The notes under the pieces: generated by a model
Databases searched by the model: none
Told to the model about the DNA's origin: nothing
Seen by the model: only the letters and a program-made list of their open reading frames with translations
From: Isoetes taiwanensis
Lineage: Eukaryota; Streptophyta; Lycopodiopsida; Isoetales; Isoetaceae
Length of the DNA stretch: 64,000 nt
Reading direction: 5' to 3'
Assembly (NCBI GenBank): GCA_021234155.1
Contig: JAJEKV010000034.1
Location: 5,160,028-5,224,027, forward strand
In this document: positions 1 through 64,000 of the stretch, one piece after another
How the letters are laid out: every line of letters starts with the position of its first letter
Position numbering within the stretch: the first letter of the stretch is position 1
Translations under genes and position numbers: made by a program

Positions 1-329
1 CAGTGTTAGCGAAGCCTTCTAAGGACGGTTAATCAACTACAATAATTTGGGGCCACTATGTTGTCCTTAAAAGAACCGAAAACATGCAGACTTGGTTTGA
101 AGGGAATTGTTTAATTCCTCTACAATTCAACCAGTAATTGCCTCTTCTACATCCTGATCAATTCTAATGACTTTCTTACCCTCTTTCAAAATCTGGGAGA
201 GTGCTTAAAGATCCGCAAGACTTCTTCCAACAGATTGAGAAACTTAGATTCGGATAACATCCCATTCTGCTGCTGGTATATCAATCCGACCAACTAACTT
301 AACGTCAGGCATGCATGAGATTATGCTTT

Positions 330-723
330 TTAAGCTGGACAACAGATCCTCCTCAACCTTAGAAGCATTGCATAGATTATGTTAAGGATCTCCAGTACCC
401 TGGACTCATTCACCTCATATAGGCTGCAATTTCTTTTGCAGCTTGGGAGCTTATCGAGTTTACTTTGAGCATACTTACGGAATGAAGGGCCATCGAGAAA
501 GTACTTTTCTAGGAAGCTCTTTCTCAGCACATGTCCCAAATTGGAGTAAACAAGCCAAACTCACCACAGTGCAAACATGATGATCAATTTCTATTCCATA
601 ATCGATAAGAGCCACAAATAGTCTTATTCTGTTTCCAAAATCCAAAATCGTATTTGGACACGAGGGAATATACTGTTTCAAATATGGCCAAACTAAAAGC
701 TCCAAATCATGGAATAAAATCAT
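330..723 (-). pseudogene. Gene fragment X, copy 1 (unknown plant protein)
   Basis: Minus-strand frames encode parts of the same protein seen best at 31460-31747: a segment with DYGIEIDHHV, then CAEKELPRKVL, then YEVNESRVLEI. I do not recognise the family. The chain is helical and charged with no obvious catalytic motif. In this copy the frame is broken into two overlapping pieces. Codon-level conservation among three copies argues that it derives from a real exon. It could be an exon of a host gene carried by the duplication, or part of a repeat. Confidence 0.5.
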
Positions 724-908
724 GGAATAAAATCAATGAGATCATGCATATTTATCTACTACAAGATTTTTGTCGCAACTGACTGTTCAATGCCTTTTAG
801 TTCATATTTTGTAAAGATAAATGGAGTATGATGTTGTAATAAGTAAAAAAGAAAAAGGTTAACATATTATGGTTGTAGTAACAAACAAAACATGTAGAAG
901 TCTCAAAT

Positions 909-1000
909 CTCAAGCGGTAGCTTAGCTTTTTAGTTGTCCACTAGCCCGGGTTTGTGTGTTAGAATACATACTCTCAATCAGTGCTAGCGCTGATTATATT
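909..1000 (+). repeat. Possible tRNA-derived SINE piece, copy 1
   Basis: A short stretch with GGTAGCTTAGC (A-box-like), then a pyrimidine-rich gap, then a GTGTGTTAGAATAC segment. The second copy at 21889 shows this segment as TGTTCGGAATAC, close to a Pol III B box. Spacing between the boxes (~45 bases) fits tRNA-derived SINEs. The match is weak and I see no clear tail or target duplication. Confidence 0.25.
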
Positions 1001-1272
1001 GAGTTTTACCTTTGCTAAAATCGTCCAAAAGGCAAGTTTATATGTCAATTTATATATTCTCCAATCAAGTACTGTTTGTTATATTAGGTTTTCTACATTT
1101 TGAGGAGTTAGGGCACAACATGTGGCTACAGCTATTGTCAAATAGCTACGATTCATTTTTTTTCCAACATGATATTGCAAGGACGATACAATACATCATA
1201 AGTTGCAAATGTCCTAGAAAATTTTATGAGAATGTATAGAAATGGAAATTGAGAGCCCTCAGGGATTGGAAG

Positions 1273-3518
1273 TGTTGGCTCAAGCGCCACTAGGAGCTGA
1301 AAACACGCTCTTTTTAAGTTATGCTTGGCATTATCTCGAAAACTTGGCTTATTGTCTCAAGAGTTTATCCTTACATGACGTTTAAGGGCCATCCATACGC
1401 CAAAGAAGGCCATGTGTTATAATATCTTGATCTCTAAATTTATCATGGTATCGGAGCACATGGGCTCTTGATCTGGGACTTGGGTATGGAGGGAGAAGCG
1501 GGATAGAGATCTGGAAGCATACACACAGAGAGACTTCAAGGAAGCGGAATCAACATGTCCAAGAGATTTGGTGGTGGAAATTAGGAATTCTAAACTTGCA
1601 TATGCATGTTTTCCTATTTCCTCTGTGTTAGGAAGAGGGAATAATGCCGGGGAGGCGGTTATGTCAAAGTGATGGAAGAGTAGTTGAGAGGATTATGAAA
1701 CCGTCGACTTTGATAGGAGGGTCGGTGTGGAAGCCCACAAGGCTAAGCGTGGAAGTCTGGTTGGTGGCTTAGAGGCTAGCCGAGACCGAACAAAGACCCG
1801 AAGGGAGGCATTTGATGTTTTAGAGCCAGACGATTTTGATGGGAGTCTGAGATAACCCCATTCTGAAGCCCAGACACCCCAATTCCGAGCCTTTACCAAA
1901 GTGTGGAAGGCGGAAGGAGCTATTGGTTATGTAGAATATATAGCCTAGTCAAAAAGGCGAGAAGAAGTATTGAAGATCTGGATTCCTAGGATTAGACGGA
2001 GAGCATTTCGAGAATGATAATAAAGCAGTTGTGGCCATTGAGACCTTAGTAATATTTCACGTGCGATCTAGTCGAAATCCCTCGGATTACCGGAGATGAA
2101 AGGTTAATAAATTATGGCAAGGTAGGCAAGGGGCCTGCGAGGAGATCAAATCCTAAAGAAGGACCCAGGAGGTCGGTTGAAGCCCACATCGCTTGATTGC
2201 GATGAGATGACATTCAGGATGCTACTAAAGCGAGGGAAGGCAATTTGGAAATGACCAAATTCGATTAGGAGAGTGAAGCTCTCCTTGCAAAAGGCCTTTT
2301 CTTGCCTTCGGTATCCTCAGGATAACCACAGATGTTCACAATATTGAGCTGGGGCTGACTCTTATTGGGGCTGGCGGCAGTCTGCAGATGGCTCAATCCG
2401 TCGAGATAATAAAGAAGGAGTCCAGCAGAAAGTAGGAGAAGTTCCGGATAATGCAGGGATAAGGGAATTGAAGAGGCACATGAGGGCAGGGCAGTCTCTT
2501 GAAGATGGAAGAAGTCACAGGCGAGGCCAAGGCGGATCTGATTCTGCAGGAGAGAACAAGGATAGAAACCTCTTTCTCACAATATGCGACTCATGGAAGC
2601 ACGGGTTAGTCCACGAGAAGATGTTCTGATCACGAGATGAAGAGGTCAATGTTGGAGGCAGTCAAGAGGTCCATCCAAATCAATAATGGAGATGCATTTT
2701 GATAAAGACACACATGTTTAAGTCCCTATCCTATCTGATGCTAAGATGGGTTGGAGTTAAAATTAAGGGAGGTTAAGAATGATATTCAAGCATATAGCGA
2801 AATTGCTTGCTGCAGAATCACATCATGATTGGGAGATTACGATTACAAGGAGATTATGCTTGTTTACAAGGTATACTTTGAATTATATTGGACTATAGCT
2901 CTAATTACGTCTTTGCTCAAAGGGAGTAGCCGAAGTTGCCGAAAGCTGACATAGAGGAGCTGGCCAGATAGAAAAGCTTAAGAATGTGAAAAAGAAGATG
3001 AGCGTTACTTATGCCAAAGAGAATCTTTGGGATACGTATTGCAATTCGCGGGGCAGTCCGAGACATGATGCAATGTCAATCTTGGAAGGCGATAAACCTC
3101 CAATTTGATGTTCCCGAGAAGTTGTAAATGTTTTTGATAAAATTCGCAAGCTGGCGAAGAATTTGAAAGTAGAAATTCAGACATGAAGAAAACTTCACGA
3201 TACATATTCCAAGAACAAGAACATTCGGAAGAATATTAAGAAAATGCGGCAGCCAAAATGGCTCACGCATCAACCTGGACATGATGATTTTGGATAGTTG
3301 AGGTGTTAGGTCTTGAGGAGGGTGTTGGAATATATCAATCCCTCACCTCATATGAGCCACGTCCATCATATGACATGGCAATCTACATGAAGAGTCATGT
3401 CTATTCATAGAATACGATATAGATCATAGCTTCGATTGGGAAGCTTGTTCCCATCACCAGTTTCTGTTCTATTCAATATATTGTGCATTGTAGTTATCTT
3501 GATCTCCCTAATTTATCA
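1273..3518 (+). mobile_element. Small LTR retroelement E, copy 1 (gag-like only)
   Basis: A degraded primer-binding site (TGGTATCGGAGC at 1446, original evidently TGGTATCAGAGCC, complementary to initiator tRNA-Met) is followed by ~1.8 kb of broken coding sequence. A purine tract (TTGAGGAGGG, 3313-3322) leads into a 3' LTR starting TGTTGGAATATATC at 3323 and ending near 3518. The 5' LTR should end at 1445 but shares only about its last 35 bases with the 3' LTR, so the 5' side is diverged or rearranged. No protease, RT or integrase is seen. This copy is more broken than the one at 22.3-24.6 kb. Confidence 0.6.
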
Positions 3519-3899
3519 CTTAATTGTAAAACTGATCAAATCAGACTTTGTGATGCCTTCCCTTTTCAATGAAAAAATGCTCAAAACGGACCCCTAACTT
3601 TGAATCTTGGGTTAAAGGCGGTCCTACATTTATCCCACGGCTGGTACATCAGGGCATGATTAGCCTACAACTACGGTGTTGATTTAGCGTGCCACCATTA
3701 TATAAAGGCTGAAAAATAGGCGAAGAATTGGTTGGAAACTTGAAAGAGATATAAAAAGCCATAGGCCACCATACCGCATTCTAGAATATACATGTCCACA
3801 TGGTCGAAACTTCGGAAAAAAACTATCTCCTTCCAAAAAAATTTGTGCTCACCGTGTCCAATTTAGTTCATAATTTTCCATAAAAATACAGACAGCTAA

Positions 3900-4400
3900 A
3901 GGCCCCCCTTACCTTCCATATTACAATTATATATTAGAGATAGCCATATTCAGAAACCTTACATGTGTTAATGGGTCACTCCTTGCTGTGTCATTTGGGA
4001 TCTTTGGATCCGGTCATATTTTAATATGCCAAAATGAAAATGATAGGAATATACGCCTCACACCCATGTATGATAAAATGCTCCCCATATAGCACAAATA
4101 CATACAAGAATACAAATATACATAATACATATTGAGATATGAATACATAACATAACCATTGATGGGCCATAAAAAAGCATTATAACATAGTAAAACCAAT
4201 TACATTTACCGTATAGAAAATGCATATTTAGCATTGATGGAAAATATCTTCTCTTGTTCTCCATTTCTGGTGCCTCATCAACCCTACATGAAGAAACGAC
4301 AATTAAACCTTAGTAGTTAAATGATAGAGTGAATGCATAAATAAACCAATGATTGCAAAATGCATTATGCTTTGAATAATTGTTCAAAAGGGAACAAAGC
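3900..4400. repeat. Upstream flank of the ABC fragment, repeated
   Basis: AT-rich sequence with no credible gene, shared with 24950-25400 and 52610-53040, and partly inverted at 44161-44330. It probably represents intron of the ABC gene. Frames such as 4058-4264 are translations of this intron-like repeat and not genes. Confidence 0.6.
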
Positions 4401-4426
4401 ATTAATGTTTTTCTGCTTACAACAAA

Positions 4427-5213
4427 TTGCCGAACAGCGAGCACATTTTGGATTGCCCCCTAGAGAAGCAAACCCATCGCTTATGTGGGCTTGTGGCAAA
4501 TCTAGTATATACTAGAATATATCTAGGATATCTTTGGTATTTGCTCAAAACCTACTATTCACATTGCACAAGCATTCTTTGTGCAAGATCCGGCGGTTTT
4601 TGCAACATTTTGATGGCGCATTTTACGTGTTAGCAATTATTCTGGTCTTATCAAAGATCATCCCAGGTCAAAATAGAGAGCATTTTTGGCGATCATATTT
4701 CATTTACATCTTTGGACAAGGCGAGCTCTAGAAGGCAGGATGCGTCCTCGGAATGTGTCTTGCAAGTTCACGTTTACAAATTGGTTGCATATCGTCTATA
4801 GTTAATATTCTCAAAATTAAATTATGTGAGATCGGTGGCTTCATCTCTCTTGTCGACATTGGTACTCCATCAATATGCAGTAGCGATGTCGTGTATGTCT
4901 TTAAATAAATTGAAGAACTTGACTTTAAAACACAAGCCATGGCGATGTTGGTGGAAGATTTGTCTCTAACTTTCCATGAAAGGAGAACATTCTTTGGTGA
5001 GTTTTTGGTACATCTTGGAGTGTGAAAGATTGAGCTAATTTTGAAAGCAATTTGATTATTCTGAGATAATGGGTTCCAGTTTGAAACTGGTAAGACGTCA
5101 CTTTTAAGAGCAATTCTTGGACTATGGCTCGGAAATGGCATAACCAGGTCTTTTTCCCTTTTTCTAGTCTTCTTGTCCTTGTCCACATCTTTGTTGGCAC
5201 TAGACTTTCTCAC
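4427..5213 (+). pseudogene. ABCD-type ABC transporter fragment, copy a
   Basis: Plus-strand copy of the fragment that reads cleanly at 53405-53718. The exon ending in VEDLSLTFHE can be followed up to the GTGAGT-like donor near 4997. The next exon, carrying the ATP-binding Walker A loop, starts near 5062 but is corrupted: the acceptor TTACAG appears as TTCTGAG and extra bases break the GSSGTGKT loop. The known role of ABCD half-transporters is import of fatty acids or acyl-CoA into peroxisomes, or related transport in plastids. Only a small part of the nucleotide-binding domain is present. The open frame on the opposite strand (4728-5213) is a shadow. Confidence 0.6.
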
Positions 5214-5589
5214 GAACTTCCATGTTTCTCTGATGCTAACTATCTAAGTGGAGGTGGGTTGCCATAAGCCTCAAAACCATGCTTCTTTTTTCCTTTACAC
5301 ACTTCTGGACCTCGAGGCATTTCTACAATTACAGTAGCTAGTGATGGTAGTACATGTAGTCCCAAGAGACATTCTGGCCCGGATGCGGCGCCGCCGCAGC
5401 ATAATTAGCAGTGGGAGGAGGATATGCAATAGATCTTGATACGACATGTGAAGAAGATAGTCTCTGTGGAGAGATAAAGGAAAATAGCACAGAGGTGAGT
5501 AAAACCCTCTCTTTGCGAGTGGGTAGCAGTATCACTTTCGATTCCATGTGCACTTTACTAACATTACATGAGCAATAGGCTGACCCGGC

Positions 5590-6349
5590 ATAGAAGAGAT
5601 ATTTTGTGCACCACTAATTACCTATAAAGGAATGTGAAGATGCCTAGCCAAAAAAGCCGACCTGGCTGCTTTCGGTTGAAGAGCCTTTCTCATGTTTGAG
5701 AATCTAAATTTTTCATTACATCATCGCTTCGATGTACGAACCATGTCATTGTGTTTTGATAGTGGAACCAATACCATAATGTTGTGTCGTTGATAGTAGC
5801 AATAACCAATATATATGCTAACCCACTTACTGTGGCGGAAAGAATCTTGACAGAAGGTACCCTTATTTGGCTTCAAGCCTTCCAACTGCATTTCTTGCAT
5901 TTCCAGATAGATTTATAGTTTTTGAATTTACGGGTACAGGGTATCACTAGTTATGTACATACCGGATCAGCCTATCATTCACTTTAGGATGTTAAATCAG
6001 CAAACATTACCAGCATTAGGTTGCGAGATACTTTATCAACATAGAAAAATGTCAGCATAACACATACAGCACTAGAGACATTCCTCTACGCCGATTATCA
6101 ACTTTTTAAGTTCATAGCAATTTGAAGTAGATTAGTAATCTTGATGGGCCTTTATGTATCTCATCCATATTATCTTTGATCTTCTAGTATTGTATTGATT
6201 TGTTTTAATGTATATGTTCACTTTAATCCTAGTTCAAGTTGTGCCATGAACTTTTATACATTGCTTGACCACAAAATTGTGAAATATAACACATCTTTTG
6301 ATTTTTCATTGCCATTCTGAGAACTTGCAAAGAGACTCGAAGCTTAAAG
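5590..6349. other. Intergenic stretch without recognisable gene
   Basis: AT-rich sequence between block A1 and the LTR element that starts at 6350. The part up to ~5860 is still related to 54120-54390 (the GTGCACCACTA and AACCATGTCATTGTGTTTTG strings recur). I see no coding frame, tRNA or terminal repeat here. Confidence 0.5.
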
Positions 6350-6540
6350 TGTTAGAATATCCATATATGATCATATAGATCAAGATAGATGACATGGCAA
6401 GTGCTCAATGTATAGCTGATGTGGCAATCCTAGTCATGTAAATGGTGACTTTAGATGAGTGAGCGTGTCCCATCAATATGTTGCACATGCTAGAACTTTT
6501 AATTCAGTTCAATCTATTCCACCATTCTATATTTTTAAAG
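6350..6540 (+). repeat. Element F, left terminal repeat
   Basis: Starts TGTTAGAATATCC and ends near TTCTATATTT just before the primer-binding core TGGTATC at 6542. It matches 10967-11160 along its length with scattered substitutions and short indels. The 3' edge is uncertain by ~10 bases because no clean CA terminus is present. Confidence 0.7.
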
Positions 6541-8179
6541 ATGGTATCGGGAGGCTCTACAAGTGATCCTACGAAGACATGGGAGGCGATGAAGAAAGTC
6601 AGTAAGGAAGAGGTGGTGACCACCACAGCAGAAGAATGAGGCGATATTCAAGTATTATCATTCCAAAAATAGCCGCAATGCATTCGGGGTTTGCATGATC
6701 TTATTATTGACACATACAGAACTCTTCTTCTTCCAAATGAAAATAGTGGGGAAAATTTCTAAGATCCAGATCAAAATGGTGAAATCCATTTTGAATGGCC
6801 AAATAAGAACCCGGAAGGAGGAAAAGGATCTTAGCAAACTATCTAAACAATAAAAGAATAGCGGTACTTTGTAGAGAGGACTATCAAGTGCGGTGACAAA
6901 GATGGAATATATGAATCTATTGTTCTATTCCATGGAGATGATAGGGGACGGATTTGATGCGGTAGGGGATATCAATAATTTTGTAGAGGGCATGGATATG
7001 GTCGCTAGCCAGGCAGCGTGGAGATGGGAGGCGTTCCATTGTTCAAGGAAGAGCACAAAATTGCTTCTTGATAGATTGGTTTCTGGATTGACCGAGCCCT
7101 TAAAACCTTGATGGAGGGTCTGTAACAGAGGGCTATAATGGAATCTGGGATGATATCTGATGGGAGATGCTTGTGCATGGAAGGGCTTGTCACCAATAAT
7201 TATGCCCAGTCAGGCCACAGTGAAGAGACAAGCTTTGATCTTGTCGATAGAGTATACTCAAAGGGAAAGGTGAAAGATATCAAAACAAGTCGAGATAAGT
7301 AGGTTGGAGGCGGTTAAAGGACAAAGGCAATTGCTATTCTTATAGGAAGGATAATCCTCTATGGCTAGGAACTTGTCTCCAGATATTTGCCTCTTATGGG
7401 CGGATATCCACCAAAGTGATGGCTTGCATGGATGGGCATCACCCAAGCTTATCGCGAGAATTTCCAGTATGATCATATACAATGATGATGCATTACCATC
7501 TTCAGTGACTTCATATTTTCAACCGAATGGTATGAGTGTTGTGAACTCTACTTAGCAGCCGATTTGGTGACAAAATTCAAATGTGATCATATGGACTCTA
7601 ATCATACGCGGCTCGTGCGCCACAGCTAAAGGCTGCCAACTCCACGTCTGCATGCAGGTAAAACTCCTCTAAATAAACTGTCATATAAACTTTGCAGATG
7701 ATTATGAAAAAGCGGCTTAAGCTGCTGCTATCAGAAGCTAAGTGGCGAGATAATCTTGATGATAAAATTGAGCTCTTGAAGGGACTAATCCTTGTCTTGA
7801 AAGATACACATCCCATGCAGTATCAGGCAGGCTATAAATCCAAGGTGGTATGCGAATGTATATCAGCTAACAAGCTTTTGGCATTCTCTTTGACAAGCCA
7901 TCGAGAGCTTCATGAGACTTAACCAAAAAAAGGGGTAGCTTGGGCACATAAAAAATGATAAGAGCGGGTTGAGGGCGGATCAAAAATGTGCGGAAAAGAG
8001 GTTAAGGTCCAGCAGATTGGGGTTTTACCCAAACGAGACTTTAGTACAATGTTAATCAGGTGTTCCTATTTTCCACCTCTCGAGACGTCAGGATGCTTTA
8101 AAGGATGGAATAATAAAGCGTGGATACAACAGGCTTGAGTTGTATGGGGGCAATGCATTGTGTGCAACATAGAAATTTT

Positions 8180-9720
8180 TGCAATTCTACCTTTGTAGCT
8201 TGCAAATTTCAGACAAATTGGAGACTAAAATGGAAGTAGTGCCGTGCATAAATCGAGGAGACAAAAATACGTGAGAGCTATACACTTTAAAATGCCATGG
8301 GTAATGTATTTTGCAAAGTGTTGCATCTATGATTGAAAGCAATTGCAGCAAGGCGGAATGAGATAGAAAATGAAATAAACCCTGGACAATAGGGTTTGGG
8401 CATGAACCTCAACTATAGACCATTTAATTTGATAATATCTACAATTGGTGAACCAAAGGGATGAGGAATAAAAGATTCCTTGCATTTATAGACTTGACGA
8501 AACTTTTGGCCAGGGTGACGAGACCTTTTGCTTTGTTTGGAATGCTTGATCATGCTGGAGCTTAGACAAGCCCTGACACCTCTATGAGCGGTCTCATAGA
8601 CCTCTCTTCAAACGCGGTATGCACATTGTATGGAAACGTGGGTGCCAAACGAGGGAGATTACACCACATTCTCCCACTCTTTTGGACATATATTGGCCAG
8701 ATTGGAAGGATGAAACTTTAAGAGAGGGATGGGAGGCATGGGGCTAGACTTGAGTAGTACATCACAATTCGAGTTGTTGCTTTGCGGATGATATTGTGCT
8801 TGCCAGCAAGGCGATGGTGGACTCCAGCAACACTCGTGTCTTGATTTTTGAGGCGCCGGGGCCGGCGATTCAGCGCTGGTAATCCAAAGTCATGATCGCA
8901 AGGTACACCGCGTGGTATGGGGTTTCTACTCTGTTAAGGACACCGCTGAGCAGATTGTCTAATTACTCGTAGGGTTGGAAATATGGAAGTAATTTATAAT
9001 TGGAATATAGGTACAACTGGCGTGCATCGAGGGGCTTAGAGCTCTTTATAGCATGATACATATGTCTTAGGGTTAACAATACGGCATTGGAAGCTCTACG
9101 AAGGTTGTTGTATGGCATTCAAGTTAGACAATTCTGGTGGTTCGGCGCTTCTTATTGGTAGACTTCATCGAGATCGGACCCATACCATGTAATGCTTGCG
9201 GAGGCTAGAATGGCACCCTCTAGGGTTGAAGCCCTTTGTAGAACTTGATTTCTTGCTTGAGCAGGACTAAAAACGCTTCCATGGGGTTGTAAGCTATGAT
9301 GCATTAGAATCAAAGTGCAGTATAACTGTGATAGTCAGGGGATGGGAGATCTTTTTAGCCAACTTTCCGAATCAAGGCGAGAAGACACATTAGAATATGT
9401 TGCTTGGTCCTTTGAGAAGATGTGGACTATTGCTGGAGGCTGGGAGTCAAAAACACTTCTATAAGGCCGGGAGTCAATCGGTGGACACATACAAGGAGCA
9501 GTCCTATCTATTGGCGGGATATTGTGAGAATATTAGGATGTTGGTTTCTCAACTAAAACTGACTTCCATCAATATTTCACTTCTTCGGGGAGGCGGTAGA
9601 TGGTATGATGTACCTAGATATGAGCTATTGCCATGATCCAAGGTTGAAGCAGAATACCATACATTTTTAGAGGTGCCCCTATGAATGTACTCAGAACCCA
9701 AGTATGTGCTATGGAGTGTT
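8180..9720 (+). pseudogene. LINE-type reverse transcriptase remnant in element F
   Basis: Several frames together show the order expected of a non-LTR reverse transcriptase. An INRGDKN segment (~8260) resembles the usual PxxKKGD-NYRPI region. RFLAFIDLTK (~8473-8502) is the FIDLxKAFD motif. A degraded GVRQGCxLSPLLF region is seen near 8660-8700. The catalytic FADDIVLASK lies at 8781-8810. Far downstream, VEAEYHTFLEVPL (~9643-9682) resembles the C-terminal EDExHxLxxCP segment. Frameshifts and stops separate all of these, so no product can be made from the sequence as given. No apurinic endonuclease domain could be recognised upstream. Confidence 0.6.
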
Positions 9721-10966
9721 CTACTACTGTCGAACTTTATCTCTCCCCACCAAAACTTGAGTTCTTATTTGAGAGAGTTTGGAAAGCAGAAATGAAATCT
9801 TCAGGAGTTATTTGTGAATATGAGAACTTTTGATGAGAATAGTGCCTTTGATTATACCTTAAAAGTATTGGGTATAATTTTATACATATCAGACTTCTTG
9901 AATTAAAATGGCGTGATAATCAATTATTATTATTATTAACAAAAGGTAATGGGAAGGTTTACTAATCCATCATTGGAGAGTGGAGATTGGGAGCTAAAAC
10001 CAAACACATAGATGCCAGACAGTGACACCACAGCCCACGCACAATCCACACGAGCCAAAGGCCCACTCTGTTGGCCGAGAATCATAATGGTAAGTTCTGA
10101 TGAAAATCTCATGGACCAGTATTTGAATCCTATGAGACAAATTTGCATTATTCGGATGACCTGTTGCTTTGAAAAATATTGCTGAGAGGCGGTAGTCGAG
10201 ATAAGGCAGAAGAATATTTCAGTTAAGGCAATCAGGAACCATTGTACCAATGCATTTGCATTCGGTGAGGAGGCGAGAAAGCCCTTGAGATAGGATGATG
10301 GTTCGGATGAATCAACGAGGAGAGCCCATGGAATTTATTTGGATGACATTGACAGAGATTCGGAAAAGCCACAGTAAATGGGGTGGGTGCGAGAAAATTA
10401 CCCTTCTGCACGTTCTTCATCCAGAAAGGGCCTTGAGAAAAAGCCAGATTATTCTTAGGTATTGCGGACTATACGTGGATGGGAGACTAAGTAATGAACA
10501 AACATAAATGGGGCATTGAAAATTTCGGAGGTTCCGTCTTCTAGTGAGGTGGATCAGGCGGTTGGAGAAATACAACCATACTATATGCAAGGTTTATAGT
10601 AGTAAGCTTTGCAAGGGATAATAGGCATGCTGGTTTCCGCTGGAACACTATGAGGAGAAAATTTTGGTGTGTTCATTTTAGGAAATTCTTCAATTCACGG
10701 CAAGGCCCATGTTTGTTGGGAAAAATATAAACAAAATATGTGAAGTATTCTGAGAGTCATTTTAGGCGTCCTATAATTGAGGTCCCCATGTAATGGTTAA
10801 GCATAATGGATGCTTGGTGGGGAGAAATATGCCTACCTATATGATCGGGGCATCCTCTCATAATAATAGGTCTAGAGTTTTGTCACAGGCAATTTTTATA
10901 GTCTTTTTATTGGGGAGAGGTTCATAACTTAAAAGTTCTTTCATTCTTGATCCATTGATCAGGGGG

Positions 10967-11160
10967 TGTTCAAGATATCCATACATGATCATATAGATCA
11001 AGATAGATGACATAATGAAGTGCCGTATTATTGCATCGGTGATGTGGCAATTCTAGTCATGTAGAACCGTGACTTTTAGATGAGTATAAATGTCTTATCA
11101 GCATATTTGTACATGCTACGTTTTCAATTCAGTTCAATCTGTTCCACTATTCTATTTTAA
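10967..11160 (+). repeat. Element F, right terminal repeat
   Basis: Starts TGTTCAAGATATCC directly after AGGGGG and repeats the left terminal repeat. Differences from the left copy suggest an old insertion, though sequencing error cannot be excluded. Confidence 0.7.
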
Positions 11161-11164
11161 GATC

Positions 11165-12360
11165 GCGTTAGAGATTTGGACAGTGAGGAAGATCGTGGAG
11201 AACCTTAAGTGATAAGTTTTTACATCATCTTAGGCGTGGATTTCTTATCGACACTCGGTATTGATTTAACACTTTGTTGCTACTACTTTGAAGAACTCAT
11301 TTCACACCCAAAAATCCAAGGGTGAATTGCAAGTGATCTTTGCGCCTGAGGCGATCAACTAGTTGGAGATTTAAACTTAGAATCCGTTTGCCGAAATTTG
11401 CAAGGAATTCTATCTTAACATATATATAATCCCTATCCTTCGGGAAAAATTCATCGTGGTCGGATGGAGCAAGACAAGGCTTCACTTGGTCGGATATTTT
11501 AGAGATTCATGATGCACTTGACGAATGTTTGAATAATTTGGTCATCTTATCTCCTTCAGCAACATGTCTGGTCGATGCTTTTATACGCCATCACTCATCA
11601 TTGTTTGAGTCGTCTATCTCCTTATGCAAGGTGTATGAATCAAATACTTTCATAGCCATGTGCTCATCATTGTTTGTGATTAGGCATTTAGACCCATTGT
11701 TAGAACATTGCCTCGCTTCAGCGAGCCTAATCTACTATTTTGTGCAGTTTTGCGTTATTCGGGCTTCCTTTCGGGTAAGGCTTTCTGAACTCATATGCAG
11801 GCCAATTGCTTTAAGAATTTGGGTTAAAGGCTCTTGCCCTCGTACGCCCTCATTTGGATGGAAAAATCAGGAGGGCCTTGGAATGTTCTACTTAGCTAAT
11901 GCATGAAGGAGTGAAAATGTTAGCGAGAGAAGAATGGAATCACTGCCCTTGGTTGCCGTGCAACTCCATCATACTGGAGGTTTGGCTTTTTTTTTTTTTT
12001 TGAGCATGCACACCTCTTTGTTGCTCGATTTTCCTTTACTTTCCTTTGCCAAAGCGGTTAGAAGTTTTTGGATCCTTTGATTTAGAATAGACGAAATGTC
12101 TGAGATAAGAAACCATACCTCTGGGATAGCTCAAGGACAACACGTGCGTTTGTGCGAGGCGTCGGGACAGCAAAATATCCCCTGTTCTAAGTGGCGGGGA
12201 ACATCCACATTGCTCACCAAATATCCCACTGCTATTAAAATATCCCTGCTAACCAAAATATCCTATGATATGACGAGAATATTCAGGAACATTATTTGAA
12301 GTACCAGCATGATATACTGTTGCTCTGGCATGAGTTAGAGTGGGGGAGTAGAGGCTTTAT
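11165..12360. other. Unassigned stretch with one 125-codon frame
   Basis: A plus-strand frame at 11529-11906 (125 codons, starting MNNLVILSPSATCLVDAFIR) is the longest here. It has hydrophobic runs but no recognisable motif or homologue known to me. A T15 run lies near 11990. The rest shows no gene signal. I would not call it a gene without transcript evidence. Confidence 0.2.
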
Positions 12361-12663
12361 TTTGTTATCTATTTGGCCAGCTCAACTCCCAATTTCTTGC
12401 CCCATCGTTTCGTGCCAAATGGACTTATTGTGAAGCCCTTCACATCTTGTGGATCGTAATACGATATCTCAACATGTCTTGATGTTGTTTCTAGTTATTT
12501 CTTTAAAGGTTGTATTGCCATAGCAAAGGATCACTTGTGAATTGGTTACCATCTGCGGATATGCAAAAAGCTCTGCTGGAAAGTAGCCCGCCATTGGAAA
12601 TGCGTCACGAGGGCCTAAAGGCCCTTCGTTAATCCCTCCATTATGATCCATTTCATGGTGCAA
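12360..12663 (-). pseudogene. Unknown coding fragment, minus strand
   Basis: An open frame begins MHHEMDHNGGINEGPLGPRD and runs through FPMAGYFPAELFAYPQMVTN and CYGNTTFKEITRNNIKT. After one frameshift a sensible protein-like chain continues: ISYYDPQDVKGFTISPFGTK then RWGKKLGVELAK. Composition and continuity look like genuine coding sequence rather than random frame. I do not recognise the family. It may be an exon or part of a degraded transposon. Confidence 0.35.
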
Positions 12664-12699
12664 TGGTTTAACTTATAGATTCGATATAAATTAATGGTG

Positions 12700-15600
12700 C
12701 TTTAGGAGTTTAGATATGGATGGAGCATAAAAAATTAGCACATTGGTAAACGCATTGTATTCGCTCACACTATATCCCCTCGATTGGGGTGGGTAATAAA
12801 AAAGGGGAAAATTAGCAAAGTACCATAAAATTTGTCAAAATGATCAAAATACCACTAAACCCAGTGGTATTTTGGGAAAATTATTTCCTAACGTTTTAAT
12901 AATCACGAATACGGCATGGTATGATGTACTGACACAAGTTCCATAATCACCATCTTAATCACCATCTTAATCACCATCTTGCACATAATCACCATCTTAA
13001 ATTCGTGGGCAAGAATATGTCCGAGCTTATAAAGGATGCAATCTAAAACATAGAATTACGGGATAAAAAATTCAAATAGTATTTACCTCATAGAATATTC
13101 ATAGGATGATTTCAATTTTTCAAATTTGAATATCCAAATAAAAACTTGCTTATTGCATATTTTGCCAAAATTTCAATATGAGTTTCAAACTAAAAAAACT
13201 TACTTATTTTGCCTTGTTTGTAAATAAAATTTAGTTACAAATATGGTAAAAAGTATCTTCCCTATTATCTACGAAATATTACGTCTGGAGTAGCTAATGC
13301 TTTATCATTATGACTTGCTTTTATATTATTGGACCAAGAAAGCAAGCAAATACAAGTAATTTCCTTTCACATCTGCTCAGGTGCGTTGTGTGGCATTTCA
13401 TTAATTATTTTAGTGAATAGTGGAATTTGTATGGACCCATACCTACTAGGAAGCATTAATTTAGTTTAATTTGAGAGGAACGTAGGGAGAGAATGAGACA
13501 AAAGAGCAAGAGCTAGCTATGTTACAGCGGTTGAAGAGGGAAAGAAAAGAAAGACAACGTTTACAAATTTAAATGAAGAGAATAGGAATAGAGTACGAGA
13601 GAAAAAAGGGGAGCTTTATAGACAACAATTGTCTAGGCCAATGGGAGATATACAGATAGAAGGTAGGAACATAGGGTCTACTGAATTGAATCTGGACTAC
13701 GACCATTAATGTAGATAGAGGTTCAAAATCTTAATAAACATATTGTTGTAGATGTTAGCGAGATTAGGCGTCCTTGATGCGAGAACAAGGAGACTCAATT
13801 CATTGGCGAGCTTGTGCACGGCGTATGAGCTTAGCGATAATCGAACTTACATGATGTGCGTGGAATAAGAGGTGTACCTATTGCGAGATCCACTACTTAA
13901 TGTTGAGCAAGATGGGTTTTATTTGTAATAATGGGAGATGGCAATTACCCACGGTTACCCACTTACCTCCGGCGTTAAATAACCTCCTCTAGCAGGACAC
14001 CGGTTTTAATCTGACCCGGAAAGGTCAATAAATTATTTTGCTTTAGTGTACTCGGAGTTGCGGTGGATTTAAACACAGATTTTACGTAAATTATTCACGA
14101 TTCTTGATCGCTTTATACCATCGACTACTTCCCCTCACAGCCCAGTGGAAATCCTATACATTGGTACATCTATGATGAGTCCTGGCTACATGCGGTAGAA
14201 ATCGGAGGGTGACATTCGATGGTTAAAGGTATCAGTTCAATCCCTTGATAAGATAAATCCATTCATTCGAAATCTCTTGGACTACGGGTAGCTTGCGGAT
14301 GCCGTTAGCATACATAACAATTGAAGGCGTTGCAGCGTGAGATTGCGGCCATTAGAAGTCAATAACACAGACCGACCTCCAGATCGTGGTTTACGTTTTC
14401 AAAATCAAGGGAACAGCAGCATGAGCATTCTTGATCCTATGTATGAACCACTTCAATACCTGTTTTTCCCATGGCACATTAGAGGGACCTGAAAATGAGT
14501 ACAATCTCCGCAGTGCAATGAGTGCAGGGGGAGGCGGGGTTGTTGCATGAGGATCGATTCCTCAAGCGGGGCGCCTATGTGGGGAGTACTTGGTGACATA
14601 TACTCGGGGGCTGGAGGATGGCACCGGTTGGGAGGTGCACCCCTGAGCATCAGCCTTAGAAGCAGGGAGAATTACAATATGATGAGGATTATTCAGGCGG
14701 GAAAATGATGATCGGAGAATGACATAATCTTACCTTCGTTCTTAGGGTGCAAAGATGAATTGATACCATGCAAGTAATCGGATGCATTAGCACTCGAGGG
14801 CAAAGGCCGCCCTACACTATTCATCACGATGACGACAAACCTTGTTGGCCGAGATACAGAGCGCATAAACCTGGACAAAGCGCATCGGCCCTAATTGTTG
14901 TTAGATTTGTTTCCATAGTAGATTACATGACTAAAGGGATTTGCTCAAAAGTTTTCCGGTATATCATATATGATACATGCGGGTAGAATTTCAAAACGAG
15001 GGATTACCTCAATAAGCACCTTGTGATCGTCACAGACACGAGATACCGTTGATTGCATCGATCGAGATAATTTCTCTTTGGCCCTGCCATGATCCATTCT
15101 TGAGGACAAGTTCAAAAGTTCATGATACATAGATATCTACGTTGGTACTCTCCAAATAATCCTTCCTGCTGCTATAATTTTCACAAAACCTATTAAATCC
15201 CATAACACCTGATTCAAAGTTATATACGGTCTGAAAGGAAATGTAGAGAGGACATGGGTCGTTCCTTATAATGCCTTCTTGCTCCATGAGTTGGATTGTC
15301 ATATTATGGTGTAGATATTGCATCCTCTTGTACATGTGTTTTCTTATCTCTATGGTTACATATACAAAGGGTTCGACGCTGCAGATTTTAGATTAACCCA
15401 AGAGAGCCAATGCATGGCCGATAAATCCGTCGAGGAATAATCCAGCGGACACATCATATATGGAGTTTGTTTGTCAACAAATGTAGAAAAAAGAGCAGGG
15501 AGCAATTAGAAACATGCGAAAACATTACCAGCAGGCAAACTGAAAGTCTTCTATTAGAAATGAGATACGAGACTATGTGAATACACGATATCTTTTACAT

Positions 15601-16180
15601 ACGGAGGTATCGTGGAGGATAATGTCCTATCACATAACGGATAAATCTCCATCCGTCAAATACCTCCCCATTACATCTACAATTACAAAGTACAAATTCA
15701 CTCTTGAGTAGCTACTTTCCTACTGACCTATAAATCTAGGAGTTTGACAATTTGACATACATCGATACCAGAGCAATTCACATTTAAGTGCACAATGGGA
15801 CATCTGTTTTTTTAGCGTGTGAATAATAGAACGAGAAGGCAGGATACATAAAACATTCCTTGTGAAAAGAGGTCGAGACAACCGATTATATGTAGAATCG
15901 CCTCACATATCTCGGGTTGGTGAAGCATTCTACACAAGGCCAGGATCTTTCGTAGGCACAGGGACATGGGGATGAACTTAAAATAGTGAATAATCAACAA
16001 CATGGGGCTTGCTCGACAAAGGCTGCGGAAGCACAGGACTTCTTGGAGCATATAATGAACATTACTGGGTTTATGGAAGGCCGGCGTCGTTGTCTCTAAG
16101 TCCCACACACAACTTCTGGTTTTTATTTACAATGGTTCCACTTGAAGTCAAGCACCGGTACGCATGAAATATGGGAAGGA
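12700..16180. other. Long stretch with no assignable gene
   Basis: About 3.5 kb without a recognisable gene. Noted items are a short tandem of ATCACCATCTTA (12945-12990), a lysine/arginine/glutamate-rich frame near 13480-13570 that looks like transposon gag or low-complexity sequence, and minus-strand open frames at 15120-15335 and 15812-16108 without motifs. The 13.4-15.0 kb part is less AT-rich and could be a decayed retroelement, but no terminal repeats or polymerase motifs were found. Confidence 0.4.
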
Positions 16181-16309
16181 TGCGTGCGTGTTTATTGACT
16201 CTTATTCGATATTTTTGTATTTATTGGCTATTATCATCTTATAAATGATAAGAGTCGATGTTACTACTCCCCGATTAAATAGAGCGTAAAATGCTTTTAT
16301 TTTTAGTGA

Positions 16310-17450
16310 ATTATATATTCATGTATTCAATAGATTCGGTGTTTGAGTGCAAGATTGCTTTATGGATTGCTTAGCATGAATGTTTTGTTATTTACTTGGT
16401 GTAGCTTCCTATTGTTTTATTTTCATTACTCACGGTTTGTCTTATGATTGACTTTCTTTCAATAACAAAGCACATAGAGAACTAGTATTGTCCAAGATAT
16501 AATTTCTAAAGTTGATTGTTGTTTACAAGTTAACTACTCCATTTAACATGGTCAAATTCCTAAATACGTCTAATCAGTACATTGCCAAATGCATATATGA
16601 GTGCAAGGTTTCCAAATAATTGCGCGGAGCTATTGAGACTATATGATTTGAAGTCACGAAGGCGAACTATGAGGAACATCCTTAAAATATCACTACCAAA
16701 CTTTACATGGTAAACACGGAAATACATAGTAAGCAATTATGTTCAAGGGAATATTTTATAGATTTATTACATAGTTACACAAGTCCTCAATTGCTGATGG
16801 AAGGAGTATTTTAAGGGTCTAACAATGTAATGCAACAATATTACCTTTGTCGTTTTTCTTTACTTCTATTAAAGACCTGTATTAAGAAATGTTAAAAGGC
16901 TCAATATTAATGGTCTTCCCAAGCCAAAATCTTTGAAAGATAATGTGATTTGCAACTTGGGGTACAATGCTTTACTATCAAAAACAAAATTTGATGGGTA
17001 AAAACCTGAGCTTCCATTTCTCCCACACATAATCGCATTAAATGGACCTCGCCACAAGCGGCATTTATAGTGCTTACAAAAGTGATGTTATCCCCATCAA
17101 CATATTAGAAGCTTATATCGAAAAGATTAAACATCTAACATCAATCTACCTTTGTTCTAAACCGCCTCACCACAACTCTCTCAGCATATTATTTATTTTC
17201 TTAAGCATAGTCTATTCCTATGCTTTAAAATATTAAATATCTCATATGTTAAACTATCTAGGGGGTTACTTACCATGTTGCCTCCCCATGGCTGGATCAG
17301 TTGAGCAAAAATAAGTTGAAACTCTTGCCATAAATGATGCTTGCATTTGGCGATTCCAAGTAAGGTTTGCAAACAAAATATACCTAGGGCTGCATTGAAC
17401 CTCGTGGCTAATTTATTTTGATCGCGATCCAAGCATCAGTTTGATTTTGC
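16310..17450 (-). pseudogene. GDSL esterase/lipase fragment, broken copy
   Basis: Minus-strand duplicate of the 3' half of the GDSL gene at 46474-47158. The last-exon segment is recognisable (RGPFNAI, CGRNGSS, YPSNFVFDSKALYPK at 16869-17057). A penultimate-exon segment is seen at 17193-17432 (KLATRFNAAL). Compared with the intact copy, bases are missing within the WDSKH catalytic motif and the GARKFVVLELGNIGC region is absent or scrambled. The match also covers the 3' flank down to ~16310. Either a pseudogene or a badly sequenced copy. Confidence 0.65.
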
Positions 17451-17599
17451 AAACTTTATCTATGAAGACATTTCTAAAGAATATGTTGTTGTCAAGCGCA
17501 GAAGAAAAATGCTTTAGTCAATTCATGTCGACAACTTGATATCCATATATTAAGTATATCTCGTGATAATTTCCTTTGCCGCGGTGTATGCGGAACATC

Positions 17600-18060
17600 C
17601 GCTGGATGAACTTTGAATGGCCGGGTTGAAACACCGAAAAATCCACCTCGCTAACTACATGTGATTAGTGAATATACTTGTGTTCAAAATTTTTCCTTGG
17701 ACTTTGTTCATCTCTAAATCGCCTTTATAAAGCCAACTAACTAACGTGATTGTTAGATGCGGGTTTGAGCTACCTCTGCCTCAGACAAAGATGCATTTCC
17801 CATGCATGTTCGGAAGCCAAGAGGCCAAGAGCAAAATGATTTTTATAGAATCGAAACTCTCTGATTTGTAAATGTTCATATATGCAAAGATGATTTGCAT
17901 ATAATACTAAAATTTTGATCCGTATGTCATGGCTTGATGTTATATTATCTAGTTAATGATATTGCACAAGGAATATGGTAGGCCCACGCTTTGCACGCTA
18001 ATAGGTGTCTTCAAAGATCCTCGTGAATTATAGATCTTTGTAGGCATTGCTGATTGCTAC
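17600..18060. repeat. Partial copy of the 1.5-kb repeat unit
   Basis: Shares TAAAGCCAACTAACTAAC, GATGCATTTCCCATGCATGT and GCAAAATGATTTTTATAGAA with 19140-19560 and 30660-30960, and inverted with each unit at 33480-39660. A partial unit adjoins the broken GDSL copy. No gene is recognised in it. Confidence 0.7.
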
Positions 18061-19640
18061 ACCTATATTCTATGCCTTTCTTAATTGCTTACAACTTTAG
18101 ATGACCAATACAATATCATGTGGTAATAAATATACATAACAATCACTACATGATAGAGTAACATTTCAACCATCTTAATAAATAGCAACTTTATGAATAA
18201 ACACAAACACTATTGCTCTTGAGTTCTTACTATCTCAGTCACATGTCATAAGTTCGAGTCCAAATAGACAATGAGTGCCTTCTTGGACTAAGAAAATGAC
18301 AACCCTTTGCATTTATATTATTTATATGGCTCCACACAAAACAAACAAGACCCAACACAAAATACGAGCAGAACTCATGGAAACACACTTTCAGCCCACC
18401 TTTTTAATTCTTCGGCCATCTGAGGGCAACCTCTCGTCGTAAGCTTTTTGTTGTTGTTTGTACTAGTGCAATCACTCTTGTTTTTTTACATGTTGTTTTT
18501 TGTATAAGAAACATATTTTATTTTTAAAGCCTTTTTTAGGAATCGAACTTTTCCAAAAATTCATTCAGTCACAATCACAACCACAATATAACTGCGATAT
18601 GTATGAGTTTAAGCCCATCGTTCTTACTAATAATACTGAGCATTTCTATAGCTCAAAAGCTTCTTGAAGGGTTTTGGTTTTCACCGAATGCTAGAATAAT
18701 GATGAGGCAAGAAAACGAGAACAAAAAAAATTCCCATGGGAAGTCATTATGTAGTTTCAAATTGTCAACAATATCCATCAGATCTGCCGGACCATTATTA
18801 TTAATGTTTCATACTCAATTAAATGTAGCTTAAATTCTTTAACAACTACCATGTTTTTCTTAAGCTTTTCTTAAATGCGGTCATGTCAAATTTCTGAGCT
18901 TGGCGTTTTTAATGACTTAGCAGGCTTGGCGCAAGAGCATCAGCAAGTTGTGGTCATTCCTTCTCCATCAACATAGTTGCAGATCTTTGTTGTCCATATG
19001 CAGTTAATTTTTGAGTAACTATAAATATTAAGAGGAGGTACTTTTATCTAATTTTTAATTAGTTGGGGAAGTCCCCTTACTTCTTCTAACATCTGTGAAG
19101 TAAATACATAATTCCTATGAAGATAATTTCCCTTTGCACGGTGTATCATGATACATACAGTGGATGAACCTGAATGGCTGGTTGAACCTGCAAAATCCAC
19201 CTGCTAACTACATGTGATTAGTGAATGTACTTGTGTTCAAAATTTTTCCTTGGACTTGTTCATCTCAAACTGTCTTATAAAGCCAACAAACTAGCAGGAT
19301 TGTTAGATGCAGTTGAGCTACCTCTGTTTCAGGACAAAGATGCATTTCCCATGCATGTTGTTGGAAGCCAAGAATGGGCCAAGAGCAAAATGATTTTTTA
19401 TAGAATCGAAACCTCTCGATTTGTAAATGTTCATATGCAAAAGATGATTTGGCATATAATACTAAAACTTTGGATCTGTATGTCATGGCTTGATGTTATA
19501 TTATCTAGTTACGATATTGCATAGCAGAATATGGTAGGCCCACAGTTGCCTGCTAATGGAAATTGATTTAAGGCTCTTCAAACTTATGTGTCGATAGGTG
19601 TCTTCAGCATCCTGTAACTATAGGATCTTTTGGTGGGCAT
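18060..19640 (+). repeat. 1.5-kb repeat unit, forward copy V1
   Basis: Forward-orientation copy of the unit that forms the tandem array at 33388-39660 (inverted there). It contains, in order, a SINE-like piece with a B box (18251-18261), the string TTATTATTAATGTTTCATAC, the string CAGTTAATTTTTGAG, and the CCAACAAACTAGCA region. Open frames such as 19225-19524 are conserved among copies only because the DNA is. No protein family is recognised. Confidence 0.75.
18200..18335 (+). repeat. Candidate tRNA-derived SINE inside the repeat unit
   Basis: AGTTCGAGTCC at 18251-18261 is a good Pol III B box, preceded ~30 bases upstream by a weak A-box-like CTTACTATCTCAG. The same piece occurs at 29312 in forward orientation and inverted at 34861, 36398, 37924 and 39464, always at the same place in the unit. 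It was therefore multiplied with the unit rather than by independent insertions. No poly-A tail is clear. Confidence 0.4.
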
Positions 19641-20179
19641 TGCTGATTGCTAGCCTCCCAGTTATGAGAGCTCCAGCAAAAAAGATGCCCAAGCCCTTTT
19701 AGTGTAATGTCATGTTTAAAGATAAGTTCAAAAAACGTTGCCCTTATCTGAAGGTACACGAGGATTGTCCTCAGCTTTGATATGTTTATGGGAGAGCACA
19801 TCTCTACCAACAATCGCAACAGTATATTGCACATAGCATTGCCTCTCGCCGGCCAGAACTCCTGCTATCATCAGAATCACATGTATGACGACTTGAGAGA
19901 GCCAGGGACACTCCATAATTGGCACAGCATAAGATCTTTCAGAAGGATGAAGAGTTAGAATACTTTTCCAGATTTCAGATCTTTATACTATGCTGCTTAA
20001 GAAGTAGAACCGCTAATCAGGCTTGTGCTATTAATCTATTGTATTACTGTTGCTTAAGAAGCAAAATTGCTGAAATAAAATGAAATTTTGTGCTACTAGT
20101 TGAAATGTTTTAAGCCCCATGAGCGACTTCTTTTCTAACTATTAAGTATGGAGCAAGGCTGCCAATGTATGAAAACTAT

Positions 20180-20911
20180 CTCTAGTGCAGGATTATGCAG
20201 CCAACAATTGCGCGTGGGGAGAAACCATGTTTGTAAGGGGCCACGATCCATCACTCTGCTGTGATTGCAGTAGCACATCTATATCCAACTCATTCACTGC
20301 CATGTCAAACATGGAGCTGAGTATAATCCGCTTTATGTTGCCATTTGTGGCGAAGATGAATCACAGAGCTTCAGCAGTGCAGCCTTTAATTACATCTACC
20401 AGCTGCTCATACCTGGGCACTTTATTTCTAAAGCGATGCAGAAGCCTGCCATAATAAAAGAGAAAGCACTCAGGTCGAGGATAATACCTTGTCCCCATTT
20501 GTAGCCTTCACTCAGCAAGAACTCTTGAACAAGCAACTCTTGATAACGTATCACAGGATGTGATTCCTTACTAGCAGATATGCAAGAAAGAGCACGTTGG
20601 CTATGGAAACGAGATCGATTCGAGGCCGAAGCTTCGTCCAAGTAAACCAGAAAGTGTCCCTTTGGGCATCAACATTGGAAATAATAAGGTCAACATTTTA
20701 GAAGCATGTGCCTCATTCACAAACTCATGCTCCACAGCTGCACTTATGCAAAGAGCCATGGTCCACATCTGGTGGCTGTTTCTTAAAGTCGATGCCATTG
20801 AAGCCAAAATTTTTGCATTCTCCAACAAATGATGCAACTTGTTCAAAGATATTTTGCACCTGTGGGAGAAGAAAATACATCATCAAAGAGAGGGCCACTT
20901 CTGCCTGCTAG
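20180..20911 (-). pseudogene. Downstream exons of gene X, left copy
   Basis: Minus strand, continuous with fragment X of block A2 and present inverted at 32080-32880. Reading frames include one with PQMWTMALC-like and VEHEFVNEAHASKMLTLLFP segments (20601-20846). Another has RYQELLVQEFLLSEGYKWGQ followed by a hydrophobic stretch, ILDLSAFSFIMAGFCIALEI (20396-20641). A CAG splice-acceptor-like site precedes a frame starting VQNIFEQVASFVGECKNFGF. Which frame is coding is unclear because copies differ by indels. No family is recognised. Confidence 0.35.
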
Positions 20912-21318
20912 AGACGCTATGGCTGGAACACATAAATCCACCATAGAGATTCCTGTTGGTTTGTGTCACTAGAATGTGAAAATCCGACAGTGTTAATGAC
21001 CCTTCTAAGGGCGGACGTCCAGCTTCAATAATTTGGGGCCGCTGTATTGTCCTTAAGAACCGAAAAACATGCAGACTTGGTTTGTAGAGTGAAGGGAATT
21101 GTTTTAATTTCTACAATTCAGCAATGATGCCTCTTCTACATCCTGATCAATTTAATGACTTTCTTTCTCTTTCAAATCTGGGAGAGTGCTTGTAAGATCC
21201 GGCAAAGACTTCTTCCAACAGATTGAGAGGGAACTTGTTCGGATAACATCCCATTCTGCTGCTGGTATATCAATCCGACCAACTAACTTAACGTCAGGCA
21301 TGCATGAGATTATGCTTT

Positions 21319-21573
21319 TTAAGCTGGACAACAGATCCTCTCAACCTTAGAAGCATTGCATAGATTATGTAGGATCTCAAGTACCCTGGACTCATTCACC
21401 TCATATAGAGCTGCAATTTCCTTTTTGCAGCTTGGGAGCATGAGAGTTTTACTTTGAGCATACTTACGGAATGAAGGGTGTCGAAGTACTTTTCTAGGAA
21501 GCTCTTTCTCAGCACATGTCCCAAATTGGAGTAAGCAAGCCAAACTCACCACAATTGTAAACATGATGATCAA
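21319..21573 (-). pseudogene. Gene fragment X, copy 2
   Basis: Same exon as the fragment at 330-723, in block A2. It reads MIIMFTIVVSLACLLQFGTC at its start, then HPSFRKYAQ and YEVNESRVLEILHNLCNAS. It continues on the minus strand into 20180-20985. The C-terminal part is disrupted compared with the copy at 31460-31747. Function unknown. Confidence 0.5.
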
Positions 21574-21888
21574 TTTCTATTCCATAATCGATAAGAGCCA
21601 TAGTCTTATTATGTTTCCAAATCCAAATCATTTGGACACCAGGAAATATACTGTTTCAAATATGGCCAAACTAAAGTTCCAAATCATGGAATAAAATCAT
21701 GGAATAAAAATCATGGAATCATGCATATTTATCTACTACAAGATTTTGTCGCGGCGGCTGTTCAATGCCTTTTAGTTCATATTTTGTAAAGATAAATGGA
21801 GTATGATGTTGCCAATAAGTAAAAAGAAAAAGGTTAGCTTGTTTATTATGGTTGTAAGTAACAAACAAACTGTGTAGAAGTCTCAAAT

Positions 21889-21985
21889 CTCAAGCGGTAG
21901 CTTTTACTTTTTGAATTGTCCACTAGCCGAGGTTATGTGTTCGGAATACATACCTCAATCGAGTGCTTGCTGTTTGATTATATTA
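21889..21985 (+). repeat. Possible tRNA-derived SINE piece, copy 2
   Basis: Block-A2 counterpart of the SINE-like piece at 909. The B-box-like string is TGTTCGGAATAC. It adds no independent evidence of mobility, because both copies lie at the same place in a larger duplication. Confidence 0.22.
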
Positions 21986-22261
21986 GGTTTTTTGCTTAAA
22001 ATGCTCGTCCAAAAGGCAAGTTTATATGTCCAATTTATATATTCTCAATCAAGTACTGTTTGATTATATTAGGTTTCTACATTTTTTGAGGAGTTAAGGG
22101 CACAACATGTGCTTCCTAGCTATTGTCAAATAGCTACGATTCATTTTATTTTTTCCAACATGATATTGCAAGGACGATACAATACATCATAAGTTACCAA
22201 ATGTCCTAGAAAATTTTATGAGAATGTATGGGGGGAAATGGAAATTGGGGAGCCCTCGAAA

Positions 22262-24569
22262 GTTAGAGAGTATTGAAACTCAAACGCCACTAGGAAGCTA
22301 GCTTGCTCTTTTATAGTTGTATCGCCATTATCTCAAGAAAACTTGGCTTATTGTCTCAAGTTTATCCTTACATGACGTTTTAAGGGCCATCCTTCTGCCA
22401 AGAAGGCCATGTGTTGTAATAATACTGATCTCCTAAATTTATCATGGTATCAGAGCCTGTAGGCTCTTGATCTTGGGACTTGGGTATGGAGGAGAAGCCG
22501 GATAGAGATACAGGGAAACCGCCTACACAAGAGAAGACTTCAAGGAAGAAGAAACGGAATGCTGTGTCCAAGAGATTTAAGGTATTCAAATTAAAATTCA
22601 AAACTTTACCCTTTGCATGTTTTCCTATTTCCTCCCTGTATTCTAAGAGGGAGAGATAATGCCGGGGAAGCGATTTATGTCAAAGAAGGGGCCGTGATGG
22701 AAGGGGCCGTTGAAGAGGTTATAGGCAAATCTGACTTTGATAGGGTCGGTGTGGAAGCCCACAAGGCTAAGAAGCGTGGAAGTGCCGTTGATGGCTTAGA
22801 AGAGGCTATCGAAGACCAAGAACAAGGCCAAGAAAGGGAGGCATTTCGTGTTTTTAGAGCCCAGGCCGATTTTGATGGGAGTACAGATAACCCCAATTAC
22901 GAAGCAGACATAGCCCAATTCGAAGCCCTTTGCCAAAATTATGTGGAAGAGAGCAGAAGGGCTATTGTTGCCGTTGTAGCAGATTCTGCAAAAGCCGTCA
23001 AAAAGGCTTCAGAAGAAGTATTTGAAGATCCTGGATTCCTAAGGATTAGGACAGAGAAGCATTTCCGAAATGATAATAAAACAGATTGTATGGCCATTGA
23101 AGACCTTAATGTCTTCTAATGCATGCCTTAGTCGAGAAATCCCTCCGCTGGAGATGAAAAAGGATTTTAATAAATTATGGCAGGCAAAGGAATCCGCAGA
23201 AGATCAAATCCTAAAGAAGGACCCAGAGGAGGTCGGATTTGAAGCCCACATCGCCCAGATTGCAGTAGATGACATTCCAGATGCTACTAAAGCAGAAGAG
23301 CAATTTAGAGCCAAATTCAGTATGGAAAGTGGCTCTCCTTGCAAGAAATTTCTTGCACTGGTATCCTCCCAGATAACCAAAATGTTCACAATATTGAAGC
23401 TCAGACGACTCTTTATTAGAGGTGGCGGCCGACAACATCGCGATGACTCAACCAGATCAATAATAAAGAAGGAGCCGCTTAAAGTAGGAGAAGTTTGAAT
23501 AATGCGGGGATAAGGGTGAAGAGGTCAGCAGAGGCAAGGGCGGTCCGCATCAAGATGGAAAGTCGAAGCAGCTAAGCAAAAATGATCAATTCTCGAAGAG
23601 AATGCTGATAGAAACTCTTTCACAATATGCGACTCATGAAGCACCGAGGTTAGTCGAAAGATGTTCCCCGATGCGGATGAAAGAAGGTCAATGTTGGAGC
23701 ATAGAAGAAATCCATCCAAATCAATAATGCGGATGCATTTTGATAAAGACACGCGATATTTCAAAATCCCTATCCTATCCCTCGATGCACAAGATGCGCT
23801 TGAGTTAAAATTAAGGAGGGATTGAGAATGATATTCAAGCTATTATGACGAGGTCAGCTGCGAGATCACATCATGATTGGAGATTGCGTATTACAAAAGG
23901 AGAGAGATTATGCTTGTTCACAAGGTATGCTTTTGAATTATAATGGACCTATAAGCTCTAATTGCTTTGCTCAAAGGAGGGAGTAATGATTATGAGCGAG
24001 CATAGAGAATGAGCAGATAGAAAAGCTTAAGAATGTGAAAGAAGAGATGACTGATTTAGCATGCCAAAAGAAAGCAAAGATCTTTGGGATCCGTGTATTC
24101 GAATTTGCATCCATCCGATCATGATGCAATCAATCTTGGAAAGGAATAATATGAATTTGATGTTCCGTAAGTTGTAAATGTTTTGATAAAATTCCATAAG
24201 CTGAACCGGAGAATTTGAAAGTAGAAATCGAGACATGAAGAGAAAACTTCTCGACATATTCCAAGAACAAGAACATTCAAGAATATTAGAAAATGCAAAA
24301 CGCCAAAGATGGCTCCACGATCAACCCGACATGATGATTTTGATAGTTGAGGTGTTCGCCTTGAGGGAGGGTGTTGGAATATATCAATCCTCCACCTCAT
24401 ATAGGCCACGTCATCATATGACATGGCAATCTACATGAAGAGTCATGTCTATTCATAGAGTCTGATATAGATCATAAGTTACGATTGGGAAGCTTGTTCC
24501 CATCACCAAGTTTTCTGTTCTATTCAATATATTGTGCATTGTAGTTATCTTGATCTCCTAAATTTATCA
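22262..24569 (+). mobile_element. Small LTR retroelement E, copy 2 (gag-like only)
   Basis: An intact primer-binding site TGGTATCAGAGCC lies at 22445-22457, directly after a sequence ending in AATTTATCA. A gag-like open region follows (22613 to ~24340). A purine tract (TTGAGGGAGGG) abuts a 3' LTR from 24372 (TGTTGGAATATATC) to 24569, ending in the same AATTTATCA. Internal length is ~1.9 kb, far too short for a full pol, and no RT or integrase motif is visible. The element looks non-autonomous. The 5' and 3' LTRs agree only near their 3' ends, so the 5' boundary given is approximate. Confidence 0.65.
22613..23498 (+). pseudogene. Acidic coiled-coil-like protein of element E (gag-like)
   Basis: Two overlapping frames (22613-23119 and 23070-23498) carry one protein interrupted by a frameshift near 23100. 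It is rich in E, K, A and D and looks helical: motifs include VEAHKAKKRG, EEAIEDQEQGQ, NPNYEADIAQFEALCQNYV and KAVKKASEEV. A later, frame-shifted C-terminal part (~24030-24340) reads KRKLLDIFQEQEHSRILENA then KRQRWLHDQPDMMIL. No CCHC knuckle, protease or polymerase motif is seen. Placement between a primer-binding site and a purine tract makes a gag-like or captured host protein the best guess. The likely start is near 22675, not the upstream ATG at 22613, which lies in leader sequence. Confidence 0.5.
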
Positions 24570-25619
24570 CTTAATTGTATACTGATCAACCTGAGCTTTG
24601 TGATGCCTTCCTAAACTTCAATGAAAAAAATGCTCAAAATGACCTAACCTCGAATCTTGATTAACAACCTAATCACACCATTTATCCACTACCGGTACAT
24701 CCCGAAGCATGGTAAGCCACAACTTCTGATGTTGATTTAAGTTAAAAGACCCATTATATATAAAGTTGAAAAAATAGGTCAAGAATTGGTTGGAAACTTC
24801 GAGAAGAGATATAAAAGCTTCTATCAATACCCATTCTAGAATATACATGTCACATGATCTAAAACTTCCAAAAAACTATCTCCTTCAAAAAATTTGTGCT
24901 CACGTCGTCCAATTTAGTTCATAATTTTCCATAAAAATACGTGCTAAGCCGCCCCTTACCTTCCATATTACAATTATATATTAGAGATAGCCATATTCGT
25001 AAAACCTTACATGTGTTAATGGGTCACTCCTTATGTGTCATTTGGGATCTTTGGATCCGGCCATATTTTTGAATATGCCAAATGAAGGGTAGAGGAATAT
25101 ACGCCTCACACCCATGTATGATAAAATGCTCCCCATATAGCATAAATACATACAAGAATACAAATATACATAATACATATTGAGATATGAATAATTTAAC
25201 ACCAACCATTGATGGGCCATAATTAAAAGCATTATAACATAGTAAAACCAATTACATTGCACGTATAGAAAATGCATATTTTAGCATTGATGGAAAAATA
25301 TCTCTTGTTTCTCCATTTCTGGTGCCTCATCAACCTACATGAAGAAACGACAATTAAACCTTAGTAGTTAAATGATAGAGTGAATGCATAAATAAACAAT
25401 GATTGCAAAATGCATTGTGGCGCATAATTGTTCAAAAAGGAACAAGCGCCAATGTTTTCGCCACAACAAATTTTGCCTGTGCAATCTTGAAAGCACATTT
25501 TTTGGATTGCCCCCTGGGGGCAAACCCATCGCTTATGGGCTTGTGGCAAATCCTAGTATATACTAGAATATATCTAGGATATGCTGGATCAAGCTCAAAC
25601 CTACTATTCCCAGAGATGG

Positions 25620-26210
25620 CTTTGGGTAAGATCCGCAGTTTTGCAACATTTTCAAGAGCAGCATTTTTCGTATTAGTAATTATTCTCGGTCTTATCAAAG
25701 ATCATCCCAGTCAAAATAGAGAGGCATTTTGGCGATCATATTTCATTTTACATTACGGGACAAGACGAGCTCTAGAAGGCAAGGATCGATCCTCCGAATC
25801 TAATGTACGCAAGTTCTGTTTACAAATTGGTTGCATATCGTCTATAGTTAATATTCTCAAAGCTATTCGAGGTGTACAGATCCAAGAGTTTCATCTCTCT
25901 TTGTCGAGCATTGGTACTCCATCAATATCCGTAACGCTTGTGTCGTGTATGTCTTCGGTGAAATTGAGAACTTGACTTTAAAAACACAAGCCATGACGAT
26001 GTTGGTGGAAGATTTGTCTCTAACTTTCCATGAAGGAGAACATTTGCTGGTGAGTTTTTGGTACATCTTGGAGTGTGAAGATTGAGCTAATTTTGAAAGC
26101 AATTTGATTGTTACGGATAATGGGTTCCAGTGAAACCGTAAAGGCGTCCACTTTAAGAGCAATTATCGGACTATGGCTTCGAAATGGCATAACCGTGTCT
26201 TTTTCCCTTT
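25620..26210 (+). pseudogene. ABCD-type ABC transporter fragment, copy b
   Basis: Block-A2 copy. A long frame from 25403 to 25975 runs through unrelated leader or intron sequence and ends with a GTPSISVT-like and SSVKLRT segment just before the nucleotide-binding-domain exon. The exon with MLVEDLSLTFHEGEHLL is readable near 26000-26047 and is followed by a GTGAGT donor. The Walker A exon near 26117 is damaged (GTTACGGAT for GTTACAGAT, and GTGAAACCGTAAAGG where the Walker loop should be). Same relationships as copy a. Confidence 0.6.
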
Positions 26211-26529
26211 TCTAGTGTCTTCTTCTTTGTCCCTTGTCCCTCGCTCTTTGTGCTTTTCGACTTTCTCACGAACTTCCATGTTTCTCTGATGCTAACTATC
26301 TAAGTGGAGGGTTGGTTGCCATAAGCTACTGGAAAACCATACTTCTCTTTTTCCTTTACACACTTCTCTGGACCTCCAGGCATTTCTACAATTACAGTAG
26401 CTAGTGATGGTAAGCTGCATGTAGTCCTTAAGAGACATTATCTTGATTATATTTGTGCCATAATAATTAGCAGTAGGAGGAGGATATGCAATAGATGCGG
26501 ACTGACATGTGAAGATGATCTCCTGCTGA

Positions 26530-28950
26530 CATGAAAACACCTAGTTTTGGTAAAAAATGTTTTAATGCCTTGCAAGTCATCTATCCAAAGCAAGATATCA
26601 CATTTCTAGTGGCAAAATTCGCAAAAGGTAGGCCCGAGATCGCGACAGAAATGCCATCACCCGATCCGGTTGAGGAAACTCGCCCAAAAATGAGGCGGGT
26701 TTTAGGCTAGCGTGACAACACCGATTTGCTAAAAGGGTTAAAATGCCATGCAAGTCATCTATCTATATACAAAATATGACATTTTCTACAAACCCCTTCT
26801 ACAACATGATGATGTCGAATAGAAAGAATGTTGCCTCGTGGTGGTCTGTATTCTTTAGGGTTTACATGATAGTGTATTTTAGGCAGAAACAAAACAACGG
26901 ATGAAAAGAGGAGTAGATGTCAAAATCATGCAAGAGAACATGCAAAAGAACATTAGAAGGTAAATTTGGAGCATGCAAGCGTAATAATGGAACAAAATAA
27001 ATATATAAATATTGAATTGGCAGGTTAAATAGCATATCTTGCTCGCAAATGCGCCGCCAATCTATATTACGCCGAAACTCGGAGAATTTGGTGCGTCGGC
27101 CATCGCCTCCCCAACCTCCAATTGAATAACTCCCGCGGTTTTGTTTAGATGAATTGTTCCTTTTGCTTTAGCGGGCAATTTGATTTTCAAATTTCAAATT
27201 CCCGGATTATTTCTTTTTGCCTTTAAAGGTCCGTGATTATCCCCTCTGTCTCAACCAACCTCACGCGGTCGCGGGCCATTATGGTTTGATTCTTCCACCA
27301 CCCACTTCTAGCGGAGTTTCCAAGTCGCCGTACATTTGGCACGTTTCATTACGCAGACACGCCCCGTCTTTGGTTGTCACAATCAAGATTTCATTCATTC
27401 AAATATTCTTTTTCCCCGCCAAATTTTCAGCGCCGAGAGTTTTAGTGCAACACCCGCCATCCGGGTATTTATGGCGGCGATAATGGGTATTAAATGCTCC
27501 CCGCCACAATTAATTGCATGGTATTAATGAGTCGCGCCTACTTAAGGACCCATTTTCGCGAAAAAATCTGCATCTTCAAAAAAATCTCAGCTTTTTCGAA
27601 AACTCTAGGCGACATAATTCTCGATCTCGACCTCAAAGAAGGTAATTTTCACGCTTTTCTTTAGCAATCGGTAGTCTTAGACCTTATTCGCCTTTTTTCT
27701 GGTGGAATAGTTTTCAACAAGATCGCTTAGCGATCTTGTTTATCTCTACAACTATTCGCTTTTTAGATTCGGATTGCTTGGGGAACCGTGGCCCACGATT
27801 CCCACGTAGACTTATAACATTAAAATAGAGCATATACTTTTTGTCTAGAGGATCGTGGAAGTTTACTGTCGGTGACCATTTTGTCAAGGCAGTTCTCTCA
27901 AAGATCGCGAACCGCATTTCTCTCGAGGCATTTTATCTCAAAGATGATGTCCGTTTAATAGCTTCGGTGTAAATAGGATCGCGATGCATGGATGTGGTTG
28001 ACCATTTTATGATTTCATTCCAAAGACTTGATCTCTTTCGAGGGGCCTAACATGGAGCCGATGTGCATAGTGACTCCGGTGGCCGGAAGTGGTGCATGGA
28101 AATTCCCGCAATACCACATATAAAAGGGACACGGAGGAAGGACCCTGCCTTCCCGAGGACGAAAGGGTGCGTAAGACTTTGAAAAAGATGGGTATAATTG
28201 TAGCCATGTGGGAAGGGACAAAAATAACAAAGGTGGGATGCTATCATTTATAGCGTGGAGGATACTGGCGAAGTGCACCGTAGAGTATATGCCGCGATGG
28301 CGAAATTACGACCCATCCATAATGATGGCAAGCAAGCAAAACAAGTTGGCTAGTGGCAAGGGTGTGCCAACCGTGCAAAGGGGTATGGTTGGTTCCATTC
28401 ATATCACATGACTATCCAGATTCTCGATAACTCACTACTTGCATAGACATACCCTTATGTCCGAGCTTGCCTTCCGGTAGGATCGTATCATGAGGATTAT
28501 AAAAAGGCTTATCAGGTTTATTATGGAAGTCTTCAATGATGTCTCATATCTATGTTAAGTGTTGTATTGTGATCACTTTTATAGAAGAACGTAAAGCTTA
28601 TTTTCGGAAACAACAAGGTAGTCCGGCCTCGATCATTATGTATGTAAAATTGAGGCCATCGGCTGTGATGTCTTCTTTATTTTCTCCAATGTAACGAGAA
28701 TCATCTTATAATATTTTCGTTATACTTTAATGTCCATTATGAATGACATTGTTGCTACCTCATAAACCTTTATAGGATACAACAATTGCCCACCATATTA
28801 TTGCCCATTATATACTAAAATAACACTAGGCCATGCAAGTTGATCTCAGTATAATGATGACATATAAAAATGGTTGTAAGTTTTTAGCATTGTTTTTAGG
28901 TTGCCCTAAGGGGCAAACCCTCGTTCATGAGGGTTTGTGTATTCCATGTA
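26530..28950. repeat. Arm D of the quasi-palindrome (left)
   Basis: From ~27720 to 28950 this sequence is the reverse complement of 39870-41500. The right arm carries a TRIM element at a position that is empty here (~28163). The first kilobase (26530-27700) has no partner that I recognise. No gene is identified: frames near 28000-28280 and 28208-28411 do not match known families, although the minus-strand frame at 40116-40406 in the other arm retains a parallel reading. Confidence 0.65.
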
Positions 28951-28985
28951 TATGCCAAATATATCCGGGACTATGCCAATAGCCA
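28899..28985 (+). repeat. GGTTGCCC/GGGCAAACC foldback motif (copy in arm D)
   Basis: GGTTGCCCTAAGGGGCAAACCC is a near-perfect inverted repeat, followed by a TATATGCC-type stretch. Related hairpins occur at 53106-53129, 25506-25528, 4450-4473 and, inverted, at 39871-39893. Confidence 0.45.
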
Positions 28986-29099
28986 AAATTCATTATTGGA
29001 TGTAAACTATTGGTCGCTTCTATTCTTTGGGTAGCCACTCACGAAAGCTGGCTAACGATTCAATTCGACAATCCTTAATGTCTGGTCATTAAAGTAGGC

Positions 29100-30958
29100 C
29101 AAACATGTAAACACCCATATTCTACACCTCTCTAATTGCTTACAACTTTAGATGACCAATACAATATCATGAACTTCTAATTTGTGGTAATAGAATCTAC
29201 ATAACAATCACAACATGATAGAGTAACACATTTCCAACCATCTTAATAAATAGCAACTTTATGAATAAACACAAACAACTATTGCTCTTGGGTTACTATC
29301 TACCATGTCACAAGTTCGAGTCCAAATAGACAATGAGCGTAACTTTCTTGGACTAAGAAAATGACAACCTGCAGATTTATAGCTATCCACACAAAACAAA
29401 CAAGACCCAACACAAAATACGAGAGCATAACCCATGGAATTGGAAACACACTTTCGATGGATGGAAACACACTTTTCGGCCAATCGAGGGCAACCCTCGA
29501 TCGTGAGCACTTTGTTATTGTTATTGTTTGTACTAGTGCAACCCTTGTTGTTTTTGTAAAGTAAGACATATTTTATCTAAAGCCTTTAGGAATCGGTAGA
29601 AACAAGTTAGATATTTTTATCTCCAAAAGCCTTTAGGGAATCGAACCCAAACAATTCCTTCACCACAATCACAACCACAATATAATCCGCGATATGTGGT
29701 CAGGGTTTGGCCCATCGTTCTTACAAACAAATTGATATTTTGCGAAGCTCTGAAAAAGCTTGAAAGGTTTTGGTTTCTCAAATTAAAGCCTGCGGATTTT
29801 CGAGCCCGAAGCTAGTGGAGGAATTTTGCCCCGACAACCTTTATAAACACATAAAACCGTGTTTATAGATTCTAAGAAAAATGCTTCTAGCTTAGAATAG
29901 AATGAGGCAAAGAAAAACAACAACAAAATTCCCATGGAAGCAAGCCATTATGTAGTTTCAAATTGTCAACAAGCATCCGGTCTGCAGACCATTATTATTA
30001 ATGTTTCATACTCAAAGATATGAAATGATTAAATGTAGCTTAAATTTAACAACTACCATGTTTTTTCTTAAGCTTTTCAATGCGGTCATATTCGTCTTTG
30101 AGGATGTGAAGAAGACTAGAATTCCTTTAGGCACAAATATGGATAGGCTTGAAAAACTAAAAAGAAAACATTTATTTGACAAATAACAAAAGAGGATTTA
30201 AAATAAAATTTTTGAATGTGATGGTTTTGAGTAATGAGATGATTTTCGGTTAGTTCGGCACTTTGATTACTGATGGGTGTATTCAGAGGCCGAAATTTCA
30301 ATTTAGATGATACCGTTTTTAATGACCCTAGCGAGGCTTGGCGGCGGTCTAAGAGCGTCGACAAGTTGTAGTCATTCATACGCATCAACAAAGTTTGCTT
30401 GATCTTGTTGTCCATATGCAGTTAATTTTGAGAACTATAAATCTTAAGAGGGAGGTACTTTTATCTAATTTTAATTAGTTGGGAAGTCCCCCCTTACTTG
30501 CACCTAACATCCCGTGGAAGTAAATACATAATTCCTATGAAGACATTTCTAAAGAATATGTTATTAATCTAAGGAGAAATGAGAAAATGCAAAATTTGAA
30601 TTCATGTCCGACAACTTGGATATCCATATATTAAGTATATCTTTGCATAATTTCCCTTTACTTGCTTTGTGTATGCAGGACATCACAGATGTGGATGAAC
30701 CCGAATGGCTGGTTGAACCCGCAAAATCCACTGCTAACTACATGTGATTAGTGAATGTACTTGTGTTCAAAATTTTTCCTTGGACTTGTTCATCTCAAAC
30801 TGTCTTATAAAGCCAACTAACTAACAGATTGTTAGATGCGGTTGAGCTACCTCTGCTTCAGTACAAAGATGCATTTCCCATGCATGTTCTGGAAGCCAAG
30901 AATGGGCCAAGAGCAAAATGATTTATATAGAATCGAAACCTCTGATTTGTAAGCATTT
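29100..30958 (+). repeat. 1.5-kb repeat unit, forward copy V2
   Basis: Second forward copy of the unit, slightly longer than V1, including the B-box piece at 29312-29322 and the CAACTAACTAACAGATTG region near 30810. It adjoins arm D, just as the inverted tandem array adjoins arm D' on the right. It stops abruptly at ~30958, where sequence inverted from 16190-16290 begins. Confidence 0.75.
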
Positions 30959-31330
30959 TACGCTCTATTTAATCAGAAGTATAACATCGACTCTTATCAT
31001 TTATAAGATGATAATAGTCAATAAATACAAAATATCGAATAAGAGTCAATAAACACGACGATCCTTATCACCTACATGGTAATCACAATAGTCTGTAATT
31101 GTGCATGCCTCAATGGCTCCTCTAAAGGGCAACCCATTGGTAATCACAATAGTCTGTAATTGGTAATCACAATAGTCTGTAATTGTGCATGCCTCAATGG
31201 CTCCTCTAAAGGGCAACCCATTGATGCTCAATGGCTCCTCTTAAGGGCAACCCATTGATGCTAGCATCTTTTTTATTATATACAGGATTTAGGATTTGTT
31301 TATTATATACAGGATTTAGGATTTGGAGCT
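30958..31330. repeat. Rearrangement junction with stuttered short repeats
   Basis: 30958-31060 is the reverse complement of ~16180-16290. Then a ~62-base unit (GGTAATCACAATAGTCTGTA through GGGCAACCCATT) appears fully at 31079-31139 and 31161-31223, with partial copies between and after. A ~27-base unit containing TATATACAGGATTTAGGATT is doubled at 31270-31323. Gene fragment X copy 3 begins immediately after. The piled-up short duplications mark a breakpoint. Confidence 0.7.
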
Positions 31331-31459
31331 TTAGTTTGGCCATATTTGAAGCAGTAAGTATCATGCGGTGTTTCCTGGTGTCCAGATACGATTTGGATTT
31401 GGAAACATAAGACTATATTTGTAGGATCATGGCTCTTATCGATTAAGATGGAATAGGAA

Positions 31460-31747
31460 TTGATCATCATGTTTACAATTGTGGTGAGTTTGGCTTGCTT
31501 ACTCCAATTCCGGACATGTGCTGAGAAAGAGCTTCCTAGAAAAGTACTTCGACACCCTTCATTCCGTAAGTATGCTCAAGGTAAACTGTCATGCTCCCAA
31601 GCTGCAAAAGAAATTGCAGCTCTATATGAGGTGAATGAGTCCAGGGTACTTGAGATCCTACATAATCTATGCAATGCTTCTAAGGTTGAGGAGGATCTGT
31701 TGTCCCGGCTTAAAAGCATAATCTCATGCATGCCGACGTTAATTTAG
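31460..31747 (+). pseudogene. Gene fragment X, copy 3 (inverted, longest frame)
   Basis: This 95-residue open frame is the best copy of fragment X. It runs through HPSFRKYAQGKLSCSQAAKE, then YEVNESRVLEILHNLCNAS, then KVEEDLLSRLKSIISCMP. After a frameshift the sense continues with EWDVIR and a charged stretch around LPDLK and EGKKVIRIEQDVEEAS up to ~31915. The leading MIIMFTIVV residues may be intron or untranslated sequence, since a DYxIxIDHH-coding stretch lies just upstream in another frame. No known family is recognised. It is the reverse complement of the start of blocks A1 and A2. Confidence 0.5.
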
Positions 31748-32039
31748 TTGGTTGGATTGATATAACCCAGAATGGGATGTTATCCGACCCAAGTTTCTCA
31801 ATCTATTTGGAAGTCTTTGGATCTTACAAGCACTCTCCCAGATTTGAAAGCGGGTAAGAAAGTCATTAGAATTGAACAAGATGTAGAAGAGGCATCATTC
31901 TTTGAATTGTAGAGGAATTAAAACAATTCCCTTCACTCTACAAACCAAGTGCATGTTTTAGGTTCTTAAGGACAATCTGATAGCCCCAAATTATTGAAGG
32001 TGGGACGGTCCGCCCTTAGAAGGGTCATTAACACCGCCG

Positions 32040-33480
32040 GTTTTCACATTCTAGTGACACAAACCAACAGATCTCTATGGTGGATTTATGTGCTCGACCC
32101 ATAGCGGCGTCTCTAGCGGTAGTGGCCTCTCTTTGATGATGTATTTTCTTCTCCACAAGTGCAAAATATCTTTGAACAAGTTGCATCATTTGTTGGAGAA
32201 TGCAAAAATTTTGGCTTCAATGGCATCGACTTTAAGAAACACCACCCGGATGTGGACACCATGGCTCTTTGCATAAGTGCGGTACGTGGAGCATGAGTTT
32301 GTGAATGAGGCACATGCTTCTAAAATGTTGGACCTTATTATTTCCAATGTTGATGCCCAAGGGACACTTCGGTTTACTTGAATGGCTTCGACCTCGAATC
32401 GATCTATGTTTCCATAGCCAGCGTGCTCTTTCTTGCATATCAAGCTGGGTAAGGGAATCACATCCTTTGTGATCGTTATCAAAGAGTTGCTTGTTCAAGA
32501 GTTCTTGGAGTGAAGGCTACAAATGGGGACAAGGTATTATCCTCGACCTGAGTGCTTTCTCTTTTATTATGGCAGGCTTACGCGACGCTTTAGAAATAAA
32601 GTGCCCGTGTATGAGCAAACCGGTAGATGTAATTAAGGTGCCAGACTGGAAGCTCTCGTGATTCATCTTCGCCACAAATGGCAATATAAGCCGGATTATA
32701 CTCAACTCCATGTTTGACATGGCAGTGAATGAGTTGGATATAGATGTGCTACTGCAATCATAAAGCAGAGTGATGGATCGTGGCCCTTACACAAACATGG
32801 TTTCTCCCAAGCGCAATTGTTGGCTGCATAATCCTGCACTAGAGATAGTTTTCATATTGGCAGCCTTGCTCCATACTTAATAGTTGAAAAAAGAAGTCGC
32901 TCATGGGGCTTAAAAACACTAAACTAGTAGCACAAAATTTCATTTTATTTCAGCAATTTTGCTTCTTAAGCAACAATAATACAATAGATTATTAGCACAA
33001 GTTCGATTGGCGAGTTCTACTTCTTAAGCAAAGATAGTATAAAGATCTGAAATCTAGAAAGTATTCTAACTCTTCATCCTTCGAAAGATCTTATCTTTAT
33101 TACCAATTATTTGTGTCCCCTGGCTCTCTCAAGTCGTCATACATGTGATTTCGATGATAGTAGGAGTTCCGGGCGAGAGGCAATGCTATGTGCACATACC
33201 GCTGCTGCGATTGTTGGTAGAGATGTGCTCTCCCATAAACATATCAAAGCCGAGGACAATCCTCGTGTACCTTCGTGATAAAGGGCAACGTTTTTGAACT
33301 TATCTTTAAACATGACATTACACTAAAGGGCTTGGCATCTTTTCTTTGGAGCTCATAAGCGGGAGGCTAGCAATCGGCAATGCCCACCAAAGATCTATAG
33401 TTACAGGATCTTTGAAGACACCCTATCGACACATAAGTTTGAAGAGCCTTAAATCAATTTCCATTAGCAGGGCAAATCGT
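32040..33480. repeat. Inverted copy of 19570-20985 (block B)
   Basis: Continuous reverse-complement match to the sequence left of block A2, including the stretch GAGGACAATCCTCGTGTACC at ~33250 and the TTCTTAAGCAA repeats near 32960-33040. It connects gene X to the first unit of the tandem array. Confidence 0.8.
32080..32880 (+). pseudogene. Downstream exons of gene X, inverted copy
   Basis: Reverse-complement duplicate of 20180-20911, lying directly after fragment X copy 3, so gene X reads left to right from 31.4 to 32.9 kb here. The same two candidate frames are seen, each shorter because of indels (for example 32088-32276). Matching position and order in both orientations show that the ~3.4 kb around gene X was copied as one unit. 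Function unknown. Confidence 0.35.
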
Positions 33481-36400
33481 GGGCCTACCATATTACGCTA
33501 TGCAATATCGTAACTAGATAATATAACATCCAAGCCATGACATACAGATCCAAAGTTTTAGTATTATATGCCAAATCATCTTTGCATATATGAACATTTA
33601 CAAATCAGAGGTTTTGATTCTATAAAAATCATTTTGCTCTTGGCCCATTCTTGGCTTCGAACATGCATGGGAAATGCATCTTTGTCTGAAGCGAGGTAGG
33701 TAGCTCAACCGCATCTAACAACTGTTAGTTTGTTGGCTTTATAAGACAGTTTGAGATGAACAAGTCCAAGGAAAAATTTTGAACACAAGTACATTCACTA
33801 ATCACATGTAGTTAGCGGTGGATTTTGCAGGGTTCAACCAACCATTCGGGTTCATCCACCGTGATGTCCGCATACAGTGCAAAGGGAAATTATAAAGCAT
33901 ATACTTAATATATGGATATCCAAGTTGTCGACATGAATTCAGCTAGCATTTTCTTTCTCTGTAGATTAACAACATATTCTTTAGAAATGTCTTCATAGAA
34001 ATTATGTATTTACTTCACGGATGTTAGGCGCCAAGTAAGGGACTTCCCAACTAATTGAAATTAGATAAAGTACCTCCTCTTAAGATTTATAGTTCTCAAA
34101 AATTAACTGCATATGGACAACAAGATCCGCAACTTTGTTGATGGAGAAGGAATGACCACAACTTGTCGATGCTCTTGCGTTGCCGCCAAGCCTGCTAGAG
34201 TCATCAAAAAACGCCAAAGACTGAAATGTATGACCGCATTGAAAGCTTAAGAAAAAACATGGTAGTTGTTAAGAAACATGGTCATTTCATATCTTTGAGT
34301 ATGAAACATTAATAATAATGGTCCGCAATTTGGATGCATGTTGACAATTTGAAACTACATAATGACTTGCTTCCATGGGAATTTTGTTGTTCTTTTTTTC
34401 TTCCCTCATTCTATTCTAGCGCTAGAAGCATTTTTCTTAGAATCTGTAAATGCAATTTTTATGTGTTTATAAAGCTTGTCGAGGCAAGCAGCTCGTAAAA
34501 ATGTGCAGTTTTAATTCGAGAAAACCAAAGCCCTTCAAGCTTTTTCAGAGCTCGCAAAATATCAGAGCTGTTGTAAGAACGATGGGCTTCAGCTTCAGCC
34601 ACATATGCGGATTATATTGTGGTTGTGATTGTGACTGAATGAATTGATTGGGTTCGATTCCCTAAGGCTTTAGATAAAAATATGTCTTACTGTACAAAAA
34701 ACAACAGTGGTTGCATTAACAAGGTGCTACGCACGAGGGGTTCCATGGGTTCTGCTCTGTATTTTGTGTTAGGTCTTGTTTGTTTTGTGTGGAGCCATAT
34801 AAATAGCTATAAATACAGGTTGTCATTTTCTTAGTCCAAGAAGGCGCTCATTGTCTATTTGGACTCGAACTTGTGACATGACTGAGATAGTAACCCAAGA
34901 GCAATAGTGTTTGTGTTTATTCATAAAGTTGCTATTTATTAAGATGGTTGAAATGTGTTACTCTATCATGTAGTGATTGTTATGTATATTTTATTACCAC
35001 ATGATATTGTATTGGTCATCTAAAGTTGTAAGCAATTAAGAAAGGCGTAGAATATAGGTGTAGCAATCAGCAATGCCCACCAAAGATCTATAGTTACAGG
35101 ATGCTGAAGACACCTATTAGCAGGCAACTGTGGGCCTACCATATTCTGCTATGCAATATCGTAACTAGATAATATAACATCCAAGCCATGACATACAGAT
35201 CCAAAATTTTAGTATTATATGCCAAATCATCTTTGCATATATGAACATTTACAAATCGAGGTTTCGATTCTATAAAAATCATTTTGCTCTTGGCTCCCTC
35301 TTGGCTTGGTTTTAACATGCATGGGAAATGCATCTTTGTCCTGAAGCGTAGGTAGCTCAACCGCATCTAACAACCGTTAGTTAGTTGGCTTTATAAGGCG
35401 ATTTGAGATGAACAAGTCCAAAGGAAAAATTTTGAACACAAGTACATTCACTAATCACATGTAGTTAGCGTGTGGATTTTGCGTGTTCAACCAGACCATT
35501 CGTGTTCATCCACGCGTGGATGTCCGCATACACCGTGCAAAGGGAAATTATCTTCATAGGAATTATGTATTTACTTCACGGATGTTAGGGCAAGTAGGGG
35601 ACTTCCCAACTAATTAAAATTAGATAAAGTACCTCCTCTTAATATTTATAGTTACTCAAAAATTAAGCGCATATGGACAACAAGATCCGCAACTATGTTG
35701 ATGGAGAAGGAATGACCACAACTTGCTGATGCTCTTCTTGGCGCCAAGTAAACGCTAGAGTCATTAAAAACGCTCAGCACTGAGCTGTGTGACCGCATTG
35801 AAAAGCTTAAGAAAAACATGGTAGTTGTTAAGAATTTAAGCTACATTTAATTGAGTATGAAACATTAATAATAATGGTCTGCAGACTGGATGCTTGTTGA
35901 CAATTTGAAACTACATAATGACTTGCTTCCATGGGAATTTTGTTGTTCTGTTTTTCTTGCCTCATTCTATTCTAGCATTCGAGAAAATTAAAACCCTTCA
36001 AGCTTTTTCAGAGCTCGCAAAATATCAGAGCTGTGTGTAAGAACGATGGGCTTCAGCTTCAGCCACATATGCGGATTATATTGTGGTTGTGATTGTGACT
36101 GAATGAATTTTTGGGTTCGATTCCCTAAAGGCTTTAAATTAAAATATGTTTACTGTACAAAAAACAACATGTAAAAAAAACAAGAGTGATTGCACTAGTA
36201 CAAACAACAACAAGGTGCTACGCACGAGAGGTTGCCCTCCGATGGCCCGAAAGTGTACCGGTGGGCTGAAAGTGTGTTTCCATGAGTTCTGCTCTGTATT
36301 TTGTGTTGGGTCTTGTTTGTTTTGTGTGGAGCCATATAAATAGCTATAAATGCAGGTTGTCATTTTCTTAGTCCAAGAAGGCACTCATTGTCTATTTGGA

Positions 36401-39400
36401 CTCGAACTTGTGACATGACTGAGATAGTAACCCAAGAGCAATAGTGTTTGTGTTTATTCATAAAGTTGCTATTTATTAAGATGGTTGAAATGTGTTACTC
36501 TATCATGTAGTGATTGTTATGTATATTTTATTACCACATGATATTGTATTGGTCATCTAAAGTTGTAAGCAATTAAGAAAGGCGTAGAATATAGGTGTAG
36601 CAATCAGCAATGCCCACCAAAGATCTATAGTTACAGGATGCTGAAGACACCTATTAGCAGGCAACTGTGGGCCTACCATATTCTGCTATGCAATATCGTA
36701 ACTAGATAATATAACATCCAAGCCATGACATACAGATCCAAAATTTTAGTATTATATGCCAAATCATCTTTGCATATATGAACATTTACAAATCAGAGGT
36801 TTCGATTCTATAAAAATCATTTTGCTCTTGGCCCACTCTTATTTTCGAACATGCATGGGAAATGCATCTTTGTCCTGGCGAGGTAGCTCAACCGCATCTA
36901 ACAATCTGTTAGTTAGTTGGCTTTATAAAGGCGGTTTGAGATGAACAAGTCCAAGGAAAAATTTTGAACACAAGTACATTCACTAATCACATGTAGTTAG
37001 CGGTGGATTTTGCGGGTTCAACCAGACCATTGAAGTTCATCCAGCGTGATATGCATACACCGTGCAAAGGGAAATTATCTTCATAGGAATTATGTATTTA
37101 CTTCCACGGATGTTAGGCGCCAAGTAGGGGACTTCCCAACTAATTAAAATTAGATAAAGTACCTCCTCTTAATATTTATAGTTACTCAAAATTAAGCGCA
37201 TATGGACAACAAGATCCGCAACTATGTTGATGGAGAAGGAATGACCACAACTTGTTGATGCTCTTCATTTCTTTATAAACTGCTAGAGTCATTAAAAATT
37301 TCGAAGATGAGCTGTATGACCGCATTGAAAAGCTTAAGAAAAAACATGGTAGTTGTTAAGAATTTAAGCTACATTTAATTGAGTATGAAACATTAATAAT
37401 AATGGTCTCTGCAGATTTGGATGCTTGTTGACAATTTGAAACTACATAATGACTTGCTTCCATGGGAATTTTGTTGTTTTTTTTTCTTGCCTCATTCTAT
37501 TCTAGCATTCGAGAAAACCAAAACCCTTCAAGCTTTTTTGAGCTTCATAAAAATATGTTGAGTGTGTGTAAGAACGATGGGCTTGACTTGACCACATATG
37601 CGGATTATATTGTGGTTGTGATTGTGGATTGAATGAATTTTTGGGTTCGATTCCTAAAGGCTTTAAATAAAAATATGTTTCTTGTACAAAAAACAACATG
37701 TAAAAAAACAAGAGTGATTGCACTAGTACAAACAACAACAAGGTGCTACGCGAGAGAGGTTGCCCTCAGATGGCCGAAAGTGTACCGTGGGCGAAAAGTG
37801 TGTTTCCATGAGTTCTGCTCTGTATTTTGTGTTGGGTCTTGTTTGTTTTGTGTGGAGCCATATAAATAGCTATAAATGCAGGTTGTCATTTTCTTAGTCC
37901 AAGAAGGCACTCATTGTCTATTTGGACTCGAACTTGTGACATGGTGAGATAGTAACCCAAGAGCAATAGTGTTTGTGTTTATTCATAAAGTTGCTATTTA
38001 TTAAGATGGTTGAAATGTGTTACTCTATCATGTAGTGATTGTTATGTATATTTTATTACCACATGATATTGTATTGGTCATCTAAAGTTGTAAGCAATTA
38101 AGAAAGGCGTAGAATATAGGTGTAGCAATCAGCAATGCCCACCAAAGATCTATAGTTACAGGATGCTGAAGACACCTATTAGCAGGCAACTGTGGGCCTA
38201 CCATATTCTGCTATGCAATATCGTAACTAGATAATATAACATCCAAGCCATGACATACGAGATCAAAATTTTAGTATTATATGCCAAATCATCTTTGCAT
38301 ATATGAACATTTACAAATCGGAGGTTTCGATTCTATAAAAATCATTTTGCTCTTGGCCCCTCTTGGCTTCAGAACATGCATGGGAAATGCATCTTTGTCT
38401 GAAGCGAGAGGTAGCTCAAGCGCATCTAACAATCTGTTAGTTAGTTGGCTTTTATAAGGCGATTTGAGATGAACAAGTCCAAGGAAAAATTTTGAACACA
38501 AGTACATTCACTAATCACATGTAGTTAGCGGTGGATTTTTGCAGGTTCAACCAGCCATTCAGGTTCATCCAGCGTGATGTGCGCATACACCGTGCAAAGG
38601 GAAATTATCTTCATAGGAATTATGTATTTACTTCCACGGATGTTAGGGCTTAAAGTAGGGGACTTCCCAACTAATTAAAATTAGATAAAGTACCTCCTCT
38701 TAATATTTATAGTTACTCAAAATTAAGCGCATATGGACAACAAGATCCGCAACTATGTTGATGGAGAAGGAATGACCACAACTTGTCGATGCTCTTCTTG
38801 GTTGCCCGCCAAGCCTGCTAGAGTCATTAAAACGCCAAAGACTGAAATGTATGACCGCATTGAAAAGCTTAAGAAAAACATGGTAGTTGTTAAGAATTTA
38901 AGCTACATTTAATTGAGTATGAAACATTAATAATAATGGTCTGCTTGGTGGATGCTTGTTGACAATTTGAAACTACATAATGACTTGCTTCCATGGGATT
39001 TTGTTGTTGTTGTTTTTCTTGCCTCATTCTATTCTAGCATTCGAGAAAACCAAAACCCTTCAAGCTTTTTGAGCTTCATAAAATATCGAGTTTTGTGTGT
39101 AAGAACGATGGGCTTCAAACTTGACCACATATCACGGATTATATTGTGGTTGTGATTGTGTGAATGAATTGTTTGGGTTCGATTCCCTAAAGGCTTTAAA
39201 TAAAAATATATTTCTTGTACAAAAAACAACATGTAAAAAAACAAGAGTGATTGCACTAGTACAAACAACAACAAAGGTGCTACGCATACGAGAGGTTGCC
39301 CTCCAGATGGCCGAAAAGTGTACCAGGTGGGCGAAAGTGTGTTTCCATGAGTTACGCTCTCGTATTTTTGTGTTGGGTCTTGTTTGTTTTTGTGTGGAGC

Positions 39401-39660
39401 CATATAAATAGCTATAAATGCAGTTGTCATTTTCTTAGTCCAAGAAGGCACTCATTGTCTATTTGGACTCGAACTTGTGACATGGTGAGATAGTAACCCA
39501 AGAGCAATAGTGTTTGTGTTTATTCATAAAAGTTGCTATTTATTAAGATGGTTGAAATGTGTTACTCTATCATGTAGTGATTGTTATGTAGATTTTATTA
39601 TCACAAATTGGTGAGTTCATGATATTGTATTGGTCATCTAAAGTTGTAAGCAATTAAGAA
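33388..39660 (-). repeat. Tandem array of ~1.53-kb units (four, inverted)
   Basis: Using the landmark CAAAGATCTATAGTTACAGG, units begin at 33388, 35081, 36618 and 38143, giving steps of 1693, 1537 and 1525 bases. The last unit ends near 39660. Units 2 and 3 are near-identical over long runs; the first has ~150 extra bases shared with block B. Each holds an inverted B-box piece (GGACTCGAACT), the string GGGTTCGATTCCCTAA, and the ACATGCATGGGAAATGC region. No conserved protein is recognised. All units are in the orientation opposite to V1 and V2. Confidence 0.85.
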
Positions 39661-40611
39661 AGGTGTAGAATACGGGTGTTTACATGTTTGCGCCTACTTT
39701 AATGAATAGATTAAGGATTGCCGAAAGGACCGTAGGTTAGCGGGTTCGAGTGGCTACCAACCAATAGAAGCGACCAATAGTTTACATCCAATAATGGATT
39801 TTGGGCGGCTATTGGCATAGTCCGCAAGATATATTTGCATATACGGAATACCCAAACCCTCATGAGCGAGAGGTTTGCCCCTTAGGGCAACCCAAAAACA
39901 ATGCTAAAACTTCTGACCATTTTATATGTCATCATTATACTGGATCGACTTCCATGGCCTACTGTTATTTTAGTATGTAATGGGCAATAATATGGTGGGC
40001 AATTGTTGTATCTATAAAGGTTTGTGAGGTAGCAACAATGTCATTCATAATGGACATTAAAGTACTGAAAATATTATAAGATGATTTTGTTACATTGGAG
40101 AAAATAAAAAAGACATCACGACCCGGTAATTTTACATACATAATTATCGAGGCATTTGCCTTGTTGCTTCCAGAAATAAGCTTTATGTTCTTCTATAAAA
40201 GTGATCACAATACAACACTTACGTAGATATAAGACATCATTGAAGACTTCCATAATAAACTTATAAGCCTTCTTAATAATCCTCATGATACGATCCTGGC
40301 TGAAGGCAAGCTCGGACATAAGGGTATGTCTATGCAAGTAGTGAGTTATCGGGGACGGATAGTCATGTGATATGAATGGAAACAACCATATCCCTTTGGT
40401 TGGCACACCCTTGCCACTAGCGGTTTGTTTTGGTTGCTTGCCATCATTATGGATGGTCGTAATTACGCCATCGCAAGATCTACTCTATGAATTGCGGTTG
40501 CTACATTATCCTCCACACTATAAATTATAGCATCCACGCATGTTATTTTTGTCCCTTCCCACATGGCTACAATTATACCCATCTTTTCAAAATCTTACGC
40601 ACCCTTTTACG

Positions 40612-40776
40612 TGTTGAAATCTTTGGAGTATGTGTAAGGGGCACACATAAGGATGAGGAGTGCCGAAAGCCCATCAAAGGGTCGGTAGCTCAGTGGTAGA
40701 GTACTTGGCTTGCAAGCAAGAGGTCCTGGGTTCGATCCCCAGCCTGTCCACCCAATCGTAGAAACCTCATTTCTCA
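40612..40776 (+). repeat. TRIM 5' LTR
   Basis: 165 bases, TG...CA ends. Compared with the 3' LTR it lacks about ten bases around GACTCAGTGGAG and has a few substitutions; otherwise the two are the same. The tRNA-like segment occupies 40679-40750, close to the LTR 3' end. Confidence 0.8.
40679..40750 (+). tRNA. tRNA-Ala(UGC)-like sequence in 5' LTR
   Basis: 72 bases fold as a cloverleaf. Acceptor GGGTCGG/CCTGTCC has two G-U pairs and one mismatch. The D arm is GCTC/GAGT. The anticodon stem CTTGG/GCAAG has one mismatch, and the loop CTTGCAA has anticodon TGC. The T arm CTGGG/CCCAG is perfect with loop TTCGATC. The discriminator is A. Pol III A box (TAGCTCAGTGG) and B box (GGTTCGATCC) are both consensus. 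There is no encoded CCA. Because it lies inside an LTR and is duplicated with it, it is more likely a mobile promoter module or tRNA-derived passenger than a cellular tRNA gene, although it may be transcribed. Confidence 0.75.
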
Positions 40777-40779
40777 ATA

Positions 40780-40792
40780 TGGTATCAGAGCC
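40780..40792 (+). other. TRIM primer-binding site (initiator tRNA-Met)
   Basis: TGGTATCAGAGCC, three bases after the LTR end. It is complementary to initiator tRNA-Met and not to the tRNA-Ala-like sequence in the LTR, so the internal tRNA is not the primer. Confidence 0.85.
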
Positions 40793-40974
40793 ATGGTCCC
40801 AAATAAAGGGTGCTTAACCGCACCGGGATAGTCCCCCGTTTGTGTAGGGGTGAGAATGAGCAAAATCTTGGCCAGTGGAAAGCCCAACTCCCGCAGTGGT
40901 GGAGTTGGCCGAGGAGGGGAGCATGTGGATTGTGGTGAAGGCTGGAATGGATTGGTGTGTCCATTAAGGGGGAA

Positions 40975-41148
40975 TGTTGAAATGCTGGAGTATGTATAAT
41001 GGGCACACATAAGGAATGACTCAGTGGAGGAGTGCCGAAAGCCCATCAAAGGGTCGGTAGCTCAGTCGTATAGTACTTGGCTTGCAAGCAAGAGGTCCTG
41101 GGTTCGATCCCCAGCCTGTCCACCCAATCATAGAAACCTCATTTCTCA
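40975..41148 (+). repeat. TRIM 3' LTR
   Basis: 174 bases, directly after the purine tract. It contains the second tRNA-like segment at 41051-41122 and ends TTTCTCA, like the 5' LTR. Sequence after it (ATTCTGTCTTCAGAAAGAGG) rejoins the host sequence of arm D. Confidence 0.8.
41051..41122 (+). tRNA. tRNA-Ala(UGC)-like sequence in 3' LTR
   Basis: Same 72-base cloverleaf as in the 5' LTR, with two changes in the D loop region (CAGTCGTATAG for CAGTGGTAGAG). These weaken the A box GG and leave the B box, T arm and anticodon intact. Confidence 0.72.
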
Positions 41149-41519
41149 ATATTCTGTCTTCAGAAAGAGGCAGAGGTCCTTCCGGCGGTCCCCTTTTGGG
41201 CAATTTCCATGCACCACTTCCGGCTTCTGTCAGGAGTCACTATGCACATTGGCTCCATGTTAGGTTCTCGAATGCTGGAATGAAATTATAAAAGTGGTCA
41301 AGCACATTGCCATGCGATCCTATTTACGAAGCTACTTAAATGACATCTTTAAGATAAAATGCCTCAAAGAAACGCAGTCGCGATCTTTGAGAGAACTGCC
41401 TTGACAAAATGGTCTCAGCAATCGCTTTCGTGATTCTCTAGACAAGTATATGCTCTATTTTAATAATAAGTCTCTGTGAAAATCGTGGCCGCGGTTCCCA
41501 CAAGCAATCGAAAAAAACA

Positions 41520-43740
41520 CATCTCAATTCGAAGTCTGTGAAGGAAGATAGAGCAATTCAAACATGAGAGGGTCAAAATTGTCCTCTGCCTTCTGAGAAC
41601 CAATATTGGTTCCCAGAAAGCAGTTCTGATATAAAAACAAGGAGATCAATTTTGAGTTCAAATTCGGCATATAAGTAGTTCACGAGGTCCTCCATCCTAG
41701 AAAAATGTTTGTTGAATTGAATTTGATGTTGTGACTTTTACTTCTATTTTCAAATTTAGGCAATTTGTACAAATGGATAGCATTGCTGCATATGACTCGA
41801 GGTTGTCCTCCAAAAAATCACATTATGAAAGTTTATAAGGATGTGAAACCAATGCAAACACAAGCTCGTAGAAAGAGCAAAAGACATGGTAAAAAAAAAA
41901 AAAACGATATCTGTACCTGCCCATTACTGGTCCATTAGTTCATTCAAAAATTGATAATATGCTTATGTTAGTCCATTTCAAGTTGAGTTTTGGGACACGA
42001 GTAGCTCTTGGACCCCTTTGTTCACAAAAAATATTTGTTGTTCATTACCTTGAGGATTGTACTAGAGTAGATAGCATCAATTATACTATATCTTCCATGT
42101 TTATTTCTAGATTTGTGCCCTAAGGTGTGACTTTACAAAATCGCATCCTCAAAATATCTCATGTCAAGAAACCAATGCAAAGGAACGAAGGAAAAATATG
42201 AAAAACTTTTACTATAAAAAAATCAAGATAAAGGCTGCTATCTGCGAGTCCGATTCTGAGAACCATCATTGGTCCAAATGATTTGAAAGTTTAAAATCAT
42301 TAATGGTGCCACCTTAAACAATTTTGATGATTTTCACATATAGTTTACTTGTATGATTCTCTATAGGACAAAATTAATTGATTAGGTTAGCTTGCATAAT
42401 TTAAGGGTAAGGTTGAAGCACAAAAATTTGAGAATTTATGGGGCACTTATGACCAATTGAACCTACATGGACTTTCACTTACACCTTTCAAAAATCATGT
42501 GATCGAAGCTAAAAAGTCATAGTATCATTCTATGGGGCAAAATGGATAAGGCTAATGAAAGATATATGCTCTATACAATTGGTCTCTTGGACCATAAATG
42601 GTGATGCCTGCTTATAAAAATTAAAACCTTAGAAATGACATGTTACTTTAACATGTAACTAGAGATCTCTATTGCCAAGAAAGGTTTGTATCCATAAAAA
42701 ATATAATATACATGAAAGATAATCTACATGTAATATTATTCTACTTTGATAGCAATGCTTTGTAGCAGTAACACAGATATGAAGTTTATGCTAGTAAGAA
42801 ATAAGCAGATTTATCAATAAAACCATACAAACTAATATCAGAGATCTATATATATGTCATTTCTCATATTTTGAACTATTTTAAAGGTATATTTGGGAAA
42901 AAGTAGTCTCTATTTCTATAAACCAAAGAAGCATATATGAAATGTTTTGTGGTCTATTTATATATTGTCATAGCTAAACTTCACAACATCCACTTGAATT
43001 CATCAATAAACAGGAGTTTTGGACCTCTAATTGTGGAGTTGATCCAAACTTTTATGCTCTAATGTGTTAATCCGGCTGTTGTACATCATGTTTGAATTCC
43101 AAAAATTGCATGGTTACGCCCTAGTTATACTATATGTAAGTTGATAAGAGTTATGTTCTATGTAGATTTAAATAGAACGCATCATTTATTACCCACATGG
43201 CATTATGGATGGTTGTTGTTGGAGCATTTTAACATATACTTTTGTCCAGAATTATGTATAGTAGAATCTTTTAATAAATATTGAGGTTAACATGACTTAT
43301 GAACATTCCAAAAAATCATGAAACTATAGATCATATAGTTAGCAACTCATGGTCACAAGAATTAAGTCAAAACTTGTTATAATGAGAGAAATAATTCTTG
43401 AAGCTCAAGCAGCTTTTTTGAACAAAATAGAGTTTGGCTGCTTCCACCGATGTCAGATGATAGCAAGAAAACATGGGAACATAAAACTCAATGTACTCTA
43501 TGATAAACATGCAAATACCTCTAACTTTAGCAAGGCTTAGGTCACTTTATGCTAGAATTATCGAATAAAGGCGTTCGGACTAGTCGCGGCGCCAAATTCT
43601 CCAATGTTTGAGCAATCATCACAAGGTATAGGTGACCCCATTGGTCTTGAAATTCTCAAAAGTCATTAAGAAATAAGTCAAGACTCAAATGATGATGGTA
43701 TATTATAAAATTGAAATTTCTTTCGTGGGTTACATGGGTT
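41520..43740. other. Intergenic stretch, nothing recognised
   Basis: About 2.2 kb of AT-rich sequence without gene, repeat copy or RNA that I can identify. A short frame at 43349-43540 (63 codons) has no motif. An A14 run lies at ~41890. Confidence 0.45.
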
Positions 43741-44057
43741 TAAGTGCCAGAGGTCATGTGGGCCAGTTCTGGTCCATGGATCAGGAATGGTTCCAGGGAC
43801 AAGTCTAGTGTTAAAGTTAAGTTCTCAATTTGCGAAAGACATACATGACACTGGTCGTTACCGGATATTGATGGAGTAGCAATGTCGACAAGAGAGATGA
43901 ACTGGATCTGTACACCTCGAATAGCTTCGAGAATATTAACTATAGACGCATATGCGACCAATTTGTAAATAGGAACTTGCAACACACATTCCGAGGATCG
44001 ATTCTTGCCTTCCGAAACTCGTCTTGTCCAGCATGTAAAATGAAATATGATCGCCAA
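43740..44057 (-). pseudogene. ABCD-type ABC transporter fragment, copy c (minus strand)
   Basis: A minus-strand open frame of 105 residues. It includes ASIVNILEAIRGVQIQFISL and then VDIATPSISGNDQCHVCLSQ followed by IENLTL, the segment that leads into the nucleotide-binding domain in the other copies. It stops before the VEDLSLTFHEGEHLL exon, so the ATP-binding part is absent. Flanking sequence at 44161-44330 is the inverted match of 52800-52930. This copy is therefore a truncated, inverted piece of the same ancestral gene region. Confidence 0.6.
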
Positions 44058-44415
44058 AATGCCTCTCTATTTTGACCTGAAATGATCTTAATAAGACCAG
44101 AATAACTGCTAACACAAAAAACGCTGCAAACTCTGTTGCTACTGGTTTAATTGTCGTTTCTGCATGTAGGTTGATGAGGCACCAGAAATGGAGAACAAGA
44201 GAAGATATTTTTCATCAATGCTAAATATGCATTTTCTATACGTGCAATGTAATTGGTTTTACTATGTTGTAATGCTTTTAGTTATGGCCCATCAATGGTT
44301 GGTGTTGCTGTATTCATATCTCAATATGTATGAACTGAACTGATCTGTATGTTTCTGAACTGATCAGATCTGGCATGAAGTTGAAACACTTGTTTAATAT
44401 GCCTTCTTGCAGAAA

Positions 44416-44519
44416 GAACTCTTGAAAATTGCTCCAACATGGCAGAACGTTTCACTGCAAATGTTAAATGATCCTGCTACTGATTGGTTCCTGAGCATTC
44501 TTCAGCATGGCATCAAAAT
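44416..44519 (+). CDS. Candidate isolated host exon, family unknown
   Basis: A splice-acceptor-like TTGCAG precedes a 104-base open stretch reading KELLKIAPTWQNVSLQMLND then PATDWFLSILQHGIKM. It ends at an ATG|GTATGA donor. The chain looks like real protein, with both splice signals in place, and no repeat copy of it exists elsewhere in the window. I cannot name the family and see no neighbouring exon with certainty. It may be an exon of a large-intron gene or a captured gene piece. Confidence 0.4.
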
Positions 44520-44699
44520 GGTATGACGGGCAAGGGAAATAATAGGACAATCTTTGAAGCAGGGATTTAATTAGAAATCCCTTGAACCAAATGAAAGCAG
44601 GAAAAATGGAAAACGGAGAACCAAAATTAAAGCAGGGCAAATAGAAAACAGATTCAACTGGCGACATACCTTGTATGAAGCAGGGCCTTCACATGCAGT

Positions 44700-45500
44700 C
44701 ATTGAATTGAAAAAATTAGCCGATCTAACCCTATCTCCAGAGAGAGCCACAAAATATCTTATGCCTAGTGAGATCTACAATGATTCACAAAAATCCTGTC
44801 CAATCCGAATCTATAACAAAAAATTTTACACCTAGATTGATTGACAGTGATTAACCTAGCTGGATGCATACAAAATTGGGAAAAACTACAAAATACCCTT
44901 ATGTTTTGATAAAGTTTGTACATACCCCTAACTTTTCAAAAATTTACTAGAACGCGTGTGCGGCGATCCTGCATTAATCTGGGCGTGTGGAATGGGTAGA
45001 CATTACAAAGTAAAGAGTTTTTAATATAATTGTGGTGGGTGTATGTAGAATGGGAGGTGGTTGTGATTATGTTCACATAAAATGTTCGTTGTATCTATAG
45101 CATGTTAATTTTCTTGGATTGACGGTGGATAATGTTATGCAAAAGTGAAATAGCAATGATATACATTATGGAATCAAAGTAGTACATTTATAAGGTTATG
45201 GCTATAGTCGAACCTTGATAAATGTGTGTAATAGCAGGCACACGTAGTGGCACATGTTGACATGTATAGAAGCCCGTCTATTGTGTGGTTTTAAGTCAAT
45301 TGTTATTTCTATTTGTTGAAAATTTAGTTATTATCGAAGAGTCTAGTAAAAATTCTTTTCCAACCTTTAATCAAATGCAAGAAATCCTCATTGAATGCGA
45401 GAAGAAGATATATCAAATGAAGAAGATATATCAAATGTTCCGTTGAAACTTCGGTGACCAACGTGCATTGGTCTTGTAAGGTACATTGGTCGATAGTGGT
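44700..45500. other. Intergenic stretch, nothing recognised
   Basis: AT-rich, no gene signal. A minus-strand frame at 45324-45611 overlaps the reverse strand of the gene-X fragment that follows and is not believed. Confidence 0.4.
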
Positions 45501-45525
45501 GTATGGTTCCCACCAAATGTGTTGA

Positions 45526-45955
45526 ATGGAGCCATATTTGGAGCTCTTTAGTTTGGCCATATTTGAAGCAGGTAAGTACCCTGCGGTATTTCCTGGTGTC
45601 CAAATAATCATGGCTCTTATCGATTATGCAATAAGAATTGATCATCATGTTTACAATTGTGGTGAGGACAATCCTCGTGTACCTTCAGATAAGGGCAACT
45701 TTTTTGAACTTATCTTTAAACATGACATTACACTAAAGGGTTTGGAATCTTTTTGCTGGAGCTCATAACTGGGAGTCTAGCAATCAGCAATGCCCACCAA
45801 AGATCTATAGTTACAGGATGCTGAAGACACCAATCGACACATAAGTTTGATTTGAAGAGCCTTAAATCAATTTCCATTGGCATGACACATCCAAACCATG
45901 ACATACAGATCCAAAATTTTAGTATTATATGCCAAATCATCTTTGCATATGTTCA
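45526..45955 (+). pseudogene. Gene X fragment joined directly to its downstream flank
   Basis: Starts with the same sequence as 31330-31490 (GGCCATATTTGAAGCAG, then DYAIRIDHHVYN). At GTGGTGAG (~45664) it switches to GAGGACAATCCTCGTGTACC, which in the longer copy lies ~1.75 kb further on (~33250). It then follows the repeat unit to ~45955. The two parts share GAG at the joint. This gives an 80-codon open frame (45526-45768) whose two halves are normally far apart. It could be a microhomology deletion or the trace of RNA splicing. Confidence 0.6.
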
Positions 45956-45959
45956 GTGT

Positions 45960-46473
45960 TGTTTAGTGCAAGATTGCTTTATGGATTGCTTTAGCATGAA
46001 TGTTTGTTATTTATAGAACATTAGCTTCCTAATTGTTTTTATTTTCATTACTACGGTTTGTCTTATAGTTGTTTCTTTCAATAACAAGCACATAGAGAAC
46101 TAGTATTGTCCGATATAATTTTCTAAAGTTGATTGTTGTTTACAAGTTAACTTCTCCATTAACGTATGGTCAAATTCCTAAATCCGTCCTAATCAATGCA
46201 ATTGCAAATGCATATGAGTGCAAGGTTTCAAAATAATTGCACGGGCTATTGAGACTATATGATTGAAGTCTGAAGACGAAGACACAAGAGGGAACATCCT
46301 TAAAATGTCCACTACCAAACTTTACATGGTAAACACAGAATACATAGTAAGCAATTATGTTCAAGGGAATATTTTATAGATTTATTACATAGATACAAGT
46401 CCTGAATTGCTAGTGGAAGTGAGTATTTGCGTCTAACAATGTAATGCAACAATATTACCTTGTCAGGTTTTTC
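45960..46473. repeat. 3' flank of the GDSL gene, duplicated
   Basis: Matches ~16330-16850 in the same orientation, including GCAAGATTGCTTTATGGATT and the AATAACAAGCACATAGAGAA region. It contains no gene. It shows that the duplication covers the gene plus about half a kilobase downstream. Confidence 0.7.
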
Positions 46474-47400
46474 TTACTTATTGAAGACCAGGTCGTAAAT
46501 GTTAAAAGGCTCAATACACGAGGTCTTCCCAAGCCAAAATCTTTGAAAGATAATGTGATTTGCAACTTCGGTACAATGCTTACTATCCCAAAACAAGTAA
46601 TTTGATGGGTAAGGGAAATCTGAGCTTCCATTTCTCCCACACATAATCAGTGCATTAAATGGACCTCCGCCACAAGCAGCATTTATAGTGCTTACAAATC
46701 CTGCATGTTATCCCCATCAACATATTAGAAGCTCATATCGAAAGGATTAAACATCTAACATCAAGCTACCTTTGTTCTAAACCGTCTCACCACAACTCTC
46801 TCAGCATATTATTTATTCACTTTCTTAAGCATAGTCTATTCCACCTATGCTTTAAAGCATTCAAATATCTCATGTTAAACTATCTAGGGGGTTACTTACC
46901 ATGTTGCTCCCCATGGCTGATCAGTTGAGCCAAAATGTTGAAACTCTTGCCATAAATGATGCTTGCATTTGGCAGTTCTGAAGTAAGGTTTACCAGCAAA
47001 TCACTTAGGGCTGCATTGAACTTCAGGGCTAATTTATTTGATGCAGTCAAGCATCCAGTTTGATTTTGCAAACTTACTCTCAATCTACTAAAAGGGTAGC
47101 AACCAATATTCCCTAATTCAAGTACCACGAACTTCCTGGCTCCAGCATGATAAAGGACCTACAGATAACTAACGAATTAGATTACAGTTCTACAATCACC
47201 TTTGATATATATATAATAAACCTCTATAGATTCTCGATAAATCTGCAATGGAGATGATATAAACTCTGTCTTTGTAACGATGCATTTGGAATGTTGCATT
47301 TGAAGGTAATTGTAGCTGATATCATTGCCCCGATTACTTGTTACAAAACGAGGGATTTGGAGATCGAGTCTTTGGGGCTTGAGAATGTCCAAGCTTATCC
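46474..47400 (-). CDS. GDSL-type esterase/lipase, C-terminal three exons
   Basis: Minus strand. Last exon 46474-46700 (stop TAA at 46474), middle exon 46900-47158, and an upstream exon ending at 47222. They join in frame with GT-AG introns. The upstream exon has the block III motif RGNDISYNYL. The middle one has VLYHAGARKFVVLELGNIGC then YPFSRLRVSLQNQTGC. The last one has NAACGGGPFNALIMCGRNGS and the catalytic block V WDSKHCTEVANHIIFQRF, with the Asp and His three residues apart. Plant GDSL enzymes are usually secreted hydrolases of lipid or cell-wall esters, ~350 residues long. Here ~200 residues are clear. The N-terminal part with the catalytic serine (GDSL) is not found with confidence; a leader-like frame at 47334-47543 may include small upstream exons. 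A damaged duplicate lies at 16310-17450. Confidence 0.75.
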
Positions 47401-48076
47401 ATATAATCTGTTACCAAGTTGTTGAAATTGTGCGATTTGGTTTTAAAAGGCACCTGCATAGCAGCCATTGACATTATATCAGATCTGAAGAAGCCAAATA
47501 GAAACAAAAACATGAAAAAAGAGGTAGGTAAAACGTACAACATGGGATAAAGTAGAGTCTAGGAGACCACTTTGCAGAAGCAAATTTGCACCTCGCATGT
47601 GATCGGTTTGAGGACCAAGATATGGCTACGCCAATGGAAGAGCCATTGCCCGAAACGCAAAATATAAGGAACTTTTAAGGAAAAATGCTTGTAACTTTTA
47701 AGGAAAAGTGGTGCATGTTTTCAGGGAAAAGGGTTCACCTAAGAAGTCAGCTATGGTGCGGCCATCACAGAAACGGCGTGTGGGTGTCTGAAAATACGTC
47801 TTGCCATACCAGATAGGGCAAAAGAATATCAGCACCTAGAACCACTAACTCATTCTAACCGAGAAGGTTATATGGCCTTGTATAATGAGAAATCCAATTC
47901 GGCAGCCCTTTTGGCAACAAGGCCCGCTCCAAGCATTAAAGAATCGTTGGTCATAGCCAAGGATTGAGCTTCAAAAGCACGAGCCCGGGGCATCAAGGTT
48001 AGCCGTCTGGCCGGGCCGGAGAAGGCATTGCCGAGGCGAGACAGAAGGGAGGATCAGCCCATGCTCTTTTGCAGCC

Positions 48077-48379
48077 ATGGAAGCGAGAGCTCTCCATAAC
48101 TCTAACTCTAATGGAAGAAGTAAACGCCTGGGGTATGATTGTAGAAGATATTACAGACGCTTCGCTACTTGCCGCCGCCGCCCCCGCCCCATGCCAATCG
48201 GTCATCGCCGGAGGGGATTGCATAGCCATAGCTCCACTATCTTCCAAAGAAGACCCAAACAATCTCTACTGTCAGACATCCCAAATGAATCTTTGTCGTC
48301 TAAGTGTATTGAGTGTCACAAAACCCTAAAAAAGCCCAGGCTATATAGAATTTTTTATGGCATATTATACTTAAAATAA
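48077..48379 (+). CDS. Hypothetical 100-residue protein, basic, CxxC motif
   Basis: An open frame with a good start context (AGCCATGGAAG). It is arginine-rich in its first half (GYDCRRYYRRFATCRRRPRP) and ends with SSKCIECHKTLKKPRLYR before a probable read into intron. The CIECHKTL segment recalls the first half of FLZ (DUF581) zinc fingers, but the second CxxC half is absent. Competing frames on both strands are equally open because this stretch is GC-rich (48069-48329 plus, 47999-48262 minus). I therefore rate the call low. Confidence 0.25.
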   Translation: MEARALHNSNSNGRSKRLGYDCRRYYRRFATCRRRPRPMPIGHRRRGLHSHSSTIFQRRPKQSLLSDIPNESLSSKCIECHKTLKKPRLYRIFYGILYLK

Positions 48380-48444
48380 ATCAAGGCCTTCTATTCCAAC
48401 AAGAGGGTTGCCCCATGTCTGTCACGCCTTATCGACGGGCAAGA

Positions 48445-48590
48445 AGGCACCACGTGGCGCAATTTTAGCCATCAATGGTAAATACGTGTAAGAAATTCTC
48501 ATTGGTCTCTGGACATTCCTTGAAGCTTCGTGCATGATGCTCGAGCATCCAGAAGCTTCCAGATTGTCCCGGCATCATATAAAAAGGCGA
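48445..48590 (+). promoter_or_regulatory. Promoter-like cluster: G-box, CCAAT, two GAAGCTTC, TATA
   Basis: In order: CACGTGGC (48451-48458, G-box/ABRE core), ATTGG (48501-48505, inverted CCAAT), two GAAGCTTC dyads spaced 30 bases apart (48522-48529 and 48552-48559; GAAnnTTC is the heat-shock element core), and TATAAAAAG (48578-48586). The order and spacing fit a plant core promoter reading rightwards, with transcription starting near 48610. It could serve a heat- or stress-inducible gene, but this is inference from motifs alone. Confidence 0.5.
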
Positions 48591-48657
48591 GAGGCCAACA
48601 ATTTGAAGATTTTGAGGCCCGCGACTTTGCAGATTAGCCAGATTTCAGAACTGGCAC

Positions 48658-48787
48658 ATGGCATTCGGAATGTTGCTCGCAGACACGGTGTCCCCTGTTC
48701 TGTCAACAACAGAAACCGGCGATGTGAAGAACAGTGCAAGATTCAAACAATATTGAAGAAATTGGTCCACAAATCCTATATAACCCA
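48658..48787 (+). CDS. Candidate first exon downstream of the promoter
   Basis: ATG at 48658, ~80 bases after the TATA box, opens MAFGMLLADTVSPVLSTTET then GDVKNSARFKQY, and meets TGA at 48754. If one base is missing at that point the frame continues WKKLVHKSYITQ to a CAG|GTATTTG splice donor near 48788. No protein family is recognised. The alternative plus-strand frame 48534-48881 is longer but starts upstream of the predicted transcription start. Confidence 0.3.
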
Positions 48788-48899
48788 GGTATTTGTTTTG
48801 GCAAAATTTCATTTCTTTTTGTTCCCGCAACGACCAGAAAGAGACCGTCTTTTCGGCAATGGTCCATTCAGGTTTTGTTAGGTTGTAGATCATGTAGTT

Positions 48900-51800
48900 G
48901 TTAGAAGAAACTTCTGAGCATTTTAGGTCATCCCCTTTTGTTCCAAAATCAAATGAAGACTTAAAAGAAATATGCTATGATGATCGACTGGCTAAAGAAC
49001 GCTCTGCTGTCATCACACACATAACTGGAATAGAAGCATTCCATACCTAAAGACATCTTTTTTCGTACATCCATTGGTTTTACACGTTTCCCAGTTTTGT
49101 GCATTCACATTTATGCTTTAAAAGAGCTCTCTGTTTCACAGGGCATTTCTTAAATGAATCATTTTTGCTGAGGAAGTGGACACTACAAATTGTCTTAATA
49201 GTGAGGTCTAGATTTTTGAATGTTGAAGAAGCTGTATAATTCCTAAATGTTTATCTGCCTCATGTTCTGTATACAGGTTAGTCATTAAAAACTGTTAGTA
49301 ATTCCTAATCCTAATCTTGGATGCACATCTCAACTACTAAAGAATTTTTGTTTGCTTCAATTGTGTCTGATGGCTTATTGGCTATTTCCAATTGAATCTG
49401 AACCTGCCGAATTTGCAGTTGAAAATGGCAAACTTGCATTATACTGATTGCTTATGCGGGCGCTGCATATTCAAAAAATATGGACAACTGTGAAGGTAAG
49501 AAGCTTGATTCTGATAAACTATTTTAGTTTGTTTGCAGATCAAAGTTGAATGTCTATACAGCAGAAACATAGGTCGAAATATAAGCCAGAAATAAAACGC
49601 AAGATAGATATGCTTTGGCAAAACATTTATTCTTTCTGTGCAGATTATATTTTTGATAAGGCTTAACTTTTTGACAGATATAAGTCTTCTATTCTAGCCA
49701 ACAACTATGACATCAGCTTCTTCCATTTGTCTTTTTGGAGGATGAGGGACATTGGTACATTTGTACAGATCAACTTAAATATCATCATGATGCTGGAAGC
49801 ATGCTACCTTTGCATCACAATCTCCATAGCAATGGCTATCGTACTCTGATCTACAGGTAATCAGATAGAGATGGACGTAATTATTGTTCTGCAATGTCTT
49901 TGCATACTCTTAAGGCATTGAGGCATGGATAATTACGATATCAAGCCACGCTTATTTTACAATACTGCAACTTTTGAAGTTTTTTTCTTAGCATAATAAA
50001 CCTCTAATGGGTAAGTGGTATGTCTTATGCAGACGTTTCTTGGTTATTGAAAAGATAATGCATAGGAAATGCAACTCATTGCAAAATTTAATTTTAGGTT
50101 TTGGTGGCCTAAGCATTCTATTTATGCCTCATATGTCCCACCATTCGATGAATGGTTATGTGATTTGCCTCTTAATAAGTACAATTGGGAGTGCTTTTAC
50201 ATCCATATTTTAAACATGTTGGATGATATGGGATATAGTATGCTATTTTCGTTTTGGGGTTGTGGAGGGTTTTCAGGCAGTGGTTTGGCCTATGATTTCC
50301 GTATAGTATTGTATTAAAAATGGTATAATTTGCCATGTGAGAGGAGCTTGCATGGTTATTACTATTTTGGGTTGGCAATTCTTCTTTTGCAAAGGCTGTT
50401 TGGAAAGGTTAAGAAGAGTAGGGAAAGAAACTGGCGCCTTTTTTTTAGGGCGTGGATAAGAAGGCATGCTGCCTTCTTTTTTTTGGCGTAGGAGGGGCGC
50501 AGGCATGGGCAGGCAGTAGGAAAGTGTATGAAAGGCCGGAGTGTCGTGAGAAAAGTGGAGCGGCAAAGAAAGACGGGTCATGGTTGGAGACGAACTGATT
50601 TCTCCCCTGGTACACATGCAAGTTGTTGTAGCCTAAGTTCTGCTTGTACAGAAAAGGGCACAAATTCCTCATGCAATGAAGCAAGCAAAGACATACTCGA
50701 GGATGGGCTTTTTGCGGGCCGATGATCCATTCTGTCGCTCCTCACACTGGGCTTTGGATTCATAGGAGCCAAACCGGCTCTGGCAAGCACAAAGCGGTGG
50801 AGGCTCTTTGCCTCGATTGACGATCTTAGGAATCAACCACAACTCCAAAAGCTTGTTTGGATTACCCATTGCGGGGCAACCGATGCCAAATATTCGGTGA
50901 TGTAGCGCCTGCCGATCCTTCCCCAATCGCGCCCATCCAGACGGAAGACCAATGATTTGTTGCCACCGATATCGAGACATTGGAGTCACCAACGACTACA
51001 AGCAAAAACGAAAAGCGTAGATTTTGGACACTATATGGGCCGCCGCTGGTATTTGGTGTTCATTTCACCCCTGGGTGAGCCATTCCGACCGGGCATGAGA
51101 TCAGGAAGAGCCAAATGAGGGGATTGATTGGTGCATGGCGTAAGGCTATGCTATGGCACCATTGCTTGTTTTCTATTTCGCTTCTCTTTTATTTTTGCTT
51201 CAACCATGTGTTCGGTTTGCACCATTGACATTGGCATGCATTTTTTCTCTCAAAATTCTAAGGGCCATTGATCTGGCACAATACCGAGAATATCCGCCAG
51301 ATCAATGGTCAAAAATAAAACTTGAACTTGACGCCATAATACATGGAATAAACGGAATAAACGAATATATCACTGGCATGCAGATTAGGCGAGAACAATG
51401 TTCTATTACATAATGTGCTTTAAGATTAAGATTGCTTGGATTAAAAATAATCCTTGGATTAAAAATAATCACAGGAGACTCACTATGGTAGGCCCATATT
51501 TATGGTTTGTATTGAATGTTTGTCCACTACTAACTTAAGTGTGCGCTTTTGTAACATAGCTTGGGCTTGCAATTACATATCGGGGTGATACATCTTTGAT
51601 ATAATGCAATCAGAACATAATGTTTGACAAAATTAAAACAATCGAAAAGGAAAAAAAAAAAAAATTTGCAAAAAATACTACAACCATGTGTAATTGAGTA
51701 TTGTGTATTGTGTATTGTATTGAGTATTGTCTAGAATGTTCTAGAGAAATTTTGTGACGCTATTTCTATATATCAGTGTGATTGTAGGCACCTTAGGTCC

Positions 51801-52600
51801 CAAGCAATACAATAGTATTCATTTGAACATCTCACAAATAGAAAAGAGGCCCCCGTTAGGGCGGCCGCTTTTCTAATCATGGAATAAAATAACGGCTAAG
51901 ATTAGCCAAATGGAAATTATGGAATAAAATAACGGCTAAGGTTAGCCAAATGGATATTTTTGTAGCAGTTTTGCCAACAAAAACGGCTAAAGTAAATGAA
52001 AAAAATGCCAAAAAAGAAAAGAAAATTTTAGCCCAATTTTTTTGCCGCCCATGTAAGTCTTTAGGTTAAATAGCCAAATCTTTACCTCCAGACATATCCA
52101 TCAGGACATCGATTAGCTAAACTTAAGATAGAGTGGGCTTGGAAAAATGGATAGATTAGTCCAAAATTCAACATCAATGTATGTACTAACTTTAAGAAAA
52201 AACAGGGTTTATATTTTTCTTTTTTTTTTTTTTCACTTTCTTTCTTGTTCCAGTACAAAGTTGAAGCATTAGAGGAAAAGGAACAACGTAGTCCTTTTTT
52301 TTATTAGGTTCTTGAACATGTTCATGTATGTTTGTGTCTTGATTTATGTATTTAAAATAAATTCAATGTCTTTGCCAAAATGCTTGGATTTTTTTAAATT
52401 ACTATAGCGTGATGGCTAATATTTGCCTTTCCATTTTCAATTTTGTGAAAGTTTAGCCAAAAGCAAGAAACTGTGATGGAGAAAAACCATTTAGTTTAGC
52501 CAAGTATTGCCCCAATTTGAAGATAGTTTAGCTAAACCTATTTTAGCTACACTAAAATATAGGAGTAGTAATTTATTCCATGCTCTGTGCTCCTCTTGCA
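48900..52600. other. Mostly non-coding stretch with possible small exons
   Basis: About 3.7 kb, single-copy in the window. A possible exon lies at 49419-49495, between TTTGCAG and GTAAGA. A plausible open stretch (50069-50317, reading SIYASYVPPFDEWLCDLPLN) could be another. A GC-richer part (50400-51000) shows overlapping open frames on both strands without motifs. Short runs of TGTATTGTGTATTG (~51695-51730) and two near-identical 40-base stretches around GGAATAAAATAACGGCTAAG (51880-51955) are simple local repeats. No gene can be confidently assembled. Confidence 0.35.
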
Positions 52601-53105
52601 TATTTATCTATAGCCATATTCAGAAACCTTACATGTGTTAATGGGTCACTCCTTATGTGTCATTTGGGATCTTTGGATCCGGTCATATTTTCCTGAATAT
52701 GCCAGATGAAGGGCAGAGGAATATATGCCTCACACCCATGTATGATAAAATGATGTACCACAAATACATACAAGAATACAAATATACATAATACGTATTG
52801 AGATATGAATACCGCAACACCAACAATTGATGGGCCATAATTAAAAGCATTACAACATAGTAAAACCAATTATAGAAAATGCATATTTAGCATTGATGGA
52901 AAATATCTTCTCTTGTTCTCCATTTCTGGTGCCTCATCAACCTACATGCAGAAACGACAATTAACCTTAGTAGTTAAATGATAGAGTGAATGCATAAATA
53001 AACAATGATTGCAAAATGCATTGTAACTGCATAATTGTTCAAAAGGGAACAAGCAGCCAATGCTTTCTGCCACAACAAATTTGCCCAGGCAACGAGCACA
53101 TTTTT

Positions 53106-53195
53106 GGGTTGCCCCTAAGGGGCAAACCCTCGCTTATGTGGGCTTGTGGCATATCCTAGTATATACTAGAATATACCTAGGATATGATGGTGACT
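53106..53195 (+). repeat. Foldback motif, cleanest copy
   Basis: GGGTTGCCCCTAAGGGGCAAACCC forms a near-perfect hairpin. It is followed by a second dyad, ATCCTAGTATATACTAG with ATACCTAGGATAT. The pair is conserved in the equivalent place of each ABC-fragment copy (4446-4540 and 25500-25585). It is compact and has no coding capacity. It may be a decayed foldback or MITE-like element, or a structured intron sequence. Confidence 0.45.
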
Positions 53196-53404
53196 GCTCC
53201 AAACCTACTATTCCCTGTACCTGGGCGGCCGCTGTGCAAGATCCGGCAGTTTTTGCAACATTTTCAGTAGCAGCATTTTCTGTGTTAGCAATTATTCTGG
53301 TCTTATCAAGATCATCCCAGGTCAAAATAGGAGGCATTTTGGCGATCATATTTCATTTTACATGCTGGACAAGACGAGTTACGGAAGGCAAGAATCGATC
53401 CTCA

Positions 53405-53718
53405 GAATGTGTGCTCTTGTCGACATTGGTGGTACTCCATCAATATCTGGTAACGACCAGCGTCGTGTATGTCTTTCGCAAATTGAGAACTTGACTTTAA
53501 AAACACAAGGCATGACGATGTTGGTGGAAGATTTGTCTCTAACTTTCCATGAAGGAGAACATTTGCTGGTGAGTTTTTGGTACATCTTGGAGTGTGAAGA
53601 TTGAGCTAATTTTGAAAGCAATTTGATTGTTACAGATAATGGGTTCCAGTGGAACTGGTAAGACGTCACTTTTGAGAGCAATTACTGGATTATGGCACTC
53701 AGGAAATGGCATAACCAG
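53405..53718 (+). pseudogene. ABCD-type ABC transporter fragment, copy d (cleanest)
   Basis: Two exons join in frame across a short intron. Exon 1 ends ...MLVEDLSLTFHEGEHLL at 53568 with donor GTGAGT. The 67-base intron ends TTACAG at 53635. Exon 2 (53636-53718) continues IMGSSGTGKTSLLRAITGLW then HSGNGITR, and ends at a CAG|GTCTTT donor. GSSGTGKTS is a perfect Walker A loop, and the SLLRAITGLW context is typical of ABCD (peroxisomal or plastid fatty-acyl) half-transporters. Upstream, VDIGGTPSISGNDQRRVCLS leads in without a break. No further nucleotide-binding-domain exons (signature LSGGE, Walker B) are found before the LTR that begins at 54394. This is a gene fragment or a gene cut by the element. 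Confidence 0.75.
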
Positions 53719-54393
53719 GTCTTTCTCTCTTTTTCTAGTGCTGCTTCTTGTCCTTGTCCCTGTCTTTGTGCTTTTCAACTTTCTCTGAACTTCCATGTTT
53801 CTCTGGTTGCTAACTATCTAAGTGGAGGGTGGGTTGCCATAAGCTACTACAGAACTATACTTCTCTTTTTCCTTTACACACTTCTCTAGACCTCCAGGCA
53901 TTTCTACAATTACAGTAGCTAGTGATGGATAAGCTGCATGTAGTTCCAAGGGAGATTGCGCTGATTGCGCTGTGCCATAATAATTAGCAGTAGGAGGAGG
54001 ATATGTAATAGATGCGGACTGGCATGTGAAGATGATCTCCTGCTGGAGGATAAGGGGAAATGGCTTGGAGGTGAGTAAACCCTCTACTGCGCAGGTGGGT
54101 AGCTAGTATCCTTTTCAGTTCCATGTGCACTAACATTCGCAGCAATAGGCTGACCCTGCGTAGAAGAAAGATATTTGTGCACCACTAGTGCAAGACAAAG
54201 GAATGTGAAGATACCTAGTAAGCCATTGGTTTGCTCAGTTGAATGCCTTTCTCATGGTTTGAGAAATCTAAATTTTTTCATTACATCATCGTGATGTCTA
54301 GAACCATGTCATTGTGTTTTGATAGTGGAACTAGTGCCATAATGTTGTGTCCTTGATGCAAAGTAGCAATAACTAATATCTGCTAACCCCTTG

Positions 54394-56685
54394 TGTTGCC
54401 CCTTTTTGGGCAACATGGACCATCATGATACCTAGAGTTTCAAGATTGGAAGATACTTGTCAGAGTTTGGAAGACTTGTGGTTTCTTTTGAGGTTTCATC
54501 TTAAGTTACTTTCCTATTACTCATATGGTAAGAGTTAGTGTTATTTTGATCCTGCTAGAGTTTGGAAGAAATTGGCTCAAGTTTGGAAGACCCTTGGGAT
54601 CTTGGTTGTATAGCCTAATTCTTTCCTTTGAGGAAATTTTCTAGTTACATTCTTATTTCTTGAAGACCAGGCAAAGGATATAGCAAGCTATACAAGGAGT
54701 TATAAGCATGTTGCTCATATTTACTCATATGGAGCTAAATGGAGTTGCACCAATGGTTTGGAAGTCACACCTATGAAGATGTCACTTTAAAGGTGAATTT
54801 TGCTCTTGTTTAGGCCTTGAAGATTGGAAGACCTTTTTAGAAGTTTGGAAGACCCTAGGGCCTTGAGCAAAGTTATGAGGTATGATTTGAGCTTTGGAGA
54901 TAAGATCATGTGCTGAGGGGGTTTCCATCCTTTATCCATTTCATCCATTCCATATCCACTTTCCTTTCATCTTTTTATACCCCATTTCCACCTTGTCATG
55001 CCTTCTTTCATTACTTCACTACCTATATTTTTATTGGCCTCACCTCCACTTGTGAATTGCTCTCAAGAGATCATGAAAAACTTCAAGAGCAAGGAGGCTT
55101 GAATTTTACTTTCATCTTATTTCCCTAAATCCTGCCATAGCCTTTTTTTTTTCCTATCTTTTCACCCTCTTCCTATGATTTTTTCACCATTCCCAAGGTT
55201 GAAAACTCATTGACCATGGTCAAAATGGGCAAAATTTCAAGTATCTCAATTTGACTTGAAAACACTCTAGATTTGGAGCTTGGCAAAAAATAGCTATGTT
55301 GGCCTTTCAAAATTCAAAAAAAGACTTTGGAAAATTCCTCAAATATTATTTCTTGGGATCGTGCCATAAAAAAAAAAAAAAAAAACCTATTCTAGCCTAT
55401 TTACCCTATCTATTTCTACATCATTCCACGTCACCCCCATTTCCATTCTCATTTTCCACGTGGCGGCCGGGGGGTGGGGGGCATACCTGGCCGGTGGGTG
55501 TCCCTGCAAGTGGCACGCCACGGTTATTAGCTGGGTCAGCATTAAGCCTTATATACATGAGCCTCCAGAATCATTTTAGCCTGTGGGATATATGGCCTTC
55601 AAGAATTTTTCGATGAACCCTAAGAAATAGGGGAACTCGCTAAATCGGCCAATTAGGTGCCATAACTTGATTGAATCCCGCCAATTTTCTCCGAAATCAG
55701 CTCTCACGAACCTTTTCCGAGACCTCGGTGATCCCCTGTGGCACTTGGTTTGATAGAAATTGCTCAAATTAGGGCCTAAAATCACTTTCGGTAGAGCTAG
55801 TTTTGGGGAAGAACAGTTCTTAAGCCAGCATCACGAGATCAAATCATCACCCCCTCGGAGATATACCTCCGTGATCCGGGCGATTTCTATATTCCTCGAT
55901 ATTCTCTTGATCCTGTTTCTACCTCAAATTACGCTAATCCCTTGCCGAGATTGAAGATTGATTGTATTTTGATTGAAGGCCGAGCTTCTGTTGTGACTTA
56001 TTTGACATCAAAACTCCTACCGCTACTCAAATTATCTTATTATTTTCTCTTTTCGATAATTTTTGGGTTTTGAGGAAGTTGACAATGCCTTGGGATCTGT
56101 TCTCAAGCATTATCCCGGTATTACTGGCGAGAATTCTAAACTCTGTGATATCTTATGATTTGAATGCATATTCATTGCACGGACAAATAGTGTTTCCATC
56201 TTCTTTTTGTTTCAAGTTGTTACACTTTGTCTAAACTAATAGAAACCAGATATTTAAAGTAGAATCCAAATTAAATAGTCGGTGTCCCATTCTTTAAAAG
56301 GTTTGAGTATTGCTTATATGTAAAGAAAACAAAGAAAAATAGTTTTTCCATAAGCGTCATAAAGCGTGATGTAAATCGAGACTTTGGCCCATCTCAATTA
56401 AATATCATAGTGTTTGCTTGTCAAGAAAACCTTATGCACATGATCTAGAGTTTATTTTGAAGCTGTTTATACAAATTCCAACTCAAGATTCATCACCAAA
56501 CTATATTTGCAAATTTTGGCTCTGTTTTGGCATTGACCAATTTTTCTTGAACTTTGACATAGATTTTCTTGGCCTTCCTCTATCCAAATCGAGTCGGACT
56601 TTCACCGGTAGCTTCCTCCACTTGTCTATAAACCATACCAAAAATCAAAACTCAAAATCTTAAAGGGTGTGACTGCTAAACTGAT
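54394..56685 (+). repeat. 5' LTR of the gypsy element
   Basis: The start is fixed by the TG dinucleotide at the breakpoint with the duplicated ABC region. The end is estimated from the primer-binding region at ~56690. It contains CACGTGGC (55458) next to a G-run cluster (55469-55499: GGGGGG, GGGGGG, GG, GGTGGG). It is pyrimidine-rich at 54920-55180. No coding frame inside it is believed. Confidence 0.65.
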
Positions 56686-56689
56686 TTTT

Positions 56690-56716
56690 GTTCGGCGATT
56701 TTTTTGCCGGGGGATG
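56690..56716 (+). other. Primer-binding region of the gypsy element
   Basis: TTCGGCGATTTTTTTGCCGG followed by GGGATG looks like a damaged form of the TGGCGCCGTTGCCGGGGA site common in Tat and Athila elements. The middle has turned into a T run. Confidence 0.5.
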
Positions 56717-56907
56717 TAGTGATTTTGAGAAATCTAGCATTTCAAATTGAGTTCTTTTGCTTTATATGATCGAGGATTGATCACCCTAAGTGATCTGGAG
56801 GTCCTGACCAGTTTGTTTGCACTTCCTTTGAGGTTAGACTAAAATTCCAGGTTTTAGGCTAACATTTTTGGAGGTCCTACCGAGATTTTTACCGGAAATT
56901 GAACTCA

Positions 56908-58081
56908 ATGGCACCAAGGAAGATTTTAGTCGCTGAACCACACGAGGAGACAAATCAACCAGATTTGGTAGGAGTAAGCATGAGAGTGGCTACCGGATCT
57001 ACCACTAATGCTACAAATACTCCCTAACTTGCCTATTCCTCCACCGGCTCCTCTCTATCGGTCTACAAATATTACAAATATTTTCCTCTGTGCCCTCTTC
57101 TTCACAAATTCATAAACTTTTGAACCAGATCAACACCTTTCGATCACATTTCCTCCATCAGCACCTTATCATTTTGAGTTGACTATACATTTCCCCCCCT
57201 TGCTATGATTCTTCCATGAATGCCAACCATTTTCTAAAAACTTTGAAGACTATTATGAAGAACATGGGAGAAAGAAGGGTTCCAGGTTTGCAGAATTCAT
57301 CAAATGCATGAAGGGTGATGAGGCCAGATCTTGGCTCGATTTTGAGCTGTCTATAGGTACCAAAGGGGATGAATTGGAACACAAGTTTCTATCAAGGTTT
57401 GGTAAGGCTACTTCACCCCAGGATCTTGTCTTTGAACTCAACTCATTTTCCATTAGACCTGGTGAGAGTGTAAAGCAGTATGTGGAGAGATTTAATTCTT
57501 ATTTGCTAGTGTGTAACAGGAATCAGGTTACTCATCCAACATTGCACCTAGTTGCTTCCTTTATCAGAGGTTTGATGTCTAGACCTAGGATCTATAGGAA
57601 GTTATTAAAATTACAAAAATTTGGTGAGTTGGATTCTATCCATAAAACATTTGTAAAATTTTGTAGATCGGCGAGAACTATTAAGCTATCTTCCCGATGA
57701 AGAGATCAGAGATCCATTTTATCCTCCTCATCATGGAACCCGAACATGATTTACATTTTGCTAATCTTTGCTCCCGTTTATGCAAGATAAAAAAGAGAAG
57801 AAGAAGTCCAAGGCTGAAGAATTGGATCCTCATGTTTCAGAGATGAAATCTGAGATCAGTAAAGTGTCTGAGGCACTTTTGGAAGTTACCAAACAACTTA
57901 CTGAATTAAAAAACAGTAAAGATGCCCCACCTCCTGAATGCACAAACTGTGGTAAACCTTACCATAGAGTTGGCGGTGTTTTGCAAGGCAATGTCCTAAG
58001 TGTCATAGAAGAGGTCACTTTGGTAGAGAATGTCCTGTTTTGCTCTTTTTGCAAGGAAATAGGTCATGAGGAGAAGTATTA
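56908..58081 (+). pseudogene. gag of the gypsy element
   Basis: A start at 56908 reads MAPRKILVAEPHEETNQPDL. The capsid core is open at 57308-57700 (EARSWLDFEL, FLSRFGKATSPQDLVFELNS, ESVKQYVERFNSYLL, then ASFIRGLMSRPRIYRKLL), matching Retrotrans_gag. A C-terminal frame (57768-58082) has a coiled-coil stretch (ISKVSEALLEVTKQLTELKN), then CTNCGKPYH. After a frameshift comes a full CCHC knuckle QCPKCHRRGHFGRECP (~57989-58036). Two or more frameshifts separate these parts. Confidence 0.8.
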
Positions 58082-58549
58082 AAGTGTTAAGGCTTATTTT
58101 GAAAAACAAGATAAAGGTAAACAAATGTCAAATATAAGTTTTATTGAGACTTTGTGCGGAGAACGGGGAAGAGCAAGATGTTATGGTTGTGTGAACCGTG
58201 CGAGCTCATCCAAATGCATCTACAGGTTCATTTCCACCTCATAAGGTAACATTTCAATCAGATCCTCGAATATAGCTCCTCCTCCCCGCTCCAAAGGTAT
58301 AAGCAGAAAGATTCCGGGAGTTGGATGAATTTGAATTACTTATGAAAAATTCTAAGGTTCTTTGTGGATTTATTAACTTTCTGGCGAGAATTGCACCATC
58401 ATCAGGGGGAAAAGTTGATCAAAAGCACTCCGGATATTGAAGAGGTTCTTTGCTGAAACCCGCAACAATATTTCGTGGCTTTGCACGAGCAAACCGAAGA
58501 TCCGTGTGCTTTTACTTGTAGTGCTACTATAGGAACTTCCCATCTAGAC

Positions 58550-58840
58550 AAAGTTTTTCTTTGGATGGAGGTTCTTCTCTTAATGTTATGCCTTATCATG
58601 TTATGAAGGCTTTGGATCTCAAGGTAGAAGATAATACTTCCATTGTTCTAAAATCTTTTCAAATGCTAAAGTTGTGCCTAAGGGAATAGTAAGAAATGTA
58701 TCCGTGAATCTGGGGGAATCATTGTCTTGCCACATTTGTGGTTGTTGATTTTGAAAATGTTAATCAAGCTAATATCTATGATCTATTATTAGGAAGGAGA
58801 TGGATGAAAACAGTGGATGCCAGACTGTATGTATGGTGCG
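58550..58840 (+). pseudogene. Aspartic protease of the gypsy element
   Basis: LDGGSSLNVMPYHVMKALDL carries the active-site Asp in the DGGSS form known from Tat/Athila proteases rather than DTGA. Downstream, NIYDLLLGRRWMKTVDA is the usual ILGRPWL-like C-terminal flap region. A frameshift lies between them near 58660. The order after gag is normal. Confidence 0.65.
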
Positions 58841-59039
58841 AAGGCACTTGCACCATTTCAATGGAGCAACTTCATCAAACCGGCAAACAAAACCCGATCC
58901 ATCTCTGCTAACATTAGGTTCATAGATGTGGACATACCTGAGGAAGAAGATTTGGGTGTTTACAATTTAGGCCTGGATGCTAGTATACATGAAGAGGTTG
59001 TCAACTTTGCTTACATGCATGTTGAATCTCCGATCGAAG

Positions 59040-59430
59040 GCAAAAAAAAAGCCTATCTACGGTTTGATGGAGGTATGTCAAAAAAACGGGGATTGCTTCT
59101 TCCTGGCTGCTATTTTGAAGGATGCAGATTTTAAGTTGATGACTAAGATAGGGAGAATTCACCCTAATATTTCTTCTAATGCAGCGTGAGAATACAAAGC
59201 CCTCATTGCGAGGTTTACAAGAAGCAAAGGTGTATGAGTATTTCTCATATTGTTATTTATGGAGACTCACAACTTGTTTGTAGACAAATCTTGGGAGAAT
59301 ATCGAACTAAACATCAAGACATGGAGGATCCGAGTGCTCAAGCCGGAGAATTATTAACTTTTTTTGATCATTGGGAGATTTTACATATTCCTAGATCTAA
59401 AAATTTTGAAGTCGACTCATTGTGAGAAAA
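59040..59430 (+). pseudogene. Archaeal-type RNase H, placed upstream of RT
   Basis: Across three frames the domain reads AYLRFDGGMSKNG, then NAAEYKALI, then IVIYGDSQLVCRQILGEY, then HIPRSKNFEVDSL. These correspond to the DGGxxxNxG, N-AE-xAL, GDSxLV and R-x-N-x-x-D motifs of archaeal-like RNase H, with the four acidic active-site residues recognisable. This domain degrades the RNA strand of RNA/DNA hybrids. In Tat elements as usually described the extra RNase H lies after RT-RNase H and before integrase. Here it sits between protease and RT. Confidence 0.7.
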
Positions 59431-59439
59431 ACCCTTATG

Positions 59440-60420
59440 GAGTATTTGTCCGAAGGAGCTATTCAAGAGGATGTCTTAGATGAAGAGGAGCTTTCCCAAT
59501 TCCATCCCATCTTAACTATCAACCTAGCACAAGAGGAATCACTTAAAGAGCTTGAAGTGCATAAAGGAGGTATATCTAGGACCCGCAAATGGGAGACTTA
59601 TATAATGAAGGTGATCAAGGTAAAATGGTTGAGTTATTTGAGGATTGGGTGGATGTTTTGCTTGGGAGTATTGGGCGAGAAAGGGGTTGATAAAAAAATT
59701 TGTGAGTTTGAAATTAAGGTTCGAGAAGATGCCAAACCTGTTATGCGAGAAGTTGAGAGAAGAATTAATTCTTCACTTTTGGATCTTATCAAACAAGAAA
59801 CGTTTTAAAATGCAGGAATCAGGTTTGGTAGTGCCTATTGTGAATCCTTCCCGGTTTCATGCATTGTTCAAAGATAAAAAAAAAAAATGGTTCTTTGAGA
59901 ATTTGTGTAGATTATAGAGATCTTAATAAGGCTACTATTAAAGATTGTTATCCCTTGCCTTTTTAGAAGAAATCATTTATCAAAGAGTTGGTAAATCCAT
60001 GTACTCATTTTTGGTTTCTCACGGATTTAATCGGATAAGCATCAAACAGGGGAAGATCAGCCCAAAACATCTTTCATCACTCCATGGGGACATTTGCAAT
60101 GAAAAGGATGCCTTTTGGTTTGATGAATGCCCCTGCTACATTTCAGAGGGTTATGGACATTGTTTTTGCAAGCATGACTCGAACAATTTAGAGTTTTTGG
60201 ATGATTTATGCTTAGGTCTTCAAGTAAGTGACCATATTTCAGAACTAACAAGGATATTTATATTATGCACGAAGTGGAGTTAATCTAAATCCCAAAAGTG
60301 CATCTTTTGTCATCCAAAAGGTCAATTGTTAGGCCATGAGGTCTCGCCAGTGGTCTTCAAGTGGTGAAGAGAAAGTTATTGCCTTGAAGAAGCTTGGACC
60401 CCTAAGACACTCAGAGATGT
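59440..60420 (+). pseudogene. Reverse transcriptase of the gypsy element
   Basis: A frame at 59422-59808 precedes the RT core. The core itself shows [13 protein letters not shown], then [17 protein letters not shown] (~59915-59965), then FNRISIK, then a frame-shifted ITPWGTFAMKRMPFGLMNAP followed by ATFQRVMDIVF (~60075-60170). A degraded YxDDLC box is near 60190-60215. LLGHEVS (~60325) marks the connection to RNase H. Motifs follow Ty3/gypsy order. The catalytic YxDD loop is altered (FLDDL/WMIYA frames), by mutation or sequence error. Confidence 0.8.
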
Positions 60421-60539
60421 CAAAGAATTTATGGGGATGACTTCTTTTTGAGAATTTATGTGCCTAATTTCTCTCACCATGTTAGTCCTATCTCCAAACC
60501 AACGAGAGTAGGCCATGTTAGTAAGAAAGAAAAAGTAAA

Positions 60540-61000
60540 TACAAAACTATTGTTTGACTGATGAATGTGAGAAGGCCTTTGTGCAGATTATAGAAGCTAT
60601 TTGCCATGCCACTTTCGGTTGAAAGCTCCAGATCTCTCATTGCCATTCACAATCTATATTCATCATTTAAAAAAAATTTGTTGGGATTGCTATTTTGCAG
60701 AAAAACACCCCATTGCTTTTTGCAAGTAAACAATGGTCTCAAACCCGAGGAGAGATATCCTAAGATAGAGAGAAGTGTTTGCTTGCTCTTATTTTTTTAA
60801 TAGAAAGGCAAGGACATCTTCTACAAAAATCCCAAGCTCTTGTTTATATCGTGAGAATCCCATGCCTTTTTTGTATGGTAAGAAGTTGGAAAAACCCAAG
60901 CTTCATAGGTGGGCTTGTAGGCTCCAGTCATATGATTTAAAGGTTAAGGTTATCCATGTGGTGAATAACCCGAGCTTGTATTTACCTTTGCCTATTTTGA
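60540..61000 (+). pseudogene. Second (gypsy-type) RNase H, degraded
   Basis: TIYIH and GIAILQKN fragments (~60640-60710), FASKQWSQTREE-like (~60720-60760), REVFALLFFI (~60770), and NPMPFLYGKKLEKPKLHRWA followed by CRLQSYDLKVKVIHVVNNP (~60860-60970) are in the order of the RNase H domain that follows RT in Ty3/gypsy. Active-site residues cannot all be found. Confidence 0.55.
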
Positions 61001-61184
61001 GCATGAAGAAGTTGTACAAGAAGAAGGGGGAGATGGCTAATCTTGTGGCAAATGAGCAAGATCTTTTGTAAAAATGAGGTTCATGGTTATAAGAACCTAT
61101 TAGAAAATTCCTCCAATATCAAGAGATACCTTCTGAACTTTCTAAAGGTCAAGCTTACAAGTTTAGGCTAAAATGTTTAACTTA

Positions 61185-62373
61185 CACCTTGATTGGAGAT
61201 ATTTTGTGCAAGGTAAACAGGGATGGAGTTCTTTTAAGATGTGTTGATGAAGAGGAGGCTGCCTTAGTGCTTGCTGAGAATCATAAAGGTGTTTGTGGTG
61301 GCCATTTTGCAGCAGATACAACTGCCAAAAAAATATTAAGGTCTGGTTATTTCTGGCCTCATTTATTTAGAGATTGCTATGATGTCATTAAAACTTGCCA
61401 TCAATGCCAGATCTTTGGTAAGAAAATTTTGCATCCTGCCCCTCTTACTGGGATTGTGTCCCCAGGCCCATTTCAAGTTTGGGGGCTAGATTATGTTGGC
61501 CCTATAAATCCCCCATCTTCTGCTCAGCATGAATACATTGTTGTGGCCACAGATTTATTTACCAAATGGTCGAATAAAAGACCTTTGAGAAAAAGCAAAT
61601 GCATATACTATCGCTAGGTTTTTGCATGAAAATATTTGTTCTAGGTTTGGAATCCCTTTCAAAATTTTGACTGATAGAGGCTCTACTTTTATTAATGAGG
61701 TTATTCAAATTCTTGTTTCAAGTCTCAAAATCGGACATGTGAAAAGCTCAGCCCTATTATCCTCAAGGAAATGGTCAAGTTTGAGTCTACTAACAAAGTG
61801 CTTAAGGGAATTTTGCTTTGAAAAACGGTTTGCCAAAACCAAAAGATTGGCATTTGAAATTATATGATGCCCTTTGGGCTCATAGAATCACCGCTAAAAG
61901 CTGCCACTAATGCTTCTCCCTTCAGGTTTGGTTTATGGTGTTGAAGCGCTTATTCCTGTTGAGTTGGAGATTCCCTCTTTGAGAATGGCACTCAAGTTGG
62001 ATCCGAGTTTCTTGAAGCATTACAACACGGTATGAAGTTTTGCTAAAATTGGATGAGGATAGATTTGATGCGTAAAACTTCAATCTACTTAAGAAGGCTA
62101 GGAGTGCAGCAGCTTTTAAAGCAGCTCACAAGCTCCAGGATAGATTTGCTCCATTGGAACTCGTGCTCAAATGGGATGTTGCAAATGAAGGTAAGCTATC
62201 TAAATTTGAAAATCCTTGGGAAGGCCCTTACAGATTGTAAAGAAGTCGGCTGTTCATCCTATTGGCTTAAGGATCTCAAAACAGGTTTGGAATTACCAAA
62301 TCCTACAAATATCCAGCATTTGAAAAGATATTGGCCTCAACATGCATGTTTAGGCCTTTTTGCTCCTATATGA
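61185..62373 (+). pseudogene. Integrase of the gypsy element
   Basis: The zinc-binding part is intact: ENHKGVCGGHFAADTTAKKI, then LRSGYFWPHLFRDCYD, then CHQCQIF. The catalytic core gives WGLDYVGPINPP (first Asp) and FKILTDRGSTFINEVI (second Asp). A damaged QPYYPQGNGQVE segment (~61745-61775) would hold the Glu. The C-terminal part reads KFENPWEGPYRL (frame-shifted, ~62208) and NIQHLKRYWP (~62312), the usual end of such integrases. A GPY/F-like module is thus present; no chromodomain is seen. One frameshift lies near 61590. Confidence 0.8.
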
Positions 62374-62399
62374 ATACTTATTTTAACTTAGAGTAGGTT

Positions 62400-62990
62400 A
62401 ATTGTTGTTGAAAATTGAAGATTTAAAACTCTTTTGATTGGTTCCTGTTCATTTCCCTTTAGGCTTAAGTCGTAGATTCTTGTTGATTGGATTTGCTAAG
62501 TTGTTTTGGTTAGTTGTATTCAAGGTTCTTAATACTTGTACCATCAAGACCATTTTTCCTTTGAGGTGAGCTAATTGTGTGTGTTTACGTTTGAAGCGTA
62601 AATATTTTTTCAAGACCGGACAATTTCAAAAAGAGCAAGAGAATTTCTATTCGCCAAAAAAAAAAAAAAAAAAAAAGGGGGGTACACAAATTTACTGGAT
62701 GATCGATCCCTCATAGGAAGCCAATGCTATCAAGATTCCCCTGAAGGGATAGTAGGAATCTTGTCAAGGAGGAGAGCCATCCGCAGCATCCAAGAGACCA
62801 TTATATCTGGTAAAAAATTGTTCATGGTACCAAAACATACCGATCTTCACTCCGTAGATTCTCTTTTTTGAGTTTGAAATGCATCTCTTTTATCATGAGA
62901 AGCATCAAGGAACCATAGCTATATCGCTAGCATCCTGTGGGAGTAGTATAACGCCTATACCTGTCAAATTGAGCATCCGTCACTCATGAT
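62400..62990. other. Post-integrase region with A22G6 tract
   Basis: Non-coding. A run of ~22 A followed by six G (62657-62686) has the form of a long polypurine tract, but the sequence after it (TACACAAATT) does not match the start of the 5' LTR. Either it is an internal second tract or the tail of some other insertion. Confidence 0.45.
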
Positions 62991-62995
62991 GATGC

Positions 62996-63571
62996 TTACA
63001 CAAAAAGTAGTGCATATGTAGCATCCAATACATTCCCTTGTAAAAATTCTCGCCCACGAGCCTTTGTGTTCTCGATACACGTGCGGTCTTTCGCTAGTTT
63101 CTCTTGATAAGTCTTTTGCCCAAGGAAACACTCCATGGCAAGGTGATCATGGTTCATGTCTTTTTGTAGAGTTCCTTTTTCGAGAGGGGTAGTTTTGGTC
63201 AACATTTGTGCTTTCCCATATACACCGCCGTAAATGCATGTGCAATCGAGTAAATTTCCACGAGGAAGAGGTTCTTCATTAATTAAAACATTGTCCCATT
63301 CTCAGATCAGATGCATTTCTTGCAGACAAGGTCGATTACACCATAAGGAATAGGTACTCTCAGCTGGATCAAGCTCGTGAAGCACTCCTAAATTGCTCGG
63401 ATCAGCTGTTACATTGTCCCGGATAGGTGTATGGTAAGAAAAGGAGCCATGATCGGCAAGGGAGGTCGAAGTTTTCGAGCACGAGCGGAGGAGGAGCAAA
63501 TTAGGGTTCGAGCTCGATGGTTTGAATTTTTTGGTTTGAAGGTTTGAATTTTTAGTTTGAAATACATTCAA
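62996..63571 (-). pseudogene. Antisense 192-codon frame in the gypsy 3' region
   Basis: Two minus-strand frames (63302-63571 and 62996-63205) lie in the same phase. They are joined by fully open sequence except a single TGA at 63302-63304, where MHLI*EWDNVLINEEPLPRG would read IREW if CTGAG were CAGAG. The chain (HELDPAESTYSLWCNRPCLQ, then DCTCIYGGVYGKAQMLTKT, then MECFLGQKTYQEKLAKDRTC) has a steady cysteine content and looks coding. Family unknown. Antisense frames 3' of integrase are known in some plant Tat-branch elements. Confidence 0.4.
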
Positions 63572-63599
63572 TGGTTGTATGAGCCAAATTTCTTGAATA

Positions 63600-64000
63600 G
63601 TAGAAGTTTAGTTAAATAGGGTAGAGATTTGCTATGCTTTTAACAATTTTGAGTGTTGTCATTTTCAGTCCATTTGCTCATTACTCTTATTTGTCTTAAG
63701 TTGGCCTCTTTCCATCTAGCCCCTTGCTTCCATATGAAATTTTAAGAGTGCTAATCCTACATTGTTACTCATCCCTTTATTTGGCACTCATGCTAATTTG
63801 ATTATCATTGTCATATGCAGGTTCATCCACTTCTTCTCCATATTCACTGCCTTGAGTTGTCCTACCCTCCATTTGATCTTATTTTCTTATCACTCTCTCC
63901 ATTACCTTATACTGCCTCATATTTCCCACCACCGCAGAAAGTAATTCTATTCCCTCCACCACTTGTTGATATTTTGAAGACCTTCAGTTAGCATTTTTTT
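63600..64000. other. Right edge, nothing recognised
   Basis: Pyrimidine-rich sequence with no gene. It does not match the start of the 5' LTR, so the 3' LTR must lie beyond the window if the element is complete. Confidence 0.4.

What the first reader, a model, noticed from the sequence alone, without database searches (positions are those of the whole stretch)
40612..41148. A TRIM retrotransposon that carries a tRNA gene-like sequence in each LTR
The sequence shows a full miniature LTR element: matching 165/174-base LTRs, an initiator tRNA-Met primer site, a purine tract and no coding. In both LTRs, a 72-base segment folds as tRNA-Ala(UGC) with consensus A and B boxes. Cassandra TRIMs are known to carry 5S-rRNA-derived Pol III promoters in their LTRs. 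A tRNA playing that part would be a separate invention of the same trick. Inference: the element may be transcribed by Pol III, read from one LTR into the body, and use host Pol II elements for reverse transcription. The internal tRNA is not the primer, because the primer site matches a different tRNA.
Basis: partly seen in the sequence, partly recalled or inferred. Interest (0 to 1): 0.72.

Follow-up and report, generated by a model that had tools for sequence, protein, structure and literature searches.

The report
Miniature retrotransposon with tRNA in LTRs
A short plant jumping element really does carry a copy of a tRNA-alanine gene in both of its end repeats, but this kind of element was described in 2024 under the name Helenus, so this is a new example rather than a new invention.

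Summary
Window 40612-41151 is a compact non-coding LTR element: two LTRs, an initiator-Met-type primer site, a purine tract and, at the same place in each LTR, a tRNA-Ala(UGC)-like segment (ARAGORN; Rfam tRNA 60.1 and 50.5 bits). An inverted paralog in the window (27772-29186, minus strand) lacks the element: a genuine insertion, with at best a degenerate 5-bp target duplication. LTR divergence (K2P 0.031-0.038) is below that of the paralog flanks (0.072-0.088), as expected if insertion followed duplication. The novelty claim fails. Kojima 2024 (PMC10886601) described this kind: Helenus, TRIMs with tRNA-derived sequence in their LTRs, from fungi, animals and one plant, Selaginella moellendorffii; grouped with Cassandra and Ajax as TRIMp3. 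Best reading: a plant Helenus-type element, probably transcribed by Pol III from the LTR tRNA boxes and copied in trans. Pol III use is inferred only: the lack of TTTT is no better than chance and the free RNA fold is not a cloverleaf.

The parts
40612..40779 (+). 5' LTR (168 nt if it ends ...CAATA; 165 nt, to 40776, if it ends in CA)
   Evidence: direct repeat with 40975-41151; end suggested by the empty-site comparison
40679..40750 (+). tRNA-Ala(UGC)-like segment of the 5' LTR; A box TAGCTCAGTGG, B box GGTTCGATCCC, G3-U70 pair, A73
   Evidence: ARAGORN; Rfam RF00005 60.1 bits, E 1.7e-10; pairs and boxes
40780..40793 (+). primer-binding site TGGTATCAGAGCCA, initiator-Met tRNA type
   Evidence: only exact match on the + strand of the window; same PBS core TGGTATCAGAGC given for Cassandra in PMC7215508 (passages)
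40780..40974 (+). internal domain, about 195 nt, no recognisable coding
   Evidence: none of the 15 open frames of 120 aa or more overlaps the element; the three frames of 85 aa or more that do gave no credible Pfam match, best E 0.32
40966..40974 (+). polypurine tract AAGGGGGAA directly before the 3' LTR
   Evidence: sequence
40975..41151 (+). 3' LTR (177 nt, or 174 nt to 41148), with an extra stretch of about 10 nt after AAGGA
41051..41122 (+). tRNA-Ala(UGC)-like segment of the 3' LTR, two D-arm substitutions
   Evidence: ARAGORN; Rfam 50.5 bits, E 7.1e-8
40607..40611 (+). candidate 5-bp target duplication, left copy TTACG
   Evidence: comparison with empty site TTTCG
41152..41156 (+). candidate 5-bp target duplication, right copy TTCTG
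   Evidence: only 3 of 5 identical to the left copy
27772..29186 (-). inverted paralog of the flanks (39602-40607 and 41199-41509) without the element: the empty site, between 28162 and 28107
   Evidence: 87.2% over 1042 columns and 78.4% over 342 columns; sequence

Best explanation
A non-autonomous LTR retrotransposon of the TRIM class whose LTRs each contain a tRNA-Ala(UGC)-derived segment: a plant representative of the Helenus (TRIMp3) kind. Shown: the LTR pair, PBS, purine tract, tRNA modules, and insertion relative to a paralogous empty site. Inferred: Pol III, recruited by the A and B boxes of the 5' LTR tRNA, starts just upstream of 40679 and reads through the internal domain into the 3' LTR. 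Initiator-Met tRNA primes minus-strand synthesis at 40780. The short cDNA of the tRNA-to-PBS segment jumps to the same segment in the 3' LTR copy of the RNA. That step restores the 67-nt stretch upstream of the tRNA from the 3' LTR and does not need an exact transcript 3' end. The purine tract primes the plus strand. Reverse transcriptase and integrase come from an autonomous element. The tRNA module acts as a portable internal promoter, not as the primer and probably not as a working tRNA.
For: LTRs and tRNA at the same offset; PBS and purine tract in canonical places; no recognised coding; an inverted paralog without the element, with LTR divergence (0.031-0.038) lower than flank divergence (0.072 over 974 columns, 0.088 over 329); size about 540 nt, within the 311-1263 bp given for Helenus; [quoted passage not shown] own tRNA has at most 5 nt of complementarity with the PBS, as the paper reports none for Helenus.
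Against: Only one copy was seen, so the tRNA could be private to this copy or its recent parent. The target duplication is degenerate (3 of 5), and no exact one was found. The absence of TTTT, which would favour full-length Pol III transcripts, is no evidence: 55% of 5000 dinucleotide shuffles of the 537-nt element also lack it. The first TTTT after the 5' tRNA is at 41194, outside the element, so no such terminator lies in the LTR. The 11-base A-box consensus is loose: two further exact matches lie in the internal domain. Free-energy folds are not cloverleaves. No transcript data.
Confidence: 0.8

Rival explanations
1. An ordinary Pol II-transcribed TRIM that by chance acquired a tRNA gene (or SINE head) in an LTR of one parent copy; the tRNA is a passenger without promoter role.
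For: One copy only; the 3' LTR tRNA has two D-arm changes, though post-insertion decay explains these; no TTTT terminator in the LTR; no cloverleaf by free energy.
Against: The module has clear tRNA form by covariance model, with an A box of 11 of 11 and a B box of 10 of 11 in the 5' LTR. The Helenus paper reports that most Helenus LTRs keep box A and B motifs, in families it counts as 113 (rust fungi), 51 (bivalves) and 40 (wasps) plus others (PMC10886601).
Confidence: 0.14
2. Two tRNA-Ala genes in a local tandem duplication that merely resembles an LTR element.
For: The window is rich in segmental and tandem duplications.
Against: PBS directly after the first repeat, purine tract directly before the second, repeats starting TGTTG, and a paralog that lacks the whole stretch within a few bases of the element ends.
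Confidence: 0.03
3. The element spreads or maintains working tRNA-Ala genes, the tRNA being a functional product.
For: Anticodon UGC, G3-U70 pair and A73 agree with alanine identity (identity rules recalled; no isotype model was run). In many Helenus families the anticodon and the tRNA body disagree.
Against: A C-U mismatch in the acceptor stem and a G-G mismatch at the loop-closing pair of the anticodon stem in both copies, a further D-stem mismatch in the 3' copy, and a cloverleaf well above the minimum free energy; no T-run follows the tRNA inside the LTR.
Confidence: 0.03

Closest known systems
Helenus (TRIMp3), Kojima 2024, PMC10886601
   Same: [quoted passage not shown] about 540 nt against 311-1263 bp
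   Different: The published plant member (Selaginella moellendorffii, Helenus-1_SMo) has a 120-bp LTR and an 85-bp internal part; here LTRs are 165-177 nt and the internal part about 195 nt. Sequences could not be compared (supplements not available). The tRNA here is alanine-consistent.
Cassandra TRIM
   Same: Small-RNA-derived module in LTRs, plant host type, same PBS core TGGTATCAGAGC (PMC7215508 passages)
   Different: Cassandra carries 5S rRNA sequence. Here no 5S match in Rfam. The best Cassandra box C match has 3 mismatches. One box-A-like match (1 mismatch) lies on the minus strand in the internal domain, not in an LTR.
Ajax TRIM
   Same: Small-RNA-derived LTR module
   Different: Ajax carries partial 5S rRNA sequence and was found in two nemerteans
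Canonical plant TRIMs (Gao et al. 2016, PMC4717578)
   Same: Size, PBS, PPT, lack of coding
   Different: The word tRNA does not occur in the main text of that survey of 43 plant genomes, and it reports 5S sequences in Cassandra only (passages only)

Membership tests
Helenus / TRIMp3 | tRNA-derived sequence inside both LTRs | tested here: met
Helenus / TRIMp3 | A and B boxes recognisable | tested here: met
   A box 11 of 11 (11-base consensus) or 11 of 12 (12-base), B box 10 of 11 in the 5' LTR; the 11-base A consensus is loose, two further exact matches occur in the internal domain
Helenus / TRIMp3 | short (TRIM size) and non-coding | tested here: met
   about 540 nt
Helenus / TRIMp3 | PBS after the 5' LTR and PPT before the 3' LTR | tested here: met
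Helenus / TRIMp3 | LTR tRNA is not the primer (no complementarity to PBS) | tested here: met
   longest complement 5 nt
Helenus / TRIMp3 | 5-bp target-site duplication (fungal and plant Helenus) | tested here: inconclusive
   TTACG/TTCTG, 3 of 5 identical, empty site TTTCG; no exact duplication of 4-6 bp near the ends
Helenus / TRIMp3 | repeated family with shared LTR and tRNA position | not testable with these tools
   no host genome held; single copy in the window
Helenus / TRIMp3 | Pol III transcription | not testable with these tools
   no RNA data; not demonstrated for published Helenus either
Cassandra | 5S rRNA-derived module with box A and box C in the LTRs | tested here: not met
TRIM | two LTRs, PBS, PPT, under about 1 kb, no coding | tested here: met

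The most novel reading that the evidence does not exclude
A plant TRIM family outside the lycophytes that independently captured a tRNA-Ala gene as an LTR Pol III promoter: a second plant origin of Helenus-type elements, whose module is still alanine-consistent and so perhaps recently acquired. It would parallel Cassandra's 5S capture within the same kingdom and with the same initiator-Met primer site.
Probability: 0.4. Interest if true: 0.45.

Novelty: new member of a known kind. Interest (0 to 1): 0.3.

Why it matters
It adds a plant case to a kind of element for which the papers found here name one plant host, and supports repeated capture of small-RNA promoters by miniature LTR elements. 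Practically, such elements create false tRNA genes in annotation: both tRNA predictions in this window are LTR parts.

Tried and rejected
Absence of TTTT as a sign of Pol III read-through: rejected. 55% of 5000 dinucleotide shuffles of the element also lack it; only 80 of 6347 sampled 537-nt stretches of the window do, which I put down to the element's lower T content.

A target-site duplication around the tRNA segment itself (CCCATC / CCCAATC), as a trace of a retroposed tRNA or SINE: rejected as evidence. 8.2% of 20,000 random window pairs and 44 of 448 within-element pairs score as well.

Cloverleaf by free energy: not supported. Cassandra membership: not met. Bacterial-type promoter and terminator scan of 40500-41300: 1 and 1 site, as in shuffles (1.2 and 0.7), uninformative.

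Search for further copies: one exact pattern each in viral contigs and prokaryote genomes gave 0. The whole element against plasmids and phages gave 4 and 42 records, none covering 80% of the query. The 4 plasmid matches lie on the tRNA part and have no annotated feature. Of the 42 phage records 10 were listed; 9 of these 10 matches lie on annotated tRNA-Ala or tRNA-Asn. Papers containing any of six strings from the tRNA segment: 0. These collections are of viruses, prokaryotes, plasmids and phages, so none of this bears on copy number in the host.

Host identification: Pfam on 25 open-frame pieces showed degraded Gypsy gag and integrase, a sub-threshold GDSL-lipase fragment and two weak matches taken as chance (DUF5958, IL3Ra_N). 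Two PDB comparisons gave nothing and one weak prohibitin-2 match, E 0.076. Plant is concluded from the PBS type (plant initiator-Met, recalled; Cassandra's PBS; plant papers listing the string). The species is not known, and Selaginella itself is not excluded.

In print: Helenus plus retrotransposon gave 3 papers: Kojima 2024; a meeting report that cites it (passages); and a butterfly genome paper with one mention, not opened. TRIMp3 gave 4 papers, only Kojima 2024 relevant by title. Other searches: 7 papers; 404, 25 listed; 2; 21, 15 listed; 12, 10 listed; 3. Passages of a larch repeat paper (PMC8312256) and a Cassandra paper (PMC10853983) held nothing on tRNA-bearing TRIMs. Most of the other listed papers were not opened, and most subscription papers are not in the library.

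Full report
What is there. Window 40612-41151 holds two direct repeats that start TGTTG and enclose about 195 nt. Directly after the first repeat lies TGGTATCAGAGCCA (40780-40793), the only exact match on the + strand of the window, with the same core as the Cassandra PBS printed in PMC7215508 (passages seen). Directly before the second lies AAGGGGGAA. None of the 15 open frames of 120 aa or more in the window overlaps the element, and the three of 85 aa or more that do gave no credible Pfam match. ARAGORN reports two tRNAs in 64 kb, one in each repeat at the same offset, both Ala(TGC). Rfam gives 60.1 and 50.5 bits, and with the threshold lowered to E 0.5 nothing else appears.

A genuine insertion. 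An inverted paralog of the flanks lies in the same window: 39602-40607 matches 29186-28162 at 87.2%, and 41199-41509 matches 28107-27772 at 78.4%. The paralog lacks the element. It reads CACCC-TTTCG-TCCTC, where the filled site reads CACCCTTTTACG, element, TTCTGTCTTC. The simplest reading is a 5-bp duplication that has decayed (TTACG/TTCTG, 3 of 5) and LTRs ending ...CAATA rather than CA. The alignment at the junction is ragged, and no exact duplication of 4-6 bp was found near the ends, so this stays a reading. LTR-LTR divergence is 0.031-0.038; flank-paralog divergence is 0.072 and 0.088. This fits insertion after the duplication.

The tRNA module. The segment keeps D, T, anticodon and acceptor stems with one acceptor mismatch and one anticodon-stem mismatch. 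It has G3-U70, A73 and anticodon UGC, all consistent with alanine (identity rules recalled). The 3' copy has two D-arm substitutions and one broken D-stem pair. Free-energy folding does not favour the cloverleaf. The own tRNA has at most 5 nt of complementarity with the PBS, so it is not the primer.

How it likely works. By analogy with Cassandra and the Helenus proposal, Pol III would start near 40679. Initiator-Met tRNA would prime, and partner enzymes would copy and insert the element. The first strand transfer needs only the tRNA-to-PBS stretch, whose LTR part is present again in the 3' LTR, so an exact 3' end is not needed. This is inference. The lack of TTTT inside the element does not support it beyond chance.

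Known kind. Kojima 2024 (PMC10886601; parts 1-4 of 6 of the text, the figure and table section and passages read) defines Helenus as TRIMs with tRNA-derived sequence in their LTRs, from fungi, animals and one plant, Selaginella moellendorffii. It also proposes that these arise by SINE insertion into an LTR and groups them with Cassandra and Ajax as TRIMp3. A 43-genome plant TRIM survey does not contain the word tRNA in its main text (PMC4717578, passages). The finding is therefore a new member, seen in a single copy, of a known kind.

Limits.

Noticed in passing
window 33463-39679: About four tandem copies of a roughly 1.53-kb unit without recognised coding. Two pairs of stretches from neighbouring units differ by 6 of 560 and 5 of 470 columns; other pairs are 79-93% identical.
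   Followed up: partly
window 1-5458, 20988-26519 and parts of 52610-54389: Large direct segmental duplication at about 82% identity, with a third partial copy at 81-89%.
   Followed up: no
window 22445-22458: A second initiator-Met-type primer site (1 mismatch in 14) directly after ...TTTATCA, apparently the start of another degraded LTR element; a site with 3 mismatches at 1446 is probably its duplicate.
   Followed up: partly
window 57209-61864: Degraded Gypsy-like retrotransposon: gag, integrase zinc-binding and a sub-threshold integrase core match.
   Followed up: partly
window 40808-40824: The internal domain holds a small hairpin (GGTGC...GCACC) and, on the minus strand, a one-mismatch match to the 5S box A of Cassandra; probably chance.
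   Followed up: no
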